From: Thermotoga profunda AZM34c06
Lineage (GTDB): Bacteria; Thermotogota; Thermotogae; Thermotogales; DSM-5069
Direction of reading: 5' to 3'
DNA length: 64,000 nucleotides
Assembly (NCBI RefSeq): GCF_000828675.1
Contig: NZ_AP014510.1
Span: forward strand, 2,065,413 to 2,129,412
The translations under genes were made by a program, and so were the position numbers. Below the pieces are notes generated by a model. That model worked only from the letters and a program-made list of their open reading frames with translations, did no database searches and had not been told where the DNA came from. Numbering within the stretch: position 1 is the first letter of the stretch; every line of letters begins with the position of its first letter. Below are positions 1 to 64,000 of this stretch, piece by piece.

Positions 1-1452
1 GTAATGCTCTGCGGATAATCCATGTAAATACACTGCGCAAACTGAAGCATTCTTAGCATCGACTCCTTGGGCTATCATACCAACTATCATACCAGCAAGC
101 ACATCTCCTGTACCTGCTTTGGATAAAGATGTATTACCAGTCAAATTAAAAAACATTCCATCCACAGTTGAAATCAAAGTCGTTGCGCTTTTTAAAACCA
201 CTGTGACATTGTATTTGTTTGCAAATTCCTCTGCTAATTTGTAATTGTACCTCACTTCATCGATATTTTTTCCAACTAACCTTGCGAATTCACCTGGATG
301 TGGTGTTAGAACAATTGGTACAGAAACTTTTCGAAGGATTTGGAGATTCTGCGCAAGACAGTTGAGACCATCGGCATCTATGACAACTGGTTTTGTCAAG
401 TTAGCCATGATTCGTTCGAAAAATTCCGATGTATCTGAGTTACAAGTCATGCCTGGTCCAATCACAATAGCATCGGCATTTTCCATCATCTTCAAAGCTA
501 TCTGTGAATCCTCCTTGATAAAATGATCGTGATTCACTGCGTGTGCGACTATTCCCGGTTCTTTTGCAATCGCCATCACATCAACAGGAGAACAAGTCAA
601 CAGTTGAAGATAACCACAACCAACTCTCAGTGCCGCTATACTCGTTAAAACTGCAGCTCCAGGATAATCTCTGGAACCAGCTATCACCAAAACTTTTCCA
701 TAACTACCTTTGTGCGAATCTTTAACACGTCTTGGCAGAATTTTCTTGACCATTTGCTTTGTTATTATTTGTCTTGTGATCTGCTTTGATTCTCTAAGAA
801 ATCTGGGGATTCCTATGCTTGCCACTTTGAGTTTTCCACACAATTCTCTGCCTGGATATAGAACATGACAGAGCTTGGGAAGGCCAAAAGTTACCGTCAT
901 ATCGGCTTTAATGGCGATCCCAAGTATCGCACCTGTGTCGGTCTCAAGACCAGAAGGTACATCAACAGAGACAACATATCTGGAATATAAATTCACCAAT
1001 TTCATAACCTCTGCTATGGGATCACGAACTTCTCCTTTTATTCCTACTCCTAAAAGAGCATCAACAACTACATCAGCGGATTTTACAAGCTCAGCAAGCT
1101 CGTTCAATGTTACATCATTACCCAATTTTCTGACATCGGCACCTATAGCTCTCAATCTTGAGAGATTAGTCAATGATTCTTCTGAGAGTTTTGCCTCATC
1201 TCCCACCAAGACAGTAGTCACATAATCTGTGTATTCAAGCAGATCTCTTGCAACAACAAAACCATCGCCACCGTTGTTTCCTGGTCCACACAAGACGAGA
1301 AATGAAGAGTTAGTTATATCACCAAGCTCCTGTTCGATAGCCAACACCACAGAAAGCCCCGCGCGTTCCATAAGTATAGATGGTGGGATACCAAATTGTT
1401 CGGAACATGCCTTATCGATCTTTCGCATCTCTTGCTCTGTAACGATTTTCAA
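1..1452 (-). CDS. nnr: Bifunctional NAD(P)HX epimerase/dehydratase (3' end outside window)
   Basis: Repairs hydrated NADH/NADPH: the N-terminal YjeF domain epimerises NAD(P)HX and the C-terminal ribokinase-like domain dehydrates it using ATP or ADP. I translated this strand by hand. It starts LKIVTEQEMRKID, has the YjeF glycine motif CGPGNNGGDGF near residues 55-65, and has the dehydratase motif KAGTGDVLAG close to the window edge. The TTG start at 1452 follows a GGTGAG site and lies 4 nt after the stop of the transglycosylase gene. 484 codons are present of a usual 490-510, so only the last residues are missing. Family assignment is secure; start codon is probable. Confidence 0.93.
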   Translation of the reverse strand, partial: MKIVTEQEMRKIDKACSEQFGIPPSILMERAGLSVVLAIEQELGDITNSSFLVLCGPGNNGGDGFVVARDLLEYTDYVTTVLVGDEAKLSEESLTNLSRLRAIGADVRKLGNDVTLNELAELVKSADVVVDALLGVGIKGEVRDPIAEVMKLVNLYSRYVVSVDVPSGLETDTGAILGIAIKADMTVTFGLPKLCHVLYPGRELCGKLKVASIGIPRFLRESKQITRQIITKQMVKKILPRRVKDSHKGSYGKVLVIAGSRDYPGAAVLTSIAALRVGCGYLQLLTCSPVDVMAIAKEPGIVAHAVNHDHFIKEDSQIALKMMENADAIVIGPGMTCNSDTSEFFERIMANLTKPVVIDADGLNCLAQNLQILRKVSVPIVLTPHPGEFARLVGKNIDEVRYNYKLAEEFANKYNVTVVLKSATTLISTVDGMFFNLTGNTSLSKAGTGDVLAGMIVGMIAQGVDAKNASVCAVYLHGLSAEHY

Positions 1453-1456
1453 GATC

Positions 1457-1924
1457 TCACCTCACCCAGAAATACAAAACTTTGTATATCACATAGTAAA
1501 GCTTGATCTTCGACAGATATTTCTTGGAAATATTGTTATCTGCAGCAACCCTTGCCGGACCGGCATTGTAAGCCCTCAATGCGAAGTCCAGATCGCCATC
1601 ATAAAGATCTATCAAATAATGTAGATATCTAATTCCGACGACAATATTATCTACCACAGAATTGATATCTACTACTAAATTCAATTTTTCTGAAATCCAC
1701 GCAGCAGTCTCAGGCATCAATTGCATAATACCAATTGCTCCAGCACGAGAGACTGCATGTTCTCTAAAATCACTTTCTACTTTTATCAATGCCATTATTA
1801 AAAGCGGGTCAACAGACCCACTGTTATCTTTCACGATAGAATAATATCTCAAAGGAAAATAAGAATAAAAGAAAGCCATTATCAAAAGAAAAAGAACAAC
1901 TAAAATGATCTTCATTTTGATCAT
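1457..1924 (-). CDS. Small membrane-anchored lytic transglycosylase (SLT domain)
   Basis: Predicted to cleave peptidoglycan glycan strands outside the membrane. One N-terminal hydrophobic segment is followed by an SLT (Slt70-type) domain with the catalytic-Glu motif ALIKVESDF, the GAIGIMQLMP motif and a C-terminal RAYNAGP motif. It is only about 155 aa, the minimal SLT form. The ATG at 1924 overlaps the TGA of the prepilin peptidase gene (ATGA), so the two are probably translationally coupled. An ATG 12 nt further upstream is also possible. The neighbour suggests, but does not prove, a role in opening the wall for a pilus or secretion system. Confidence 0.88.
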   Translation of the reverse strand: MIKMKIILVVLFLLIMAFFYSYFPLRYYSIVKDNSGSVDPLLIMALIKVESDFREHAVSRAGAIGIMQLMPETAAWISEKLNLVVDINSVVDNIVVGIRYLHYLIDLYDGDLDFALRAYNAGPARVAADNNISKKYLSKIKLYYVIYKVLYFWVR

Positions 1925-2643
1925 ATCTGTAAACATCTCTGAACAAGCAAAACGACATATCCTGCTGGAGCCAAAAAAGTTCCAAAGGGTATCCTTTGCT
2001 TCATCAAAAGTTTTCCTTTGTTCTTTATCAAAGCATAAATAATCGCACTCACGGAAGCAAATATCAGAGTGTAGAATGAACTAATAATCCCAAGACTTAG
2101 ACTCAGAGCAGCCATGAGAATCACATCACCACCACCAAGACCACCTTTATAGAGAAATCCCAAAAGTAACAAAAGACCAGTAACAATTCCTACTCCAAAA
2201 AAATTGTAGAGATCCATACCATTTACAAACCACAATAAAAAACTTCCAAATGCAATGAGAAATAAAGTGACATCGGGTATTAACATGAACTCAAGATCGA
2301 TGAAGGCAATGATAAGTGAGCATGATATTATCAAAGACAAAGCAATAAACTCCAGGGGATTTTTAGTTACATGGGAATTTATCAGATAACAAAATCCATT
2401 AGCAAGTTCCACAAATGGATACCTTGGGCTGATCTTAGCTTTGCACTTTCTACACTTTCCTTTGAGCAGAATATAACTCAATACTGGTATATTATCGTAC
2501 CAAGATATCTCTTCACCACAAGACGGACAGATGGAATAAGTCGGCTTGACAACACTCAAATTCTTCCTTGGTAATCTGTATATGACTACGTTCAAAAAGC
2601 TTCCAAACACTATACCCACCACAAAACTCAAGAAATGCCACAA
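1921..2643 (-). CDS. pilD: Prepilin peptidase / N-methyltransferase
   Basis: Membrane aspartyl protease that removes the leader of type IV pilin-like proteins and methylates the new N-terminus. The N-terminal cytoplasmic loop has the zinc-type pairs CPSC and CRKC, typical of the bifunctional form. The two catalytic aspartates are seen in FIDLEFMLIPD and in GGGD. About seven hydrophobic segments follow. At 240 aa it is of normal length. The start is TTG at 2643, 8 nt after a GGAGG site that lies inside the end of the upstream TPR gene, so the genes overlap by 16 nt. Confidence 0.93.
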   Translation of the reverse strand: MWHFLSFVVGIVFGSFLNVVIYRLPRKNLSVVKPTYSICPSCGEEISWYDNIPVLSYILLKGKCRKCKAKISPRYPFVELANGFCYLINSHVTKNPLEFIALSLIISCSLIIAFIDLEFMLIPDVTLFLIAFGSFLLWFVNGMDLYNFFGVGIVTGLLLLLGFLYKGGLGGGDVILMAALSLSLGIISSFYTLIFASVSAIIYALIKNKGKLLMKQRIPFGTFLAPAGYVVLLVQRCLQI

Positions 2644-3704
2644 ACGCGCATCTCCTCCTCGGACAAAAACTCCGAAAACAGCTCCTTTTTACCATACAGA
2701 TACCAAAGATTTTGATCTTTCATCTCTTGTATCAATTGCTTTGCTTGCTCTAACTTTCCCTGTTTTAGATATGCCAAGAAAAGAAGTAATTTAAGATGTG
2801 CCTTCGCCTTAGTACTATCTTCTAACATTTGATTCACGACCTCTTCCACGACAGAATAGTTACCATGTTTGAGTTGAACTCTACTCCAAACTTCTACATC
2901 ACTGGCATAAATCGGTCTCATCTTGAGTATCTTTTCTTCCATCTGCTTTGCTTGATCACTTTTACCAGCCAACTTATATGCTTCTGCCAACTCGTAGATC
3001 GCTAAGATACTGTTTGAATCGATCTTCAAAAATCTCTCAAGAACATTACATACTCTATCGTACAGGTTCAGCTTCCTGTAAGCTTCCGCGAGCATGAAAT
3101 AAGTGAACTTATTATCTGGTGCATATTCTATTTCTCTTTCCCAGTAAGATGCTGCTTTTATATAATCTCCAAGGTTATAATATGCTTCGCCAAGTGATGA
3201 ATACGCTTCAACAAGCCAAGGGTCTATCTCTATCGCTTTATCCAAATATTTTATGCCTTGTTCAAATTCACCTTTCTCGAGTAACAAAGAGCCAAAAAGT
3301 TCGTAAGCAGGCGCATAATTTTTGTCCACATCGAGTATGTACTTTATGATTCTAAATGACACTTCGTGGAGATCTTTATCAGCATAATCAAGCGCAAGAT
3401 CATACAAACCGTTCAAAGAAGCATGGACAAAGTTCTTTGGTGTGATTTTTTTGGATTCCAACCATTCGAGAAGTTCATCAAAACATATCGGGTCATACAC
3501 CGTTTCATTCAAAAGAGTCACATGGCTTTCAAGGTATTCACAATTCTCAATTTCCTTGGATAGAAGACTCTTACCACCGAAATCTTGCTTCATCAATTGC
3601 CAATCTCCCTCGTACATCAAATCTCTCAGAATTATCACAAATGGAGTGTCTGTCGTAATATCGATCTCACGGTCCTGTACCTGCAAGATAATCACCCTTT
3701 CCAA
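2628..3704 (-). CDS. TPR-repeat protein
   Basis: A soluble protein of about 358 aa. It has a central run of tetratricopeptide repeats, roughly residues 115-330 (for example AYELFGSLLLEKGEFEQGI, then AYSSLGEAYYNLGDYIKAA). The N-terminal 100 residues match no domain I recognise. TPR arrays act as protein-binding scaffolds; the partner is unknown. It is coupled to prepilin peptidase and the transglycosylase, which hints at pilus or envelope assembly. The start is uncertain: the TTG at 3704 has the best-spaced GGGGAG, but GTG 3713, GTG 3695 and TTG 3686 are alternatives. Confidence 0.8.
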   Translation of the reverse strand: MERVIILQVQDREIDITTDTPFVIILRDLMYEGDWQLMKQDFGGKSLLSKEIENCEYLESHVTLLNETVYDPICFDELLEWLESKKITPKNFVHASLNGLYDLALDYADKDLHEVSFRIIKYILDVDKNYAPAYELFGSLLLEKGEFEQGIKYLDKAIEIDPWLVEAYSSLGEAYYNLGDYIKAASYWEREIEYAPDNKFTYFMLAEAYRKLNLYDRVCNVLERFLKIDSNSILAIYELAEAYKLAGKSDQAKQMEEKILKMRPIYASDVEVWSRVQLKHGNYSVVEEVVNQMLEDSTKAKAHLKLLLFLAYLKQGKLEQAKQLIQEMKDQNLWYLYGKKELFSEFLSEEEMRVCGIS

Positions 3705-3771
3705 CGATACCACTCCCCTGCAATATTTGCTTCACCTGTACTTTACATTATACCATGGTTTTTTAAAAAAT

Positions 3772-4794
3772 TCATTCAAGGTCAAATTTACTCAGAACCC
3801 TGATTTCATGGGCAGTCGTTAAGCCACCGATGATTATGTTCACATAGTAGGTGAAAAATCTCCATAACAATAGAGTTGCAACAGTCTGTGGTCCAAACAA
3901 AAAATTGAAGAACAGAACATACCCACTTTCAGAAACTCCCATCGCCCCTGGTGTTGGAATTAATGAAATCACCAAGAAGAGAACTAATTGAAACATGATG
4001 GTATTTATATATGAGCAGTCAATATGTACAGCTTTCGCCACAAAATAGGTTACTGAAACCCTCGCCGCCATCTGACACAATGTCGACAGAAAAGCAAAAG
4101 AAAGAAGAGATAGATTGCTCATCGATCTAAGCATGCATTTGTGGAACAATTCAATTTGACTCAGTGTTTTTTCTATGACTTGAGCTTGATCTTTTATCAA
4201 TCTCAAAAAAACCAACGGTTTTATGAGTCCTTTCACCAACCATTCCACGAGATTTCTGTTGATCGAAAAAACAAGCAGAAAGAAAAGTACGGCACCATTC
4301 AAAACAAAGCCAAAGAAAGCAAGAAGGGCAAACTTAGTGATATTTTTGGAGAGAATATCATACGCAGTGTACACACCAAGCACACCAAGAAACGTTATGA
4401 CCACTTGATAGACAATAAATCTTGAAACAAGAAGCGCTGTCGCTTCTCCATACTCCACACCGCGTTTATTCATGAAAGCGATCTGTGCTGGTTGACCACC
4501 AGTGGAGAATGGTGTAATCGCCGAGAAAAAACTTCCAATCAAGGTTGATTTGAAAAGGTAGCTCAGACTAACTCTGGTTTTGTATGAGATAGCAAAAATC
4601 TTCACCGTTAATGCTTCTGAAAACCAGTCACAGATTAACAGAAGACCCACTAATATTAACCACTTCGTCGAAATTTTTTTCAGAGTCCTTATTGTTAAAG
4701 ATATGTCGGTGAAACCGGCTATCAATATTATTATGATGACACTTATCGCAATAATCAAAAGTGATCTTGCAAGATTTCTTCTCAACCTTTGCAC
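3772..4794 (-). CDS. Integral membrane protein, YbhN/LPG-synthase transmembrane family
   Basis: A protein of about 340 aa with eight or more hydrophobic segments. It has the family's conserved pieces, including FSTGGQPAQIAFMNKRG and a late LIPTPGAMGVSESG segment. This family (UPF0104, the flippase half of MprF) is linked to lipid or glycolipid translocation. There is no C-terminal aminoacyl-transferase domain, so it is unlikely to make lysyl-phosphatidylglycerol itself. It overlaps the 3' end of the glycosyltransferase gene by 13 nt and starts at GTG 4794. The pairing suggests export or flipping of a glycolipid made by the neighbour. Confidence 0.85.
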   Translation of the reverse strand: MQRLRRNLARSLLIIAISVIIIILIAGFTDISLTIRTLKKISTKWLILVGLLLICDWFSEALTVKIFAISYKTRVSLSYLFKSTLIGSFFSAITPFSTGGQPAQIAFMNKRGVEYGEATALLVSRFIVYQVVITFLGVLGVYTAYDILSKNITKFALLAFFGFVLNGAVLFFLLVFSINRNLVEWLVKGLIKPLVFLRLIKDQAQVIEKTLSQIELFHKCMLRSMSNLSLLSFAFLSTLCQMAARVSVTYFVAKAVHIDCSYINTIMFQLVLFLVISLIPTPGAMGVSESGYVLFFNFLFGPQTVATLLLWRFFTYYVNIIIGGLTTAHEIRVLSKFDLE

Positions 4795-5792
4795 CGCCTC
4801 AAGACAGATTCATACGTCTTGGTAAGTAACTTACCTATTTCCGAAAGATCCCTCTCGAGAGCCGTTTTCCTACCCTCAGATGCAATCTTAAGTCCAAGAC
4901 TTTTGTCTGCAACGAGTGCCTTGATAATTTTCTCAAATTCTTCATTTGAATGGCCTTTCATGCAGTTTGTACCATGCCATAGCCAATTTTCATACACAGG
5001 TATATCCCGGACAACAACGGGGCATTCACATGAAAGTGCTTCAAGAACAACTATCCCTTCATTTTCTTCGTAGGTCGGAAAGAAAAAAACATCGGCAGCC
5101 GAATAGGCTCCTACCAACTCTTCCTGAGATATAAAACCAGGAAATATGACGTTTTCAGGAGGATTTTTCAGTATTTGGCGTATCTCTCTTGGGAGGACAC
5201 TCGTAATCCTGGCCCCAAACCAGATGAAGGTCAGATCTTTCATTCTGCGTGCAACACTTACAAAATCATGTATACCCTTTCTTTTAAATGGAAAACCCAC
5301 ACCAAGAACTATTGGGCCCTTGATACCAAAACGCTCTCTAAACTTCTGGGCTTTGTCGACATCTTTTTTAAACATCGCCGTGTCAACACCGTTTGATATG
5401 ACAGTACCAGGTACGTGTATCCCATAATTCCTGATCACAGTTTCAGTATAATGAGTTGGAAAGATCAAATGATCTGCCATTGCATATTTTTTCTTGAGTG
5501 AATTACGGGAGACTCTGGCATAAAAATTGCTGAAGATGAAACTGTTCTTAATATCTTCAGCAGTAGTATGAACGTGCCAAATCACCGGTATATTTTTTCT
5601 TTTACAGTGTTGTACAACTGTTTTTGCACCAGGACCGACGGTATTCACGTGAGCTATATCGTATTCATCTTCCCAGTCAGATGTGTAATCTAAACCAGCT
5701 CTCCTTAGAGCTTCCATTTGATGTTTATATGCCGTACCTATACCAGATTTAGATATCAATCTTGTAGCTTCAGCGTAAAGTAAAACTTTCAC
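4782..5792 (-). CDS. Glycosyltransferase family 4 (GT-B fold)
   Basis: Transfers a sugar from an activated donor, probably to a lipid or glycan acceptor; donor and acceptor cannot be read. Typical GT4 features are the glycine-rich VLGVGFPFKRKGIHDF segment and the C-terminal E-x7-E donor-site motif in EENEGIVVLEALSCECPVV. GTG at 5792, 8 nt after GGAGG, is preferred over the more upstream start at 5822, giving 336 aa. It is the first gene of a unit that continues into the YbhN-like membrane protein. Confidence 0.87.
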   Translation of the reverse strand: MKVLLYAEATRLISKSGIGTAYKHQMEALRRAGLDYTSDWEDEYDIAHVNTVGPGAKTVVQHCKRKNIPVIWHVHTTAEDIKNSFIFSNFYARVSRNSLKKKYAMADHLIFPTHYTETVIRNYGIHVPGTVISNGVDTAMFKKDVDKAQKFRERFGIKGPIVLGVGFPFKRKGIHDFVSVARRMKDLTFIWFGARITSVLPREIRQILKNPPENVIFPGFISQEELVGAYSAADVFFFPTYEENEGIVVLEALSCECPVVVRDIPVYENWLWHGTNCMKGHSNEEFEKIIKALVADKSLGLKIASEGRKTALERDLSEIGKLLTKTYESVLRRCKG

Positions 5793-5857
5793 TCGTGTCG
5801 CCTCCACAAGAAAATCTTGCAAAACTTTCCTTACAGTGATAGAATTTTATCACGTAT

Positions 5858-5932
5858 GGGTGCGTAGCTCAGAGGGAGAGCGCTTCCCTCACGAGGAAGA
5901 GGCCGCAGGTTCGATTCCTGCCGCACCCACCA
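5858..5932 (+). tRNA. tRNA-Val (anticodon CAC)
   Basis: A complete cloverleaf can be folded by hand: acceptor GGGTGCG/CGCACCC, D arm GCTC...GAGC, anticodon stem CTTCC/GGAAG with the 7-nt loop CTCACGA (anticodon CAC at 5890-5892), and T arm GCAGG/CCTGC with loop TTCGATT. Discriminator A and an encoded CCA complete the 3' end. It reads GUG codons. It is the only plus-strand gene here and ends 1 nt before the convergent recG stop codon. Confidence 0.97.
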
Positions 5933-5933
5933 T

Positions 5934-8279
5934 TTAACCAACCTTGACCAATCTCAACCTGTCGCCATATATTTTCTGAACTCTTTCGAAAAGCCATGGA
6001 TATTCTTTCTGTTTTGAAAGAAGAACTTCTGCATCGGCGCGTGCTTTAAACAAAAGATCTTTATCCCTCACGAGATCTGCCACTTTAAGTTCTGGTAATC
6101 CATGTTGCCTCAAACCAAGAAATTCTCCAGGACCACGAATCTTCATATCGTATTCGGCAACTTCAAATCCATTTCTGGTCATTGAAAAATATTTCAATCT
6201 TTCTAAAGCTTCTTGTGAAACATTCCCAACAACGAGAAAACAGTATCCCTGTCTCTCGCTTCGCCCAACCCTCCCACGAAGTTGATGAAGTTGTGCAAGT
6301 CCAAATCTCTCTGGGTTTTCTATCACGATCGTCGTTGCTCTGGGGATATCTATACCAACTTCTATAACTGTTGTCGAGACCAGGATATCAAATTCCCCCA
6401 ATGCAAAACTCTCCATTACTTTATCTTTTTCCTGCTGGCTCATTCTACCATGAAGTAGTCCGACCTTGAATTCCTTGAAGATCTCCTCAGAGAGATGTTT
6501 GTACATCTGCGTTGCAGCTTTGGCTTCGATTTTGTCAGACTCTTCAATCAATGGATATACTATAAAAGCCTGACCACCTTCCTTTACTTCTCTCTTAACA
6601 AAATCGTAGACCTGATCAACTTTAGAGACAGATACAAGAAATGTTTTAACTTCTTTTCTTCCTGGTGGCATCTCATCAATGATCGTCAGATCAAGATCAC
6701 CATAAATCGTCAAAGCCAAGGTTCTTGGTATAGGTGTGGCAGTCATGACCAACGTGTCAATAGCTTTTCCTTTACTGACAAGGGCTTCTCTCTGTTTTAC
6801 ACCAAATCTGTGTTGTTCATCTATGACAACCAATCCCAAGTTAGCAAAACTCACGTCTTCTTGAATGAGAGTATGTGTTCCAATAACAACAAAGGCTTCT
6901 CCGGTAGATATGAGATGTTTCATTTTCTCTTTTTCCTTAGGATTTGTCTCACCAAGCAAAAGAACAGTTCTTATACCTAAATCTTCAAATGCCGGTGCCA
7001 TCCTTCGATAATGCTGTATGGCAAGTATAGATGTTGGTGCCATGACAGCAGATTGAAAACCAGCCTCAAAATTGTCGATTATTGCAAGTTGAGCAACAAC
7101 GGTTTTTCCAGATCCAACATCTCCTTGTAACAATCTGCTCATGGGTTTGTTTGAAATCATGTCTCTTCTTATTTGCTGATGTGCGAGAATCTGTGATTTA
7201 GTCAATTTGAAAGGTAGTTTCTTTAAAAATCCTTCTGCGATCTTGCCTTGTATATTTTTCTCAATACCCCCGATTTCTTCAAAAGCTTTTCTTGAAAGTA
7301 AAAGAGCAAGTTGCATTAAAAAGAGTTCTTCATATGCCAATCTCTCAATGGATTTTTTTAAATGGTACATACTCTTTGGAAAATGCATTCCAAGCAATGC
7401 CACAGATACATCGATTAATTTCCTTTTCTCCACCAGCTCAGTAGGTAGTTCATTTTCAAACTGACAAACACACGATATGTTCTCTTTTATTATCTTTCTC
7501 AGTTCTCTCTGGCTTATACCTTCAGTCAAAGGGTATACAGGTAAGATTTCAAGGTTAGATGAGTTCTCCTTCAATTCAACTTCTGGGTTGACTATTTCAA
7601 TCGAACCGAATTGACCACGTTTAGCAGTGCCGGTCACATATACCATTTTGTTCTTCATGGTCTGGAGGATTTTCTGAAGAAATTCCTGATTGAACCACTT
7701 GAGTAAAATTTGATTAACACCATCTGAGAGCACTGCCGCAGTTATCGTGATTGAACTCATCTTTTTTGTTTCCACGCTGATGAGTTTACCTAAAGTGGTG
7801 ATCTTTTCTTCTGATTGAATCTCTGAAATAGGTATAACACGCCTTCGATCTTCATAATCTCTGGGAAAGTAGAAAACCAGATCTTGGAGTGTAACAATTC
7901 CGAGTTTTCTCAAAAGTGACTCTCGTTTTGGTCCAACGCCTTTTGCATACTTTATCTCACAATTTGGTTGCTTTACATTATTTGAAAGACTCGGTTTTGA
8001 AATTAAATGTTGGTCTCTAAAACGCTCTATCATTCCAATACAATTCTTGAGCCTTTTGAGAGATCTTTGTTGATCAAGTGTATCAACAGGTTTGATGTAT
8101 TCTACAAGCTGCTCAAGTTTTTCCACAATTTCCTTTTCTTCTAAGATGGGATCTGAAATCAACTCATAATTATCTTGTACAATCTCAATAAATTCATTTA
8201 TCTGCATTTGACCTTGAATCACTTTTAAAGCATTCTCTTCAAGGGAAGATAAGAATTCCTCAACGAGAACCGGCCGCAT
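5934..8279 (-). CDS. recG: ATP-dependent DNA helicase RecG
   Basis: Superfamily 2 helicase that remodels stalled forks and Holliday junctions. It has an N-terminal extension (residues 1-150, characteristic of the Thermotoga enzyme), a helix-hairpin and OB-fold wedge domain, Walker A LLQGDVGSGKTVVA, the DEQHRFG box, the MTATPIPRTL motif, the QLRGRVGRS motif, and the C-terminal RecG segment EFLGLRQHG. ATG 8279 gives 781 aa and follows AAGGAGAG. It lies inside the end of the small membrane-protein gene, so the two overlap by 20 nt. Upstream TTG 8312 is less likely. Confidence 0.97.
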   Translation of the reverse strand: MRPVLVEEFLSSLEENALKVIQGQMQINEFIEIVQDNYELISDPILEEKEIVEKLEQLVEYIKPVDTLDQQRSLKRLKNCIGMIERFRDQHLISKPSLSNNVKQPNCEIKYAKGVGPKRESLLRKLGIVTLQDLVFYFPRDYEDRRRVIPISEIQSEEKITTLGKLISVETKKMSSITITAAVLSDGVNQILLKWFNQEFLQKILQTMKNKMVYVTGTAKRGQFGSIEIVNPEVELKENSSNLEILPVYPLTEGISQRELRKIIKENISCVCQFENELPTELVEKRKLIDVSVALLGMHFPKSMYHLKKSIERLAYEELFLMQLALLLSRKAFEEIGGIEKNIQGKIAEGFLKKLPFKLTKSQILAHQQIRRDMISNKPMSRLLQGDVGSGKTVVAQLAIIDNFEAGFQSAVMAPTSILAIQHYRRMAPAFEDLGIRTVLLLGETNPKEKEKMKHLISTGEAFVVIGTHTLIQEDVSFANLGLVVIDEQHRFGVKQREALVSKGKAIDTLVMTATPIPRTLALTIYGDLDLTIIDEMPPGRKEVKTFLVSVSKVDQVYDFVKREVKEGGQAFIVYPLIEESDKIEAKAATQMYKHLSEEIFKEFKVGLLHGRMSQQEKDKVMESFALGEFDILVSTTVIEVGIDIPRATTIVIENPERFGLAQLHQLRGRVGRSERQGYCFLVVGNVSQEALERLKYFSMTRNGFEVAEYDMKIRGPGEFLGLRQHGLPELKVADLVRDKDLLFKARADAEVLLSKQKEYPWLFERVQKIYGDRLRLVKVG

Positions 8280-8415
8280 CGTGAATAATACTCTCCTTTT
8301 CAAGCGGCGCAAAGCCAGAAATTCTCATGTCGAGAAGTTTCTGAATCGAGAAAAGCATAGCGAATACAATCACAAGTATTACTAAACCAGCCACTATTAA
8401 AGAACCTTTTTTCAT
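8260..8415 (-). CDS. 51-aa single-pass membrane protein
   Basis: A short gene found by reading the gap between hpt and recG. It begins MKKGSLIVAGLVILVIVFAM, a perfect N-in signal-anchor segment, followed by a short polar tail ending in AAGSR. Its ATG overlaps the hpt TGA (ATGA) and its stop lies within recG, so it is coupled on both sides. Function is unknown. It is too long and too well placed to dismiss as noise, but no family is recognised. Confidence 0.6.
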   Translation of the reverse strand: MKKGSLIVAGLVILVIVFAMLFSIQKLLDMRISGFAPLEKESIIHDAAGSR

Positions 8416-8924
8416 TCTAAGTATCCTATATAAGGGAGATTTCGATATCTTTCCTCGTAATCTAAGCCATAACCAACGAGAAAGACATCTCCCACTTTGA
8501 AACCGACAAAATCGATAGGTATACCGTGTTGATATTTCTCCTTCTCTATTAAAGCTGCTATTTTCAAATCTGCTGGTTTATATTTTCTCAAGTACGAAAG
8601 TATATACCTGAGTGTATTACCTGTGTCAACGATATCCTCCACAACAAGTACATATTTTCCCTGCAAAGTTTCATCCACCCATGACTTCACACGTATTCTG
8701 CCAGTAGATTCAGTCCCTGCATAACTCGATACATGGACAAAGGAGTAATTGACATTCATATTTATGTTCAAAACAAGCTCACTGAAAAAATGTACAGAAC
8801 CCTTTAGAATACAAATCGCACATAAAGATTCTGTCTTACCGCGATAATAATTTTCTATTTGTTTTGCCATATCTTTGATTTTCCTGCGAACGGTTTCTTC
8901 GTCAAATAGAACTTTTAGCTGCAC
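8412..8924 (-). CDS. hpt: Hypoxanthine phosphoribosyltransferase
   Basis: Purine salvage: hypoxanthine (or guanine) plus PRPP gives IMP (or GMP). The PRPP-binding loop VLVVEDIVDTGNTL is intact, and the aromatic base-binding segment GFKVGDVFLVGYGLDYEE is near the C-terminus. At 170 aa it has the usual length. The GTG start at 8924 is 6 nt after GAGGAGG. It follows the MBL hydrolase by 13 nt and overlaps the small membrane-protein gene. Confidence 0.95.
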   Translation of the reverse strand: MQLKVLFDEETVRRKIKDMAKQIENYYRGKTESLCAICILKGSVHFFSELVLNINMNVNYSFVHVSSYAGTESTGRIRVKSWVDETLQGKYVLVVEDIVDTGNTLRYILSYLRKYKPADLKIAALIEKEKYQHGIPIDFVGFKVGDVFLVGYGLDYEERYRNLPYIGYLE

Positions 8925-8937
8925 AGAATGCCTCCTC

Positions 8938-9570
8938 TCAAAGTGTCAGGACATAAACTAATTTTTCCTGATTCTTGATCTGTTTATCAATCTCAAGAAT
9001 ATTATTACTCGTGTATTTTACATTTTCGCACAGTTTTGTGAATTCTTCAACAGGTGCTATATCAAATTTGATGTATTTGGTTTTAAAATGCATTGGGATC
9101 GCTATGTGCGGGTTGATTTGGTCAAGTACCCTTTTTGCTTCGGTTGGTCCTATTGTGAAGGTTCCACCAACGGGTAATAACAAAACATCAATAGGCTTGA
9201 TCTGATCAAGCTGAGCCTGATTCAGAATATGGCCAAGATCACCAAGATGAGCTATCCTGATGTCCTCTACGTCGAAAGTGAAAATTATATTCTGTCCCCT
9301 CTTAGTACCGGATTCCGAATCGTGAAAGGTCTTGACTCCTGTGATTTTCACACCTTTAAGCTGACGGATACCTGGGTCTTTTACAAGCTCGAATCTTCCC
9401 TTTATCAAGTGATGTGCGTTGTGATCAAAATGTTGATGGCTTTCAGTAATGATGTCCACAACCACATTTGGTATTTTGTACCCAACAGCGCTATCAAAAG
9501 GATCGGTGAGTATTTTAACATCACCAGTCTCAATGAGAAAACATGCATGACCAAACCACGTGATTTTCAT
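8938..9570 (-). CDS. UPF0173 metallo-beta-lactamase-fold hydrolase
   Basis: Soluble metal-dependent hydrolase of about 210 aa; the substrate of this widespread family is not known. The metal motif SHQHFDHNAH (HxHxDH) is present, and later histidines occur in AHLGDLGH and PMHFKTKYIKF. ATG 9570 follows GGGGGT. It is the first gene of the hpt-recG unit and is divergent from dnaK. Confidence 0.9.
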   Translation of the reverse strand: MKITWFGHACFLIETGDVKILTDPFDSAVGYKIPNVVVDIITESHQHFDHNAHHLIKGRFELVKDPGIRQLKGVKITGVKTFHDSESGTKRGQNIIFTFDVEDIRIAHLGDLGHILNQAQLDQIKPIDVLLLPVGGTFTIGPTEAKRVLDQINPHIAIPMHFKTKYIKFDIAPVEEFTKLCENVKYTSNNILEIDKQIKNQEKLVYVLTL

Positions 9571-9719
9571 TTTGAACACCCCCTTGGTTTATCAAATAAA
9601 TCTTCTCCTATTATCAAGATCTTTCGCGTATCTTTTTCTCATGATTTTTCTAAGGCATCTTTAGCAAAATTATACCAGTAACTTGTGCTGAAACCATAAA
9701 GATACTCCGATCGAATTTG

Positions 9720-9746
9720 ATAGCAATTTATAGTAACGAGTGCTAT
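9720..9746. promoter_or_regulatory. CIRCE-like element (HrcA operator)
   Basis: ATAGCAATT, 9 nt, GAGTGCTAT. The consensus is TTAGCACTC-N9-GAGTGCTAA: the right arm matches 8 of 9 and the arms mirror each other at 7 of 9. An extended -10 (TGCTATACA, 9741-9749) overlaps the right arm, so HrcA bound here could block a distal dnaK promoter. The element lies about 85 bp upstream of the proximal consensus promoter, which is unusual. Confidence 0.55.
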
Positions 9747-9830
9747 ACAATTTATATGCTTTTATATTTATGATAAAAAAATGTCGTTATAAAGATATAC
9801 ACATAACATAGCGAAAATTTAACATAACCC

Positions 9831-9859
9831 TTGACAAACCACTTGATAGTTCATATAAT
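9831..9859 (+). promoter_or_regulatory. Sigma-A promoter of dnaK operon
   Basis: A perfect TTGACA (9831-9836), 17-nt spacer, TATAAT (9854-9859), placed 29 nt before the dnaK ATG, with an AGGAGGTG site at about 9877-9884. It is the strongest consensus promoter seen in the window. The rest of the 9571-9888 gap is AT-rich and holds the CIRCE-like element and presumably the divergent hydrolase promoter. Confidence 0.85.
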
Positions 9860-9888
9860 CGTGTTGGAAACTCACAGGAGGTGAAACG

Positions 9889-11664
9889 ATGAGCGAAAGA
9901 GAATATGTTGTCGGTATCGATTTGGGTACGACAAATTCAGTAATAGCTTGGATGAAACCAGATGGATCAATTGAAGTCATACCCAATGCAGAGGGAGGCA
10001 GGTTAACACCATCGATAGTTGCCTTTACCAAGACAGGTGAAATAATTGTCGGAGAACCTGCTAAAAGGCAAATGATTCTCAATTCTGAGAGAACTGTCAA
10101 ATCGATAAAAAGAAAGATGGGTACCGATTACAAAGTAAAGATCGACGACAAACAATACACTCCACAACAGATAAGCGCTTATATTTTGCAAAAGATGAAA
10201 AAAGATGCAGAACAATATTTAAATGGAAAAATCAAAAAGGCGGTCATCACATGCCCTGCGTACTTCAACGACGCTCAGAGACAAGCAACCAAAGAAGCAG
10301 GACAAATAGCAGGATTTGAAGTGTTGAGAATCATAAACGAACCAACCGCAGCGGCACTCGCATACGGTCTTGACAAGAAAAAAGAACAAAAAGTTCTTGT
10401 GTATGACCTTGGTGGAGGAACTTTTGATGTCTCCATACTCGAAATTGGTGAAGGAGTCATACAGGTTGTCGCAACATCTGGGAACAACCATCTCGGCGGA
10501 GACGATTTTGATCAGAGAATCGTTGACTGGATGGCTGAAGAGTTCAAAAAACAACATGGTGTAGATCTCAGAGAAGATAGACAAGCCTTACAGAGACTAA
10601 GAGATGCGGCAGAGAAAGCCAAGATAGAGCTTTCGAGCAAACTCGAGACCGATATCAGTCTTCCGTACATAACAGCTACAGCCTCTGGACCACTACACCT
10701 TGAAATGAGACTGACAAGATCTCTATACGAATCTCTGGTAAAAGACCTGTTCGATATGACCAAAGGACCTGTTGAGAAAGCATTGAATGATGCAAAATTG
10801 TCTCCAAGAGATATAGATGAAGTCATCTTAGTTGGTGGCATGACTCGTTCTCCAATGGTACATAGAATCATACAAGACATCTTTGGTAAAGAACCGAACA
10901 AGAGCGTCAACCCAGACGAAGCAGTTGCAATAGGTGCGGCAATTCAAGCAGCCATACTCGGTGGAGAAGCGAAAGAAAAAGATATCGTCCTGGTAGATGT
11001 CACACCTCTGACTCTTGGAATAGAAGTTAAAGGTGGATTGATGGAACCAATCATACCAAGAAACACAACAATACCTGTCAAAAAGAGTAAAATCTTCACA
11101 ACGGCTGAAGATTATCAAACAGAAGTTGAAATAAGGGTCTATCAAGGTGAAAGAACTATGGCAAGAGACAATATATTCCTTGGAAGCTTTAGACTCGTAG
11201 ATATACCACCGGCACCAAGAGGAGTACCACAGATAGAAGTGACGTTCGATATAGATAGTGATGGAATAGTCCATGTCTCTGCAAAAGATCTCGCATCTAA
11301 CAAAGAACAATCCATGGTAGTAACAGGCAGACACAAACTCAGAGAAGAAGATATTAAGAAGATGATGGAAGAGGCTCAAAAATATGAAGAGCAGGATAGA
11401 AGAAGACGCGAAGAAGTTGAACTCAAAAACAAAGCAGATGATCTTGCTTATAGTGTGAGTAAATCTCTGAAAGAGCATGGAGATAAACTACCAAATGATC
11501 TCAAATCAAGACTCGAACAACTTGTCAATGATTTGAGAGATGCAATAAACAAAGACGATATAACAAAAGTAAAAATGCTGTTCGATGATCTACAAAGAGA
11601 GAGTATGAAGATAGGTCAATATCTGTATGAAAATGTCAGAAAAGAACAATCGAGTTCACAATAA
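9889..11664 (+). CDS. dnaK: Chaperone DnaK (Hsp70)
   Basis: ATP-driven chaperone for unfolded and aggregated proteins. The actin-like ATPase domain (about 1-375) shows [21 protein letters not shown] and [12 protein letters not shown] substrate-binding beta domain follows ([10 protein letters not shown] onward), then a helical lid. At 591 aa it lacks the 24-residue insert of proteobacterial DnaK, as in Gram-positive and Thermotoga forms. It is first in an operon with hsp20 and a ClpB-like ATPase; grpE and dnaJ are not adjacent. Confidence 0.98.
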
Positions 11665-11688
11665 AAATTTTTGAAAGGAGGGGTCTTC

Positions 11689-12132
11689 ATGTTGTTGGAA
11701 AGGCGTGAGGATTTCATGAAACCATTCAGAGAACTTCAACGTGAAATCGACAGACTCTTTGAAGACTTCTTCACTCCTATGACTCGCAGAAGTACAGTTT
11801 ACTCGTATTTACCAGATATCGATGTTTACGAAACCGACGACTCGGTAGTAGTCGAAGTTGAAGTTCCAGGAATGGACAAAAAAGACTTTGAAGTAAAGGT
11901 TGAAGACGGTATCTTGAGAATCACCGGAGAAAAGAAGCTCGAGCGCGAAAAGGAAAACAGAAACTACAAAATTGTTGAAAGATGCTACGGAAAATTTGAA
12001 AGATCCTTGTCTTTGCCCGATTATGTCGATGCAGATAAAATCAAAGCAAAATACGAAAATGGTGTCTTGACAATATCTTTGCCCAAACGCGAAGAGAAAA
12101 AGGCTAAAGTAGTAGATGTGAAAATCGAGTAA
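11689..12132 (+). CDS. Small heat-shock protein, Hsp20/alpha-crystallin family
   Basis: ATP-independent holdase that keeps unfolding proteins soluble for the DnaK/Clp machines. The alpha-crystallin domain spans about residues 40-135 and ends in the conserved NGVLTISLPK segment. The C-terminal tail carries AKVVDVKIE rather than a clear IXI motif. ATG 11689 is 7 nt after AAGGAGGGG; an in-frame ATG at 11671 overlaps that ribosome site and is rejected. It is 24 nt downstream of dnaK. Confidence 0.95.
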   Translation: MLLERREDFMKPFRELQREIDRLFEDFFTPMTRRSTVYSYLPDIDVYETDDSVVVEVEVPGMDKKDFEVKVEDGILRITGEKKLEREKENRNYKIVERCYGKFERSLSLPDYVDADKIKAKYENGVLTISLPKREEKKAKVVDVKIE

Positions 12133-12135
12133 AAG

Positions 12136-12157
12136 ATGGGGCGGGCAACCGCCCCAT
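12136..12157 (+). terminator. Intra-operon GC hairpin (hsp20-clpB)
   Basis: Nine-bp stem ATGGGGCGG / CCGCCCCAT closed by a GCAA tetraloop, directly after the hsp20 stop. No U-tract follows, only TAATTT and then the clpB ribosome site. It is more likely an RNA-stability or partial-attenuation hairpin than a true terminator. Confidence 0.6.
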
Positions 12158-12173
12158 TAATTTAGGAGGTGAC

Positions 12174-14405
12174 ATGATGCTGGACTTCAAAGACTACACA
12201 GAAAGTGCGCAGAGGGTTCTCACTTCTGTTCAAGATATCTTGAACAGATTTTCACAGAATCAAATGTCATCTGAGCATATATTGCTTGCAATTCTTGAAG
12301 ATGGTGACAATGCAGCTGTAGATATCTTGAGAAAGATTGGTGTGAACATAGATGCTCTGAAAGATGAAACATCGTCTTTTGTGGCAAGGTATGGAATGAG
12401 GGCGGGAACTACTTCTCAACCGGGTGCCGTTGCACAGGTTTATATAACACCCGATGCAAGACATGTCCTTGAAGAAGCACGCAAAGAAGCAAGGCGAATG
12501 GGTGATGAGAAGGTAGGAACAGACCATTTACTTCTGGGCATGATACTCGCGCCAAGTTCAATGACTTACAGGTTGCTGTCAAGACAGGGAGTGACTCCAG
12601 ACAAGGTATATGAAGCTATAAGAGAGCTTCGTACCAGCGGTAAAACTGCAGAAGACGAGAATGTCGATGTGCTTTTCAAATTCACAGAAGATCTCACAAA
12701 AATGGCAAAAGATGGAAAGTTATTACCGGTTGTTGGACGGGAAAAAGAGATTTTCAGAACTGTTCAGATTTTGGGAAGAAAATTCAAAAACAACCCTGTC
12801 TTGATAGGAGACCCTGGCGTTGGAAAGACGGCTATAGTTGAAGGACTTGCCCAGAAGATAATAAATGGTGATGTTCCGAGTTTTCTCAAAAACAAGAAAA
12901 TCCTAAAGTTAGATATGGGTAGAATCATAGCCGGCACAAAGTTCAGAGGAGAATTCGAAGAAAGAATGAAGAAATTAATCGACGCCCTCAGAAAAAATGT
13001 TGGTCAATACATACTCTTCATAGACGAACTTCACACTGTAGTTGGTGCAGGTGCGGCAGAAGGTGCTGTCGATGCAGCAAATCTTCTTAAACCAGAACTT
13101 GCCCGCGGCGAGATGCAAGTTATTGGTGCAACTACTGTAAATGAATATAGAAAATACGTTGAGAAAGATAAAGCACTTGCGCGAAGATTTCAACCGATTC
13201 TTGTAGGTGAACCATCGATAGAAGATACTATAGAAATATTACGCGGAATCAAAAAAGAATTCGAAAAGCATCACGAAGTTACAATAACAGACGAAGCTCT
13301 GATCGCTGCGGCTCGCTTGAGCGCAAGGTATATCACAGATAGATTCCTACCAGATAAGGCAATAGATTTGATCGATGAAGCAGCATCTGCAATCAGGCTC
13401 CAAGGCAATAACAAAATTGTAAATGAAAATGAAATCGCCAAGGTAGTCGAGTTGTGGACTGGCATTCCTGTATCAAGAATGCTCGAATCAGAAAGAGAAA
13501 AACTCATGAACCTTGAACAACTATTACATAAAAGAATTATCGACCAAGATGATGCAGTCAAAATGGTTGCACAAACAATCAGAAAAGCAAGAGCCGGATT
13601 GAAAGATCCAAAAAGGCCAAATGGTGTATTCTTGTTTCTTGGCCCAACGGGTGTTGGTAAAACAGAGCTTGCAAAGGCTCTCGCAGAAGTCCTTTTTGGA
13701 AGTGAAGACGCTCTGATAAGAATCGATATGAGCGAATACACAGAAAAACACACAGTGAGTAGGCTAATCGGTGCTCCTCCAGGATATGTTGGTTACGAAG
13801 AAGGAGGTCAACTGACCGAACTGGTTAGAAGAAGACCATACAGCGTTATTTTACTGGATGAGATCGAAAAGGCACACCCAGAAGTGTTCAATGTGTTATT
13901 GCAAGTATTTGATGATGGAAGATTAACCGATGGAAAAGGAAACACCGTTGACTTTAAAAACACGATCATAATAATGACAAGTAATATTGCCAGCGAACAC
14001 ATATTAGATGCACTCGAAGATGGTTTGAGTGATCTAACTCAACTCATCGAAGAAGAGATGAGAAAACACTTCAAACCGGAATTCATAAACAGAATCGATG
14101 CAGCAATAGTCTTTAAGCCTTTGACAATTGAACACATGAAACAAATAGTAGAACTTCAACTTGAGAAGATCGCTAACCGTATCAAAGAACAAAATAGAAG
14201 CGTTGTCTTTACAGCACAAGCTAAGGAATACTTGGCAAAACGGGGTTATATCCCCGCATTGGGTGCAAGACCTTTGAAACGTGTTATAGAAAATGAAGTA
14301 GAAGCACCATTGGCAGATAAGATCATCTCTCAGGAATTCAAAGAAGGCTCAACGATAACTATCGATGCAGACGAATATGGAATCATATTTAAAGAGGGGC
14401 AATAA
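12174..14405 (+). CDS. ClpB-like AAA+ ATPase lacking the coiled-coil middle domain
   Basis: Hexameric protein-unfolding ATPase of 743 aa: Clp N-domain repeats (1-145), NBD1 with Walker [13 protein letters not shown]2 with Walker [16 protein letters not shown] and the [18 protein letters not shown] pore segment. NBD2 runs straight through [11 protein letters not shown] without the IGF/IGL loop that ClpA/ClpC use to dock ClpP, so it resembles the disaggregase ClpB. However, the roughly 120-residue M-domain is absent: NBD1 ends IRLQGNN and the next domain begins about ten residues later ([13 protein letters not shown]). The second ATG (12177) may be the true start. The operon with dnaK supports a disaggregation role. 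Confidence 0.93.
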
Positions 14406-14420
14406 AGCCCCTCATATTTT
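14394..14420. terminator. Bidirectional terminator, clpB-like / lacI
   Basis: Seven-bp GC stem GAGGGGC / GCCCCTC with an AATAAA loop overlapping the clpB stop, followed on the plus strand by ATATTTTT. On the minus strand the same stem follows the LacI-family stop and is trailed by TTTAAAT. Confidence 0.85.
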
Positions 14421-15425
14421 TGCTACTGAATCACGTTCTATAAAATGTGCCTTTAAGACTGTCTTGTTGTTCTTTCCATTGTGCATAATTCTGTCCAGTA
14501 ACAACGTTGCCGCTATTAGACCCATCTGTTCTGGTTCTTGCGCGACACATGTAATTGGTGGATCAAAGATTTGATTCCAATACGAATCATCAAAGCAAAC
14601 AATCGATACGTCTTCAGGTACCTTGAGTCTTAGATCCTTTATCGCTTTCATAACTCCGAGCATCATTAAATTATTTCCCACGATCAATGATGTTGGCTTT
14701 TCTTTGAAAGAAAAGAGTTTTTTAGCGGCTTCATAGGCACCTTCTTGAGTAGATTTACCATCTAAGATCCATTCCTGCCTTACTTCTATTCCAAGTTCCT
14801 TGCACGCCTTAAGGGCGCCATTGAGCCTCATTCTGCCGGTGAAAGACCTTGATCTAAGTGTTATGATACCAACACTTTCATGGCCATTTCTGTGGAGATA
14901 CTCAACGAGTTCTCTGACACCACCCTCGTTATCCGTTATCACATAACTTGTGTCGATATCAGGTACTATCCTGTCAAAAAATACCAATGGTATATTACTT
15001 TCCAAAACTTTTGCGTAGAGAGTTTTGTTTCCACCAGAATCAACAGGTGCTGCCAAGATACCCTCAACTCTTTGACCAATAAGAGTTCTGAGATTTTCTT
15101 CCTCATGTTCGGGATCTTCATCGGTTGAACACAAAAGTAAATGATAGCCAACTGGGTTAAAGACCTTTTCCATTCCCCTCACAATCTGAGCAAAGAACGG
15201 GTTTGATATATCAGGTATGAGCACACCTATGATTTTGGTTCTACCCTTTTTCAAGCCAGTAGCAGTCATATCAGGTGAATAACCCATTTGCTTTGCAACT
15301 TGAAGTATTTTCTGTCGCAACCCGTCACTTACTCCAGGTTTCCCATTCAAAGCCCTTGAAATAGTTGATACGTTAACACCAACAGTCTTTGCAATATCTT
15401 TGATTGTAACTTTCAGACAACACAC
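14412..15425 (-). CDS. LacI-family transcriptional regulator
   Basis: DNA-binding repressor with an N-terminal LacI helix-turn-helix (TIKDIAKTVGVNVSTISRAL) and a periplasmic-binding-protein-like effector domain (about 60-335), including SIVCFDDSYWNQIFDPPIT. The effector is probably a sugar. It is divergent from the sugar isomerase gene, and an AAACG-N4-CGTTT operator sits in the shared intergenic region. The start is GTG 15425 or the CTG three codons later; the AGAGGTG site does not settle this. Confidence 0.93.
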   Translation of the reverse strand: MCCLKVTIKDIAKTVGVNVSTISRALNGKPGVSDGLRQKILQVAKQMGYSPDMTATGLKKGRTKIIGVLIPDISNPFFAQIVRGMEKVFNPVGYHLLLCSTDEDPEHEEENLRTLIGQRVEGILAAPVDSGGNKTLYAKVLESNIPLVFFDRIVPDIDTSYVITDNEGGVRELVEYLHRNGHESVGIITLRSRSFTGRMRLNGALKACKELGIEVRQEWILDGKSTQEGAYEAAKKLFSFKEKPTSLIVGNNLMMLGVMKAIKDLRLKVPEDVSIVCFDDSYWNQIFDPPITCVAQEPEQMGLIAATLLLDRIMHNGKNNKTVLKAHFIERDSVAKI

Positions 15426-15579
15426 CTCTTTTGCGCAGAATCTATAAAGTTACTTGTTCGATTCTATTGTACAACATCTTCAAAGTCAATCAATCGTAGA
15501 TATCATCGAATTTCAGTGATTCAAAACAAGTATTTGAGAAAATCTCTCAATTTCTCATTTTTGCGTCGTTTTTCTTTGG

Positions 15580-15608
15580 TTGACTTTTTCTTTTGTTAGA
15601 GATATTCT
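15580..15608 (+). promoter_or_regulatory. Probable promoter of sugar isomerase gene
   Basis: TTGACT (15580-15585), 17-nt spacer, TATTCT (15603-15608). The LacI-type palindrome begins 17 nt downstream of the -10, a position suited to repression. Confidence 0.55.
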
Positions 15609-15624
15609 CTTATTGTGATTTCGC

Positions 15625-15638
15625 AAACGAATGCGTTT
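15625..15638. promoter_or_regulatory. LacI-type operator
   Basis: AAACG AATG CGTTT: two perfect 5-bp arms of the AACG/CGTT class used by LacI-family repressors, between the candidate promoter and the isomerase ribosome site. Likely bound by the divergently encoded regulator. Confidence 0.65.
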
Positions 15639-15663
15639 CCATGTACTGAAAGGGGTGTTAATA

Positions 15664-17079
15664 TTGAAAAGAAAAGTCGGTATTCTCACCTTCTCAGATG
15701 GCAGAGAATATGTTCACAAAGAACTGGTTCAGATTAACAAAAAATTCGAGGATGATCTTGCAAATGCTCTTGAATCAACAGGTGAAATAGAAGTCATAAG
15801 AGCAAACCAGATTGTTTATAAACCATCCATAGCAAAACAACAGGCTATCTTTTTGAGAGACAAAGGCGCCCAGATGACGATCTTCAATTACGCGGTCTGG
15901 GCTTTTCCACACTTCAGTGTGATTGCAAGTAAATTTGCCCCATCGCCATTTTTACTCTTTGGAAATATAAACCCCAAATACCCAGGTATGGTTGGAATGC
16001 TTGCCGCAGCTGGAGCACTTGATCAAGACGGGACGCAGACTCACAGAGTTTGGGGAGATATAAAACAAGATCGAGTTCTTAAACGAGTTCTCTCTTTTGT
16101 TAGAGCCGCTACCACAAAGAATATGCTCAGAGGTCAAAGATACGGTCTTTTTGGTGGAAGATCGATGGGTATGTACACTGCTGTACCAAATGTAGATCTC
16201 TGGAACAAACTTTTTGGAATAGACATAGAACACATTGATCAACTCGAAATTATTGAGAAAAGTAAAAAAATCTCAGATAAAGATGCAAAACACGCAAGAG
16301 AATGGCTTGAAAAGATGGTAAAAAAGATCCATTACGATGGAAAACAACTCACTCCAGAAAAATTGGAATTACAGATCAAAAGCTATTACGCAGTTAAAAA
16401 AATCTGTGAAGAATTCGAGCTTGACTTCACAGGTATAAAAGCTCAGCCAGAGTTGACAGAACATTTTGTGACCATGGATTTGACGGAAGCCTTTATGAAC
16501 GATCCATACGATTGGGATGGTAAAAAAGAACCAATAGTTTGCGCAACTGAAGCGGATTCAGATGGAGCTTTGACAATGCAGATATTTAAATTAATTTCAA
16601 ATCAACCAGTTCTGTTCGCAGATGTCCGACATTATGATGCTGGAAACGACTTCTTTGACTTGTGTAACTCTGGAGAACATGCAACGTTTTTTGCAGCAAA
16701 ATCTTATGATCCTGCCGTGAATCTTGCGAAAGTAGAGCTTTATCCAGAGAGTTTTTACTTTCCAGCTGGCGGAGCCTCTGTTAGACACATTGCAGCACCT
16801 GGAGAGGTAACCCTTGGACGACTCACTCGGAAAGATGGCGAATATGTCATGACCGTAATAAAAGGAGAATTCTTAGATTTTGGTGAACAAGAAAATGAAG
16901 AAAAGGCAAAAAACACACAAATAGAATGGCCACACGCCTTTGCAAAACTCAAAATCTCAGCAGATGATTTTCTGGCAACATATAGTTCTAATCATATTCA
17001 TGGAGTGTATGGGGATTATGTGGAGGAACTAAAACATTTTGCAGAATTGGCCAGAATCAAAATCAGAACTTATGTTTGA
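15664..17079 (+). CDS. L-fucose/L-arabinose isomerase-family protein
   Basis: Sugar aldose-ketose isomerase-like protein of 471 aa. Metal-ligand residues typical of the family are plausible in ATEADSDGALTMQI and in HIHGVYGDY near the C-terminus. The substrate cannot be read; FucI/AraI-like proteins act on L-fucose, D-arabinose or related sugars. TTG 15664 follows GGGGTG by about 8 nt and is preferred over ATG 15631, which has no ribosome site. It stands alone with its LacI regulator, with no kinase or aldolase beside it. Confidence 0.85.
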   Translation: MKRKVGILTFSDGREYVHKELVQINKKFEDDLANALESTGEIEVIRANQIVYKPSIAKQQAIFLRDKGAQMTIFNYAVWAFPHFSVIASKFAPSPFLLFGNINPKYPGMVGMLAAAGALDQDGTQTHRVWGDIKQDRVLKRVLSFVRAATTKNMLRGQRYGLFGGRSMGMYTAVPNVDLWNKLFGIDIEHIDQLEIIEKSKKISDKDAKHAREWLEKMVKKIHYDGKQLTPEKLELQIKSYYAVKKICEEFELDFTGIKAQPELTEHFVTMDLTEAFMNDPYDWDGKKEPIVCATEADSDGALTMQIFKLISNQPVLFADVRHYDAGNDFFDLCNSGEHATFFAAKSYDPAVNLAKVELYPESFYFPAGGASVRHIAAPGEVTLGRLTRKDGEYVMTVIKGEFLDFGEQENEEKAKNTQIEWPHAFAKLKISADDFLATYSSNHIHGVYGDYVEELKHFAELARIKIRTYV

Positions 17080-17235
17080 TTTATCCTAAAGGGGGTGAGA
17101 AGGGTCTTCCAGGTGTTTAAAACTTTGATGTTCTTAAACGAGCAAAATTATGAAATATGAGACTTAATATCTTGCGCTGCCTAGTTTGAATAATTAACAT
17201 TTATGAATTCAAAACCTAAGGAGGTGTACGACACT

Positions 17236-18027
17236 ATGAAAAGGATTATCAGTTTGGTTGCCATCTTGAGTATTATTATGATTCCTGTTTTCCTATTTGC
17301 AGTAACAACATTAGAGGAAATAGTCAAGAGAGGCAAAATAATTGTAGCTACTGACATGACAGCTGTACCCATGCAATACAGAGACTCTTCTGGTAAACCA
17401 ACCGGCTTCACAATTGAGTTGATGGAGCTTGCTGCCAAATATATGGGAGTACAGATTGAATGGCAGGACATGGCTTGGGAAAGTTTGATCCCTTCATTGT
17501 TGACTAAAAAGGTCGATATGATAGCTGCAAATATGTCTATGACTTTGACTAGATTGAAAACAATAAGGTTTTCTGAACCATTCTTTCTAACTGGTATAAG
17601 AGTTTTAGCAAGAAAGGACTCAAAGATGACTTATTGGAAAGATATTGCAGATCCTTCAGTAAAAATAGGTGCAACGATGGGTTCAGTACACGCCGACTAT
17701 ATCGAGAAACAACTTAAGAAAAAACCTTTCCTGTATGAAAACCTAGCAGAATGGCTTAACGATTTGAAAACAGGAAGAATAGACGCTGTTATGGATGACG
17801 AGATGCTTTGTATAGAACTTGTGAAAAATAATCCCGAACTCAAAATTCTCGAGGGCTATGTGCGTCCAGATACTTATGGGCTTGCGTTCAGACAAGATCA
17901 GGAATCGGATTCCCTGGTAAATTGGTTCAATTGGTTTATCAGATGGGTTAAATTAACTGGTGAATATGGAGAAATTTACAAGAAATATACTGGAATGGAT
18001 TGGACCCCATCTCCCATAATTGATTGA
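17236..18027 (+). CDS. Amino-acid ABC transporter, substrate-binding protein
   Basis: Extracytoplasmic binding protein (SBP family 3, His/Gln/Lys-Arg-Orn type) of 263 aa. It has an N-terminal signal peptide (MKRIISLVAILSIIMIPVFL) without an obvious lipobox. The family segments GKIIVATDMTAVPMQY and IAANMSMTLTRLKTIRFSEP are present. ATG 17236 follows AAGGAGGTG by 9 nt; an earlier in-frame ATG at 17203 is rejected. It is first in a unit with the ATPase and two permeases, separated from the ATPase by a strong hairpin. Confidence 0.94.
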   Translation: MKRIISLVAILSIIMIPVFLFAVTTLEEIVKRGKIIVATDMTAVPMQYRDSSGKPTGFTIELMELAAKYMGVQIEWQDMAWESLIPSLLTKKVDMIAANMSMTLTRLKTIRFSEPFFLTGIRVLARKDSKMTYWKDIADPSVKIGATMGSVHADYIEKQLKKKPFLYENLAEWLNDLKTGRIDAVMDDEMLCIELVKNNPELKILEGYVRPDTYGLAFRQDQESDSLVNWFNWFIRWVKLTGEYGEIYKKYTGMDWTPSPIID

Positions 18028-18036
18028 GACACTCAC

Positions 18037-18069
18037 TGAGGCGGGCCTAATTGCCCGCCTCATTTTCTT
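18037..18069 (+). terminator. Hairpin terminator/attenuator after binding-protein gene
   Basis: Ten-bp stem TGAGGCGGGC / GCCCGCCTCA with a CTAATT loop, then TTTTCTTT. It lies between the binding-protein stop and the ATPase ribosome site. Partial termination here would yield the usual excess of binding protein over membrane components. Confidence 0.8.
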
Positions 18070-18088
18070 TCCAATGGAGGTGTCGCGT

Positions 18089-18817
18089 GTGGAATCAGTT
18101 GTCGAAATAATTAATCTAAATAAATTCTATGGAAAAAATCACGTGCTTAAAAATATCAATTTGCGGGTTGAAAAAGGCGATGTACTTGTTATTTGTGGAC
18201 CAAGTGGGGCCGGGAAGAGCACTTTATTAAGATGTATAAATAGACTCGAGAATTTTGAAACAGGAACAGTGAGGGTGTTAGGAAGAGATGTTAAGATACA
18301 CACGAATTTGATGTTCATCCGTAGAAACACGGGCATGGTTTTCCAACATTTCAACCTTTTTCCACATTTGACAGTCCTCGATAACATAATTACTGCACCA
18401 ATACATGTCAAGAAAGTAGCAAAACACGAAGCTATTGAAAAAGCCAAAATGCTTCTTCAAAGGGTAGGATTGTCTGAAAAGCTAATGTCTTATCCTGACC
18501 AACTTTCTGGAGGAGAAAAACAAAGGGTGGCAATTGCAAGAGCTCTCGCAATGGATCCAGAAATCATGATGTTTGATGAACCAACATCGGCTTTAGATCC
18601 GGAAATGATAAAAGAAGTTCTCGACGTGATGATAGATTTAGCCAATGGAGGAATGACCATGATAGTAGTTACTCACGAAATGGGTTTCGCGAAACAGGTA
18701 AGCAACAAAATAGCGTTCATGGACAAAGGGGAGATTATCGAGTTCAATACCAAAGAATCTTTCTTTAGTAATCCAACGAGTCAAAGAGCGCGAGAATTTT
18801 TGAGCAAAATACTCTGA
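18089..18817 (+). CDS. Amino-acid ABC transporter, ATP-binding protein
   Basis: GlnQ/HisP-type ATPase of 242 aa that powers the importer. Walker A GPSGAGKST, the signature LSGGEKQRVAIARALAM, Walker B IMMFDEPTSALDP and the H-loop VVTHEMGF are intact. GTG 18089 is 6 nt after GGAGGTG; the longer in-frame ATG at 18020 runs through the upstream stop and hairpin and is rejected. Confidence 0.96.
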   Translation: MESVVEIINLNKFYGKNHVLKNINLRVEKGDVLVICGPSGAGKSTLLRCINRLENFETGTVRVLGRDVKIHTNLMFIRRNTGMVFQHFNLFPHLTVLDNIITAPIHVKKVAKHEAIEKAKMLLQRVGLSEKLMSYPDQLSGGEKQRVAIARALAMDPEIMMFDEPTSALDPEMIKEVLDVMIDLANGGMTMIVVTHEMGFAKQVSNKIAFMDKGEIIEFNTKESFFSNPTSQRAREFLSKIL

Positions 18818-18843
18818 TCCCGAATGAAAGGAAGAAGAAAACC

Positions 18844-19500
18844 ATGATCTTTGATTTCAGAACTCTAGTTCAGTATTTACCAGATTTCATGGAAGCTCTT
18901 ATAGAAACTCTGAAAATAGCAATAATAAGTTGTTTTTTTGCCATATTAATAGGTACGATAGCTGGATTTTTGAGTAACACAAGAAATAAGTTTTTTAGAA
19001 CGTTGATTGCATTTTATACAGGGCTCATTAGGTCAACGCCATTACTTGTACAACTTTATTTTGTACATTACGGACTTCCTATCTTGAACGTTATGCCTAC
19101 ACGCTTCCAAAGTGCTGTTATAACATTTTCTTTAAACACAGGAGCATATGTTTCGGAAATCATAAGAGGAGGTTTGCAGTCAATAAATATAGGGCAATTC
19201 GAAGCTGCATATTCTCTTGGTTTTTCTAGATTCCAAACAATTCGATTGATAATATTTCCACAACTCTTTAGGATAGTTTTACCGCCTTTGATTAGTCAAT
19301 TCTCTTATCTTATAAAAGATACAAGTTTAGCTGCTGTTTTAACAATTCCTGAGCTTACTTATATGGCAAGAAGAGCTGCTGCAACTACTTACAGACCCTT
19401 GGAATCTTTCATCCCACCAATGCTAATGTATTTTGCAATATATCTTGTTCTTAGCCTATCGTCCAACGGTTTAAAAAAGAAGTTATTTGGCAAGAAATGA
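18844..19500 (+). CDS. Amino-acid ABC transporter, permease 1
   Basis: HisM/GlnP-type membrane subunit of 218 aa with about five transmembrane segments. The cytoplasmic EAA loop FEAAYSLGFSRFQTIRLIIFP contacts the ATPase. The early ALIETLKIAIISCFFAI and GLIRSTPLLVQLYFVHYGLP segments are family hallmarks. It pairs with the next gene to form a heterodimer. Confidence 0.94.
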   Translation: MIFDFRTLVQYLPDFMEALIETLKIAIISCFFAILIGTIAGFLSNTRNKFFRTLIAFYTGLIRSTPLLVQLYFVHYGLPILNVMPTRFQSAVITFSLNTGAYVSEIIRGGLQSINIGQFEAAYSLGFSRFQTIRLIIFPQLFRIVLPPLISQFSYLIKDTSLAAVLTIPELTYMARRAAATTYRPLESFIPPMLMYFAIYLVLSLSSNGLKKKLFGKK

Positions 19501-19515
19501 GCAGGAGATGATCTG

Positions 19516-20199
19516 ATGCAAAGTATACCGCTCATTCAACAAGTATTGCGTTTAGGAAGTGCATTCTTACAAAATTTGATACTCTTACCATTTACTCTGA
19601 TTATGGGAATAGTCTTTGGATTTATAATTGCTCTTATTCGATACTACAGAATACCTGTATTATCTCAGTTTTCTGCTCTCGCAATTGAGGTTGTCAGAGG
19701 TTCACCGTTTTTGCTTTTAGTCTATGCTATTTATTTTGCTTTACCTTATTTTGGTATTGAACTACAAAGTTTTGAGACCGCAATTGTGGTTCTCACGATA
19801 ACAAGCACTGCTTACTTATCAGAAGTATTCAGGAGCGGTCTTTTGGCAATAGACAAGGGACAGTTTGAAGCTGCAGATGCACTTGGAATGTCATTTTCAG
19901 ACAAACTCTTTTTAATTATATTACCACAAGTTATTCGGATAACTCTTCCTTCAATAGTGGGACAAATAGTATTGACAATAAAAGATACATCCATAGTTTC
20001 TCTGATAGGCATGACAGAGATAGTTAGAACCTCAAGACAAATAATGCAAATAACTCTTGATCCTTTTACTGCCTTTCTTATTGTCGCGGGATATTTTGCG
20101 GTTGTTTGTTACCCACTAATATTAGTTTCAAGAAAACTGGAACAGAGAATGTTGGGAGGGAAAAAGAATGAATCAGCAGTTAGGCAGTTCAAAGCTTGA
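19516..20199 (+). CDS. Amino-acid ABC transporter, permease 2
   Basis: Second HisM/GlnP-type membrane subunit (227 aa). It has EVVRGSPFLLLVYAIYFALP and the EAA loop FEAADALGMSFSDKLFLIILP. It starts 16 nt after permease 1, and its 3' end overlaps the aminotransferase gene by 32 nt, tying metabolism to uptake. Confidence 0.94.
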   Translation: MQSIPLIQQVLRLGSAFLQNLILLPFTLIMGIVFGFIIALIRYYRIPVLSQFSALAIEVVRGSPFLLLVYAIYFALPYFGIELQSFETAIVVLTITSTAYLSEVFRSGLLAIDKGQFEAADALGMSFSDKLFLIILPQVIRITLPSIVGQIVLTIKDTSIVSLIGMTEIVRTSRQIMQITLDPFTAFLIVAGYFAVVCYPLILVSRKLEQRMLGGKKNESAVRQFKA

Positions 20200-21334
20200 A
20201 TATTTCAATCCCGATCCATTTTCATTTATCAGAGATTTACGCAAGAAACCATCTAGAAGTGAACTCATAGATCTTTCTATAGGCGCTCCAAATCGTCCAA
20301 CACCCACTTGGATAATTGAAACAATGAAAACCGCATTGAATGAAACTTCGTACCATACATACCCACCACAAAATGGTTCACCCGAGCTTAGAAAGGCCAT
20401 ATCCGACTGGTACAATAAACGTTTTAATGTTGATTTAGATCCGGAGAAAAATATTTTGATTACAGTTGGCATCAAGGAGATTGTTTTTAACGCACTACAA
20501 GCACTGATAAATCAAGGAGATGTTGTCTTATTACCAGATCCAGGTTATCCAACATATTATGATGCTTCAAATTTTGCAGGAGCTAGAATACTAACTTATG
20601 ATTCGAAAAAAAACTCACAAAAAATGCTTGAGGATATTGTAACGATACTGAATAAAAACAGAGTCAAGATAATAGTCATTAATTTCCCTTCAAACCCTGT
20701 TGGAACAGTAGTCAATCTGGAATTCTACAAAAAACTGTCTGCTGTTGCTGAAGATTATTCTTGTATTGTGATCAGCGATATACCTTATTATGAGATAACA
20801 TTTAACAATTCTATAGCACCAAGCTATTTACAAGGAAACTTATCCCTTAGAAATGCGATCGAGTATTTTGCTTTCTCAAAAACTTACAATATGGCTGGAT
20901 GGAGAATTGGAGCAGTTGTAGGTGATGAAAAAATCATTGATCTTCTCAAACTTTTTAAATCGAAGATCGACTCAAATGTTTTCTATCCAATCCAACTAGC
21001 TGCGGTCTCCGCGTTAAATAACACACCACAAGAATATTATGAAGATCTTCGAAAAGAGTATAAACTTAGAAGGGATACAATCGTCAATTATTTAGAGAAA
21101 TCTGGATTGAATTTTCATATGCCTGATGGTGCAATGTATGTATGGGTCAAAGCACCTCAGAATGAGACTTGTTGGTCTTTTGTCGAGAAATTATATCTAA
21201 ATACAGGTGTCTTAACAGTTCCGGGTATAGCCTACGGTCCTTCTGGAAAAGATCAAATAAGATTGGGGCTGGTTCAAGAAGTTGACATTTTAAAAGAAGC
21301 TGGCGAACGTATCTTAAAATACCTCTCAAAATAA
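20168..21334 (+). CDS. PLP-dependent class I aminotransferase (DapL/AspC-like)
   Basis: Cytosolic fold-type I aminotransferase of 388 aa. The substrate-site segment IDLSIGAPNRPTP, the Asn/Pro motif NFPSNPVGTV, the PLP lysine in FAFSKTYNMAGWRIGA and the arginine in IRLGL are all seen. The overall look is that of the LL-diaminopimelate/aspartate aminotransferase group, but the amino donor cannot be told from sequence. It overlaps the permease and is followed by a DapA-family gene, so it probably acts on the imported amino acid or its keto product. Confidence 0.88.
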   Translation: MNQQLGSSKLEYFNPDPFSFIRDLRKKPSRSELIDLSIGAPNRPTPTWIIETMKTALNETSYHTYPPQNGSPELRKAISDWYNKRFNVDLDPEKNILITVGIKEIVFNALQALINQGDVVLLPDPGYPTYYDASNFAGARILTYDSKKNSQKMLEDIVTILNKNRVKIIVINFPSNPVGTVVNLEFYKKLSAVAEDYSCIVISDIPYYEITFNNSIAPSYLQGNLSLRNAIEYFAFSKTYNMAGWRIGAVVGDEKIIDLLKLFKSKIDSNVFYPIQLAAVSALNNTPQEYYEDLRKEYKLRRDTIVNYLEKSGLNFHMPDGAMYVWVKAPQNETCWSFVEKLYLNTGVLTVPGIAYGPSGKDQIRLGLVQEVDILKEAGERILKYLSK

Positions 21335-21394
21335 CAAAAAACTTGAAGGAAATCAAGATCGATATATTAAGATAAGAAAAGAGGAGGTTCAACA

Positions 21395-22300
21395 ATGAAA
21401 AAACTCTCTGGTGTGACTGTAGCGGCTTTGACGCCATTGACAGAAGATGGAACACGAGTTGACCATGGAGCAATAAATGAATATGTCGATTTTCTCATTC
21501 AAAAAGGCGTTCATGGCATCTTCGCTCTTGGTACGACAGGTGAAGGTTTGCTTTTAACAGTGGAAGAAAGAAAAGCGGCATTGGAGAGCTTCATCAAAGC
21601 TGTTAATGGTAGAGCTATTCTCATAGCGCATTGTGGTGCTCTTAGGATTGAAGAAGTAAAAGAATTATTGGATCATGCAAAATCATCTGGTGCAGATGGC
21701 GCTGCAATAGTATCACCTTTTTACTATAAATATCGTTCAGATGAGATCATTGAGTTTTTCTCAAGAGCCACGGAGAGTGTGAAAGACTTTCCAATATATC
21801 TTTACAATATACCTGGTCTGACCGGAAACTGGATAACTTCAAAGATGGCAAATCAAATTTGCAAGAAAAATCCCAATATCATTGGTATCAAAGATAGCAG
21901 TGGAGATTTATTGCATGTACTTTCTTTGATAAATGATACTCCTCAAGATTTCGAAGTAGTTGTAGGTTGCGATAGAGCTTTTTTGACTGTACTTCAAATG
22001 GGTGCAAAAGGTTGTGTTTCAGGTCCCGCAGCAGTTTTCCCCGAATTTTTTGTAAAACTGTACGAGCAATTTAAAAGAGGCGATGTCGAAGGAGCAAGAC
22101 AAACTCAAAGAAAACTCACAAAGGTTTCACTTGCTTTAGGAGATGGAGCGAGTATCCCAATGCTCAAAACAGCACTCAAATGGCGTGGCTTGAAAATGGG
22201 AGGGTGCAGAACGCCGCTGAAACTGTTGGAGAAATCCGAACAAGAACAATTTAAAAACTCCATGGATAGAATTTTAGAAGAAGTAGATCTGAATTGGTGA
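21395..22300 (+). CDS. DapA/N-acetylneuraminate-lyase-family aldolase
   Basis: Class I (Schiff-base) TIM-barrel lyase/synthase of 301 aa. Present are the GTTGEG motif (residues about 47-52), the catalytic tyrosine in IYLYNIPG and the Schiff-base lysine in IGIKDSSGDL. This family includes dihydrodipicolinate synthase, sialate lyase and 2-keto-3-deoxy-acid aldolases; the exact reaction is unclear. Its place after an aminotransferase at the end of an amino-acid importer operon argues for amino-acid or keto-acid metabolism. A terminator follows directly. Confidence 0.88.
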   Translation: MKKLSGVTVAALTPLTEDGTRVDHGAINEYVDFLIQKGVHGIFALGTTGEGLLLTVEERKAALESFIKAVNGRAILIAHCGALRIEEVKELLDHAKSSGADGAAIVSPFYYKYRSDEIIEFFSRATESVKDFPIYLYNIPGLTGNWITSKMANQICKKNPNIIGIKDSSGDLLHVLSLINDTPQDFEVVVGCDRAFLTVLQMGAKGCVSGPAAVFPEFFVKLYEQFKRGDVEGARQTQRKLTKVSLALGDGASIPMLKTALKWRGLKMGGCRTPLKLLEKSEQEQFKNSMDRILEEVDLNW

Positions 22301-22301
22301 A

Positions 22302-22327
22302 AAGCGGGCTCAGTAGCCCGCTTTTTT
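22302..22327. terminator. Bidirectional terminator, dapA-like / xer
   Basis: Nine-bp stem AAGCGGGCT / AGCCCGCTT, CAGT loop, then TTTT. The xer stop codon lies within the stem on the opposite strand. Confidence 0.88.
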
Positions 22328-23137
22328 GAGACTTTCTTTCATATCATTGATAGTAACCCTTAGATATCTTTCCGTAGTAGCAAGGCTTGCATGACCCAGG
22401 AATTCTTGAACAATTCTCAAATTGACACCTTTTTTGAGAAGGACAGTTGCAGCCGTATGTCGTAAGGTATGAGGTGAAATGTTTTTGATGTGAGCTTTTT
22501 TTGCTAATTGTTTGAGTAAATAAGCTACTCCATGAATTGATAGAGGTTTACCAGTATTGTTTTTCAACAAATAATCATCTTCCGATAAGCAGGATATGAT
22601 TCTGAATATGTAAGACTTTAATTTACTCGGTACAGGTACAACTCTCATTTTCCGTCCTTTGCCATTTATCAATATATAATCTTCTTTTAGATTGATATGA
22701 GATACTTTCAGCGAAATCAGTTCGCTCACCCTCAATCCAGCAAATCCACCAAGTCCAACTATGAGAACTAATCTGTAATCTTTGTCAAACATCCTTGTCG
22801 CAACTTTCCATAACTTTGAGAATTCTTGTTCTGAAAGGGCTTTTGGTATACTAAAGGATCTTCCTTTTATTCTGAGTTTATCCTTTAGTTTTAACAAAAG
22901 ATGAGGATGAGTCTCTTCAAGAAATCTCCTGATCGCTGAATAATACAAATTGACAGTTGCTGGTTTGTGCCCATCCGCAACTTTTCGTGCCCAGGATAAT
23001 ATACTCTCTTCATCGATTACATCTATATCCTGGAGTAATTTTTTTATCACCGACAAATAAGCAGTAACTGTAAGTGAGCTTAGTTTTTGAGTTCTCAAGA
23101 TCGTTTCAAACCTCTCAAACAAATCAGATTTGTCCAT
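22310..23137 (-). CDS. Tyrosine site-specific recombinase, XerC/XerD family
   Basis: Strand-exchange recombinase of 275 aa, probably the chromosome-dimer-resolving enzyme. A SAM-like N-terminal core-binding domain is followed by the catalytic domain. It has Arg in GLRVSELISL, the HTLRHTAA box, the His in LGHASLATTERY and the nucleophilic Tyr of the same segment. ATG 23137 is chosen because AGGAGGTT lies just upstream; an in-frame extension to 23227 has no ribosome site. No att sites or phage genes surround it. Confidence 0.92.
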   Translation of the reverse strand: MDKSDLFERFETILRTQKLSSLTVTAYLSVIKKLLQDIDVIDEESILSWARKVADGHKPATVNLYYSAIRRFLEETHPHLLLKLKDKLRIKGRSFSIPKALSEQEFSKLWKVATRMFDKDYRLVLIVGLGGFAGLRVSELISLKVSHINLKEDYILINGKGRKMRVVPVPSKLKSYIFRIISCLSEDDYLLKNNTGKPLSIHGVAYLLKQLAKKAHIKNISPHTLRHTAATVLLKKGVNLRIVQEFLGHASLATTERYLRVTINDMKESLKKAGY

Positions 23138-23266
23138 CTTTTGACATAACCTCCTCCTGCAGAAAACTTTTTTCTGTGTAAAAAATGTCTGCTCAAGACA
23201 AGCATAATATTCTAAAACAAAATTCACTATTAACTTTAAAAAAAGGAAAAAATGATGTATCTAAAT

Positions 23267-23454
23267 AATGATGATTATTGATAGTTATACTGTTAATTTT
23301 AATGCGCTCTTGGCGCGTTTTTATCATCAGATTGATTTTTATACTCAATTATAGCTCAACTCCAGGTTTGTTTTCAATCTGCGATAGTAACCTTACCCAA
23401 TGAATATCTATGTTCCAAAACATCATTTTGAAGAGAATATCAATAATCATCATT
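23267..23454. repeat. Inverted repeat, 17-bp perfect arms, 154-nt spacer
   Basis: Left arm 23267-23283 (AATGATGATTATTGATA) and right arm 23438-23454 are exact reverse complements. They sit in the xer/HD-GYP intergenic region. They could be paired protein-binding sites or the long stem of a transcript; nothing between them looks like a transposase. Confidence 0.8.
23301..23325 (+). terminator. Orphan terminator-like hairpin
   Basis: AATGCGC / GCGCGTT (one G-U pair) with a TCTTG loop and a run of T. It points in the plus direction although no plus-strand gene precedes it within 950 nt, so it may end a short untranslated transcript. Confidence 0.4.
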
Positions 23455-23490
23455 CTTTTTATGGTTATATTTGGACGAAAGGAGATAGTC

Positions 23491-24462
23491 ATGAAAATCG
23501 TTTTTCTCGGTAAAAACCACGATTTTGAGCAGATACTTAAATCTTACCGTGATGCGAATCATACCCTTGTTCTTATTAAAAACATTAAGGATGCTTATGA
23601 ATTTTTCCACCAACACTCAAAATCCTGTAGATTAGTCGTAATCGATTCGAATTCACTGAATAGTGATTATTTTCCACTAATTCAGCTAATTAGAAAGAAC
23701 TCTTCGTCCTTTGTAAACCCTTATATAGTTATAATAGATAACACTAAAAGCAACTTGGCATTGAAAATTGGCGCTGATGCAATTTATGATCAATTACCAG
23801 ATGAAAAGGAATTGAATTTACTTCTCCAAAATGTGCAATTTTCGCTGAATTTAGATGCCATCATAGAGCATGCGGTGAATATGATGCAAATCAAGGACAA
23901 TCCTACCTTTGAACACTGTAGGAGTACAGCAAAGATTTCCTCAGCACTCGCTAGTTTATATCTTCAATCCCTTGCCAAAAAAGATATAGAATGGCACAGA
24001 AATTTGAAGATAGCAGCATTATTACACGATACAGGAAAAATACTTGTTCCTGAATCTATTTTACAGAAGCCAGCCAGGTTAACCGACGAAGAATTCAAAA
24101 TGATGAAAAATCATACAAAATTGGGCAGTGAGTTATTCAGAAAGGTTTCAGATATCTCTTCAAAAGAAGTATTTTCTATGTGTGCCAAGGTGTGTCTTTA
24201 TCATCACGAAAAATTTGATGGCACTGGTTATCCAGAGGGCTTGAAGGGTGATCAAATACCATTAGAAGCCAGAATTGTATCGATAGCCGATGTCTTTGAT
24301 GCACTTACATCGAACAGACATTACAGAAGCGCTTACACATTTGAAAAAGCTTTTCAAATCATGAAAGACGATGAAAAAGGGCATTTTGACCCCAAATTAC
24401 TCGATTTGTTTTTAAACAACGCGGATTTATTCTATCAGATGAAATTAGAAAGTGAGTTGTGA
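23491..24462 (+). CDS. HD-GYP phosphodiesterase with degenerate receiver domain
   Basis: Likely hydrolyses cyclic-di-GMP. Residues 1-120 look like a response-regulator receiver, but the N-terminal acidic pair is missing and the usual Lys-Pro is altered, so it may be phosphorylation-independent. Residues about 130-310 form an HD-GYP domain with HDTGKILVPESIL, YHHEKFDGTGYP and ARIVSIADVFDALT. ATG 23491 follows AAAGGAG by 6 nt, giving 323 aa. No sensor kinase or GGDEF gene is nearby. Confidence 0.9.
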   Translation: MKIVFLGKNHDFEQILKSYRDANHTLVLIKNIKDAYEFFHQHSKSCRLVVIDSNSLNSDYFPLIQLIRKNSSSFVNPYIVIIDNTKSNLALKIGADAIYDQLPDEKELNLLLQNVQFSLNLDAIIEHAVNMMQIKDNPTFEHCRSTAKISSALASLYLQSLAKKDIEWHRNLKIAALLHDTGKILVPESILQKPARLTDEEFKMMKNHTKLGSELFRKVSDISSKEVFSMCAKVCLYHHEKFDGTGYPEGLKGDQIPLEARIVSIADVFDALTSNRHYRSAYTFEKAFQIMKDDEKGHFDPKLLDLFLNNADLFYQMKLESEL

Positions 24463-24523
24463 AAGATCTCTTGGAGTATACAAAAATGAAATGAACGCTG
24501 TTTTTCTATCATTCTGATTATTT

Positions 24524-25117
24524 TTACAAGGGAATCTCAAATGACATCCTCTCAAAATGAAATTCACTATGAGCAAATTTGATCTTTCCTTCACCAATCT
24601 TTTCAAAACCCACTTTGCGATACAGAGCTTTTGCAGGTTCATTTTGTTTTTCAACATCGAGCATTATTTTTTTACACCCTTGTTGTTTTGCAATTTCAAA
24701 GGTATACTCAATGAGCTTTCTACCTAAACCCATCGATCTAAACTTTGGATAGACTGCTATATTGCTCAGATAAAACTCGCCTTTTGAATGTTTACCCAAG
24801 ACACGGTTGATTTTAATCAAGGTTAAAAGCCTCCAAAAGCCTATTTCTTTTAATATCAATCTTCCTGTGTTGATCCTGCAAATTCTTGCGTAGTCGTAAG
24901 AGTAACCAACTATCACTCCAAAGATCTCTTTCTCAACCAATCCAAACCATGTACATTCGTGACTGAAAAGGTTTTTTGGCTGAAGAAAGAGCTTTTGGAG
25001 CATCTGATTAACTTGTTTCCCAAAGGCATTTTCAAGAAAATCTTTGCCTGTCATGAGAACAAGCTGGACAAAATCATTGGCATTAAACCTATCTGCTTTG
25101 ATAAGTTCTGTATACAA
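24524..25117 (-). CDS. GNAT-family N-acetyltransferase
   Basis: Acetyl-CoA-dependent transferase of 197 aa. The acetyl-CoA-binding segment YLSNIAVYPKFRSMGLGRKL (R/Q-x-x-G-x-G/A type) is intact, followed by EKQNEPAKALYRKVGFEKIG typical of RimI-like enzymes. The first 100 residues are family-unspecific. The acceptor is unknown. The TTG start at 25117 has GGGGG upstream. It is a monocistronic gene converging on the HD-GYP gene. Confidence 0.88.
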   Translation of the reverse strand: MYTELIKADRFNANDFVQLVLMTGKDFLENAFGKQVNQMLQKLFLQPKNLFSHECTWFGLVEKEIFGVIVGYSYDYARICRINTGRLILKEIGFWRLLTLIKINRVLGKHSKGEFYLSNIAVYPKFRSMGLGRKLIEYTFEIAKQQGCKKIMLDVEKQNEPAKALYRKVGFEKIGEGKIKFAHSEFHFERMSFEIPL

Positions 25118-25225
25118 GAAATTTTCCCCCGTGAAGAGTATACTCTTTTAGTAGAGTTTACAGATTCAACGAAGGTTTTGTACGTTATAGAATAGAAATA
25201 ACAAAGAAGCCTTGGAGGTGGTTGA

Positions 25226-25711
25226 ATGAATTTGGAAATCGTTCAAATTGATATTCCAGAGGGTGCGAATGTCATAATAGGGCATTCTCATTTCATCAAA
25301 ACTGTCGAAGATTTATATGAAGTAATAGTGACTACAAATCCAAATATGAAATTTGGTCTTGCATTTAATGAGGCAAGTGGTCCATGTTTGATAAGATACG
25401 AAGGTAACGACCAAAAACTAATCGACACAGCAATTGAGAATGCAAAAAGAATTGGCGCTGGGCATCTATTTGTTTTGGTGATTAAAGATGGATATCCAAT
25501 CAACATACTCAATCAGATAAAGAACACCCAAGAAGTCTGTAGAATCTTTGCTGCTACTGCAAATCCACTTCAAATAGTAGTTGTACAAACAGACCAAGGG
25601 AGAGCAGTTCTCGGTGTTGTAGATGGCTTTTCAGTCAAAGGTGTAGAATCAGAGAAAGATAGAGAATGGAGACATAACTTTTTAAGACAGATCACAAAGT
25701 ACAAAAAATAG
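25226..25711 (+). CDS. Adenosine-specific kinase family (DUF355/PF04008)
   Basis: A small, highly conserved archaeal/thermophile protein of 161 aa. A crystallised archaeal member was proposed to bind and phosphorylate adenosine. The signature runs through [20 protein letters not shown] and [13 protein letters not shown]. The physiological role is uncertain. ATG 25226 follows GGAGGTGG. It is monocistronic and ends at a clear hairpin. Confidence 0.85.
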
Positions 25712-25738
25712 CTGGCTAATGCCAGCTATTATCTTACT
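25708..25738. terminator. Bidirectional terminator
   Basis: Nine-bp stem ATAGCTGGC / GCCAGCTAT with a TAAT loop. On the minus strand it is followed by TTTTTT, making it a strong terminator for the seven-repeat protein; on the plus strand it closes the kinase-family gene. Confidence 0.85.
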
Positions 25739-26976
25739 TTCACAAGTAAGATATCTCCGCCACCATGTGATCTTGCTCTCAGGCCGGCGACATACGAATA
25801 AGACACACCTGCAACAAGATATCCATCACCAGAGACCTGCAAGGCATAGGCAATTTCATCCATATCATCGCCAAGACATTTTTGCCAAACAAGATTCCCT
25901 TTTTTGTCTGTCTTGATTAACCAATAATCACTTCCACGGTGCTTTTGAACTATATCACCGTCATCAGACCACGTCGTACCAATTAAGACATATCCATCGT
26001 CGGTCTCAATTAATTTCTGTGCTATATCATCAGAGCTCCCACCATATGTTTTCAAAAACTCCTGATTGCCATCTATATCGAATTTTGTCAGCACAAAATC
26101 ACCCATACGAGATTCACCTGTTATTTCCTTAGACCAACTCACTCCGCAAACTGCAAAACCTCCATCTTTCGTTGAAATAATGTTAGTTGCCTGATCCCAA
26201 TCACTTCCTCCAACAGTTTTTTGCCACAGAAGTTCACCCATTCGTGAAATTCTCACAAACCACATATCAGATGAGCCATTGTTGAATATATCTCTGTCGT
26301 GAGATTTTGTCATACCAACAACAACATAGCCATCTTGTAATTTTGTCAAACCAAAGGCTGTGTCCCAGTCACTCCCACCAAAAGTCTTATCCCACAAAAC
26401 ATTTCCTTGATAGTCTGTTTTGATGACCCAAAAATCTTCAGAGCCATTAACGGTTGTATATCCTGCAAGAACATAACCGTCATCTTCGATTACGTCAAAA
26501 GCCGTCTCATAACCCTTCGTTCCATAACATTTTTTCCATTCAAGATTTCCTTCGCCGTTATACTTCAAAAGCCAAATATCCTGTCCACCAAACTGTGAGG
26601 GAAAGTCACCATCTTGAGAGTCACTGATTATCGTCACAACAAAACCCCCATCTTTCGTTGCTTTAACACAAATCGCGCCATCAGTGCCACTGCCACCGAG
26701 TTCCTTTTGCCATAACAATTTTCCATCTTTTGACAGTTTAATCACCAGAGCATTTTGATCACCATATTCTTTCAATGAACTGGTCCATCCAACAACAACG
26801 ATCCCATCTGAAAGTACAGTCATATTGTAAGCTATGTCCCTTGAGATCTTTCCTATAAACCCAAGCCATTGGATACTGTCTTTTTTGGTAGATCTCTCAT
26901 ATGGAATGGCAAAGATCATCAATATCACGAATATTCCCGTGATTATCGCAGTCCAAAGTGGAGAAACCTTTCCCAT
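25729..26976 (-). CDS. Membrane-anchored seven-repeat beta-propeller protein
   Basis: 415 aa with one N-terminal transmembrane helix (residues about 8-24), then seven copies of a roughly 50-residue unit. Each has a core of the form LW-K--GG---D-A, DGG/DGY-V-G-T-S, D-WL-K, which should fold as one complete seven-bladed propeller outside the cell. A typical unit is NVLWDKTFGGSDWDTAF. There is no catalytic motif; such proteins usually bind ligands or other envelope proteins. The outside location is inferred from the anchor. It is monocistronic. Confidence 0.85.
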   Translation of the reverse strand: MGKVSPLWTAIITGIFVILMIFAIPYERSTKKDSIQWLGFIGKISRDIAYNMTVLSDGIVVVGWTSSLKEYGDQNALVIKLSKDGKLLWQKELGGSGTDGAICVKATKDGGFVVTIISDSQDGDFPSQFGGQDIWLLKYNGEGNLEWKKCYGTKGYETAFDVIEDDGYVLAGYTTVNGSEDFWVIKTDYQGNVLWDKTFGGSDWDTAFGLTKLQDGYVVVGMTKSHDRDIFNNGSSDMWFVRISRMGELLWQKTVGGSDWDQATNIISTKDGGFAVCGVSWSKEITGESRMGDFVLTKFDIDGNQEFLKTYGGSSDDIAQKLIETDDGYVLIGTTWSDDGDIVQKHRGSDYWLIKTDKKGNLVWQKCLGDDMDEIAYALQVSGDGYLVAGVSYSYVAGLRARSHGGGDILLVKVR

Positions 26977-27110
26977 AAAATCACCCCTTTACAATAATAA
27001 CTCACCAAAAATTTTTGTACCCTTTTATCAAAATTCCTTACATAAAGCTTATTATTATTGAGATATATTTTATATATAAAATCACAACCTCAAAAATATT
27101 CAAAAGACAC

Positions 27111-27139
27111 TTGACAATTTTTAAATACCATGATAAACT
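27111..27139 (+). promoter_or_regulatory. Promoter of 55-aa protein gene
   Basis: TTGACA (27111-27116), 17-nt spacer, TAAACT (27134-27139), 20 nt before the ATG, with CGGAGGTG between. Confidence 0.6.
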
Positions 27140-27159
27140 TTTTCTCGGAGGTGGGAATC

Positions 27160-27327
27160 ATGTTGGAGTATTTAATAGCAAAGGCAAGGCTTGATGAACT
27201 ACTAAGAGAAGCTGAGGCCGAGAGAACACTCAAACAGGCAAAAAAGCAAATCAAGGTTATCAAGGGATCAAACGTAGAGGATCAAAAGGCTGATGAACAC
27301 TCAAAACGCTCGAAGGTTCGTGTTTAA
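27160..27327 (+). CDS. 55-aa charged helical protein
   Basis: MLEYLIAKARLDELLREAEA followed by a very Lys/Arg-rich tail. It is predicted almost wholly helical, amphipathic at the N-terminus and basic at the C-terminus. It has its own consensus promoter and an excellent ribosome site, so it is probably a real, well-expressed gene. I do not recognise a family; a nucleic-acid-binding or ribosome-associated role would fit the charge but is speculation. Its end overlaps the flavodoxin stop by 4 nt on the opposite strand. Confidence 0.65.
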   Translation: MLEYLIAKARLDELLREAEAERTLKQAKKQIKVIKGSNVEDQKADEHSKRSKVRV

Positions 27328-27791
27328 ATCAACAAATTCCGCGCGAACTCATCTATTTTTTCAACTCTCACACCAAGCCGTGGCTTGGTATTTTTTTCAA
27401 TATTCTTGAGTATAAACCTGTATAGAAAATTCATTCTTTGGTAGTTCAGCTCACCTCCGAAGAAATCCTTTACTTTGACCATGTTTAGAAAATCTTTGTC
27501 AAAATTACTGTTCAAATATCGATCAAACTGTTCACTGAGCATACACAAGTAGATGCCAAGTTTTTTATTTTTCAGTGCTTCTAAATTCTGTGTGGTGAAT
27601 TTTCTAATCTTTTTGCTCACATGACCAGCATGAACATAACTACCTATTACCACACAGTCATAGTCTTGAAGGTTCGGCAACTTTTGCTTTGAAATATTCA
27701 CCAAATCAACGTTTCCGAGTTTTTCGGCGAGTAATTTCGCACATTTTTCAACCGTCCCTGTGTATGAATCATAAACAATGAGAGTTTTCGT
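27324..27791 (-). CDS. Flavodoxin-domain protein (HemG-like), apparent ACG start
   Basis: FMN-binding electron carrier or oxidoreductase of about 155 aa. The true N-terminus reads (T)KTLIVYDSYTGTVEKCAKLL, giving the flavodoxin phosphate loop S-Y-T-G-T. VVIGSYVHAGHVSKKIRKF matches the flavodoxin_5/protoporphyrinogen-oxidase group. The codon in the start position is ACG at 27791, exactly 7 nt after GGAGG, and the frame closes upstream without any ATG, GTG or TTG. An internal start at 27704 would delete the FMN loop. It is either a non-standard start or a recent ATG-to-ACG change. Confidence 0.72.
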   Translation of the reverse strand, partial: TKTLIVYDSYTGTVEKCAKLLAEKLGNVDLVNISKQKLPNLQDYDCVVIGSYVHAGHVSKKIRKFTTQNLEALKNKKLGIYLCMLSEQFDRYLNSNFDKDFLNMVKVKDFFGGELNYQRMNFLYRFILKNIEKNTKPRLGVRVEKIDEFARNLLI

Positions 27792-27877
27792 ATAATCACC
27801 TCCACAGCAATTATACTCTTCAAATTAGTTAATGTTATAATCTTTACGATTACATGTTGCTCAAAGAGGGGTTATCG

Positions 27878-28987
27878 ATGTTTCTTGTTTCCTGCGCTCT
27901 TGAAGCATTGGTGTATTCAGTCATGGCTTGCTCCACACTTATGAGCCAGTATTTTGCCTTTTCGGGGTTTTCCCCACTTCAATTAGGTGTAATTATGGCT
28001 CTGTCTCCATTGACTTCGATATATGCCAATTACATATATTTTGGTGTTGCAGCTAAATTTTCTATCAGAAATGTTGTAAGGTTTTTTTCTCTTTTCGGTT
28101 GTGTATCTCTCTGGTTCGTATTTCTATTCAGAGGTTTTCCTATGAAATTCCTTTTCATGACTATCTTCACCTTTTTTCAAGGTGCGTTACTTCCTTTGAT
28201 CGAATCTGCTATGATTGAATACTCACACAGTTCATCTCTATCGTACAACAAAATAAGAATCTGGGGGACCATTGGGTATACAATCACTGCATTCGTTGCG
28301 GGTAGGGTTGTCAGATCTGGTTTTCTATGGCTTTTTGTAATCTTTTCAAGTATTTTGCTGATGATAAATATCCTCTCCAAGCAACTTCATCAAAAGACCA
28401 CAGAACGTCAAAAAACGAAACTTGGAACTGTGGATAAAAAATTCCTATTACTCTTTGCTATAATCACGGCATGCGTGGGGTTCAATTTGTTCAACAGCGT
28501 TTTTCTTCCAGTTGTAGTTAAAGAAAGATCGTACGACCTATCATTAGTAGGTACAACACTGTCCTTAATGGCTCTTAGTGAATTACCATTTCTCTTAAAC
28601 GCTGAAAGAATCCGAAAAAAGCTGACAAGTAAGATACTTTTTCTGACTGGTATCTTTGTAGTCGGCTTGAGACTGATTCTTGTACCATTGAGCTGGTCGC
28701 AAATGAGCCTTGTGTTCATTCAAATGCTTCATGGATGGACTTTCATAGTGATCTATTATTCAGCCATTCATCTGATGAGAGAAAATCTCAAAGGCCAGGC
28801 ACTTTTATCCACCCAGGCACTTTTCTGGATAGCCCTTCAAGGCATAGGTCCATTAATAGGCTCAACGGTTGGTGGAATCGTTGTAGAAAACATAGGAACA
28901 AATAATGGATATCTCTTCTTTGGAATCTTATGCATAGGTATAGCAATTTATGCAGTCTATTTTTTCAAGACGCACTTTCACACATAA
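27878..28987 (+). CDS. MFS transporter (MFS_1-like/LacY-related)
   Basis: Secondary carrier of 369 aa with 11-12 hydrophobic segments. It has the MFS_1-like signature around SYNKIRIWGTIGYTITAFVAG and a second-half SLMALSELPFLLNAERI segment. The substrate is not readable; nucleosides, sugars or phenylpropionate are known for relatives. ATG 27878 follows AGAGGGG; the earlier start at 27854 lacks one. Confidence 0.86.
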   Translation: MFLVSCALEALVYSVMACSTLMSQYFAFSGFSPLQLGVIMALSPLTSIYANYIYFGVAAKFSIRNVVRFFSLFGCVSLWFVFLFRGFPMKFLFMTIFTFFQGALLPLIESAMIEYSHSSSLSYNKIRIWGTIGYTITAFVAGRVVRSGFLWLFVIFSSILLMINILSKQLHQKTTERQKTKLGTVDKKFLLLFAIITACVGFNLFNSVFLPVVVKERSYDLSLVGTTLSLMALSELPFLLNAERIRKKLTSKILFLTGIFVVGLRLILVPLSWSQMSLVFIQMLHGWTFIVIYYSAIHLMRENLKGQALLSTQALFWIALQGIGPLIGSTVGGIVVENIGTNNGYLFFGILCIGIAIYAVYFFKTHFHT

Positions 28988-29001
28988 ACTCTTTCAACGA
29001 T

Positions 29002-29880
29002 TCATAGTTTTGCAAGAAAATCACATAAAATATTTTCTTCCTTGTTCACATCTATACAAACAACATCAAGTTCCTCTTTTAGTTTTGTTACCACCTCTGA
29101 TATATCTATTTTCGAAAGCTGATATCCTTCAACTCGCCTTTCTGGATAACATGGATTGATTGTCACACACAGCAATTCAGGTTTTCTTTTTACAGCAATA
29201 TCCATCTTTTCTAACAATTCTTCCAATTTCTTATAATTGTCTGCGAGAATTAAATGTATTGGTGATTCCACCAACAAAGATTTATCTGAATTCGACTGCA
29301 GTTTTTCAACACTGACAAAGCCTGGTAGCGATACCCTGTTTTTGTCATCTGCCTTTGGTAATAGAAAGGCCTTGACCATTAACCTTGCTTCAGCGACAAG
29401 TTCATTTAAATTTATAGTTCTTGCAGCTCCAGTTGCTATAATTACATAATCCACATATTGAAAAGGCACCATTCTGTTTATAGCTCCATCAACCACCAAA
29501 AAATCTAATTCATAAGATTGAAGTTTTTTCAAAACACTAAAAAGATCGTCGCTCGAATTAGGACCAACAAGCACAACTGTCCCAAGTTCTTTTACTCTGT
29601 ACACGGATATACTTCCCATTGGAGTTTTAAGGGACAATCTCTCAAGTAATTCCATCTTTGCTGTCGAATGACGTGCCGCCTCTTCACTTGTTATCACCAA
29701 AGTCCCCTCATCAACGATGACCTTGGGCTTGGGTAATCCCGTAACATGATCAAGATCTTCACCATCAAAACCAATACTCGTTATCGCTAAATTTTTATTG
29801 TTCAAACACTTGAGAACGGCGTTCAATGCCGTTGTTTTACCAGTGTTTTTGGCCGTTCCAAGAATTCCAATGGTCAACAT
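29002..29880 (-). CDS. P-loop NTPase partner of B12-dependent mutase
   Basis: 292-aa soluble protein with Walker A GTAKNTGKTTALNAVL at the N-terminus and a hydrophobic Walker-B-like strand LDFLVVDGAINR. The fold class resembles MobB/CobB-type P-loop proteins rather than MeaB. Its ATG overlaps the stop of the large mutase subunit (7 nt), so it is very likely translationally coupled to it. By analogy with the accessory proteins that reload inactivated B12 enzymes, it may be a reactivation or cofactor chaperone; that is inference. It is the last gene of the island, ending 14 nt from the convergent MFS stop. Confidence 0.7.
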   Translation of the reverse strand: MLTIGILGTAKNTGKTTALNAVLKCLNNKNLAITSIGFDGEDLDHVTGLPKPKVIVDEGTLVITSEEAARHSTAKMELLERLSLKTPMGSISVYRVKELGTVVLVGPNSSDDLFSVLKKLQSYELDFLVVDGAINRMVPFQYVDYVIIATGAARTINLNELVAEARLMVKAFLLPKADDKNRVSLPGFVSVEKLQSNSDKSLLVESPIHLILADNYKKLEELLEKMDIAVKRKPELLCVTINPCYPERRVEGYQLSKIDISEVVTKLKEELDVVCIDVNKEENILCDFLAKL

Positions 29881-31652
29881 TTTTTCACCGTTCCCCTGCC
29901 TGCTCTGCCTGGGTTTGCTCCTTCTTCTTTAGTTCCAAAGAAACCTTCGTACAATGAAGCCACAAAATCACCGCGTTCGGCAACCTTTTTTAAGGTATTG
30001 TAGATACCTTCTTTTATCATTTTCGCGTATTCAAGAGCTTGTTTCGTTGGCTCTATCCTTGTCTTTCCGAAAAACCTGAATGCATCGGCGATGGCTCTTA
30101 AACTATCTATTCTGGCAGAAGTCGTTATGGCACCTCGTGCATATGCTTCGTCCGTTGAAGATACAGTTATCGCGTCGAGCTCGAGCGACTTTCCAAGGGC
30201 TGCGTGAAGGGCTGTTGTCATAGCCGATTGTACCCTATCTTCTGTATGAGTCATAAAACCAATTGGTTCCCCAGGCCATATTGGAGCATCGATGATATCT
30301 CTCAAAGCCAATATCTTACCAACGTTATAATCCACATAATTATCTTCCATGTACTTATTTATAATGGCATCGGGCGAATAACAGAACAGCGGTTTTAAGA
30401 TAGGCTTCGCACCGAGCTTTACACCAAGATATGCCACGACAACCATTCCTGCAAATGCCTTTGGTGCAGGAACCCCCCCGAGTTCTTCGTTCGTCGGCAA
30501 ATCAAAGGGCATGTTGAACATCGCGGCGAGTTTTATAGAATAAAATCCATCTACAGTCAATCTCTCTGGATCTGTCCCGCCATTGAGTGAACCATAGACC
30601 ATGTTGATCTTTGTCAGATCAGCTCCAGCTTCATGTGCGAGTAGAACTGTTTCAGGAGTATTCACACCTCTATGTGCTCTGACACACCATAATGTTGAAT
30701 CACTCAAGGCAGATTTTATAAGTTTGAGATTTTCAAGAGTTATTATTGAACCGTCCTCTTCGTGCGCCAATAATCCTTCAAGTAATCCTTCACATCTTGC
30801 ACCCCAAGATGGATCAAAATGTAAAACTCCGTCTGCGCCCCATGCTTCACTGATTTTTATATGCATTGCATCCATGAATGGACATCCTGTACCATACTGC
30901 ACAAAGACCATAGGTTTTTCAGTAGTATGACGAAGTATCTTTGGTGCATAAGAAGTTTTTTTAATCAATTCGTTGAGCTTATCAATTTCTTCTTGTGTTA
31001 TTAACCTCACATGTTTTGGAGTGATCTTTTCTCTATAATAAGATCTGACAAGATCATCACACAGCTTTATATAATCATCCCAGAGATTTTCACCCCTTAG
31101 AATTCTTTCTCTGATCTTGGCTCTTTCGACTCCTGGGCTTGTTCTTTCAGACGCCCATTGAATTATCTGATCAGTTATCATCTCAAGAAGATCGATGAAT
31201 GCACTATCTTTGATCTGATAAGTATATCCTTGTGTAATATCTTTTTTGATTTTCTTTATTCTCTCTCCTTCTGTTGATAATTCTTTACCTTCGACATAAG
31301 CAACCACTTCTTCCCAACGTGTTTTTTCTCCAAAACCAGCATCATAACCAAGCTCTGCTGCCAATTCTTTGGTTATTGCCTTTCCACCTACAACAACTTT
31401 GCACTTTTTTCTCAATCCAGCTGCATCGACAAGATCTATGAACCTTCCCAAAAGTTCCGCAGCGTTGTAACCGAGTGTTCTACTAACCATTATGTAATCT
31501 GGCACTTCTTTTTGACATATCTCGATTATTTCCTCCATCTTCATATCTGGTGGCAACAAAATAGTATGATGACCTCTTTGGGAAAATTCTCTGTTTAGCA
31601 TTTTCACAGCAACATCATGAACAGGATCTAACGGTACAAGGACTATCTTCAT
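29874..31652 (-). CDS. Adenosylcobalamin-dependent aminomutase-like protein, large subunit
   Basis: 592 aa. Residues 1-110 form a base-off/His-on B12-binding Rossmann domain: D9, ligand H12, S57 and G89-G90, with the 45- and 28-residue spacings of the family. GKAITKELAAELGYDAGFG resembles lysine 5,6-aminomutase KamE. Residues about 220-570 look like the KamD/OraE TIM barrel (GADGVLHFDPSWG, CEGLLEGL, ASLYEGFFG). In KamE and OraE the lysine holding PLP lies 11 residues after the B12 histidine; here that residue is F23, and no lysine occurs between 18 and 37. The domain order (B12 first, barrel second) is also reversed relative to OraE. The reaction is unknown, probably a radical 1,2-shift on an amino acid. 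Confidence 0.75.
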   Translation of the reverse strand: MKIVLVPLDPVHDVAVKMLNREFSQRGHHTILLPPDMKMEEIIEICQKEVPDYIMVSRTLGYNAAELLGRFIDLVDAAGLRKKCKVVVGGKAITKELAAELGYDAGFGEKTRWEEVVAYVEGKELSTEGERIKKIKKDITQGYTYQIKDSAFIDLLEMITDQIIQWASERTSPGVERAKIRERILRGENLWDDYIKLCDDLVRSYYREKITPKHVRLITQEEIDKLNELIKKTSYAPKILRHTTEKPMVFVQYGTGCPFMDAMHIKISEAWGADGVLHFDPSWGARCEGLLEGLLAHEEDGSIITLENLKLIKSALSDSTLWCVRAHRGVNTPETVLLAHEAGADLTKINMVYGSLNGGTDPERLTVDGFYSIKLAAMFNMPFDLPTNEELGGVPAPKAFAGMVVVAYLGVKLGAKPILKPLFCYSPDAIINKYMEDNYVDYNVGKILALRDIIDAPIWPGEPIGFMTHTEDRVQSAMTTALHAALGKSLELDAITVSSTDEAYARGAITTSARIDSLRAIADAFRFFGKTRIEPTKQALEYAKMIKEGIYNTLKKVAERGDFVASLYEGFFGTKEEGANPGRAGRGTVKKC

Positions 31653-31879
31653 TTTTCATCGCCCCCATCTGCCCAACCATATCTATCACCAGGTCTGTAC
31701 ACATACGCTCTCAATCTAATCCTCGCAGCAAAACCATTGTGTTCGATGAATACCACATCGACATCCTTAAAGCCGAATGACTTCATCATCTGAATACCAA
31801 GATCCCTTGCCTTTTGCTCAGATTCTGCGAGCAATGTTGTTTCAACATCCACAGCATCTATAATATGTTTCTCAATCAT
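31649..31879 (-). CDS. Small subunit of the B12-dependent mutase (dimerisation-domain-like)
   Basis: 76 aa. The stretch SEQKARDLGIQMMKSFGFKD, then VDVVFIEHNGFAARIRLRAY, resembles the dimerisation segment that precedes the B12 domain in KamE and sits mid-protein in OraE. Here it is a free-standing gene whose TGA overlaps the ATG of the large subunit (ATGA), implying equimolar assembly. Resemblance is judged by eye and is weaker than for the large subunit. Confidence 0.6.
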   Translation of the reverse strand: MIEKHIIDAVDVETTLLAESEQKARDLGIQMMKSFGFKDVDVVFIEHNGFAARIRLRAYVYRPGDRYGWADGGDEK

Positions 31880-31888
31880 TCAATCACC

Positions 31889-32725
31889 TCACTCCTTCAA
31901 TGCATCTTCTAAAATATATCCCTGCGCTACAAATTTTGCATCACCCTCTAAATAAACATTCTTCAGAAAAGATGAAACCTTTTCAAATCCAACTTTTAAC
32001 TTTCCCCCTCTTGCTTTAACCAAAACCGGTGGATAAACTTTCGAAAGAAGATGAGATATCACACAAGAAGCAATCGAGCCAGTTCCACAAGCGAATGTTT
32101 CATCCTCGACACCACGTTCATAAGTTCTTACGATTATTTCATTCTTATCTGAGATCTTCACAAAATTCACATTTGTTCCTTTGGGGAAAACATTCAAATT
32201 GTACCTGACTTTTCTCCCAAGATCCCTTAACAAGTCGTCATTCATGGATTCAACATCTTCTCTATAAATAACTGCATGTGGAACACCCACGATTGCAAAA
32301 TGATATTCAATTTCGCCAAAACCAAAATCATTTTTTTGATTCAATTTGAATACATCTACGCTCAAATCCGGAAAAATCACTCGCACATTTTCCCCAACTA
32401 TTAAAGCCTCGTGTATACCTGAAATGGTTTCAAACTTCATTTTTTCTTTTGCAACACCCAAAAGATATGCAAATTTTGCTATGCATCGAGCGCCATTACC
32501 ACACATTTCACCTTCACTACCGTCTGAATTGAAATACCTCATTTTAAAATCTACTTTATCGGAATCTTCGAGAATCATCAAACCATCTGCGCCTATAGAT
32601 TTTCTCCTGCGACAAACCAGTCTCACAAATGTGGAAATCTCCAGATTCTTTAGAACACCTTTTCTATTGTCTATAACTATGAAATCATTACCAGCTCCAT
32701 TCATTTTCACAAATTCTATCTTCAT
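31889..32725 (-). CDS. dapF: Diaminopimelate epimerase
   Basis: PLP-independent two-cysteine epimerase interconverting LL- and meso-diaminopimelate. Both catalytic cysteines are in place: MCGNGARCIAKFA near residue 75 and FACGTGSIAS near 215. The N-terminus KMNGAGNDFIVID is canonical, and the 278-aa length is normal. The surrounding genes are catabolic in character rather than a lysine-biosynthesis operon. This may be a second, specialised copy acting on the island's substrate; whether another dapF exists elsewhere cannot be seen. ATG 32725 is preferred to TTG 32728. Confidence 0.93.
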   Translation of the reverse strand: MKIEFVKMNGAGNDFIVIDNRKGVLKNLEISTFVRLVCRRRKSIGADGLMILEDSDKVDFKMRYFNSDGSEGEMCGNGARCIAKFAYLLGVAKEKMKFETISGIHEALIVGENVRVIFPDLSVDVFKLNQKNDFGFGEIEYHFAIVGVPHAVIYREDVESMNDDLLRDLGRKVRYNLNVFPKGTNVNFVKISDKNEIIVRTYERGVEDETFACGTGSIASCVISHLLSKVYPPVLVKARGGKLKVGFEKVSSFLKNVYLEGDAKFVAQGYILEDALKE

Positions 32726-32754
32726 CAAAACTCTTCAACCTCCAATATCTAAAA

Positions 32755-33663
32755 TTACAATAACCTGCAAAGTAAATCATCTTTTTCACCACAAAGAAAA
32801 TCAATAACAGGTATTTCGAGTAATGTATAACATCCAGGCTTTTGTTTCAAAGTAGCTCTTGCCGCCCCAACCATCACCTGTGCAGTCGCTGCGGGATTGT
32901 TCACCCACATGTGAAATTCCATCCTTTGATTGCACACCTTGCCCGAAGTTCCTTTACGTTCTATCTTTACACAGTGCCCCATATCCACCAATTTACTTAC
33001 GTCATCTACTTGATTTATATGAAGCTCGTCATGTGAAAAATAAGGATCTTCCGCTATCTTCTTTGCAACATCTGCAAAATCATATCCTTCTTCTAATTGA
33101 ACATAAACAAGCCTTGAATGCATTCCCATACCCTTTGGGCAAGTAATAGAAATCGCATCTTTGACACCTTCAATACGTTTCACAGCCACGGTATGTCCCA
33201 TACTCATACCAGGTCCGAAATTTGTCCAGGTAATACCTTTTGGTGCTATCATCTCAAAAACTACTCTTATGATTGAATCAGAACCTGGATCCCAGCCAGC
33301 AGATATGATCGAGACAGAACCACTCTCCTTTGCAATACTATCAAGATCCTTCTTTAGTCTCAAAGCGCCTTCTGCACCATGGATATCGTAGGCATCAACA
33401 GTGTTTATACCTCTTTTTAAATACTGAGATGCAACACTTGGTACAGCTCTACTATCAATCGCTAAGATAGCCACATCGGGCTTGGTTAAGTCTTCAACAT
33501 TATCAGTCACTGGTATTTTCCTAAATTCTTCTCTGAGTGATTTAATTCTCTCTGGAATCTCCACTATGCCAACTAATTCCATATCTTCACTTTGAGAAAC
33601 ACAGTCAAAAACAGCATGTCCAACATTACCCATGCCAACGATTACAACTTTCGCTTTGTTCAT
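32755..33663 (-). CDS. ddh: meso-Diaminopimelate D-dehydrogenase
   Basis: NADP-dependent oxidative deamination of the D-centre of meso-diaminopimelate, reversible. The Rossmann motif VIVGMGNVGHAVFD starts the protein. The Ddh-specific segments are clear: NTVDAYDIHG, SAGWDPGSDSIIRV and NFGPGMSMGHTVAVKRI align by eye with the Corynebacterium enzyme. It is 302 aa versus 320-326 there. Some thermophile homologues oxidise other D-amino acids, so the substrate could be another D- or diamino acid. It is first after the C(UUCG)G hairpin and coupled to dapF and the mutase genes. Confidence 0.9.
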   Translation of the reverse strand: MNKAKVVIVGMGNVGHAVFDCVSQSEDMELVGIVEIPERIKSLREEFRKIPVTDNVEDLTKPDVAILAIDSRAVPSVASQYLKRGINTVDAYDIHGAEGALRLKKDLDSIAKESGSVSIISAGWDPGSDSIIRVVFEMIAPKGITWTNFGPGMSMGHTVAVKRIEGVKDAISITCPKGMGMHSRLVYVQLEEGYDFADVAKKIAEDPYFSHDELHINQVDDVSKLVDMGHCVKIERKGTSGKVCNQRMEFHMWVNNPAATAQVMVGAARATLKQKPGCYTLLEIPVIDFLCGEKDDLLCRLL

Positions 33664-33715
33664 TGATTGATTCTCCCTTCTAAAAAAGCGAAGGTAGATT
33701 TGTCCACCTTGTAAA

Positions 33716-33733
33716 GGGGGGCCGAAGCCCCCC
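33716..33733 (-). terminator. C(UUCG)G hairpin between permease and ddh
   Basis: On the minus strand GGGGGGC-TTCG-GCCCCCC, an exceptionally stable tetraloop hairpin followed by TTTA. A second weaker hairpin (AAGGT/ACCTT) and TTTTTT follow at about 33685-33710, just before the ddh ribosome site. It probably splits the island into two expression levels. Confidence 0.75.
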
Positions 33734-33738
33734 CTGTA

Positions 33739-35115
33739 TTACATGAGTATCATTGCCACTATCGTTGCCCCGATAAAACCAAGAATAACAGGTATAAAAT
33801 TCTTTCTCGCAATCTCTTCTGGTTTGGTCTTACAAACGGCTGCTACTGCGATCAAAGCCCATGGAACTATGGTCCCTCCACCAGTATTGACTGCTGTGAG
33901 TTGTCCAAGGGCTGCAAGAACAGACGATTTCACATTAGCTGCCGTCCCCAAACCACCTGCAAGAGTACCCATCAGCGGTAATCCGGAGAACCCTGAGCCA
34001 TCAAGACCAGTTATCGCACCAATTATAGCCTGCATTGGTGCAACTGCAAATCTGTTTAGAGGAACTTTCGCAGCAAGCGCATTGCTCAAATCAAAAAGTA
34101 GGGGTTTACCTGCACTTCCAAATATCTGAGTAGCGGGACCACCACCCATATAGAACAAGGCAGCAATAACAAAAACTGGAGCAAAGATCTTTACACCAAA
34201 CATGAACCCTTCTCTGAGAAAGTCAACACCAAGTTCAAGACCTTCTGATTTATATTGCATCAGAGTGAATACCAGCAATAACAGCGCGGCGGTACCACCA
34301 AGTAGTGCTGTAGCATCTCCACCACGAAGTTTCAAGACAAGCATAAGCACTATATCCAATAAGAAAGCCAATGTTACTACAACAGCTTCAGTTTTCGCAA
34401 AACTACTGTGTTCCACACTCTTACTTTTTACAACGCTTTCTCCAAAGATTTCTATATCCTTTTTGGGATCGTATCCTTTGTTTGCCTTCATCGTGAAGTA
34501 GTAAGTGAGAGGAATGGCAATTACAGCCCAGACAATGATCAAAGGAACCATTGAACTCATAACCGTTCCAACAGACAATCCTGCTGCCTTAGCTGTAAGT
34601 GTTGGTGCACCTTGAATAACAAAATCTGTGGTCAAAGATATTCCATAGGCGAACATGGCTATTGCCACTCCAGCTCCTACAGGAGACAGACCAGCACTGA
34701 CTGCAACAGGCACCAACAAACTTCCTATCAAAGCAACTGCCGGTGTTGGCCATATAAAGAGAGCAAGAACTGCCGTGATGATACCAACAAACCAGAATGC
34801 CGAATTTGGTCCTTTAATAGGTCTACCAAGAGTCCTTATTAACACAGCTGCGGCTCCACTTTTTTCCATTTGCTTAGAAAGAGCAACCATCAAGGAGATG
34901 ACCACAACGATACCCATCAATTCATTTGCTGTGACTACAATGGCATTAAAGACCGATTGAACAGCTCCTAAGAAAGATCCCGTCACTGCCCAACCAACAC
35001 ACAGAGCTCCGATGATACAAATCAGTGGAGTGTCTTTTCTCAAAAACATGGTCACGACGACTGCAATCATGAACAACAAGTACAACCAATGAGCCAATCC
35101 AAGCTCTACCGCCAT
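33739..35115 (-). CDS. IT-superfamily permease (GntP/NhaC-like)
   Basis: 458-aa integral membrane protein with about 12 hydrophobic segments arranged in two halves, with conserved FIWPTPAVALIGSLLVP and late GLDGSGFSGLPLMG segments. It resembles the gluconate/citrate/NhaC-type secondary carriers. Clostridial ornithine-fermentation clusters also carry an NhaC-like permease. The likely substrate is an amino acid or organic anion of the pathway, but this is not provable here. The ATG at 35115 is 15 nt from the flavoprotein stop. Confidence 0.75.
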   Translation of the reverse strand: MAVELGLAHWLYLLFMIAVVVTMFLRKDTPLICIIGALCVGWAVTGSFLGAVQSVFNAIVVTANELMGIVVVISLMVALSKQMEKSGAAAVLIRTLGRPIKGPNSAFWFVGIITAVLALFIWPTPAVALIGSLLVPVAVSAGLSPVGAGVAIAMFAYGISLTTDFVIQGAPTLTAKAAGLSVGTVMSSMVPLIIVWAVIAIPLTYYFTMKANKGYDPKKDIEIFGESVVKSKSVEHSSFAKTEAVVVTLAFLLDIVLMLVLKLRGGDATALLGGTAALLLLVFTLMQYKSEGLELGVDFLREGFMFGVKIFAPVFVIAALFYMGGGPATQIFGSAGKPLLFDLSNALAAKVPLNRFAVAPMQAIIGAITGLDGSGFSGLPLMGTLAGGLGTAANVKSSVLAALGQLTAVNTGGGTIVPWALIAVAAVCKTKPEEIARKNFIPVILGFIGATIVAMILM

Positions 35116-35130
35116 AACCCCTGCACCCCC

Positions 35131-36423
35131 TCACACGAGTTTGGTGTTGAAAATCGACCTCAATCCAACTTTTTTCACTCTTTCCTTTATAACTGTGATA
35201 TTTGTTGTGTATAAATTTTTTTGACTCATTCTCTTGAAATAAATAGAACCAGAGAAGGTGTATTTGTATTGACGCCCTTCTTCTTTCTTCATTTCAGCTA
35301 TGACATGATTTACAAAATCTCCAACAGCAAGTTCATCTGGAAGCCTGAGGAGTTTTTCACCAAAAACTCGTCTGACTGCATTATGACCAGCCAATGTTCC
35401 AGAGACAATCGCTTCTGTGTGTCCTACCATTGCACCGGCCTTTTCACCGGCACAGAACAGATTATCCACAGGACCAATTGCTTGGAGCTCTGGTGTGCAA
35501 TTGGCAAAACCAAAATATCTCATTGAGTTACCTTTGCCACCAGCTATTGGATCTTCATACCTTGCTCTCTCCATACCAGGAACTTTTCTAAGTCTCTCAA
35601 GAGGGAAGAAAGGAGTCATCAATTTAACAGGACCTGTGTCAAGCAATACCAAATTTTCAATGAACTCTTCAAGTGCATACTGCTGGCATGCCTTCATGCT
35701 CAGAAGTTTTTCTTCCTCACGTACTTCGAGTGGCACTGGAACAAGTGCGGAACCTTTTTCTTCAAGTTCTCTAACAATCTCTGGAGCAACTGAATCCTTA
35801 CACAACTTGCAAGAGCCGCTCATTGCTCCTATACTACTGTTATCTGGTTTCTTCCCGATCCATTCTTCAACACCAACTTTGGTGGTTATGCTGATTCTTG
35901 GTCCAAAGCTGTGGCATCTGAGTATACACATCGCACAACCATTACCATATTTAGTGCAATTTGCAGGTACCGCTGAGGTCCCTGTTGCATCAACAAAGGC
36001 ATCTGCTTTAATTGGTTCAAGTCCTTCAACAACAACACAAGAAACTTTTTCACCTTCCTTTGCCACATCGATAACTCTGGCTTTTGTGAGAATTTGTACA
36101 CCGAGCTCTTTCAGATATTCCTTGACTGCAGGTTCGATTTTATAGACGTTGTACAAACTGGCATGTTTGTGCCCTGGAAACTCAACGTTTGTATGAGTTA
36201 CACAATTGTCCATAACAGAGAAAATATCTGCACCCATCTCAAGCATCTCTTCAGCCGCTGTGAATCTACCATTGTTTCTGAAGATTCCTCCAACCAGTCC
36301 TGTTCCCAAAAGCATATCTGTTCTCTCGAGCAATATTACTTCGGCACCAGCCTTGCGGGCAGATGCGGCTGCAGCACATCCACCCCAACCTCCTCCAACG
36401 ACAACTATCTTCGGAGCACGCAT
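35131..36423 (-). CDS. FAD-dependent oxidoreductase (GidA-like fold)
   Basis: 430 aa. The N-terminal FAD motif is VVVGGGWGGCAAAASARKAG, and the C-terminal FAD segment is NLFCAGEKAGAMVGHTEAIV, similar in layout to GidA/TrmFO-type flavoproteins. A cysteine-rich stretch (CAMCILRCHSFGP and later CKLCKD) could bind a metal or Fe-S centre. The substrate is unknown. It sits between the multi-subunit dehydrogenase genes and the permease, in the same tight operon. Confidence 0.8.
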   Translation of the reverse strand: MRAPKIVVVGGGWGGCAAAASARKAGAEVILLERTDMLLGTGLVGGIFRNNGRFTAAEEMLEMGADIFSVMDNCVTHTNVEFPGHKHASLYNVYKIEPAVKEYLKELGVQILTKARVIDVAKEGEKVSCVVVEGLEPIKADAFVDATGTSAVPANCTKYGNGCAMCILRCHSFGPRISITTKVGVEEWIGKKPDNSSIGAMSGSCKLCKDSVAPEIVRELEEKGSALVPVPLEVREEEKLLSMKACQQYALEEFIENLVLLDTGPVKLMTPFFPLERLRKVPGMERARYEDPIAGGKGNSMRYFGFANCTPELQAIGPVDNLFCAGEKAGAMVGHTEAIVSGTLAGHNAVRRVFGEKLLRLPDELAVGDFVNHVIAEMKKEEGRQYKYTFSGSIYFKRMSQKNLYTTNITVIKERVKKVGLRSIFNTKLV

Positions 36424-36427
36424 TCAA

Positions 36428-36709
36428 TCACCCCTTTCTTTTTGCATCACTTTCACTTAAAAGCCCCATTGGGATGGGTTTAACGGGTGGTCTAAATCTA
36501 CCTGGATTGAGTTTATCAATAGATACTTTAGTAATTTGCGATATCTCACGCAAAATGATCTCTCTACACCCACGTCCTTGACACGGACCCATACCCACCC
36601 TGAGCAATCTTTTTAACTCACTGATAGTTGTATGTCCAGATCTTATAGCTTCTCTAATCTCTTTCAGAGTTATTTCCTCACATCTACAAACGATGACCTC
36701 TTCATCCAT
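36428..36709 (-). CDS. BFD-like [2Fe-2S] subunit of amino-acid dehydrogenase
   Basis: 93 aa. IVCRCEEITLKEIREAI and the distal MGPCQGRGC give the C-x-C...C-x4-C pattern of bacterioferritin-associated-ferredoxin domains. In HcnB, opine oxidase and dye-linked proline dehydrogenases this domain is fused to or accompanies the FAD subunit. Here it is a separate gene overlapping the end of that subunit by 8 nt, so it is probably an electron-transfer subunit of the same complex. Confidence 0.85.
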   Translation of the reverse strand: MDEEVIVCRCEEITLKEIREAIRSGHTTISELKRLLRVGMGPCQGRGCREIILREISQITKVSIDKLNPGRFRPPVKPIPMGLLSESDAKRKG

Positions 36710-38354
36710 GGTTGATCACCCTGATTGACCTGATTTGCATTACCAAATCTCTTGGTACAACTACATGGACAACAAGTGTCTTATCTTTTTTTGGTTCTTG
36801 AACACGAATGACTTTCCCAATTGCCACTACTTCACCTTTCCTGTCAAGGCATTGAACTTCTTCATTTATGTTGGGTTTCGGAAGCATTTCATAAGGTAAT
36901 TTCATGATTGCCTTATTCTCTTCGATATGTGTTAAATCAACCACAAAACACGCCAACCCGGGACAAGACGCAACACAAAGCGCACATCCGGAACATTTTG
37001 AATAATCAATCTGTGGTAGATCATTTATATTTTCGAATGGTAAGATAGCCCCAGTTGGACAATTTGTATGGCACGGATCACATGGTATTGGTTGTGGACA
37101 CTCGATTATTGCAAGTCCGCCTTTTTTTCTGTCCCATAGTTCAAGTGGGGGTAGAACAGATTCAATCATATCTTCTGGTAAAATTCCGCTACAGAATTCT
37201 TCATTATATATTGTTTGTGACTGTACTTTGGTTTCTGCACAATACTGAATATTTATTGGTGGATTATCCAATTTGTGCAACAATACTTTTTTTACACCAT
37301 CTCTAATCTTGGAAGCGATCTCACCTCCACGCAAAAGATTAAGCTCATTCCAATATTCAACTAATTTTTGATTAAAGACAGACTCGTTGATTTTCCCAAG
37401 TGAATAAGCCACGGAAAGGCCCGCAATCTTTCCTTCAATCATCGCACTTGATGCTTCCTCTATCCCAGATGCATCACCAGCGACCCAGATGTCAGGGTGT
37501 GTTGTACGCATTGTTTCATCTCTCTTTGGGACATATCCAGAGAGTTCAGGAACATAATTCATTTCACAACCTGCCTGCCATAACAATTCACAAGTAGGAC
37601 TCAAACCAACCGCCAAGCATATAACATCACAGTCTATTCTCTTTTCCTCACCACACCATTCACCCTTTTGGTCTACTGCCTGAATTATTGCCCCTTCGAC
37701 CCACGATGTTCCCAATGCCCTTTTTATTGTGTGACGCAAATATATGGGTATTCCCAAGCGGCGGATTTTTGCAGCGTGTACCCAATATCCACCAACTCTT
37801 GGTGCGAATTCCACGATACCAGCCACTTCAACACCGGCCTGTAGAAGTTGATAGCTGACTATTAATCCAATGTTACCTGCGCCAATCATTAAAACGCGAT
37901 TACCTGGCACTACCCCGTAAACATTCATCAATGTTTGAACAGCTCCAGCGCCATAAATCCCAGGTAGATCATTACCGGGAAATGGTATGAGTTTTTCCAA
38001 GGCACCAGTCGCAACCACTACCTTTTCGGGATTTATTACGAAAAATTCTTGTTCCCCTGTCATGCAGGTTATGATCTTTTCATCTGTATAGTAACCCACC
38101 GCCGTTGTATTCAAGAAAAACTCTATATTATCCTTACTCATCAGTTGCTGTGTCAAGAGTTTTGCTATCTCTATTCCGCGAGTACCTGCAAATTCGTTGC
38201 TTGAACCGAAAAATTTATGTGTTTGTTTTACAAGTTGTCCACCCAAAGTCAGTGATTCGTCAACTAAGGTAACCTTGCACCCATATGAGGCAGCCTCTAT
38301 TGCTGCGCAGAGACCCGCTGGACCACCTCCTATGACTAAAACTTCAGTCTTCAT
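36702..38354 (-). CDS. FAD/NAD(P)-binding dehydrogenase subunit with ferredoxin domain (HcnB-like)
   Basis: 550 aa. FAD motif VLVIGGGPAGLCAAIEA and a second dinucleotide motif VLMIGAGNIGLIVSYQL mark a pyridine-nucleotide-disulphide-oxidoreductase fold. The C-terminal third has cysteine clusters CDPCHTNCPTG and CSGCALCVASCPG, enough for one or two 4Fe-4S centres. This is the alpha subunit architecture of dye-linked L-proline/opine/D-amino-acid dehydrogenases. It probably passes electrons from the DAO-family subunit to ferredoxin or NAD. ATG 38354 follows AGGAGGTG; the preceding gene overlaps it by 11 nt. Confidence 0.88.
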   Translation of the reverse strand: MKTEVLVIGGGPAGLCAAIEAASYGCKVTLVDESLTLGGQLVKQTHKFFGSSNEFAGTRGIEIAKLLTQQLMSKDNIEFFLNTTAVGYYTDEKIITCMTGEQEFFVINPEKVVVATGALEKLIPFPGNDLPGIYGAGAVQTLMNVYGVVPGNRVLMIGAGNIGLIVSYQLLQAGVEVAGIVEFAPRVGGYWVHAAKIRRLGIPIYLRHTIKRALGTSWVEGAIIQAVDQKGEWCGEEKRIDCDVICLAVGLSPTCELLWQAGCEMNYVPELSGYVPKRDETMRTTHPDIWVAGDASGIEEASSAMIEGKIAGLSVAYSLGKINESVFNQKLVEYWNELNLLRGGEIASKIRDGVKKVLLHKLDNPPINIQYCAETKVQSQTIYNEEFCSGILPEDMIESVLPPLELWDRKKGGLAIIECPQPIPCDPCHTNCPTGAILPFENINDLPQIDYSKCSGCALCVASCPGLACFVVDLTHIEENKAIMKLPYEMLPKPNINEEVQCLDRKGEVVAIGKVIRVQEPKKDKTLVVHVVVPRDLVMQIRSIRVINHG

Positions 38355-38676
38355 GATCTTGCACCTCCTGCTGGAAAGTCCCTTTGCCACGTTGAGTTTT
38401 TATGACCATTCCTTCTTTTAGAGGAGTAATACATGAACGAATATTTGGAACACCATCAACTATTACAAAACATGAAGAACACTTACCTATTGCACAAAAG
38501 AAGCCTCTAGGCCTGTTGTATTTCTCGGTATAGCTCAGAATTCTTATACCGTTCGCATGCAAAGCAGCCGCTATGGGTTCTCCTTCGAAACCTTCCATTT
38601 CCTGGCCATCGAACGTGAATTTAACCTTTCTTCCGTGTCGATATTCCAGAATTGGATGCTGCCGGATTAGCCTCAT
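38344..38676 (-). CDS. [2Fe-2S] subunit of amino-acid dehydrogenase (HcnA/SoxA N-terminal-like)
   Basis: 110 aa. Cysteines in FFCAIGKCSSCFV and IRSCIT give the plant-type C-x4-C-x2-C-x(n)-C ferredoxin pattern of HcnA and of the SoxA N-terminal domain. It is coupled to the FAD subunit gene downstream and to the racemase-family gene upstream. ATG 38676 is preferred to GTG 38685. Confidence 0.87.
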   Translation of the reverse strand: MRLIRQHPILEYRHGRKVKFTFDGQEMEGFEGEPIAAALHANGIRILSYTEKYNRPRGFFCAIGKCSSCFVIVDGVPNIRSCITPLKEGMVIKTQRGKGTFQQEVQDHED

Positions 38677-38681
38677 CGTTA

Positions 38682-39404
38682 TCACCTCAAGATATCAAAA
38701 CCATTGAAATTAATGGTTGCGCTAACGAATTTTATTAAACTCACAACATCAAAAACAGGTAAACCTGTCTCCAATCTCACATCTTCTGCGAATGGTGGCA
38801 TATTGGTACACTCCAAAACAATTGCACCGACAGAAGGATCAGATGCCAGAATTTTGGCTTTGTTTATCATTTCTTTTCGAGCCAAATTCACGTCGATCTC
38901 CCATGAGTCATACAACAAAGCTTTCCCAAAATCTGTATCTTCGATCCCAACTTTGACAATATTTTTTTCTAAAGCACCCACAGCTTTAAAGTGTTTTTCA
39001 CTCAGAGCTTTACTATTTGCTGTTATCACTCCAACTTTTCGTGTTGATCCGATCATCTTGCTTACAATTGGTATCAAAATCAAAGCCGAACTGACAAATG
39101 GTACTTTCAAAACTGATGCAATTTCATCTTGAAAAAGCGATAAGAAGCCACAGGAAGTTGCTATAACTTTGACTCCACTGTTCTCAAGTTCTTTAGCCGC
39201 TTCAATGAATCTGCCTAAAAACGGCTCTGGATTATTTTCGATAATATTCTGGGGGTTGGCACCTTTTATTACTTCGTAAAGAACGGGGAAGTCCCAGGTC
39301 AAAGCATTACCTATATCGCCAGGTAATCTGGGAAAATGTGTCTCAAGCATTATCACACCAAGTTTAAAACCATAAATGTTTTTTCCGCCTTTAACAACTG
39401 ACAC
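38682..39404 (-). CDS. Asp/Glu/hydantoin racemase-superfamily protein
   Basis: 240-aa two-domain protein with paired catalytic-cysteine motifs VIATSCGFLS (about residue 85) and IVLECTNMPPF (about 200), diagnostic of PLP-independent amino-acid racemases. It could supply the D-enantiomer consumed by the dehydrogenase. Related proteins also act on arylmalonates or maleate. GTG 39404 is preceded by AGGAGG at 7 nt. It lies between the TRAP transporter and the dehydrogenase subunits. Confidence 0.82.
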   Translation of the reverse strand: MSVVKGGKNIYGFKLGVIMLETHFPRLPGDIGNALTWDFPVLYEVIKGANPQNIIENNPEPFLGRFIEAAKELENSGVKVIATSCGFLSLFQDEIASVLKVPFVSSALILIPIVSKMIGSTRKVGVITANSKALSEKHFKAVGALEKNIVKVGIEDTDFGKALLYDSWEIDVNLARKEMINKAKILASDPSVGAIVLECTNMPPFAEDVRLETGLPVFDVVSLIKFVSATINFNGFDILR

Positions 39405-39420
39405 CTGAGACCTCCTATCA

Positions 39421-41307
39421 TCATGCTTCTCTTTTCTTGATCAAGAATTTAGTCAAGGACATATACACAACCGCGACTATAAAAACAACTATTGCCAGAA
39501 TCTCTTTTGGAAATTTTGGCGTCGCTGTGGCCCAAACCGCCAAAGCAAGCACGAAAAACACGATAAATCTTTCATAAATGTTCAATTTTTTTCTGAAATA
39601 TCCCGCAACTCCCACTGCCAATAGGTAACTAATCAAAGACATAAGGATGACAATCGTCAAAATCTGCCAAACTGAACCTCTCATCAAAAGCGCATCGTTG
39701 TAAACAAAGATATAACCAACCAAATATCCCGTCAGACCAAGTTTCCAACTTTCGTAACCAACCTTCATAGGATCGGCTTTGGCTATAGATGCACCACAGT
39801 AAGATGCAACACATACAGGCGGGGTTACTTCAGATAATTTTGCAAAATACAGAGCAAATAGATGGGCTTTTAAAACATCCACACCCATTTTTAATAAGGC
39901 AGGCGCAGCTATTGTCACCGCAATGATATAGGCTGGTGTCGTTGGTAGTCCCATTCCCAATATCAAACATGTTACCATTACCAGAATCAATGCAAGTAAA
40001 AGCTTACCTCCTGCTAAACTCGTTATAACAGAAGCCAATCCCAATCCAAGGCCGGTGTAAGTTAGCACACTTACAACAATACCCGCGCCAGCACAGGCAA
40101 GAGCAACAATGATCATATTTTTCCCACTGGTCTCTAATGCCGAGATTATTCTTTTTGGTGTCATCATTGTTTCTTTCTTAAAAAAGCTGATTGCTATTGA
40201 AATCCAGATTGAGTAATAAGCTGCCATGAATGGAGAATAACCTTTAACCAGAAAATAAACCAAACCAACAGCTGGAGCAAGCAGATAACTTTCTTTGAGA
40301 ATCTTTTTCCATGATGGCAATTCTTCTTTTGGCAGACCCTTTAGTCCATCTCTAAGTGCAACAAGATGTACAGTAATACCTAAGGCAATATAATAGAAGA
40401 TAGCACCAAGTAAAGCCGCCAAACAAATTTTTACATAAGGAATATTAGTCAATTCTGACATTATAAATGCCGCAGCACCCATCACAGGCGGCATGAATAT
40501 TCCACCCGTGGATGCAACAGCTTCAACTGCACCAGCAAATTCAGGTTTATAACCCATCTTTTTCATCATGGGGATAGTAAAACTTCCAGTAGCATAAACG
40601 TTACTCGCCGCTATACCACTTATTGAACCAAACAATCCACTTCCTACAACCGCAATCTTTGCAGGACCACCAGGACCCTTTCCGGCTATACGTGCCGCTA
40701 CCATTGTCAAATAATTACCAACACCCGTTGATTCCAAAAAGGCACCAAAGATTACAAACATCGCAACTACAGTTGCAGATATTCCTGTGATGCTTCCATA
40801 GATACCGCTATCTGTTATCAAGTAAAACATCTCTACAAACCTACCAAGTTTCATTGGTTTGTTGTAAAAAATTCCAGGCAAATAAGGGGCAATATACACG
40901 TAGGCCATCATTGCTATCAATAAAATTGTCATTGCAGGAACAACGGCGCGTCTTATAGCTTCCAAAAGCAAAATTATGATAATAATCCCAAGAATTATTT
41001 GAGTGGTTGTCAGTGGATCTACACGCTCAAATCTCATATTCAGAGAATTGTTGTATATCATTAGATACAATGAAGGTATCGTTGACAAAATCGCTAAAGT
41101 GATATCAAGAACAGTGAACCTATCTTTCGGTGATTTTTTCGTTGCGGGGTAAAGAAGAAATGCCATGGGAAGTAATAAAAGCAAATGTGCTCCTCTTTGT
41201 AATCGTGGCTGTAATATTCCCACTGTTGCGGTATACAAATGAAATAGGGCGGTGGCAACAAGCCACACACCCACAACCCATCTCTGCCAACCTCTGAGTT
41301 CTCTCAT
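39421..41307 (-). CDS. TRAP transporter, fused membrane component (DctQM type)
   Basis: 628-aa polytopic protein with around 16-18 hydrophobic segments. The 4TM (DctQ) and 12TM (DctM) parts are fused, as in TAXI systems. Family pieces include GIAASNVYATGSFTIPMMKKMG and MGLPTTPAYIIAVTIAAPAL. It uses the sodium or proton gradient with the adjacent TAXI binding protein. The substrate is probably the amino acid degraded by this island. Confidence 0.93.
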   Translation of the reverse strand: MRELRGWQRWVVGVWLVATALFHLYTATVGILQPRLQRGAHLLLLLPMAFLLYPATKKSPKDRFTVLDITLAILSTIPSLYLMIYNNSLNMRFERVDPLTTTQIILGIIIIILLLEAIRRAVVPAMTILLIAMMAYVYIAPYLPGIFYNKPMKLGRFVEMFYLITDSGIYGSITGISATVVAMFVIFGAFLESTGVGNYLTMVAARIAGKGPGGPAKIAVVGSGLFGSISGIAASNVYATGSFTIPMMKKMGYKPEFAGAVEAVASTGGIFMPPVMGAAAFIMSELTNIPYVKICLAALLGAIFYYIALGITVHLVALRDGLKGLPKEELPSWKKILKESYLLAPAVGLVYFLVKGYSPFMAAYYSIWISIAISFFKKETMMTPKRIISALETSGKNMIIVALACAGAGIVVSVLTYTGLGLGLASVITSLAGGKLLLALILVMVTCLILGMGLPTTPAYIIAVTIAAPALLKMGVDVLKAHLFALYFAKLSEVTPPVCVASYCGASIAKADPMKVGYESWKLGLTGYLVGYIFVYNDALLMRGSVWQILTIVILMSLISYLLAVGVAGYFRKKLNIYERFIVFFVLALAVWATATPKFPKEILAIVVFIVAVVYMSLTKFLIKKREA

Positions 41308-41326
41308 CCGTGCACCAACTTTCCCA

Positions 41327-42334
41327 TCATTTCAAATATCCAGCTTCTCTGTAATACCTCTCTGCACCAGGATGCAATGGTACTGCGATATTCTTAGCAC
41401 CGTTCTCTGGTACAAAAGTTTTGTTGGCAGGATGAACGTTCCACAATTCTTGTAAATTCTCACATAATATTTTCGTAATGGTATAGGCAACTATCTCGGG
41501 TACATCTGCGTTGATTAACAACTCACCAGCTGTAACAACAGTGGGGACAGCATTATCCTGACCTTGGTATGTACCAGCTGGAATAACACAAAGGCCCGAA
41601 GAACGTGGAACTGTTCCTAATTCTCTACTCATTGCATCGATACAATCATCCGAAATAGAAAGTAATACAGATTTTCTGGAGATGAACATCTCTGTTACGG
41701 CTGATCCTGGAAGTGAAAGGTGTGTAGTCACAAAATCCACATGACGGTCCTTGTACAAACTTGTCATATCCGCATAAGTTGCATGGAAATATTCTCCACC
41801 TGCTTTCTTTATACTATCTAAAGTCACACCGTAGTATCCAAGTATGCGTTCTATTATTGGTAGATCTGAAGTCCCTTTCATTGGAACTGCTATTCTGACC
41901 GGTTTACCAGCTTTTATCATGTCTGCCAATTCTTTTACAGTAGATATACCCTTGTCAGCGCTCGCAATAAAGTGGATATGATAATAACCAAAATAACCAC
42001 CCAGTGATCTCACCTTGGGATTTGGTTTCTCGTACAGTGGTGGGACACCCAAAAGTGCCATCTTATCAACAAAAGTGATCCCCCATCCAAGATCTGCATC
42101 ACCGGACGACACCTGTACAGGGTTGACAACTCCTCCACCAGGGACAACCTTTATCGATATTTTAGGTTCTTTCTGATTTATGAGAGCAGCTATTGCTCCT
42201 GCCTGTGCATACCATCCACCACCAACACCACCAGCAACCCACGTCAAAGTCACTGGTTTCAATTCTTGAGCAATTCCAATTGTACTTACAAGGATACTTA
42301 AAGCAAGAATCAGAATGAAATTAGCCCTTTTCAC
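41327..42334 (-). CDS. TRAP transporter, TAXI-family solute-binding protein
   Basis: 335-aa extracytoplasmic receptor with a clean signal peptide ending near GIAQ. TAXI hallmarks are AGGVGGGWYAQAGAIAAL and ISIKVVPGGGVVNPVQVSSGDADLG. TAXI receptors are known for glutamate and glutamine in some bacteria. GTG 42334 has GGGAGG upstream. It is paired with the fused TRAP membrane gene 19 nt downstream. Confidence 0.94.
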   Translation of the reverse strand: MKRANFILILALSILVSTIGIAQELKPVTLTWVAGGVGGGWYAQAGAIAALINQKEPKISIKVVPGGGVVNPVQVSSGDADLGWGITFVDKMALLGVPPLYEKPNPKVRSLGGYFGYYHIHFIASADKGISTVKELADMIKAGKPVRIAVPMKGTSDLPIIERILGYYGVTLDSIKKAGGEYFHATYADMTSLYKDRHVDFVTTHLSLPGSAVTEMFISRKSVLLSISDDCIDAMSRELGTVPRSSGLCVIPAGTYQGQDNAVPTVVTAGELLINADVPEIVAYTITKILCENLQELWNVHPANKTFVPENGAKNIAVPLHPGAERYYREAGYLK

Positions 42335-42375
42335 TTGAAATCCCTCCCTTAGGATGCCAAATTCAAAGTAATTTT

Positions 42376-43566
42376 CTACTTGTTAACGATTCCTGAAGTT
42401 ATCTGAGAATAAAAGCGAGATGGACTGATTTCATCGATTTCAAACACTGGTTTTCTACCGCAAATCAAGTCTGAAACCAACTTTCCCGTTATTGGTGCAA
42501 GCGCTATTCCATCTCCTTCATGCCCTGTTGCAATGAAGAAACCTGAGTTAGAAGGATCTTCTCCTATGATATATTTGCCATCTTCACAAGCGGGTCTTAA
42601 ACCAGCAAATGATCTTATAATGCGCACTTTACTGAATATGGGAAACAATTCAACGGCTCTTCTTATTATGGCTTGCAAGGCTTCGTATGTTGTACTTTTG
42701 TTAAACCCGACATATTCTCTCGTACTACCTATGAGGTAATTACCACTGTGAGTCCTCGACATTGCAAAACCAAGGCCGAGTCTTTTTGAAATCTCGTCAC
42801 GATCAAAATGAGACAGATGTTTTGAAATGATGTAGTTTGCATCCCAGGCATCTGTTTCACCAATTTCCTCGATGGGTTCTGTCACGACAATCTGTCCCCG
42901 TTTGGGGCGTATTGGCAAGTTAAATCCCACAAGAGATGCCACTTTCCCAGACCAGACTCCGGCGGCATTCACTACAATGTGTGAGTTATAAGATTGGTTT
43001 GAAGAAGTTCTCACCTCCCAGAAATAAGAGTTTTTTCTAATCTCAACAACTTCCGCATTTCTTATGAGTTCAACACCAAGTTTGGCTGATTTTTTTAAAA
43101 GTGCAAATAAAACACGGAATGGATTAACCTGAGAATCATCCGGTGAGTATGTCGATGCTATCACGTTGTCATTTATCCAAGGCTGCTTCTTTTTGATCTG
43201 TTTCTTATCCAGTATTTCTACATTTAAACCTATAGACCTTTGTCTTTTGACGAAATCTTCCATAACAGGTATGTGCTCAGGTTTATCGATTAAAATCATA
43301 CCGCCACGTGTTGCAAACTCGATATCTTCTTCTAACTCACTTTGCCACTCCCGATATATCTCAAGACTTGACATGGCAAGTTTCAAAGGGAGTCCGGGTG
43401 CCTTAGATTGCAAGAGTATCATGTGATCACATGCGCCAGAAGTACCACTGCCTATATCATCCCGCTCGAGTACAAGTACACTTTTGTTTGATTTTGCAAG
43501 ATGATATGCACAAGAAAGGCCTATTATTCCCCCACCAATGACGATGCAATCATAACCTTTGAGCAC
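42376..43566 (-). CDS. DAO-family FAD dehydrogenase (HcnC/D-amino-acid dehydrogenase type)
   Basis: 396 aa, probable catalytic subunit that oxidises an amine or D-amino acid to the imine. FAD motif CIVIGGGIIGLSCAYHLAKS is followed by the DAO-family segments VNAAGVWSGKVA and GLRPACEDGKYIIGEDPS. The family includes glycine oxidase, sarcosine oxidase beta, HcnC and the catalytic subunit of proline/hydroxyproline dehydrogenases. With the HcnA-, HcnB- and BFD-like proteins it forms a complete four-part dehydrogenase. RidA upstream fits an imine product. Confidence 0.9.
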   Translation of the reverse strand: MLKGYDCIVIGGGIIGLSCAYHLAKSNKSVLVLERDDIGSGTSGACDHMILLQSKAPGLPLKLAMSSLEIYREWQSELEEDIEFATRGGMILIDKPEHIPVMEDFVKRQRSIGLNVEILDKKQIKKKQPWINDNVIASTYSPDDSQVNPFRVLFALLKKSAKLGVELIRNAEVVEIRKNSYFWEVRTSSNQSYNSHIVVNAAGVWSGKVASLVGFNLPIRPKRGQIVVTEPIEEIGETDAWDANYIISKHLSHFDRDEISKRLGLGFAMSRTHSGNYLIGSTREYVGFNKSTTYEALQAIIRRAVELFPIFSKVRIIRSFAGLRPACEDGKYIIGEDPSNSGFFIATGHEGDGIALAPITGKLVSDLICGRKPVFEIDEISPSRFYSQITSGIVNK

Positions 43567-43582
43567 CCGAACTCCCCCTCTA

Positions 43583-45037
43583 TCAAATCAATCCTGAGTA
43601 TTTCGCAACGATTTCAATCAATCTCACAAGACCCCTTACGGCAAGTCTTGCTTTTTCTTCTATTACATCACCATTTTCATCGGTTGTACCAAGCCCCAGA
43701 GACACAAATATATTCGCATCATATGCAACTGTCTGTATTATTCCCATCACATCTGTACCAGATTGCAATATATTTGTTCCCGCATACATATCCTCAATCG
43801 AGAAAATTGGGAATGGTACACCTTTTTCCCAACAATCATCATAGTTTATTTCGACGGCTCCAGAATTGTAGCTCTTGGAAATCTTGAATATATGTTTTAT
43901 TTTACTATCAAGTTTAGAGAATTCTTCAACTGTTATTTCATATAACTTGTCAATACCTGCTTTGTACTTATCTGCCTTTTGTCTCAATGCCTTCAATGCC
44001 GCTATTGCCCCAGCAAGGGATTCTTTACCTGGGTCAAAGGTCACGTAAGCCGCTTTACCATATGAAGACCACGTACCACTTCGATCACCGTGTGTCCCCA
44101 TTGCTCGTCTGATAGGAACCATTACATCTTCGCGACCAATTATCAGACCGCAAGTGGGTGCTCCTGCCGCTTTATCCATACTATAAGTCATAACCCACGC
44201 GCCAGTCTTTCTTGGATCTGTCCCTATAAATGGAACACCCCAGGCATTATCAACGATGTATGGAACATTGTAATACTGTGCAAGCTCACCAATTTTCTTC
44301 TGAAGTATGGGGGTACCATCTTTGTCTTTTTCACCGTATCCGTATCCAACTGTGTCGTATCCAAGTGATGAGAAACCAGCTAAAGTATCAGCATATCTTT
44401 CGGCGTATTCCTTGATTTTATCTGCCGTGCCCTGTGCATCAACACCGCTGAGTAAGATAACAGGGTGATACTTTATGCCGTGAACTGGATACCTTCCTCC
44501 TGCCATTGGGACGATCACTACATCGACATTTTCAAGTCTCTTTCCATAGAAACCAAGTTCCCCGGCGGTACAACCTCTGTCTGCAAAGATGTCTTTATAC
44601 TGAGGCGGAATAGGTCTCCCATAACCACCGTGGTGGTGAAGATGTCTTTCATATGGTATGATGTATCTACTTCTGTACTTGTCACCTCTTCCTGTGAATG
44701 GTGGTGAAACAAGAACATCAAAACTTAACCACAGTGCTGCTTCACATGTACTCACAAGCAATGCATCATAATCATCTCCATAGTAATCTTTGACAATATC
44801 TCTGATTTCATCTGCAAAAACTTTGTTTGGGATCACTTCTCTTGCAACCTTGCTGATGGCCTCATCTACTTCTTTCGTTATCAACCCATGACAACCAGAT
44901 ATTGCACCAGTTAGCCCAAACTTACCGCGCCATTCCTGAGGTATACCTATTTCGTCCGCCGCCTTTTTGGCTTCTTCAAAGATCTTTGGCATTGATTGCT
45001 TCAGATGCCTGTAAAGATGATACTTGTTCTTAAACAT
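43583..45037 (-). CDS. Fold-type I PLP-dependent enzyme, function unassigned
   Basis: 484 aa. VDNAWGVPF supplies the PLP-ring aspartate and TYSMDKAAGAPTCGLIIG the Schiff-base lysine, the arrangement of class V-like aminotransferases, lyases and SelA/SepSecS-type enzymes. Distinctive stretches include YERHLHHHGGYGRPIP and RRAMGTHGDRSGTWSSYGKA. I cannot place it in a named family. It overlaps no gene but sits 16 nt after the unknown 144-aa gene. A carbon-carbon or carbon-nitrogen lyase in the pathway is conceivable. Confidence 0.75.
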   Translation of the reverse strand: MFKNKYHLYRHLKQSMPKIFEEAKKAADEIGIPQEWRGKFGLTGAISGCHGLITKEVDEAISKVAREVIPNKVFADEIRDIVKDYYGDDYDALLVSTCEAALWLSFDVLVSPPFTGRGDKYRSRYIIPYERHLHHHGGYGRPIPPQYKDIFADRGCTAGELGFYGKRLENVDVVIVPMAGGRYPVHGIKYHPVILLSGVDAQGTADKIKEYAERYADTLAGFSSLGYDTVGYGYGEKDKDGTPILQKKIGELAQYYNVPYIVDNAWGVPFIGTDPRKTGAWVMTYSMDKAAGAPTCGLIIGREDVMVPIRRAMGTHGDRSGTWSSYGKAAYVTFDPGKESLAGAIAALKALRQKADKYKAGIDKLYEITVEEFSKLDSKIKHIFKISKSYNSGAVEINYDDCWEKGVPFPIFSIEDMYAGTNILQSGTDVMGIIQTVAYDANIFVSLGLGTTDENGDVIEEKARLAVRGLVRLIEIVAKYSGLI

Positions 45038-45053
45038 ACAAAATCCCTCCCTT

Positions 45054-45488
45054 TCAGTCTCTCGTAAAATAGATCAAATCATTTAGACTCAAATTCATTT
45101 CTTCGCCAGATATAAGTTGTTCTGTGAAGATAACGATATTCTGATGATTTGGCATGTGAGTCTCATCAAAACCTGCCAATGTACCAATGCATTTTCCATT
45201 AGAGAGTTTCACCTTGTCTTTAAAAACAATCACACCAGGGTTTATGATCTCCACAAAAGCAAGATAAGCTATTTTGTTCACATTTTTTCCAGGAGCGGCA
45301 TCTTTTTCATCTGTTAGAATCAATTCGTGTATTTCACCATTTTTCAAAGCTCTCGACCACGGAGATATCAAAGATAAATTCCTGTTTTCCATCTTTCCGC
45401 GAAGTACCGCTACAATCCTTCCTACAACAGTTGTCTTTTTAGCATATGGATCGTTTTTAACCATTCCAGATGCATAAGGATCTATCAT
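45054..45488 (-). CDS. Unknown 144-aa protein, conserved context
   Basis: No signal peptide or membrane segment. It is a mixed alpha/beta sequence with segments such as VVGRIVAVLRGKMENRNLSL and IGTLAGFDETHMPNHQNIVI. I do not recognise the family. It lies 6 nt after RidA and 16 nt before the PLP enzyme, and could be its partner subunit. The ATG at 45488 has AAGGAG upstream. Confidence 0.72.
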   Translation of the reverse strand: MIDPYASGMVKNDPYAKKTTVVGRIVAVLRGKMENRNLSLISPWSRALKNGEIHELILTDEKDAAPGKNVNKIAYLAFVEIINPGVIVFKDKVKLSNGKCIGTLAGFDETHMPNHQNIVIFTEQLISGEEMNLSLNDLIYFTRD

Positions 45489-45494
45489 TGATAC

Positions 45495-45878
45495 TCACTC
45501 CTTGGCAGCTATAACTTCAATTTCAACTTGTGCACCTTTTGGTAAACCCGCAACCTGAACAAAAGATCTCGCTGGTTTGTGTTCGCCAAAATATTGGCTG
45601 TATATCTCATTGACTGCCGCAAAGTTGGATAAATCTGTCACGAAAACCGTGGCTTTCACCACATTTTTGAGATCACAACCACTTGCTTTGAGAATCGCTC
45701 TGATATTTTCAAAAACTCTTGCGGTTTGTTTTTTAATGTCGCCATTCACCAGTTCACCAGTTGCCGGATCGAGTGGAATCTGCCCAGAGACAAAAATAAA
45801 TCCATTAGCTTCAATTCCTTGAGAATATGGACCTATCGCCTTTGGCGCTTGATCTGTACTGATTGTTTTCACAGTCAT
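45495..45878 (-). CDS. ridA: RidA family enamine/imine deaminase
   Basis: 127 aa. Hydrolyses reactive enamines and imines released by PLP enzymes and flavin amino-acid oxidases, protecting PLP enzymes. The family signatures [27 protein letters not shown] and the catalytic Arg in [21 protein letters not shown] are present. ATG 45878 follows AAAGGAGG; a 36-residue in-frame extension upstream overlaps the regulator and is rejected. Its presence supports imine intermediates in the island. Confidence 0.94.
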
Positions 45879-45885
45879 TCCTCCT

Positions 45886-46557
45886 TTACACAATATTGGC
45901 GTCAGATTTATTTCTTGCCTCGCGAAGATATGCATAAATGGTGAATTTAGAGTTTCCCATTTCTCTTGCAAGCAGATCAACTGCACCTTTTAGTAAAAAG
46001 AAACCTTTTTCATCGAGTTTTTTCAGAACATTTATTTTTTCTTCTTTGGTTGCATATCTCAAAGGTTTTCCTGTCAAAGATTTGACCTCTTGAATTGCTT
46101 CGTTTAAAAGTTCTTCCACTCTGCTTGCGAATTTTTCATGATTTGCTCCGGCGAGATCTTCCAATTTTTGAAAAGACAGATGTTGATCAATCACTTGCTT
46201 GAACATAGAAACCTTAGTTGTGTCAAAGTTGATACATAAGAAACCTATGATTCTCTCATTTTCATCGCGTATAAATATAGTTGTTGAACGCAAAATCCTA
46301 CCATCTGAAGTTGTAGTCATATAATTTGGCACGATATCGACTTCTCTGAATTTCTCTGATCTGAGTATGTACAGTCCAAGATCTGTTAGAGGCGCCCCAA
46401 CCTTTCTTCCTGTAACATGACCATTCTCAATTGCTATGACGGAACGTTCGGGATCTGTTATATCATGAAGGACGATTTCATAGTCGGGACCTAACATTTG
46501 TGCAAGTCCTTTGGTAACTGGTATGAACGCCTTTAAAATTGGATGAATCTTTTTCAT
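45886..46557 (-). CDS. YheO/DauR-type transcriptional regulator (PAS-like + HTH)
   Basis: 223 aa. An N-terminal YheO PAS-like sensor domain ([26 protein letters not shown]) is followed by a C-terminal DauR-like helix-turn-helix ([21 protein letters not shown]). The named member DauR controls D-arginine catabolism in Pseudomonas. It is first in the island and reads in the same direction. Perfect ATACAA/TTGTAT palindromes overlap its promoter, so autoregulation and control of the whole island are likely. Confidence 0.87.
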
Positions 46558-46573
46558 AATTTCAACCCTCCTT

Positions 46574-46603
46574 CATTATACAAAAATTTGTATACTTATA
46601 CAA
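46574..46603 (-). promoter_or_regulatory. Promoter of regulator/island operon
   Basis: On the minus strand TTGTAT (46603-46598), 18-nt spacer, TATAAT (46579-46574), 17 nt before the ATG, with GGAGGG between. The -35 hexamer is itself half of an ATACAA operator repeat. Confidence 0.6.
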
Positions 46604-46635
46604 TAGTTTTTTGATAGAGATACAATAGTTTGTAT
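46578..46635. promoter_or_regulatory. Tandem operators ATACAA-N4-TTGTAT
   Basis: A perfect 16-bp palindrome ATACAAAAATTTGTAT (46578-46593), a half-site ATACAA (46598-46603) and a second palindrome ATACAATAGTTTGTAT (46620-46635). Centres of the two full sites are 42 bp apart, four helical turns. A related AACAA-TAG-TTGTT palindrome lies at 46727-46739, near the divergent operon. They are probable sites for the YheO/DauR-type regulator. Confidence 0.7.
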
Positions 46636-46791
46636 AAAGAAATCCAATGAATAAAATCTCTCTTCCATCAAAAATGAATTTTTTTGGCAAAATCTGCCAT
46701 AAAACCGCCGAATTTGGTCTAAAGTTAACAATAGTTGTTCGTCACTCAAATTTTACTCCTATGAGATAATAAAATTAGAGGAGTGATACCA

Positions 46792-47424
46792 ATGAGAGAA
46801 GAGCTTTACAAATTTAAGTACAAATCCTTGTGCGAGAAAGTTAAGCCAATTCTCGAAAAAAAGCAATTCGAGGTATATATTGTTGAGAATGTCCAGCAGG
46901 CAAAGGAATTGGTGGAAAAACTGATACCAGAGGGATCAGTCGTGAGCTCGGGTGGGTCTCTTACGTTGAGTGACTCTGGGATACTGGACTTATTGAGAAG
47001 TGGAAGGTACAAATTTTTAGATCGTTACACTTCCAGCGACAGAAGAAAAACAGAACTCGAAGCTTTCAACAGTGATTACTATCTTTGTAGTGCAAATGCG
47101 ATTACAATGAATGGTGAACTTGCCTTTATGGATGGCTTTGGCAACAGAGTAGCTTCGGTGACTTATGGGCCAAAGAATGTCATTTTGATTGTGAGTGCAA
47201 ATAAGATCGTGGAGAATCTCGAAGCAGCGAGAGAAAGGATTAGATACATAGCACCTATGAATGCGAAAAGACTTTCTCTTTCAACTCCATGTGCAACTAC
47301 AGGAATTTGCCAAGACTGCGATTCACCACAAAGAATCTGTAGATATTTTCACGTCGTATACGATTCACGCAACTTACCAAAAAGGATAAAAATCATTTTC
47401 GTGCTTGAAGAGCTTGGATTGTGA
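46792..47424 (+). CDS. LUD-domain protein (LutC/YkgG family, DUF162)
   Basis: 210 aa. The segment VSSGGSLTLSDSGILDLL is typical of the LutC/LUD fold. The C-terminal cysteine motif CATTGICQDCDSPQRICRYF is typical of the DUF162 branch and could bind a metal or Fe-S cluster. No LutA or LutB gene is adjacent, so a lactate-oxidation role is not supported. ATG 46792 follows AGAGGAG; GTG 46783 is directly on that site and is rejected. First gene of the plus-strand operon. Confidence 0.85.
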   Translation: MREELYKFKYKSLCEKVKPILEKKQFEVYIVENVQQAKELVEKLIPEGSVVSSGGSLTLSDSGILDLLRSGRYKFLDRYTSSDRRKTELEAFNSDYYLCSANAITMNGELAFMDGFGNRVASVTYGPKNVILIVSANKIVENLEAARERIRYIAPMNAKRLSLSTPCATTGICQDCDSPQRICRYFHVVYDSRNLPKRIKIIFVLEELGL

Positions 47425-47433
47425 GGGAATGCC

Positions 47434-48513
47434 ATGGAAGAAAAATGGTTGAGATTGTATGAGAAACTCGTCAACACCGATACTGGCTTTGATATCAGTC
47501 TTTCAACAAAGTTAGAAAGGACATTTTTTGTAGCCGAAATATTAAATACATATGGTTTTGAAGTACATCAAGAAGAGGCAGCACATGTTGCACTTTCTGG
47601 AGAAGAACCATATTTGACTCTGATAGGACATCTGGACACTGTTTTTAAAGAAGGAGAGTCTAAGACAAGACCATTTCAAATAAAAGAAAATTTAATCTAT
47701 GGACCTGGCGTTTCAGATATGAAAGGTGGAATAATCACCCTGCTTGCAACTGTAGAAGCCGCCAGGAAAAATTCAATCAACAACCTTTGTGTGATACTCA
47801 ATGTTGATGAAGAACTTGGTTCAAAAGTAAGTAGAGAAACTTTTTACAAATATGCAAACAAGAGTGTGTGTTGTCTTTCATTTGAACCCGGTGGCGTGAA
47901 TGGTGAAATTGTTGCGAGTAGAAAAGGTATCGTTTCGATGAATCTGACTGTGAAAGGAAAGAAAGGTCATGCCTCAAGACTCCACGAAGGTGCAAATGCT
48001 TTGGTGGAAGCATGTCGAAAAGTAGATAAGATATATTCTCTAAACGGTGCCTTTGGAGATTTGACGCTAAACCCCACGATAATCAATTCAGGTGAAAAAT
48101 CGAATATCACGCCAGATTTGTGCAACGTATACTTCGATGTGAGATTTTCCACAAAAAACGATCTCGAGAATTGCAGAAAAAGTATCTCAGAAATATGTTC
48201 AGACACTTCAATAGAAGGTACTGTTTGTGAATTTTCTTTTCAAGAGCGAAGGCCGGCGATGGGTTTTCACCCACAAATGAGGACTGCCCTTGAAAAAGCC
48301 TTTGAAAAAATTGGTAGAAGATTTGAGCTACAGCATTCAAGCGGCGGTGCGGACAGTGCATTTTTCTACGAATTCAACGTCCCAACAATCGATGGACTTG
48401 GTATAACAGGTGGGAGATTTCATTCGGAAGAAGAATATGCATTTCTGAATAGTTTTGAGCCAAGGGTTGCGTTGTCTTTAGAAATCCTAAAGTACTTTGA
48501 CCAAAAGAGGTGA
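47434..48513 (+). CDS. M20-family metallopeptidase/deacylase (CPG2/ArgE-like)
   Basis: 359 aa with a di-zinc catalytic domain split by a dimerisation lid. Metal and catalytic residues appear in LIGHLDTVF, YGPGVSDMKGG, VDEELGSK and HSSGGADSAFF. The lid begins around GKKGHASRLHEGANAL. It hydrolyses an amide, as do glutamate carboxypeptidase or acetylornithine deacetylase; the substrate is undetermined. It is 9 nt after the LUD gene. Confidence 0.9.
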   Translation: MEEKWLRLYEKLVNTDTGFDISLSTKLERTFFVAEILNTYGFEVHQEEAAHVALSGEEPYLTLIGHLDTVFKEGESKTRPFQIKENLIYGPGVSDMKGGIITLLATVEAARKNSINNLCVILNVDEELGSKVSRETFYKYANKSVCCLSFEPGGVNGEIVASRKGIVSMNLTVKGKKGHASRLHEGANALVEACRKVDKIYSLNGAFGDLTLNPTIINSGEKSNITPDLCNVYFDVRFSTKNDLENCRKSISEICSDTSIEGTVCEFSFQERRPAMGFHPQMRTALEKAFEKIGRRFELQHSSGGADSAFFYEFNVPTIDGLGITGGRFHSEEEYAFLNSFEPRVALSLEILKYFDQKR

Positions 48514-48517
48514 TTAA

Positions 48518-49900
48518 ATGAAATTTGTAGATACAACCCTGAGAGATGGTCATCAATCACTCATAGCTACCAGGATGTCAACAAAGGATATGATACCAGT
48601 TCTTGAAGCTATGGACAAAGTCGGTTTCTACTCCATGGAAATGTGGGGTGGAGCCACTTTTGACGTGGCAGTAAGGTTCTTAAATGAAGATCCGTGGGAA
48701 AGATTGAGAAAGATTAGAGAAAAGATCAAGAACACAAAACTCCAAATGTTACTCCGTGGGCAAAACCTGGTTGGTTATCGTCATTATGCAGATGATACCG
48801 TAAGACTCTTTGTTAGAAAAATGGTGGAAAATGGCATAGATATAATAAGAATCTTCGATGCCCTGAATGACGAAAGAAATTTATTGATTGCAATCGATGA
48901 AGCCAAGAAAATGAAAGCACATGTACAAGGTGCGATTTCTTATACAGTCAGTCCTGTGCATACTCTGGATTATTATCTGAATTATGCAAGGAAGTTGGTA
49001 GAGCTTGGTGTCGATTCAATTTGTATAAAGGACATGGCAGGATTATTAACACCAAAAGAAGCCTTTGAACTTGTCAATTCATTGAAAAAGCAATTTTCTT
49101 TACCAATCGATGTTCACTCACATTGCACCTGTGGACTCGCAATCGCAAGTTATCAAGCTGCTCTTGATGCAGGTGCAGATATTATCGATACAGCTCTCTC
49201 GCCTTTCGCACTCGGTACTTCTCAACCACCATTCGAACCATTTTATTACTCTTTGAGCAAGCAAGGAATAGTACCACCTCCAGACTGGGAAACACTCAAC
49301 TTTTTGATTGAGTATTTCACAAAAGTGAGGGAAAAATATTCAGCCTTTGATGTAAAAATGACCACCATTGACCCAAAAATACTCTATGCACAAGTCCCTG
49401 GCGGTATGTATTCAAATATGGTAAAACAACTTCAAGAACAAAAGATGTCCCATAAAATGAAGGAAGTACTCGAGGAAATTCCAAAGGTTCAGAGAGATCT
49501 TGGTTATCCACCACTCGTTACACCCACAAGTCAAATAGTTGGTGTCCAAGCCGTCTTGAACGTGATGACAGGTGAAAGATATTCGAAGGTGACCAAAGAA
49601 GTCAAGGAATACGTGAAAGGTTTCTACGGTCGACCCCCAGCACCAATCGATCCTGAATTGGTAAAAAAGATACTCGGCGATGAAAAACCAATCGATGTTC
49701 GACCTGGAGAAATCATTCCGCCAGAGGTGGAAAAGTCAAAAGAAGAACTCGGTTTGCTTGCGAAAAACGATGAAGATGTTTTGATATACATAATACTCGG
49801 TGAAGTGGGAAAAAAATACTTACAAAAACGCTATGTCGATCAATTGAAAATCGATTTTGATCTTCTCAAAGAATTCGAGGCGCCCGTTTATCCAGTATGA
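48518..49900 (+). CDS. Biotin-dependent carboxyltransferase subunit (PycB/OadA-like), no biotin domain
   Basis: 460 aa. A DRE-TIM metallolyase barrel starts FVDTTLRDGHQSLIATRM, with metal ligands in IDVHSHCTCG and the catalytic lysine in DSICIKDMAGLL. A conserved carboxylase domain follows (to about 440). No C-terminal biotinylation motif (AMKM type) is present, so the biotin carrier must be a separate protein. It transfers CO2 between carboxybiotin and pyruvate/oxaloacetate. Its ATGA stop overlaps the next gene. Confidence 0.93.
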   Translation: MKFVDTTLRDGHQSLIATRMSTKDMIPVLEAMDKVGFYSMEMWGGATFDVAVRFLNEDPWERLRKIREKIKNTKLQMLLRGQNLVGYRHYADDTVRLFVRKMVENGIDIIRIFDALNDERNLLIAIDEAKKMKAHVQGAISYTVSPVHTLDYYLNYARKLVELGVDSICIKDMAGLLTPKEAFELVNSLKKQFSLPIDVHSHCTCGLAIASYQAALDAGADIIDTALSPFALGTSQPPFEPFYYSLSKQGIVPPPDWETLNFLIEYFTKVREKYSAFDVKMTTIDPKILYAQVPGGMYSNMVKQLQEQKMSHKMKEVLEEIPKVQRDLGYPPLVTPTSQIVGVQAVLNVMTGERYSKVTKEVKEYVKGFYGRPPAPIDPELVKKILGDEKPIDVRPGEIIPPEVEKSKEELGLLAKNDEDVLIYIILGEVGKKYLQKRYVDQLKIDFDLLKEFEAPVYPV

Positions 49901-50703
49901 TCATCGGTACGGGTGTAGATGTTGTAGAGATCGAAAGAATAAACGAAAATATCAGTAAAAAGATCCTGGGACCAAGGGAACTGAAGGAATTCGAGCAAAT
50001 CAAAGACAAAAAAACATACCTTGCCAGTCGTTTTGCGGCAAAAGAAGCATTTTCAAAAGCCCTTGGTACTGGGATTAGAAATCTTTCTTTCAAAGACATA
50101 GAAATTATTCACAACAGCTATGGAAAGCCCGTGTTGGTTTTTCACAGAGATTTTACCTTCAACTTTGCCCATTTGAGCATTGCACACGATCATTTAGCTT
50201 TCGCACAAGTTATCCTCGAGAGACGTTATGGAAAGGTTTATATAGGCATTGGCTCCAATATTGGCAACAGATTGAAAAACATTCAAAAGGCTTGTGATTT
50301 ACTAAAGATCTCTGGCATCGATATTGTTAGAAAATCATCAATTTATGAAACTAAACCATACGGTGTGACAGATCAACCAGAATTTCTCAACTGTGTTGTT
50401 GAAGTGAATACACATCTAACACCTCACAATTTGCTCAAATTACTTTTGCAAATAGAACAAACTATGGGTAGAGTCAGGGAAAAAAGATGGGGACCAAGAA
50501 TAATAGATTTGGATATACTCTTGTTTGGCAATATCGTATATGAATCTGACAATCTATTAGTACCACATTACGATATGACCAACAGGCAGTTTGTCATACT
50601 CCCACTTTTAGAAATAGATGCCCAAGATCATCCAATCGAGGTCGATCTGAGAAGATTTTTGAAAGAAGGTGAAGGGTGCAAATTGATTACGAGCAATTGG
50701 TAA
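49897..50703 (+). CDS. Holo-ACP synthase fused to HPPK (AcpS-FolK)
   Basis: 268 aa in one frame. Residues 1-109 are a complete AcpS 4'-phosphopantetheinyl transferase (MIIGTGVDVVEIERI with the metal Asp, then RFAAKEAFSKALGTG with the Glu). Residues 111-268 are 6-hydroxymethyl-dihydropterin pyrophosphokinase (YIGIGSNIGNRL, QPEFLNCVVEV and RWGPRIIDLDILLFGN). No stop, frame change or internal ribosome site separates them. One protein would thus serve fatty-acid carrier activation and folate synthesis. The ATG overlaps the transcarboxylase stop. Confidence 0.92.
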   Translation: MIIGTGVDVVEIERINENISKKILGPRELKEFEQIKDKKTYLASRFAAKEAFSKALGTGIRNLSFKDIEIIHNSYGKPVLVFHRDFTFNFAHLSIAHDHLAFAQVILERRYGKVYIGIGSNIGNRLKNIQKACDLLKISGIDIVRKSSIYETKPYGVTDQPEFLNCVVEVNTHLTPHNLLKLLLQIEQTMGRVREKRWGPRIIDLDILLFGNIVYESDNLLVPHYDMTNRQFVILPLLEIDAQDHPIEVDLRRFLKEGEGCKLITSNW

Positions 50704-50996
50704 AACAAATAAATTCTATAGAAGAGCAAATAGATAACTCGATAGAAAATCAAGAATACGAAAAACTATTACCACTTCTTGAGAAACGTGAACAAATAAT
50801 CAGATCTTTTGAAAAGATAGACCAAAAACTCGCACAATCTATATTAGAAGCAGACAAAAAAAGAATCCAAAAAATTAAATCCCAAATGGAAAAACTCGCC
50901 GATGATGCAATTCAGATGAAAAAATCACAGATAGCCATAAAAAGCTACAAGGATTTTACTCAAGCCCAAGGCACAAGGCTGGACAAAAAAATGTAG
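50676..50996 (+). CDS. Small coiled-coil protein
   Basis: 106 aa, starting at GTG 50676 inside the end of the AcpS-FolK gene. Heptad-rich helices run throughout (EEQIDNSIENQEYEKLLPLL; DKKRIQKIKSQMEKLADDA). It is FliT-like in size and composition, but no flagellar genes are nearby and the assignment is not safe. Last gene before a strong terminator. Confidence 0.65.
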   Translation: MQIDYEQLVKQINSIEEQIDNSIENQEYEKLLPLLEKREQIIRSFEKIDQKLAQSILEADKKRIQKIKSQMEKLADDAIQMKKSQIAIKSYKDFTQAQGTRLDKKM

Positions 50997-51021
50997 AAAG
51001 GGCGCTTTCGCGCCCTTTTTT
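50997..51021. terminator. Bidirectional terminator
   Basis: Nine-bp stem AAAGGGCGC / GCGCCCTTT with a TTTC loop, continuing into TTT. It ends the LUD-to-coiled-coil operon and, on the other strand, glutamate dehydrogenase. Confidence 0.9.
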
Positions 51022-52271
51022 CATGGATAAATACCTCTTAGTTTTACTGCTTGAGCTACTCTATCGATTGCGACTATATAAGCCGCGGTCCTGAAATCTA
51101 CATTGTATTTTTCCTTTGTTTTTGCCACTTCAGCAAACGCAGCCTTCATCATTTTTGTGAGCTTTGATCTTATATCATCAAGATCCCAGAAGAATGATTG
51201 CAAATCTTGGACCCATTCAAAATAAGAAACGGTCACTCCGCCTGCATTGGCGAGAATATCTGGAATGATAGTAACGCCTTTTGATAAGAGTATCCTATCT
51301 GCTTCGGGTGTTACTGGTCCATTTGCCCCTTCAACGATGAGTTTTGCCTTGACTTTGTCAGCATTCTTTTCCGTGATGGCGTTTTCCAATGCAGCAGGGA
51401 CCAATATATCCACATCAAGTTCGAGAAGTTCTTCATGTTTTATCTTCTTTCCTTTTGGATACCCATCGATGAACCCATTGTGACTGTCTCTGTAAGCAAT
51501 CAAATCGTTGATATCCAAACCATTGGGATCATAATAAGCTGCAGATACATCACTTACAGCAACTATCTTTGCTTTGAAATCATCGTGCAAAACCTTTGCA
51601 GAGAAAGAACCAACATTTCCAAAACCTTGTACTGCCACAGTTGCTTTAGAAATATCCTTTCCCAAAACCTTGCACGCCTCTGCAGCTGTTACAGCCACAC
51701 CACGCCCTGTGGCTTCATTTCTTCCGACCGATCCTCCTATTTCCACAGGTTTTCCAGTTACAACACCTAATGCAGGATAACCTGAATGCATTGTGTAAGT
51801 GTCAACATACCACGCCATAACCTGGGCATTTGTGTTCACATCTGGGGCTGGAATATCTTTTTTCTCGCCTATGAAATTGGCTATTTCATAGAAAAATCTC
51901 CTTGAGAGCCTTTCTAATTCATGCTTTGAAAGTTTAGCTGGATCTACCTTTACTCCACCTTTTCCTCCACCGTATGGGAGATTCAAGAGTGAACATTTCC
52001 ATGTCATCCAGAACGCCAACGTTTGTACCTCATCGAGTGTAACATCGGGATGATATCTTATACCACCCTTTGCTGGACCTCTGGCTGTGTTGTGCTGGCA
52101 GCGATACCCTGTGAACATTTCCACTCTACCATCATCCATCACAACTGGAAATTCAACAATCAAAGTGCGCTGGGGTCTTTCGAGGAACTTTCTAATGTTT
52201 GGATCGAGTTTCATGATATCTGCAGCATGTCCAAAAACCTCAAGCGCCTGTTGATATAATGATTTAGCCAT
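51021..52271 (-). CDS. gdhA: Glutamate dehydrogenase
   Basis: Hexameric NAD(P)-dependent oxidative deamination of glutamate, 416 aa, the length of the Thermotoga enzyme. It has the active-site stretch NLPYGGGKGGVKVDP with the catalytic lysine, PAPDVNTN, and the Rossmann motif VAVQGFGNVGSFSAKVL. ATG 52271 is 7 nt after AAGGAGG; the earlier in-frame start at 52307 is rejected. It is monocistronic. An imperfect palindrome GTGAA-N4-TTCAC (52330-52343) upstream may be an operator. Together with the amino-acid systems nearby it suggests a peptide- and amino-acid-fermenting lifestyle. Confidence 0.97.
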   Translation of the reverse strand: MAKSLYQQALEVFGHAADIMKLDPNIRKFLERPQRTLIVEFPVVMDDGRVEMFTGYRCQHNTARGPAKGGIRYHPDVTLDEVQTLAFWMTWKCSLLNLPYGGGKGGVKVDPAKLSKHELERLSRRFFYEIANFIGEKKDIPAPDVNTNAQVMAWYVDTYTMHSGYPALGVVTGKPVEIGGSVGRNEATGRGVAVTAAEACKVLGKDISKATVAVQGFGNVGSFSAKVLHDDFKAKIVAVSDVSAAYYDPNGLDINDLIAYRDSHNGFIDGYPKGKKIKHEELLELDVDILVPAALENAITEKNADKVKAKLIVEGANGPVTPEADRILLSKGVTIIPDILANAGGVTVSYFEWVQDLQSFFWDLDDIRSKLTKMMKAAFAEVAKTKEKYNVDFRTAAYIVAIDRVAQAVKLRGIYP

Positions 52272-52495
52272 GAAAAATCCTCCTTTCACGTAGGTTGAAA
52301 AATTCAAATCCTCATCGAGTCAAGAATTAGTGAACTACTTCACATTTTTTATTTTAACACCTCCTGTTTAAGGAAGAAACCGTCACAAACCAATGATTTT
52401 GGGACCAAAAAGCCAGCTAATTCCAAAAAAACATGGTTTGCTCGTTTATACACACTAAATCACAAGTATGCATGACTATGCATACTGGAAAAATA

Positions 52496-52527
52496 AAAGC
52501 CCACCGAGAAGGTGGGCTTTAAGAAAC
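52496..52527 (-). terminator. Terminator of symporter/HMGL operon
   Basis: Ten-bp stem AAAGCCCACC / GGTGGGCTTT with a GAGAA loop, followed on the minus strand by TATTTTT. It lies just past the HMGL-family stop. Confidence 0.88.
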
Positions 52528-52537
52528 TATTTGAAAT

Positions 52538-53785
52538 TCACTCAAGGACAAGTTTAATGATCTTATCAATCTGGTCGTCATCCAAATGATTTTTGAGTAC
52601 TATACTCTGCTTTTTGACCCTCATCAATATTTCCTCTATCTGCGCATCAGTTGCTTTTAAACCTTTTTTCTGTAAATAGAGTTTGATAAAAGCCCTGCCA
52701 CTTTTTTTACCACCCACGTATTTGAGTTCCCTTCCAAAAAACTTTGGATTATATGGAAACATTGAATAATCAATACCTGTTCCCTTACTCATTTTTTCGT
52801 TTGCATCTATCACTATGCCAGACTCACTGTAGAATATCTTTTCACCAACAATCGGTTTATTTGGTGCAACGTGTACTTTTGATATCTCTTGAATAAGTCT
52901 TGAAATCTTCCAAAGTTCTGTACAATCAATGCCTGTCTCTAAACCGAGAATCATTTCCAATCCAGCTATTACTTCTTCCGTTGAAGCATTACCAGTTCTT
53001 TCACCAAGACAATTAAAAGACGTTTCAACTGCTTCTGCCCCGGATGCCACCGCCATGAGTGCTGTGGCTGTTGCCAGCCCATAATCGTTGTGCACATGTA
53101 TGGCAAGGGGAACACTCGGAAACCATTCTTTCATCTTTCTAACTAAGAAATTCACCGTGAAAGGATGGGCCTGACCAAATGTATCAGATATACCTATCTG
53201 GTCAATCTCTACATTTTTCAAAAGTTCTGTATAAACTGTCTTTATCCATTCAAGGTTGTTGATTCTGAAAGTATCCCATCCACAAAACTCAACAAACAAC
53301 CCAAATTCTTTTGCAAGTTTTGCCCCTTTAATAATTTTGTTGATGAATTCTTTTGAATCAAGACCTAAAACATGTTTCACAAAATACGGATTGATACCGG
53401 TTTCATAGAATAGGCCATCAGCACCACACTCTGCGGCAAGTTTTACATCTTCTTCCATGATTCTTGCAAGGGCTATTTTTTTTGCCTTGAGATTCATTTT
53501 CGACAGCCTTTTGAATGCCCTTTGATCTTCTTCAGAAACTGCAGGTGTTCCTATCTCAATCATCTGAACGCCGATTCTATCGAGTTCTTGAGCTATGAAA
53601 ACCTTTTCGTCTTCTGTGAACACAACACCTGCCATCTGTTCGCCATCTCTGAGAGTTACATCATGGATCAAAACCTTATCTGGTAGATGCATCTTCGAGC
53701 GTACCTCTGGATGAAAATTCAAAGGTGAAACCCAACTGTCCTTTAGAACAAACGGCTTACAACCTTCTAACTCATCAAAATGCAT
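52538..53785 (-). CDS. Isopropylmalate/homocitrate/citramalate synthase-family enzyme (DRE-TIM)
   Basis: 415 aa. It has the barrel signature IHDVTLRDGEQMAGV, metal ligands in LAIHVHNDYGLATATA and the flap segment FNCLGERTGNASTEEV. The HMGL-like synthase condenses an acetyl-CoA with a 2-oxo acid. The LeuA regulatory domain is absent, as in homocitrate synthase NifV. Context with a cyclase-family hydrolase, symporter and GntR regulator argues for a catabolic or salvage role rather than leucine synthesis. ATG 53785 is 9 nt after AAGGAG, which lies over the symporter stop. Confidence 0.85.
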   Translation of the reverse strand: MHFDELEGCKPFVLKDSWVSPLNFHPEVRSKMHLPDKVLIHDVTLRDGEQMAGVVFTEDEKVFIAQELDRIGVQMIEIGTPAVSEEDQRAFKRLSKMNLKAKKIALARIMEEDVKLAAECGADGLFYETGINPYFVKHVLGLDSKEFINKIIKGAKLAKEFGLFVEFCGWDTFRINNLEWIKTVYTELLKNVEIDQIGISDTFGQAHPFTVNFLVRKMKEWFPSVPLAIHVHNDYGLATATALMAVASGAEAVETSFNCLGERTGNASTEEVIAGLEMILGLETGIDCTELWKISRLIQEISKVHVAPNKPIVGEKIFYSESGIVIDANEKMSKGTGIDYSMFPYNPKFFGRELKYVGGKKSGRAFIKLYLQKKGLKATDAQIEEILMRVKKQSIVLKNHLDDDQIDKIIKLVLE

Positions 53786-53790
53786 TTCTA

Positions 53791-55731
53791 TCATCTCCTT
53801 GAATATTTTGAGAGTAATTCATTTCCTTTCTCGGTAATAGAAACCGTTCTTCTCCAGATTCCACCCTCTTTCAAATAGCCTCGCCTGACAAGCGAGTTTA
53901 TTACAGTTGCCAGTGCCATGGAATTCAGTCCCGTCTCTTTAGATAGCTCATCTGCCAAGATTCCTGATTTCCCATGTACATGTTCAAGAATCTTGATTCC
54001 CACATCATCAACACCTTCGAGTATTTCATTGCTCTTGATTTTTGTCGGCAACGTTCTACCAAAATCTGTTATCTTGAACATATAGAAACCTGAACCACCA
54101 CTTGAAACTCTCTCTATTGCTCCTGCTTTTTCAAGCGATAGGACTAATTCACTACTCTTGGATGAATCAATGTCCAACAAGTCAGTTATCTCAGCCATGG
54201 TGTTGTACCCTTTTCTTATTAAGTCAAGAACTTTGATCTCTTCATCGGTTAGATTAGATCTCTTTTGTACTGCAAAATCATATTTTGATTTTCCAAAGAA
54301 ATTAGCTATTAAGGCAGCTCCAATGGATACAACTACACCTGGAATTACCATGTGTCCAAATTTATTTGTCAGAGGATATATTTTTGTTAAATCCAACAAA
54401 GTCCAAACGGACATGAATATCAAACCAACTAATCCTCCTACAAATGCACCTGTTGTTGAAAATTTTTTGGTATAAAGTCCAAGAATCACGATCACCGCTG
54501 TTGGTGCAAGCCATGCCGTTGAAAATGCAAACAGATAAACTGGACCACCAGGAAAGAAACACAGCAAGAGAGCCGCAAGACCAAATAAGGCATTCACAAT
54601 CATTGATGGTTTTACAAGTTGTTCTGATTTCGCATTTGGTCTGAAAAACCTTTGATAGATATCCCTAACTATAACAGAACTCCCAGCCATGTAATAAGTA
54701 GTTGCTGTCGAAACAGAGGCAGCCATAGTCGTGAGTAAGAAATAAGCGGCAAGAACAGATGGAGTATCTCTCAGAAATATACCAAAGGCAGCAGCCGGCG
54801 CAGCGGTACCACGTGGTGCAAACATCTCGGGATGAGCCGCACCAACATAAGCTCCAAGGAGTGGATACATAAATCCATTTGCAAGGAACAATATCACAGC
54901 AGCCCACAGATATGAAAGCTTTGCAACTCTTTCACTTCTAACTGAACTCACCCTAATCCAGTAACTGTTGGAACCCCAAACCAGTGCCATACCATATAGA
55001 AAGAACGCAACAAGAACGCTCGGATAGAACATTGAAAACCAGGGGAAAGTTTTACCACTTATACCATTTGCCCATACACTTCCAGTAGGCCAATTCTGCG
55101 TTAGAAAAGATGCTCCACCATATTTGATAAGGAGAAATACTATCAAAACCGGTATTGCAAATGTACACAGCACACCTTGTATAAAATCTGTCAAGGTTAC
55201 TGCCCACATACCACCTAATATTGTGAAGAACAAGAAGATTAGGAATGTGAGTAAGATTGTCGACGGAATTGACCACTTTGTAAATCCAGTGATGATTGTG
55301 GCCATAGAGAGAATATTATTTGCTGTTATACCAAGCATAGCAACTACTGTAACAAGTGTTATAACAAATCTAACTTTTCTGTCATATCTTATTTCGAGCC
55401 ATTCTGGTAGTGTATGTGCTCCTGTTCTTCTTGCTACTGGTGCTATCAAAAAGGCGTAGGATATGATTCCTGTTAATGAATAAGCAACGCCCAACATGAA
55501 TATACTTTTTGTAAGACCACCCATCAACGTGAAAGCAGGCGCAAGAGTCAATGTGGTCCCCGCATAACCTATCGCAGCGACACCCAAGATATTCACCAAG
55601 AGATTGATTTGTCTTCCTGCTACTAGATAATCCGTACTTCTTCCAATCCATTTTCTGGTTATCCATCCAACCAGAACCATCACAAAACCAAAGATGACAA
55701 AGAACACTGTAAAAATGGCAACAGTACCCAT
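53791..55731 (-). CDS. Sodium:solute symporter with C-terminal tandem winged-helix domains
   Basis: 646 aa. Residues 1-490 form an SSS-family carrier with about 13 hydrophobic segments (LVNILGVAAIGYAGTTLTLA; ARRTGAHTLPEWLEIRYDRK). Residues about 500-646 are soluble and hold two winged-helix-like units. The first begins LTDEEIKVLDLIRKGYNTMA and the second VGIKILEHVHGKSGILADEL, ending in a wing-like KEGGIWRRTVSITEKG. This would place a DNA- or protein-binding module on the cytoplasmic end of a transporter. ATG 55731 is chosen over GTG 55740 by ribosome-site spacing. Confidence 0.87.
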   Translation of the reverse strand: MGTVAIFTVFFVIFGFVMVLVGWITRKWIGRSTDYLVAGRQINLLVNILGVAAIGYAGTTLTLAPAFTLMGGLTKSIFMLGVAYSLTGIISYAFLIAPVARRTGAHTLPEWLEIRYDRKVRFVITLVTVVAMLGITANNILSMATIITGFTKWSIPSTILLTFLIFLFFTILGGMWAVTLTDFIQGVLCTFAIPVLIVFLLIKYGGASFLTQNWPTGSVWANGISGKTFPWFSMFYPSVLVAFFLYGMALVWGSNSYWIRVSSVRSERVAKLSYLWAAVILFLANGFMYPLLGAYVGAAHPEMFAPRGTAAPAAAFGIFLRDTPSVLAAYFLLTTMAASVSTATTYYMAGSSVIVRDIYQRFFRPNAKSEQLVKPSMIVNALFGLAALLLCFFPGGPVYLFAFSTAWLAPTAVIVILGLYTKKFSTTGAFVGGLVGLIFMSVWTLLDLTKIYPLTNKFGHMVIPGVVVSIGAALIANFFGKSKYDFAVQKRSNLTDEEIKVLDLIRKGYNTMAEITDLLDIDSSKSSELVLSLEKAGAIERVSSGGSGFYMFKITDFGRTLPTKIKSNEILEGVDDVGIKILEHVHGKSGILADELSKETGLNSMALATVINSLVRRGYLKEGGIWRRTVSITEKGNELLSKYSRR

Positions 55732-55749
55732 GAGCTCCACCCTCCTCTT

Positions 55750-56529
55750 TTAATCTTCAACGATAGCCACAGCGCGAACCCAACCAGCGCTCGCCTTGAA
55801 TATCTTTATTGGGAAGACTGAAACTTTGAAACCAAAAGGTTTTGGAATCTTATCAAGGTTTGCAAGCTTTTCTATGTGGCAGTATTCTTTTTCAATAGAT
55901 GCAAAATGAGCAGGCCAAATATAAGAACCATCCTTAGTTTCCTGATAATCTTTTGACATGTTAGAAAATGGTCTATCCCATGTATAAGCATCAATACCCG
56001 TGATTTTCACACCTTGTTTTAACAACCATAAAGTTGCTTCTCTACTCATACCAGGTTGAAGAAAATAATCCTTTGTACCCATTCTTTTGTCTGCACCGGT
56101 CATTATCAGAACTATATCAAATGGCTTTATTTTGTAGTTTATTCTCTTGAGTTCAGCTTCAAGATCATCGATTGTTATAAAATCACCGTAGTTTTTATGA
56201 CGCATATCGAGAACAACACCATCGGAAAAACACCACTCCAGAGGTATTTCGTCAATAGTTTTCGATATTTTACCCTCACTCATAGGATGAAAATGCCATG
56301 GAGCGTCCAAATGTGTGCCAGTATGTGTCATGGCATCGATGAATTCATAAGACCAACCTAAACCACTTGAAAAGACAAGATCTTTTGGGTCAACACCAAA
56401 ACGTTCTCGCATCTCCTGGGAACCCGCCCTGTGATCAAGGTAGGTTATTTTGGCTGGCCATGGTTCTGATGGAGAATTTGGTACTATGGTTTCACTTAAG
56501 TCAATTAATCTTACCCCATATGGTATCAC
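55750..56529 (-). CDS. Cyclase-family metal hydrolase (kynurenine-formamidase-like)
   Basis: 259 aa. The metal-binding motif THTGTHLDAPWHF is diagnostic of PF04199, whose members hydrolyse N-formylkynurenine, isatin or cyclic amides. The substrate here is unknown. GTG 56529 is the apparent start, though the G-rich ribosome site is unusually close. It is first in the symporter operon. Confidence 0.85.
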   Translation of the reverse strand: MIPYGVRLIDLSETIVPNSPSEPWPAKITYLDHRAGSQEMRERFGVDPKDLVFSSGLGWSYEFIDAMTHTGTHLDAPWHFHPMSEGKISKTIDEIPLEWCFSDGVVLDMRHKNYGDFITIDDLEAELKRINYKIKPFDIVLIMTGADKRMGTKDYFLQPGMSREATLWLLKQGVKITGIDAYTWDRPFSNMSKDYQETKDGSYIWPAHFASIEKEYCHIEKLANLDKIPKPFGFKVSVFPIKIFKASAGWVRAVAIVED

Positions 56530-56544
56530 CCCCTATATTTTCGA

Positions 56545-56579
56545 TTATCGATAATACATAAAATTACACCAAAAAACAA
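56545..56579 (-). promoter_or_regulatory. Promoter and palindromic operator of the cyclase-symporter operon
   Basis: On the minus strand TTGTTT (56579-56574), 17-nt spacer, TATTAT (56556-56551). The -10 overlaps the perfect palindrome TTATCGATAA (56545-56554), a likely site for the GntR regulator encoded upstream. Confidence 0.6.
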
Positions 56580-56652
56580 AACTGAATGAAAAGCAATACA
56601 TAGCAGCAAAATTAAGAAAATGAGCAAAGAATCCCCGAGATTTTCTTGGATC

Positions 56653-57351
56653 TTACATAATCTTATTCTTTCTTGATTTTTCTTTGTATTTCAACAGCAT
56701 ATCGTTGTAATATCTTTGGATAACATCGGCGCTGAAACGAATGTAATCTGCTATAAGCCCAGCAGCCTTTTGCGAATCTCTTGCTTCTAAAGCATAAGCT
56801 ATTTCCATGAAATATTGTGAAGAAATCTTGAGGTTATCGTCGTATTCCAGGCTCAGATATCTATATCTTTTCGCTTGATCTTCGATTGATTCAAGTAATG
56901 AAACGAGCTTTTTCGACCCACATCCTTCTAAAATCACATCAGTAAATTCGAAATTAGCTTCAAACGCTTTGTCAATATCGTGTCCTATATAAGCATCTCT
57001 AAATTTTCTCAAGTATTGTTTAGCTCTCTGAATTTGCTCTTCATTGGCTCTTTCGACGAACCATGATATCGCTAATGACCATAGTTTCTCTTTTATCTTC
57101 CATATATCTAAAAGTTCTTGAAGATCGATTTTTGTCACAATATAGCCTCTGCGGGGAAATTCGGTCACAAGGTCAGATTTTTCCAAAATCTTCAATGCTT
57201 CTCTTACAGAAGTCTGACTGACGCCAAATCTTTTAGCAAGATCCATTATCTTCATGCGTTCACCTGGTTTGTAAAAGCCTTTTATTATTTCTTGTTTCAA
57301 TTGCTGTGCTATACTTTCAGAAACCTTTGGCGGTTTTTGATAGACTTCCAC
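56653..57351 (-). CDS. GntR-family regulator, FadR subfamily (FCD domain)
   Basis: 232 aa. An N-terminal winged helix (IMDLAKRFGVSQTSVREAL) and a helical FCD effector domain (residues about 80-215) with metal-type residues in FEANFEFTDVILEGCG. GTG 57351 has GGAGGAAAG upstream. It lies 123 nt upstream of the cyclase gene, same strand, and probably represses it through the TTATCGATAA palindrome. Confidence 0.92.
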   Translation of the reverse strand: MEVYQKPPKVSESIAQQLKQEIIKGFYKPGERMKIMDLAKRFGVSQTSVREALKILEKSDLVTEFPRRGYIVTKIDLQELLDIWKIKEKLWSLAISWFVERANEEQIQRAKQYLRKFRDAYIGHDIDKAFEANFEFTDVILEGCGSKKLVSLLESIEDQAKRYRYLSLEYDDNLKISSQYFMEIAYALEARDSQKAAGLIADYIRFSADVIQRYYNDMLLKYKEKSRKNKIM

Positions 57352-57511
57352 AGGATCTTTCCTCCTAAGTAATCATTTTCACACATATTATAACTCACAT
57401 GCTTGAATCCTCAAAAAGACTGAATTTGCTTGAAAGTAATTCTATCTCACATTGAAAATCTTTCTTTTACAACGTGAACTGTGGTAAACTTGTGTTTATG
57501 GTGAGAAATAT

Positions 57512-58126
57512 ATGGCTAATATTCTCGTGGTAGATGACGAAAGAAATGTGAGGACTCTGATAAAGAGAATTCTTGAAGAGCGAGACCATTCCGTCGTTGC
57601 TGTTGCGACTGCAGAAGAAGCTCTTGTAGAGCTTCGTCGGCAGTTATTCGATCTTATAACCTTAGATCTAAAATTGCCTGGCATATCTGGCATTGAACTA
57701 TTAAAAAGGATGAAACAAGAAGGATATGAAATGCCAATTTTAGTTGTATCAGCAATAACTAACGCGATACCCATTGTCGAAGCAATGAAAAATGGAGCAA
57801 GTGACTACTTATCTAAACCATTTCCTGCCCAAGATCTTGTGAAGAAGGTTGAGGAACTTCTGAACAGAGAAGAAATAACCTTTGAAAAACTTGAAAGAAG
57901 AATTGAAGAAAAGATTTCCCAAGGAAAATTAGACGTTGCAGAACGCATGGCAAGAGAGTTGTTCTCGATTCATCCTTCTGCAGACTCACATTTTGTTTAT
58001 GCGATGATAATGGAGAAATTGGGAAACACCGAGCTTGCATACAAACATTTAAAAGCAGCCCTTGCGTTAGATCCAGATCATAAAAAGGCAAGTAAGGAGA
58101 TTCTGCGATATGAAAAAGAAAGCTGA
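57512..58126 (+). CDS. Response regulator with C-terminal TPR-like repeats
   Basis: 204 aa. The receiver domain (1-120) is complete: acidic pair in ILVVDDERNVR, phospho-Asp in DLITLDLKLPG, and Lys-Pro in YLSKPFP. Residues 130-200 form helix-pairs of TPR type ending GNTELAYKHLKAALALDPDH. There is no DNA-binding domain, so output is probably by protein contact. It overlaps the first TrkA gene by 17 nt, linking it to potassium uptake. No kinase is nearby. Confidence 0.88.
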   Translation: MANILVVDDERNVRTLIKRILEERDHSVVAVATAEEALVELRRQLFDLITLDLKLPGISGIELLKRMKQEGYEMPILVVSAITNAIPIVEAMKNGASDYLSKPFPAQDLVKKVEELLNREEITFEKLERRIEEKISQGKLDVAERMARELFSIHPSADSHFVYAMIMEKLGNTELAYKHLKAALALDPDHKKASKEILRYEKES

Positions 58127-58541
58127 AGGGCTTTATATAATTGTCGTTGGATGCGGAAAGATAGGATCTATAGTTGCGTCATACATGTCTGCTTCAGGTA
58201 ACAACGTAGTTGTTATAGACAATAGAGAGGCAGCTTTTGATAATCTCTCAGAAGAATTCACGGGGTTCAAAATTCTGGGAGATGCGACAGAGATAGTCCA
58301 TCTAAGAGAAACAAAAATTGAAAGGGCAAATGTCGTTCTTGCACTCACAGGTGACGATAACACCAATTTCATGGTTTCGACAGTTGCAAAGCAATACTTT
58401 GGTGTGAAAGAGGTCATAGCCCGAGTAAATGACCCAGATAATGAGGATATATTTAGAGAATTTGATATAGAAGTAGTTTCACCAACAGCCCTTGTGGCAG
58501 AAAAGATCATACAGAGAGTTGATGCGGGGGGACAGAGTTGA
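58110..58541 (+). CDS. Trk/Ktr potassium uptake, RCK-N (TrkA-N) protein 1
   Basis: 143-aa NAD(H)/nucleotide-binding regulatory subunit with an intact VVGCGKIGSIVASYM motif and acidic ribose-binding residue in VVVIDNRE. The TrkA-C domain is absent. It overlaps the response regulator and, by a TTGA junction, the second TrkA gene. Confidence 0.9.
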   Translation: MKKKAEGLYIIVVGCGKIGSIVASYMSASGNNVVVIDNREAAFDNLSEEFTGFKILGDATEIVHLRETKIERANVVLALTGDDNTNFMVSTVAKQYFGVKEVIARVNDPDNEDIFREFDIEVVSPTALVAEKIIQRVDAGGQS

Positions 58542-59197
58542 AAATCGTTATAATAGGTGGATATCGTATCGCATATCATTTGGCTCGATCTATGATTTCT
58601 AAGGGGTATCATGTTTATATTGTCAACAGAGACCCACAGGTATGTCAAGAATTAGCTAAAAAACTCTCTGCGATCATAATCAACGGAGATGGGAGCAAGA
58701 AAAATATTCTCGATCAAATAGAGTTCTCACCAAATGATATAGTTGTCATACTCACAAATACCGATAGGGATAGTTTGATAATTTCACAAATGATCAAGAA
58801 GTATTATCATGTGGAGAGAATAGTCACACTGGTAAATGATCCAGAGAACATAGACATCTTCAACAGACTCGGAGTGAAAGTGGCGATCAGTCCAACTTCT
58901 TTGTTAAGCCAAACGATACAGAGCCTTCTGCTTGTTGAAGAAATGGAAGAATTCTTTCCAGTGGAAGAAGGTAAATTAGTTTTCTTAAGACTCGAGATAC
59001 CTGAAACATCTCCTTCTGCTGGTAAGAAGCTCAGAGATATAAATCTTCCAAATGAATGTATCATCGGGGGTATTTTACGGCAGAACAATGTTGTGATACC
59101 AAGAGGCGAAACCGATTTGTTGCCAGGTGATCGTGTTTTCATCATATGTGAACCAAAAGTGCAAACGCAGGTGATAAAACACCTGGTAGGTGAGTAA
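58538..59197 (+). CDS. trkA: Trk/Ktr potassium uptake, TrkA-N + TrkA-C protein 2
   Basis: 219 aa. The TrkA-N domain has a degenerate glycine motif (IIGGYRIAYHL instead of GxGxxG), while residues 140-219 form a complete TrkA-C domain ending GDRVFIICEP. It probably forms a hetero-ring with protein 1, which has nucleotide binding but no C domain. Start TTG 58538 after GGGGGG. Confidence 0.9.
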   Translation: MKIVIIGGYRIAYHLARSMISKGYHVYIVNRDPQVCQELAKKLSAIIINGDGSKKNILDQIEFSPNDIVVILTNTDRDSLIISQMIKKYYHVERIVTLVNDPENIDIFNRLGVKVAISPTSLLSQTIQSLLLVEEMEEFFPVEEGKLVFLRLEIPETSPSAGKKLRDINLPNECIIGGILRQNNVVIPRGETDLLPGDRVFIICEPKVQTQVIKHLVGE

Positions 59198-59198
59198 T

Positions 59199-60686
59199 AT
59201 GTCCTCATATCTATGGGCAAGTTATGTTGTTGTCCTGAAGGTTCTGAGTAGTATATTGGAGTTTTTTTCTTTAATCTTGCTTATTCCTCTTATTTTTTCA
59301 GTTCTGTACCGTGAATTTTCACCAATGCCTGCATTTTTATTGGCTTCGGGGCTTTCGTTTGTCTTTAGTTTTATTCTCCGAACCAAGCATCGCTCAACAA
59401 AGATGGACGTGATAACTTCAAAGGAAGGCGCTGTAATAGTCTTCTTTTCCTGGTTATTTGTCATCTTCTTATCGGCTTTGCCCTATGTCTTTGCAAAAAC
59501 ACTCAGTCTTTCTCGGGCTATTTTCGAAGCAACAAGTGGCTGGACAACGACAGGACTCACCGTGATTTCCGATGTAGAATCCATTCCAAAAACGATCCTT
59601 TTCTGGCGCAGTTTCACTCAGTTCCTTGGCGGAGCGGGATTTGCGATTATCGTAATGGGGGCAATAATTGGACCAACAGGACTTGGATTGTATCAAGCTG
59701 AAGGACGGGTAGACAATATAGTACCAAACATCAGATATTCAGCAAGAATTATCATGCTGGTTTATATGGCTTACGCTGGTGTTGGAACAATCGCCCTGAA
59801 AATAGCCGGTATGAACTTCTTCGATGCTTTAAATCACTCTCTAACTGCACTTGCCACAGGCGGATTCTCAACGAAAAACAACAGCATTGGTTTTTTCAAT
59901 AACGTGGGTATTGAAATTGTCACAATGATTTTGATGTGGCTTGGAGCGACAGGGTTTGGTATTCATTATGCATTTTGGCAAAAAAACTGGCAAGCCTTGA
60001 AGAAAAACCCAGAACCAAAACAAATGGCTTTTTTCACTGTCATTTCAGCTACAATAATCTCCATCGCTGGTTTTGGAAAGATCTTTTCCAATGTTCATGA
60101 AAGTGTTAGGCACTCACTATTTCAAGTCGTTTCGGCGCTCACTGGAACGGGTTTTTCAACTACAGATCTTAGAAGCTGGCTTGGCTTTCCACCAGGAATA
60201 TTTGTTCTGAGTATTCTCATGTTACTCGGTGGTTGTATGGATTCAACTTCAGGTGGTATAAAGCAATACAGAATAACCGTACTACTGAAAGCACTCGTTC
60301 TTTCAGTCAAGAAATTCACACTACCAAGGAATGCAGTGATTCAGGTTGAAATATGGAAAGGAAATAATAAAAGATACCTTGATGACAATTTGATCAGGGA
60401 AGCTTTTCTCGTATCAAGTCTTTATGTTATTTCTTTTATAATAGGTACTGTTATTCTAATCCTGTATGGCTATAGAATCTCTGAAGCTGTTTTTGAATTT
60501 GCTTCGGCACTCGCCGGTGTAGGGCTTTCAATCGGGATCACGAACTACTCGATGCCAGATGGTGTACTATGGACTCTAATAAGTGGCATGTTTCTTGGAA
60601 GGCTCGAATTTCTCGTGATTATCTATGCCATTGGCAAGATATTGAGAGATATTTCATCACTTCAAAGGCAAAAAGCTGCTATGTAA
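59199..60686 (+). CDS. trkH: Trk/Ktr potassium channel-transporter subunit
   Basis: 495-aa membrane pore of the Trk system. Selectivity-filter loops are seen in EATSGWTTTGLTVISDVE, SLTALATGGFSTKNN and SALTGTGFSTTDL, with the final one in FASALAGVGLSIGITN. ATG 59199 is two nt after the trkA stop and 6 nt from AGGTGA; GTG 59190 is less likely. The 3' end overlaps the convergent propeller gene by 30 nt. Confidence 0.95.
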   Translation: MSSYLWASYVVVLKVLSSILEFFSLILLIPLIFSVLYREFSPMPAFLLASGLSFVFSFILRTKHRSTKMDVITSKEGAVIVFFSWLFVIFLSALPYVFAKTLSLSRAIFEATSGWTTTGLTVISDVESIPKTILFWRSFTQFLGGAGFAIIVMGAIIGPTGLGLYQAEGRVDNIVPNIRYSARIIMLVYMAYAGVGTIALKIAGMNFFDALNHSLTALATGGFSTKNNSIGFFNNVGIEIVTMILMWLGATGFGIHYAFWQKNWQALKKNPEPKQMAFFTVISATIISIAGFGKIFSNVHESVRHSLFQVVSALTGTGFSTTDLRSWLGFPPGIFVLSILMLLGGCMDSTSGGIKQYRITVLLKALVLSVKKFTLPRNAVIQVEIWKGNNKRYLDDNLIREAFLVSSLYVISFIIGTVILILYGYRISEAVFEFASALAGVGLSIGITNYSMPDGVLWTLISGMFLGRLEFLVIIYAIGKILRDISSLQRQKAAM

Positions 60687-62579
60687 TTGATCTTTCAAAT
60701 ACATTGCCCATTCTGCTGGTCTATCATCAACAGAATACAAAATCAATTTATCATTCGATATGATGTAGATTGTTCCATCTTCCGACATCACCGGATGAGC
60801 AGTCGGCGGATATGTGATTGGCTGAGTATCGATTGTTTTAGAATCCCGATCGAGTAATATGATTTCTTTTTTTGTAAAGACAAGTATTCTACTACTCTCA
60901 GTGAGAATAACACTGCAAAGTTCGTCAAATTTTTTTGTCCAAATTACCTTCCCTGAGTGATCTAAAGAATACAATACCCCAGATTGATCATAACAAAATA
61001 CAGATCTATCATTACACACAATGTAATTGGCAAGTGAATTGTCTGGCGAGAACGTCCACAACACCTTTCCTGTAAGTAGATCGACAGCGTATAATTTCTC
61101 GTTGTTAACAACAAACGCATTTTTCTGGGATAGAGCAATTGTACCATTATTAGAAAACTCAAGATAGACTGCCCAGACCAGGTTACCCGAAAAATCTGTC
61201 AGTCTCAATATACCAAGCCAATCAAGCGTGAGAATCCCAAATCTTTCATGAACTACAGGAGAACACACAAGCCAGTTTCCTACACTAAATCTCCATATTT
61301 CATTTCCATCGGAATCAAAGTGTAAAAGTAGACCATCATCATCTGCGACTACAAATCCCTGCGGTGTGATCGAAGCTGGAAGGCTTATATTTGCATTGGT
61401 CTTGAGTTTGGCGATTTTGTCCCTGATCAGGTAAACACTTTTATCCCAAGAACTCATTATTACAGTTCCATCTTTCATTAGAACTGGGTCACTCGTGGTT
61501 ATAAAAGAAACCTTTAGTGATGAGGTTTTCTTGGTATCCATGTTAAAGTTTACCAGCTCACCAGTCATGGTCGTTGAATAAACATTCTTTTTCCAAACAA
61601 CACATGACGTTTTTACAGACAAAGGAAGCTTAAATTCACCAATCGTCTCAAATTGTTTCTTCTCAATTTTTGGAGTTTCAACAGATTGAATTTTTTCTTG
61701 TTCAATTGGTTTTGGTTTTGTTGCTATAGACAACGTTTTTGAAAAAACCACATTTGATGAAAAACTATGCAATAATTTCATAGTAGAGAACAACACGTTT
61801 ACTATTCTTATACTGCCATCCTTCGTGGTTGCATAGACATAATCTCCATAGGAGCTGATAGACTTGGCATTTACACTAAGTGTGTCTACAATTCTGAAGC
61901 TTTGTAAGGGCACTAATCTTAAAATCCCATTTGAATCCAATAGGAGTAGGCTATCTCTTATCTTAATCACTTGATTGAAGTTGCCACCAAAATTACCTTC
62001 TTTTTCATAAACTGGGTACCCCTCGTTGAAACCCATCATATAAAATCTGCTCTTGGTCCATGAAAAAAGATAGTTATCTACAACTTGAATACCCAAAAAA
62101 GGGTCAGGACCAGATAATTCCCATACTTTGTTCATGGTCTTTGTGTAACACACTACCTTACCATTTGAATGTAGTATGAGAACATAATTTCCATAAAAAT
62201 CAACCGTGGAGACCTTTTCAGCAAATGTGTAACTACGCTGAAAGATTAGATCTTTCCTATATACTGACATCTTGTATTCGGAAAAGACATATATATTGTC
62301 AGACACCAACATGTCAAAAGCCTTTTCTCCTAAATTGACATTATTAATTTTCTTAAGAGAAAAATCATAAGATTCTATCTGAGATTGGCATAGAACATAG
62401 ATTGTGTCTGCTTGATAAACCGCTTTGACGGGATTACTTATTTGAGTAGAAGCAGTTCTTAGTGGAACAAGTGGTATTGAAATATCGTAAAGTTCAAGAT
62501 TTGAATTACTTGCGACCAATAAATACTGGCCAAAGGTTACAACTGCTAACATAGATAGAATCAGAACAATTGTTTTCAT
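60657..62579 (-). CDS. Exported PQQ-type beta-propeller protein
   Basis: 640 aa with a signal peptide (MKTIVLILSMLAVVTFG). Two propeller-like halves are separated by a low-complexity linker near residue 300 (KPKPIEQEKIQSVETPKIEKK). The second half has PQQ-like repeats, including LYAVDLLTGKVLWTFSPDN and LYSLDHSGKVIWTKKFD. No catalytic residues are seen; a structural or binding role at the cell surface or periplasm is likely. ATG 62579 follows GAGGTG. It is followed by no clear terminator before trkH. Confidence 0.83.
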   Translation of the reverse strand: MKTIVLILSMLAVVTFGQYLLVASNSNLELYDISIPLVPLRTASTQISNPVKAVYQADTIYVLCQSQIESYDFSLKKINNVNLGEKAFDMLVSDNIYVFSEYKMSVYRKDLIFQRSYTFAEKVSTVDFYGNYVLILHSNGKVVCYTKTMNKVWELSGPDPFLGIQVVDNYLFSWTKSRFYMMGFNEGYPVYEKEGNFGGNFNQVIKIRDSLLLLDSNGILRLVPLQSFRIVDTLSVNAKSISSYGDYVYATTKDGSIRIVNVLFSTMKLLHSFSSNVVFSKTLSIATKPKPIEQEKIQSVETPKIEKKQFETIGEFKLPLSVKTSCVVWKKNVYSTTMTGELVNFNMDTKKTSSLKVSFITTSDPVLMKDGTVIMSSWDKSVYLIRDKIAKLKTNANISLPASITPQGFVVADDDGLLLHFDSDGNEIWRFSVGNWLVCSPVVHERFGILTLDWLGILRLTDFSGNLVWAVYLEFSNNGTIALSQKNAFVVNNEKLYAVDLLTGKVLWTFSPDNSLANYIVCNDRSVFCYDQSGVLYSLDHSGKVIWTKKFDELCSVILTESSRILVFTKKEIILLDRDSKTIDTQPITYPPTAHPVMSEDGTIYIISNDKLILYSVDDRPAEWAMYLKDQLHSSFLPLK

Positions 62580-62616
62580 ACACACACCTCAAAGATTTAT
62601 CTTTTTTCTTTCAAAA

Positions 62617-63759
62617 TTATACACGATCAAGTCCTGCAAAAGAAGTAATTTTCTTATGCAATGAATAGGTCAAAAATGCATTCATAAGATAGAACAAAGC
62701 ACTTATCAAGAGCAACTTGGTGTAATCAGAATTGTTGGTAACGATATAGCCATAAAGCAAAGCAGCTATAGCTCGAGATGAGTTGTTCAAAAGATTTCCG
62801 ATCCCGTTTGTCACAGGAAGATACTGCGCTGGCAGATTAGAAAAAACAAAAACTGAAAAGATAGGGTTTACCATATTCATCAACATGAATCTCACCACAT
62901 AAAGTGAACAAAAGATAACTGGGCTTCGAACAAAAGCCAGAAAGATCATTAACGGAACAACCAAGCTATAACAGAAAAATAAAACTTTTGTAGAACCAAA
63001 TCGTTTTTCGAGTGTGTGGTTCATTGCACCCCCAATTCCAGTAGCCACTTGAGTCAATGCCATTATGAGTCCTATGAGAGTCGTTGACATAGCAAAAAGA
63101 TCACTCAGTATGAGATTACCAAAGCTTATGAACAATCCTGCTCCAAATCCAACAAGTAGATTGGAGGCAAGGTAATACCAAAAAATGCGTTTTTGAACTT
63201 TTGTAAAGGCGATCTTTTCAAATACTTGCTGACCGCTAATTGGCAACTTTTTAACTACAAACAAACTGCTAGTGTATATCACATTGGCAATGAGCATTGT
63301 GAATCTAAAACCAGCTATATCGGCAATCGTTCCACCAATAAGATTTCCAATAACACTGGTAATCATTGAAATCGAAAAATTGGAACCAAAAAGAATGATT
63401 CTATCCTTTGATGAAGTTGAGATAATCATAGATGCTGATATTATTATTGATATAGCAGAAGATGAGGCACCAGATAGAAAGTTCAGAACAACCTGAACTT
63501 GAGGATTTGTCAGAAATATTCTCAAACATTGCATTAATATCTGCATAAGTAACAGATATTCGAAAAATTTCCTTTTTTCAACCTTGTTCACAAGAAATGC
63601 AAAAAAGGTACCAAGAACGGCTGAACCCCACAAATTTGCAGAAGTAATCTTGCCTATATCAAGATTCGTCAAACCATTTTGCCTGAGAAATAGATTGTAG
63701 ACAACACCATATATCTGACCGGCAAAGCTTGTTATTGCTGTAAATATATAAAACGACAC
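62617..63759 (-). CDS. MFS transporter
   Basis: 380-aa carrier with about 12 hydrophobic segments, including the loop FLVNKVEKRKFFEYLLL and the second-half ALTQVATGIGGAMNHTLEKR. The substrate is unknown. GTG 63759 follows AAGGAG; the ORF also opens at TTG 63786. Upstream, 63760-64000 is AT-rich and shows no gene. Confidence 0.85.
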   Translation of the reverse strand: MSFYIFTAITSFAGQIYGVVYNLFLRQNGLTNLDIGKITSANLWGSAVLGTFFAFLVNKVEKRKFFEYLLLMQILMQCLRIFLTNPQVQVVLNFLSGASSSAISIIISASMIISTSSKDRIILFGSNFSISMITSVIGNLIGGTIADIAGFRFTMLIANVIYTSSLFVVKKLPISGQQVFEKIAFTKVQKRIFWYYLASNLLVGFGAGLFISFGNLILSDLFAMSTTLIGLIMALTQVATGIGGAMNHTLEKRFGSTKVLFFCYSLVVPLMIFLAFVRSPVIFCSLYVVRFMLMNMVNPIFSVFVFSNLPAQYLPVTNGIGNLLNNSSRAIAALLYGYIVTNNSDYTKLLLISALFYLMNAFLTYSLHKKITSFAGLDRV

Positions 63760-64000
63760 AGATCGAACACTCCTTGGTGTTTGCAATACGGATTATATAG
63801 TTTTTTCATTAAGAATGAATATTTCGATGATTAATCCTTTGTGTTTTGGCAACATTTCATGTTTATTTACCACAATTTATATAACAATCATGGACTTTTG
63901 GTCAATGATTGAGCTACCTCGGTCCTAACAATCTTTAGCAAAATGTAAATAATGAGTAACTTGATAAATAAAATGATTCAAAACAGACTAAATTATTATT

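Follow-up and report, generated by a model that had tools for sequence, protein, structure and literature searches.

The stretch of DNA that was analysed (the window, 64,000 nt) carries at positions 29002–33663, all on the minus strand, five genes that an earlier note had read as a coupled unit encoding a diaminopimelate dehydrogenase, a diaminopimelate epimerase, a small subunit, a B12 mutase and a P-loop protein. Coordinates, overlaps and profile matches agreed with these families: the P-loop gene overlaps the mutase gene by 7 nt, the mutase gene overlaps the small gene by 4 nt, and gaps of 9 and 26 nt separate the small gene from dapF and dapF from ddh, respectively. The set is real, but it forms the 3' end of a larger operon of catabolic appearance, which runs from 46557, at the gene of a YheO regulator, to 29002 (Table 1). 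The ten genes of the operon core encode the YheO regulator, RidA, a DUF6917 protein, a PLP enzyme, an FAD enzyme, a transporter, DapF, the small subunit, the mutase and a KamB-like probable reactivase.

Table 1. Features of the operon, in window coordinates.
Feature	Position	Strand	Evidence
KamB-like P-loop protein, probable AdoCbl-mutase reactivase	29002..29880	-	NF052386 reactivase_KamB, E 2.4e-59, 201 bits
B12 mutase large subunit, 592 aa	29874..31652	-	PF02310; hhalign and Foldseek to KamD/KamE
Small subunit, 76 aa, KamE/OraE dimerisation-domain-like	31649..31879	-	hhalign to KamE N-terminal domain
DapF-type diaminopimelate epimerase	31889..32728	-	TIGR00652, 241 bits
meso-Diaminopimelate dehydrogenase, type II (Symbiobacterium-like)	32755..33663	-	TIGR01921, 283 bits; 3wb9
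Conserved membrane transporter	33739..35115	-	adjoins core genes in mutase clusters
FAD-dependent oxidoreductase (GidA/FAD_oxidored type), core gene	35131..36423	-	PF01134, 99 bits
Insert found only in genus g1	36428..43566	-	Fer2/BFD, FAD oxidoreductase, 2Fe-2S subunit, Asp/Glu racemase, TRAP-TAXI transporter, DAO flavoprotein
PLP enzyme, SelA/DgaE-like class V fold, 484 aa, core gene	43583..45037	-	weak DgaE/SelA match, E 3e-5
DUF6917 protein, core gene	45054..45488	-	PF21891 found on L030 homologue
RidA family enamine/imine deaminase	45495..45878	-	TIGR00004, 189 bits
YheO-type transcriptional regulator	45886..46557	-	PF08348/PF13309 on homologue; synteny

Conservation was assessed by a search of 103 Thermotogota genomes. 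The ten-gene core was present in 9/9 mutase-bearing genomes, and a tenth genome (G004) held a truncated copy of the cluster. Full-length mutase homologues (76–93% identity) occurred in eight genomes besides this one with their neighbours retained, and the gene set is conserved and not a chance assembly. The P-loop gene lies directly 3' of the mutase gene in 9/9 genomes, the FAD core gene is 83–93% identical across relatives, the PLP-enzyme gene was confined to the nine mutase genomes and the truncated G004, the DUF6917 gene is syntenic in every cluster that extends to it and the transporter gene is retained beside core genes. The g1 insert is missing between the PLP-enzyme and FAD genes in L025, L026 and L028–L030. 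A dapF gene lies in the cluster in 9/9 mutase genomes, having been relocated within the cluster in G006. Ddh was encoded in 9/9 mutase genomes and in 0/94 other genomes of the phylum; its gene adjoins the mutase cluster only in genus g1 (3/9 genomes) and lies outside the core in the other six. Mutase homologues lacking dapF in the cluster or ddh in the genome, named beforehand as a pattern that would speak against a common pathway, were never found. The evidence is comparative and drawn from one family of Thermotogota, and the co-occurrence is partly phylogenetic because the carriers are largely one clade. A scan of 84,980 species with two strict peptide patterns, by which distant relatives would be missed, returned only three loci, all of the Pseudothermotoga type.

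The mutase consists of a B12 domain (residues 1–125), an OraS-like helical stretch (∼149–180) and a KamD-like TIM barrel (∼244–590). The first of these matched PF02310 at 42 bits, over the cut-off, and its axial histidine is conserved as in base-off/His-on B12 domains; the D and G of the DxHxxG motif differ (PVHDVA). In hhalign comparisons the protein matched KamE (1.2e-15), KamD (4.4e-5 over 314 columns) and OraS (1.5e-4), and a Foldseek search with a model of medium quality (pLDDT 60) placed KamD first (8t0v_A, 7e-12; 1xrs_A, 2e-11) and glutamate mutase second, in line with a KamD/OraE-type TIM-barrel fold. Against the lysine 5,6-aminomutase families NF052384 and NF052385 of NCBIfam there was no match to the alpha subunit, and the match to the beta subunit reached 53 of 280 bits, so that the protein falls outside these equivalogs. 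The small subunit resembles the KamE/OraE dimerisation domain as a free protein, judging from an hhalign match at E 8e-6 to the KamE N-terminal domain and a sub-threshold match to PF16554 OAM_dimer (E 0.057). The relationship to KamDE and OraSE claimed earlier was thus borne out: the mutase is a new variant of the lysine 5,6-/ornithine 4,5-aminomutase superfamily, and its domain order is a third arrangement, with a separate dimerisation-domain-like subunit and a fused B12 domain and TIM barrel. It shares with KamDE the TIM-barrel fold, the B12 Rossmann domain with its conserved histidine, the dimerisation-type small domain and a KamB-like P-loop partner, but differs from KamDE in the free subunit, the B12–TIM fusion and the surrounding genes, and from OraE, the order of which is TIM–dimerisation–B12. 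Glutamate mutase (GlmES) is likewise an AdoCbl TIM barrel without PLP; in sequence and subunit make-up, however, the mutase is nearer to KamD/KamE. An assignment as GlmE was rejected, as the barrel gave no match to PF06368 (Met_asp_mut_E) or to any other Pfam family at E 10, and so was membership of a 541–553 aa B12–TIM family of Thermotogota, with which the B12 domain aligns but the barrel fails to.

The PLP contacts of lysine 5,6-aminomutase (5,6-LAM) were taken from PMC3958899, and seven of the eight are gone from the mutase. The Schiff-base lysine (KamE K144, OraE K629) is K in 16/16 KamE/OraE sequences and F or L in 9/9 mutases, and the ligands of the PLP ring, hydroxyl and phosphate (R184, S189, S238, Y236, N299 and R268) have become D, A, gap, gap, E and G, respectively, in 9/9 mutases; these six residues and KamE K144 are retained in all KamD/E and OraE compared. 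The stacking tyrosine Y263 is the sole contact to survive, as Y353. The active-site positions K370 and D298 of KamD are also replaced. All KamDE/OraSE-type enzymes described so far require both B12 and PLP. The lack of the PLP site of KamD, KamE and OraE casts doubt on a PLP-assisted 1,2-amino shift here, and the earlier note's parallel with the mechanism of ornithine fermentation was not upheld. That the protein is nevertheless, as that note supposed, a conventional PLP/AdoCbl aminomutase acting on D-lysine, D-ornithine or DAP (diaminopimelate), with its PLP lysine situated elsewhere, is improbable: the clear homology to KamD/KamE, the retained tyrosine and the KamB-like partner argue for it, but the replacements extend to all nine homologues and the genome already encodes a KamDE.

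This KamDE is canonical (KamD 830 bits, KamE 356 bits) and has no adjoining kamB or kamC, so that the KamB-like protein of the operon might serve it instead. The P-loop protein, which at 201 bits scored just under the cut-off of 210 bits for NF052386 (KamB, the reactivase subunit of lysine 5,6-aminomutase), is more likely a reactivase relative than a pathway enzyme, and probably acts as a KamB-like reactivase of an AdoCbl mutase. No relative of KamC was seen in the mutase cluster, a further difference from the KamDE system with its KamB/KamC, and nothing relevant on KamB/KamC reactivation was found in the literature searched.

The best-known roles of DapF and Ddh are in the synthesis of lysine and of the cell wall. 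Both scored above their family cut-offs (115 bits for TIGR00652 and 181 bits for TIGR01921), DapF by a wide margin. DapF retains both catalytic Cys motifs, with Val at one usual Asn position (GVPH), and Ddh matched 3wb9 at E 1e-99 with the conserved type II motifs intact. The gene dapB is missing from 7/9 mutase genomes, where Ddh therefore cannot be biosynthetic; in this genome (G000) there is also no dapA over the cut-off, which excludes a biosynthetic Ddh although lysA is present. G006 and G007 retain dapA–dapB, and there Ddh could be biosynthetic. It had been suggested that a sole dapF, combined with a mutase inactive on any amino acid, would weigh against a pathway; the genome does encode no PF01678 protein besides DapF, but with dapB missing the single copy is not thereby biosynthetic. 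A biosynthetic set, whose product would be a modified diamino acid serving as a solute or as part of the cell wall, is very improbable: the usual roles of DapF and Ddh and the presence of LysA without dapB in 7/9 genomes would suit it, whereas the absence of DAP-making steps from most carriers and the grouping of regulator, transporter, RidA and oxidoreductase in one operon fit uptake and breakdown.

In the sister genera g3 and g4, ddh heads an operon that encodes a peptide ABC importer and, as a secreted protein, an NlpC/P60 peptidase resembling YkfC; this genome has the orthologous operon without ddh, which sits in the mutase operon. Systems of the Bacillus YkfABC/Dpp type serve muropeptide use. 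The peptidase and importer resemble theirs, with the difference that they are linked here to Ddh and, by relocation of ddh, to the B12 operon. Among the substrates considered earlier, DAP is thus supported, and made likely, by the muropeptide link, the absence of dapB, the co-occurrence of Ddh with the mutase and the retention of dapF in the cluster even after its relocation in G006. Degradation of another amino acid (for instance glutamate, 2-aminoadipate or some D-amino acid), in which DapF would be the racemase, the mutase would resemble glutamate mutase and Ddh and DAP would be incidental, is rather unlikely, although the PLP site is missing as in glutamate mutase (the second fold match), relatives of DapF include non-DAP racemases such as the O-ureidoserine racemase 7vdy, and ddh lies outside the core in most carriers. 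Against it, DapF scores below the cut-off of the bifunctional DapF/glutamate racemase profile, Ddh tracks the mutase exactly, and in g1 ddh has its place in the mutase operon instead of heading the muropeptide operon.

With the ornithine 4,5-aminomutase system (ord–ortA–ortB–oraS–oraE) the locus shares a two-subunit mutase whose fermentation-like operon also encodes a dehydrogenase and a PLP enzyme. The parallel does not extend to OrtA and OrtB: the DUF6917 protein, suggested by eye as an OrtA relative, and the 484-aa PLP enzyme, tried as an OrtB relative, each gave an hhalign probability of 0.2%. A fold model of the DUF6917 protein (pLDDT 81) had no PDB match, the literature searched held nothing relevant on this family, and the transporter matched no Pfam or NCBIfam family.

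Our preferred reading, held at somewhat less than even confidence, is that the genes make up the 3' portion of a conserved operon by which DAP from peptidoglycan peptides is imported and fermented through a PLP-independent AdoCbl rearrangement. The secreted peptidase and the peptide importer of the separate operon would provide DAP, DapF and Ddh would fix its stereochemistry or oxidation state, and the AdoCbl mutase, a KamD/OraE superfamily member that the KamB-like reactivase would keep active, would rearrange DAP or its 2-amino-6-oxo form. Because the PLP site is gone, the mutase probably works in a glutamate-mutase-like manner, with the alpha-amino acid group of the substrate itself stabilising the radical, though a PLP site of another design may exist; the reaction may be a PLP-free amine shift or a carbon rearrangement like that of glutamate mutase. 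Breakdown of the product would then fall to the FAD enzyme, to the PLP enzyme with the DUF6917 protein, and to RidA. The genes, their conservation, the loss of the PLP residues and the presence of ddh in two different operons in different genera are observations, from which the substrate, the direction and each reaction are inferred. The open-access literature searched, of incomplete coverage, held nothing relevant on a DAP catabolic pathway, DAP fermentation or a link between mutase and Ddh. We consider it possible, though less likely than not, that the operon encodes a previously unknown fermentation of cell-wall DAP by such a rearrangement, carried out by a domain-shuffled relative of the lysine and ornithine aminomutases, and that its reaction lacks a described counterpart.

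A natural member of the KamDE/OraSE group without a PLP site would demonstrate a PLP-free radical step and a new B12 reaction. If true, the proposed pathway would point to functions for several unannotated families (DUF6917, the 484-aa PLP enzyme and the transporter), and with DAP as its substrate it would offer a fermentative route for an abundant amino acid of the bacterial cell wall. The conserved ten-gene set of the heat-loving Pseudothermotoga joins an unusual B12 enzyme to diaminopimelate genes and suggests a novel way of living on cell-wall debris.

This Thermotogota genome is complete at 2,187,612 bases, of which the window covers bases 2065413–2129412; its closest named relatives are Pseudothermotoga. 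The five genes joined in the earlier note were located on the minus strand with overlaps as described, and family searches concurred on ddh (TIGR01921) and dapF (TIGR00652). A B12-binding domain was found at the N-terminus of the 592-residue mutase, and the P-loop protein was nearest to KamB, the reactivase subunit of lysine 5,6-aminomutase (201 bits; cutoff 210).

Features of the mutase cluster and of related loci (G000, this genome; L numbers, genome stretches)
Feature	Window	Elsewhere	Remarks
KamB-like P-loop gene	29002–29880 (−)		
Mutase	29874–31652 (−)		592 residues
Small subunit	31649–31879 (−)		76 residues
dapF	31889–32728 (−)		
ddh	32755–33663 (−)		
Transporter	33739–35115 (−)		
FAD enzyme	35131–36423 (−)		
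Genus g1 module	36428–43566		TRAP-TAXI transporter, Asp/Glu racemase, DAO and SoxA-like flavoproteins, 2Fe–2S subunits
PLP enzyme	43583–45037 (−)		484 residues
Amino-acid-type ABC transporter genes, aminotransferase, DapA/NAL-family lyase	18020–22300		In a row
HMGL-like synthase, sodium:solute symporter, PF04199 cyclase	52538–56529		In a row
Canonical lysine 5,6-aminomutase KamD/KamE		L032:5006–7314 = G000:C1:1965006–1967314	830 and 356 bits
Second B12 protein		L108:315–3969 = G000:C1:2010815–2014469	Outside window; order shared by L109–L112 and L116
lysA beside ABC_sub_bind (PF04392) type ABC importer		L121:3437–7293 = G000:C1:19437–23293	

Full-length mutase homologues (76–93% identity) were present in nine (counting this genome) of the 103 from Thermotogota, all within a single family and spread over three genera. 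One scan of 84,980 species with two strict peptide patterns, likely to miss distant relatives, yielded only three loci, of Pseudothermotoga type. The suggested synteny search found the mutase, small-subunit, dapF and KamB-like genes together in all nine. The FAD enzyme and transporter were also kept in the mutase cluster, except that contig L027 (genome G010) ends before the FAD enzyme could be reached. The upstream YheO regulator, RidA, DUF6917 and PLP enzyme were conserved and syntenic wherever the compared stretch extends that far, accompanied by a divergent LUD–M20–OAD set; the incomplete genome G004 (71%) holds the first six cluster genes before its contig ends. Only in genus g1, to which this genome belongs, is a module inserted between the PLP and FAD enzymes; its genes resemble a dehydrogenase system of their own, for amino acids or imino acids. 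No account of this mutase system was found in the open-access literature searched.

The AlphaFold model of the mutase (pLDDT 60, pTM 0.60) matched KamD subunits best (8t0v, 1xrs, 9q1a), followed by glutamate mutase and then OraE. In profile comparisons, in which unrelated pairs gave 0.02–0.4, the B12 domain aligned with KamE (1.2e-15), the barrel with KamD (4.4e-5), residues 149–180 with OraS (1.5e-4) and the small subunit with the dimerisation domain at the N-terminus of KamE (8e-6; PF16554 OAM_dimer at 0.057). The gene arrangement is seen directly; we infer from short, moderate matches that the small subunit and residues 149–180 are equivalent to those domains. The complex thus appears to combine parts of known enzymes in a third arrangement, [dimer] + [B12–OraS-like–TIM], whereas KamDE is [OraS-like–TIM] + [dimer–B12] and OraSE is [OraS] + [TIM–dimer–B12].

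In lysine 5,6-aminomutase PLP is held by Lys144 (aldimine), Ser238 (ring nitrogen), Tyr263 (stacking), Asn299 (hydroxyl), Arg184, Arg268 and Ser189 (phosphate) and Tyr236 (PMC3958899). These contacts were conserved throughout nine KamD and seven OraE sequences. In all nine mutases Arg184, Arg268, Ser189 and Asn299 are replaced by Asp280, Gly358, Ala285 and Glu389, Tyr236 and Ser238 fall in gaps of the MAFFT alignment, and Tyr263 (Tyr353) is the sole contact kept. The aldimine lysine, present in 16 of 16 KamE/OraE sequences, is Phe or Leu in each of the nine mutases. Because the mutase homologues are few and similar, invariance among them carries little weight; the argument is built on positions that the sister families conserve. 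The mutases retain the axial histidine (His12) and the GG motif but have PVHDVA in place of DxHxxG. From these residues the mutase is predicted to work with AdoCbl without using PLP as the known enzymes do, and it probably contains none.

Neither kamB nor kamC was found beside KamD/KamE in this genome. A second uncharacterised B12 protein, widespread in Thermotogota (541–553 residues, no NCBIfam equivalog), combines a B12 domain with a GlmE-like TIM barrel. Next to it lies a gene for an NAD(P)-binding protein like opine/glycerol-3-phosphate dehydrogenases, joined in most loci by a D-Ala-D-Ala-ligase-like ATP-grasp gene. The symporter in the window has C-terminal winged-helix domains; fused DNA-binding-like domains are unusual for a symporter.

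As for the proposed tie of the mutase to diaminopimelate (DAP) genes, dapF lay in the cluster in all nine genomes and was the only dapF of each (in G006 more divergent and differently placed), and Ddh occurred in exactly these nine among the 103, its gene adjoining cluster genes in three. Most of this co-occurrence comes from a single clade; the one exception within a genus is the related species G002, which has no cluster and a short, low-scoring dapF instead. No dapB was found in seven of the nine and no dapA above cutoff in this genome, the DapA/NAL-family lyase of the window scoring 180 bits, short of that cutoff; G006 and G007 retain dapA–dapB. Several g3 genomes have a DapA-family gene about 12 kb from ddh. 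As tetrahydrodipicolinate synthesis is missing from the dapB-less genomes, Ddh is hardly biosynthetic there and meso-DAP must be external in origin. lysA exceeded its cutoff in all nine, and its position beside an importer here looks as if LysA might use imported DAP.

In genera g3 and g4 ddh heads an operon whose other genes encode a family-5 peptide-binding protein, a pair of permeases, a secreted NlpC/P60 peptidase that carries YkfC-type SH3 domains, and a pair of ATPases. YkfC-type peptidases cut the γ-D-Glu–diamino acid bond of wall peptides. The orthologous operon here (binding protein 71–83%, permeases 72–90%, peptidase 54–59% identity) lacks ddh at its head; ddh sits in the mutase operon. 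This placement of ddh with muropeptide use in some genera and with the mutase operon in another is the strongest functional link found. The chances are about even that the substrate is DAP or a direct derivative.

For a radical step without PLP, the chemistry is easiest when the reacting end of the substrate bears an α-amino acid group, as in glutamate for glutamate mutase; DAP has one at both ends. Candidate reactions would be a glutamate-mutase-like migration of the DAP glycyl part, migration of an acyl group in 2-amino-6-oxopimelate or a PLP-free amine shift. In general terms, the FAD enzyme, the PLP enzyme with DUF6917, and RidA may provide oxidation, carbon-bond or ammonia cleavage, and imine hydrolysis. 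As a whole, this B12 operon probably serves to break down an amino acid.

Follow-up and report, generated by a model that had tools for sequence, protein, structure and literature searches.

The window, meaning the whole 64,000-nucleotide stretch of the heat-loving bacterium Thermotoga profunda AZM34c06 that was analysed, corresponds to C1:2065413-2129412 of a single-contig genome of 2.19 Mb. It carries an operon with a gene for a 592-aa protein, here called MUT, and one for a 76-aa protein, here called S76. The relevant features are as follows.

29002..29880, minus strand: KamB-like P-loop reactivase, overlapping MUT by 7 bases (NF052386, 2.4e-59)
29874..31652, minus strand: MUT, 592 aa, with B12 domain, KamD-like accessory helices and TIM barrel (PF02310, KamE model, KamD+OraE profile)
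30063..30917, minus strand: TIM barrel of MUT, about aa 246-530 (residue mapping, invariance)
30918..31286, minus strand: linker and accessory helices of MUT, aa 123-245, weakly OraS-like
31287..31652, minus strand: B12-binding domain of MUT, aa 1-122, with D9-P-V-H12 and without the PLP-lysine loop
31649..31879, minus strand: S76, 76-aa dimerisation subunit with its own gene (fold matches, hhalign to the KamE N-terminus)
31889..32728, minus strand: DapF-like epimerase, the genome's only DapF (TIGR00652, 241 bits)
33739..35115, minus strand: transporter of 458 aa, weakly CitMHS-like, operon-conserved (PF03600, 0.11)
35131..36423, minus strand: FAD-dependent oxidoreductase, operon-conserved (PF01134/PF12831)
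43583..45037, minus strand: fold-type-I PLP enzyme of 484 aa, core partner, function uncharacterised (D263 and K289 invariant)
45054..45488, minus strand: DUF6917 protein, core partner (PF21891, 1.9e-46)
45495..45986, minus strand: RidA, enamine/imine deaminase (TIGR00004, 188.8 bits)
45886..46557, minus strand: YheO-type PAS/HTH regulator, first gene of the conserved operon (PF08348 and PF13309)

The S76 gene lies upstream of the MUT gene, overlaps it by 4 bases and is translationally coupled to it. Residues 8-111 of MUT match PF02310 (E 7.5e-11), the best curated model for this B12 domain being KamE, the beta subunit of lysine 5,6-aminomutase (4.8e-14; hhalign 99.1%, E 9.6e-19). Residues 153-592 are 22% identical to KamD by BLAST (5e-9), and hhalign of the helical segment and barrel against a KamD+OraE profile gave E 1.1e-8 over 435 columns, with a reversed control at about 0.3 (0.33). 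The barrel is not closer to a non-aminomutase B12 family, the similarity to the GlmE profile reaching only E 0.087 over ~100 residues, and PF06368 (the GlmE barrel) was detected in just one of 12 family members (E 0.06, far below cut-off). The accessory helices match OAM_alpha weakly in 9 of the 12 (best 0.0028). Outside the B12 domain, the window protein has no Pfam/NCBIfam match above cut-off, and its 11 orthologs have weak ones only; automatic annotation will therefore see only the B12 domain, with the barrel below every Pfam/NCBIfam cut-off. AlphaFold on full-length MUT, with an input of four sequences, gave a mean pLDDT of 41.5.

An AlphaFold model of S76 (pLDDT 80) has the dimerisation-domain fold of KamE and OraE, as the earlier note had supposed in assigning the dimerisation segment to a separate 76-aa gene. 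Foldseek against the PDB placed 5,6-LAM beta or OraE at all of ranks 1-7, and the six highest VIA-align Z scores (6.1-6.5) belong to the same enzymes. Superposition on 1xrs_B gave Z 6.1 and 1.5 A across 51 residues; longer alignments have an rmsd of ~9 A, and a Z below 8 would by itself be weak. In addition, hhalign matched S76 to the KamE N-terminus (E 2e-4). Together, S76 and MUT hold every domain of KamD and KamE in a different order: dimerisation domain, then B12-accessory-barrel in a second chain, versus accessory-barrel and dimerisation-B12 in KamD/KamE. D-lysine 5,6-aminomutase (1xrs, 8t0v) resembles MUT/S76 in its accessory region and in its barrel, B12 and dimerisation domains, and shares the stacking Tyr, the deoxyadenosyl-ribose Glu and a KamB-type reactivase, but MUT lacks the PLP lysine loop, has its PLP cup replaced and carries D-x-x-H. 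D-ornithine 4,5-aminomutase (OraS/OraE; 3kow) has the same domain set divided between one small and one large subunit. OraE runs barrel-dimerisation-B12 with Lys629, whereas in MUT the B12 domain precedes the accessory region and barrel and the dimerisation domain is separate, which agrees with the N-terminal rather than C-terminal B12 placement described earlier; OraS-like helices are fused into MUT, and the PLP contacts are lost.

The MUT family comprises 12 full-length members. Nine are from Pseudothermotogaceae, where orthologs are 76-93% identical to the window protein, and three from genomes of two other small phyla (G230, G367 and G180; 50-55% identity), found by profile search across 390 genomes. 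Profile search of a second wide genome sample yielded no further orthologs. A scan of genome contigs located MUT copies in Pseudothermotoga only; viral contigs contained none, and the sole match among plasmids was a KamE fragment from Fusobacterium. All 12 members, from three phyla, have a separate S76 gene and a MUT with its domains in B12-accessory-barrel order. A layout common to 12 genomes goes beyond chance, and an assembly or gene-calling error was ruled out as its source.

In Pseudothermotogaceae, the operon consists of the YheO-type regulator, RidA, DUF6917, the PLP enzyme, the FAD enzyme, the transporter, the DapF-like epimerase, S76, MUT and the KamB-like protein, with small rearrangements between genomes; in a 71%-complete relative (G056) it is present as far as the contig end. 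The window's operon also holds diaminopimelate dehydrogenase (Ddh), a second FAD enzyme with a BFD ferredoxin, a racemase, a TRAP transporter and a DAO-type oxidase. The order in G230 and G367 is DUF6917, PLP enzyme, RidA, S76, MUT, while in G180 one contig has S76, MUT and the KamB-like gene and another has DUF6917 and the PLP enzyme. The KamB-like reactivase scores 201 bits against the NF052386 cut-off of 210, making it a clear homolog just outside the equivalog, and its gene borders MUT at the Pseudothermotogaceae loci and also at locus L073 (two phyla). DUF6917 occurs in 12 of 12 MUT genomes versus 4 of 378 others sampled, one of these four being the incomplete G056, although the MUT genomes represent only about three independent lineages. 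A DapF-like gene lies beside MUT in Pseudothermotogaceae, not in other phyla, and Ddh does so, among the loci read, in the window's genus only; DapF and Ddh were accordingly rejected as a core of the MUT mechanism, since they are not beside MUT in other phyla.

Within the B12 domain, all 12 orthologs carry D9-P-V-H12 unchanged. Of the B12 features of class-I AdoCbl mutases, MUT has the PF02310 match and the invariant His12, but a D-x-x-H motif instead of the D-x-H type, the alteration that the earlier note had read from a single sequence. The PLP-lysine column (His+11) is Phe23 or Leu in all 12 proteins, as had been said of Phe23, and the statement that no lysine is near is borne out for invariant lysines, the only one in the domain being K17 (His+5). 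A His+5 Lys is also present in GlmS. The change had been described as the loss of a single lysine; the lysine is indeed absent, but this description is too narrow, as the whole lysine-bearing stretch differs. KamE and OraE carry an insert of 4-9 residues directly after the Lys column, which is missing from MUT and from generic corrinoid proteins, and the B12 domain of MUT has generic corrinoid length. The Schiff-base lysine that characterizes PLP/AdoCbl aminomutases is thus gone from MUT along with its loop.

The barrel has also changed where PLP would bind. In 5,6-LAM, the contacts to PLP are R184, Q188, S189, Y236, S238, Y263, R268 and N299 (PMC3958899), all eight invariant in seven KamD and two OraE sequences. 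In an alignment at ~23% identity, and identically under two MAFFT modes, R184 maps to D280, Q188 to G284, S189 to A285, Y236 to A326 (A/S), S238 to R328, Y263 to Y353 (kept), R268 to G358 (G/A) and N299 to E389 (E/D). Seven of the eight are therefore replaced, by residues about as invariant as the originals are in KamD/OraE, and the PLP-stacking Tyr is retained as Y353. The phosphate and ring positions (R184, S189, S238, R268, N299) read D, A, R, G/A and E/D in 12/12 MUT, and the side chains that hold the phosphate (R184, S189, R268) are all lost, R184 having become Asp. Of the columns invariant in KamD/OraE, MUT keeps 19 of 54 overall versus one of the eight PLP contacts (hypergeometric p 0.15); with this p value the loss was dropped as a statistical argument and is used here as a functional one only.

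Other parts of the active site are retained. OAM Glu338, in contact with the deoxyadenosyl ribose, is the residue that drives Co-C homolysis (PMC4413051), and Glu330 is its counterpart in glutamate mutase (PMC3958899). E502 of MUT aligns with OAM E338 and KamD E411 in all 12 members, giving MUT the barrel Glu of class-I AdoCbl mutases, and its surroundings resemble GlmE (STDEAYARGAIT versus KTPQEAIGIPT). New invariant pocket residues are R325, H327, R328 and K348, the last (12/12) in the column of KamD L258 and of OAM His182, a substrate-carboxylate ligand; the barrel residues mapped are D280, A285, R325, H327, R328, K348, Y353, R364, E389 and E502. Glutamate mutase (GlmS/GlmE) follows the PLP-free class-I AdoCbl logic that we propose for MUT, with a TxxEAxxxGxIT-like stretch bearing the ribose Glu and a B12 loop of similar length. 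It differs in having a separate S subunit, and it uses a GlmL-type reactivase, the MUT locus having a KamB-like one instead.

Judged by its sequence, MUT is not a normal aminomutase. It is built from the parts of the B12/B6 aminomutases in a new arrangement and without their PLP site, and probably catalyzes a different reaction on an amino-acid-like substrate. Because the radical machinery is kept while the PLP cup is gone, we regard it as a likely PLP-independent AdoCbl class-I mutase, in which all 5,6-LAM domains have been cut and joined differently and the pocket would accept an anionic substrate. The earlier note had left two options, PLP-independent chemistry or another PLP anchor, and had spoken of a new mutase class. 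The first option is favored by the loss of the lysine, the loop and seven of eight contacts, making a PLP-free enzyme appear more likely than a re-anchored one; K348 keeps the second in play, and "new mutase class" is a designation that we infer, as we do AdoCbl as the cofactor and the amino-acid-like type of substrate.

In the proposed mechanism, S76 and MUT would together make up an entire class-I adenosylcobalamin mutase that needs no PLP. His12, with Asp9 as its partner, would take the lower cobalt position, and Glu502 of the barrel would contact the deoxyadenosyl ribose and aid breakage of the Co-C bond. The counterpart of the KamD/OraE PLP pocket, rebuilt with the invariant D280, R325, H327, R328 and K348 (and E389), could directly bind an anionic substrate resembling an amino acid, as happens in glutamate mutase. 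As the PLP-lysine latch is gone, the B12 domain would not need to be tethered at the barrel edge, and the KamB-like reactivase would maintain the enzyme. The most likely reaction is a 1,2-shift of the glutamate-mutase type, at nearly even odds, with ammonia elimination as the second candidate at a lower probability.

The pocket could be read differently if PLP were held by another lysine. Fold-type III PLP enzymes anchor PLP through a barrel lysine and contact its ring nitrogen through an Arg. A MUT that was still a PLP enzyme would most likely use K348, which is invariant in 12/12 and aligns with OAM His182, together with a new phosphate cup such as G354-S-L-x-G-G-T; the stacking Tyr353 is kept, R328 could contact the ring nitrogen in the manner of fold-type III enzymes, and the enzyme would catalyze a 1,2-amino shift on some other diamino acid, consistent with the diamino acids on which the genus-level neighbors DapF and Ddh act. 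However, those two genes do not adjoin MUT in other phyla, and the phosphate-binding side chains R184, S189 and R268 are all lost, with Asp in place of R184, which leaves this anchor unlikely.

Alternatively, MUT might resemble a corrinoid methyltransferase, its B12 domain carrying methylcobalamin and its barrel moving a methyl group with no radical chemistry. In its first half, the B12 domain is as long as in generic corrinoid proteins and contains HDxxxK; the domain matches MtgC/MtbC models and is placed, not strongly, outside KamE+OraE in B12-domain trees. The KamD-like barrel with its deoxyadenosyl Glu, and the dimerisation domain and KamB-like reactivase of the AdoCbl aminomutase type, make this very improbable. 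Scarcely credible is an ordinary aminomutase subunit that obtains its PLP lysine from a second protein such as a KamE encoded elsewhere: the genome does have a canonical kamDE (C1:1965006-1967314), but that KamE already partners KamD, MUT comes with a B12 domain and an S76 of its own, and as the PLP cup is absent from its barrel, PLP binding would not be regained by borrowing a lysine.

How a putatively PLP-free enzyme came to share these domains is addressed by the B12-domain tree. With the insert columns removed, KamE and OraE group together and MUT falls outside (support 89/93), as would be expected if the MUT lineage had never possessed the PLP lysine; the AU test does not reject KamE+MUT (p-AU 0.13), and the tree involves long branches. 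The fused accessory helices would speak for an affinity of MUT with KamD. Tentatively, and at less than even odds in our estimation, MUT and the B12/B6 aminomutases may be sister groups, with a PLP-free MUT having diverged before the other lineage acquired the PLP lysine loop and performing a novel B12 radical reaction. If so, it would connect the mutases of the glutamate-mutase type with the PLP-dependent ones.

There are few class-I B12 mutases, and the two PLP/B12 aminomutases serve as the textbook example of a PLP-assisted radical shift. A PLP-free relative, whether it lost PLP or never had it, would reveal what the shared barrel does without PLP. It would also put to the test whether the PLP-lysine bond acts as a latch keeping the B12 domain open (PMC4256349). 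In the paper collection searched, DUF6917 is mentioned nowhere, and none of the papers found describes a MUT-type enzyme.

The best reading of the gene neighborhoods is that MUT works with the PLP enzyme, RidA and DUF6917, because these are found with MUT across phyla. RidA proteins deaminate enamines that PLP enzymes release (PMC7311433, PMC4433059), and in the simplest route, RidA would therefore act alongside an elimination that the PLP enzyme carries out. The substrate would be imported, possibly epimerised, and then processed by the B12 radical step of MUT and by PLP-enzyme elimination, with RidA completing the deamination; either order of the MUT and PLP-enzyme/RidA steps fits. MUT would thereby belong to an amino-acid breakdown route, seemingly an undescribed one with few conserved genes, of which the PLP enzyme and DUF6917 are without known function.

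The PLP enzyme family is without a curated model and weakly matches sulfhydrylases, gamma-lyases, SelA-like and DgaE-like enzymes. RidA and/or DUF6917 adjoin it wherever it was seen, across phyla (L071, L072, L101, L102, L120). On a Variovorax paradoxus megaplasmid, a 45% identical PLP enzyme adjoins RidA and an ABC importer, and MUT is absent from the stretch read. DUF6917 was also seen apart from MUT. Its neighbor in L099 and L100 is a threonine-synthase-like gene; in Thermomicrobium roseum (L121), a proline-racemase-family gene and a TPP enzyme adjoin it, and on a Streptomyces plasmid (L122) it lies within a gene annotated as dxs.

Some further observations concern the window genome and a relative. 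The 458-aa transporter has no significant Pfam/NCBIfam match (CitMHS 0.11). The genome's sole DapF, which may be a housekeeping enzyme, sits inside a catabolic-looking operon and adjoins diaminopimelate dehydrogenase (31889-33663); in a relative's locus (L044, 13151-14405), the gap between DapF and Ddh holds two adjacent ORFs (181 and 245 aa), apparently the halves of a single split transporter gene. A second, more distant KamB homolog (C1:413596-414315, 108 bits) lies away from both kamDE and the MUT locus. The canonical kamD-kamE pair has no kamB adjoining it, and the KamB-like reactivase at the MUT locus could therefore serve both enzymes.
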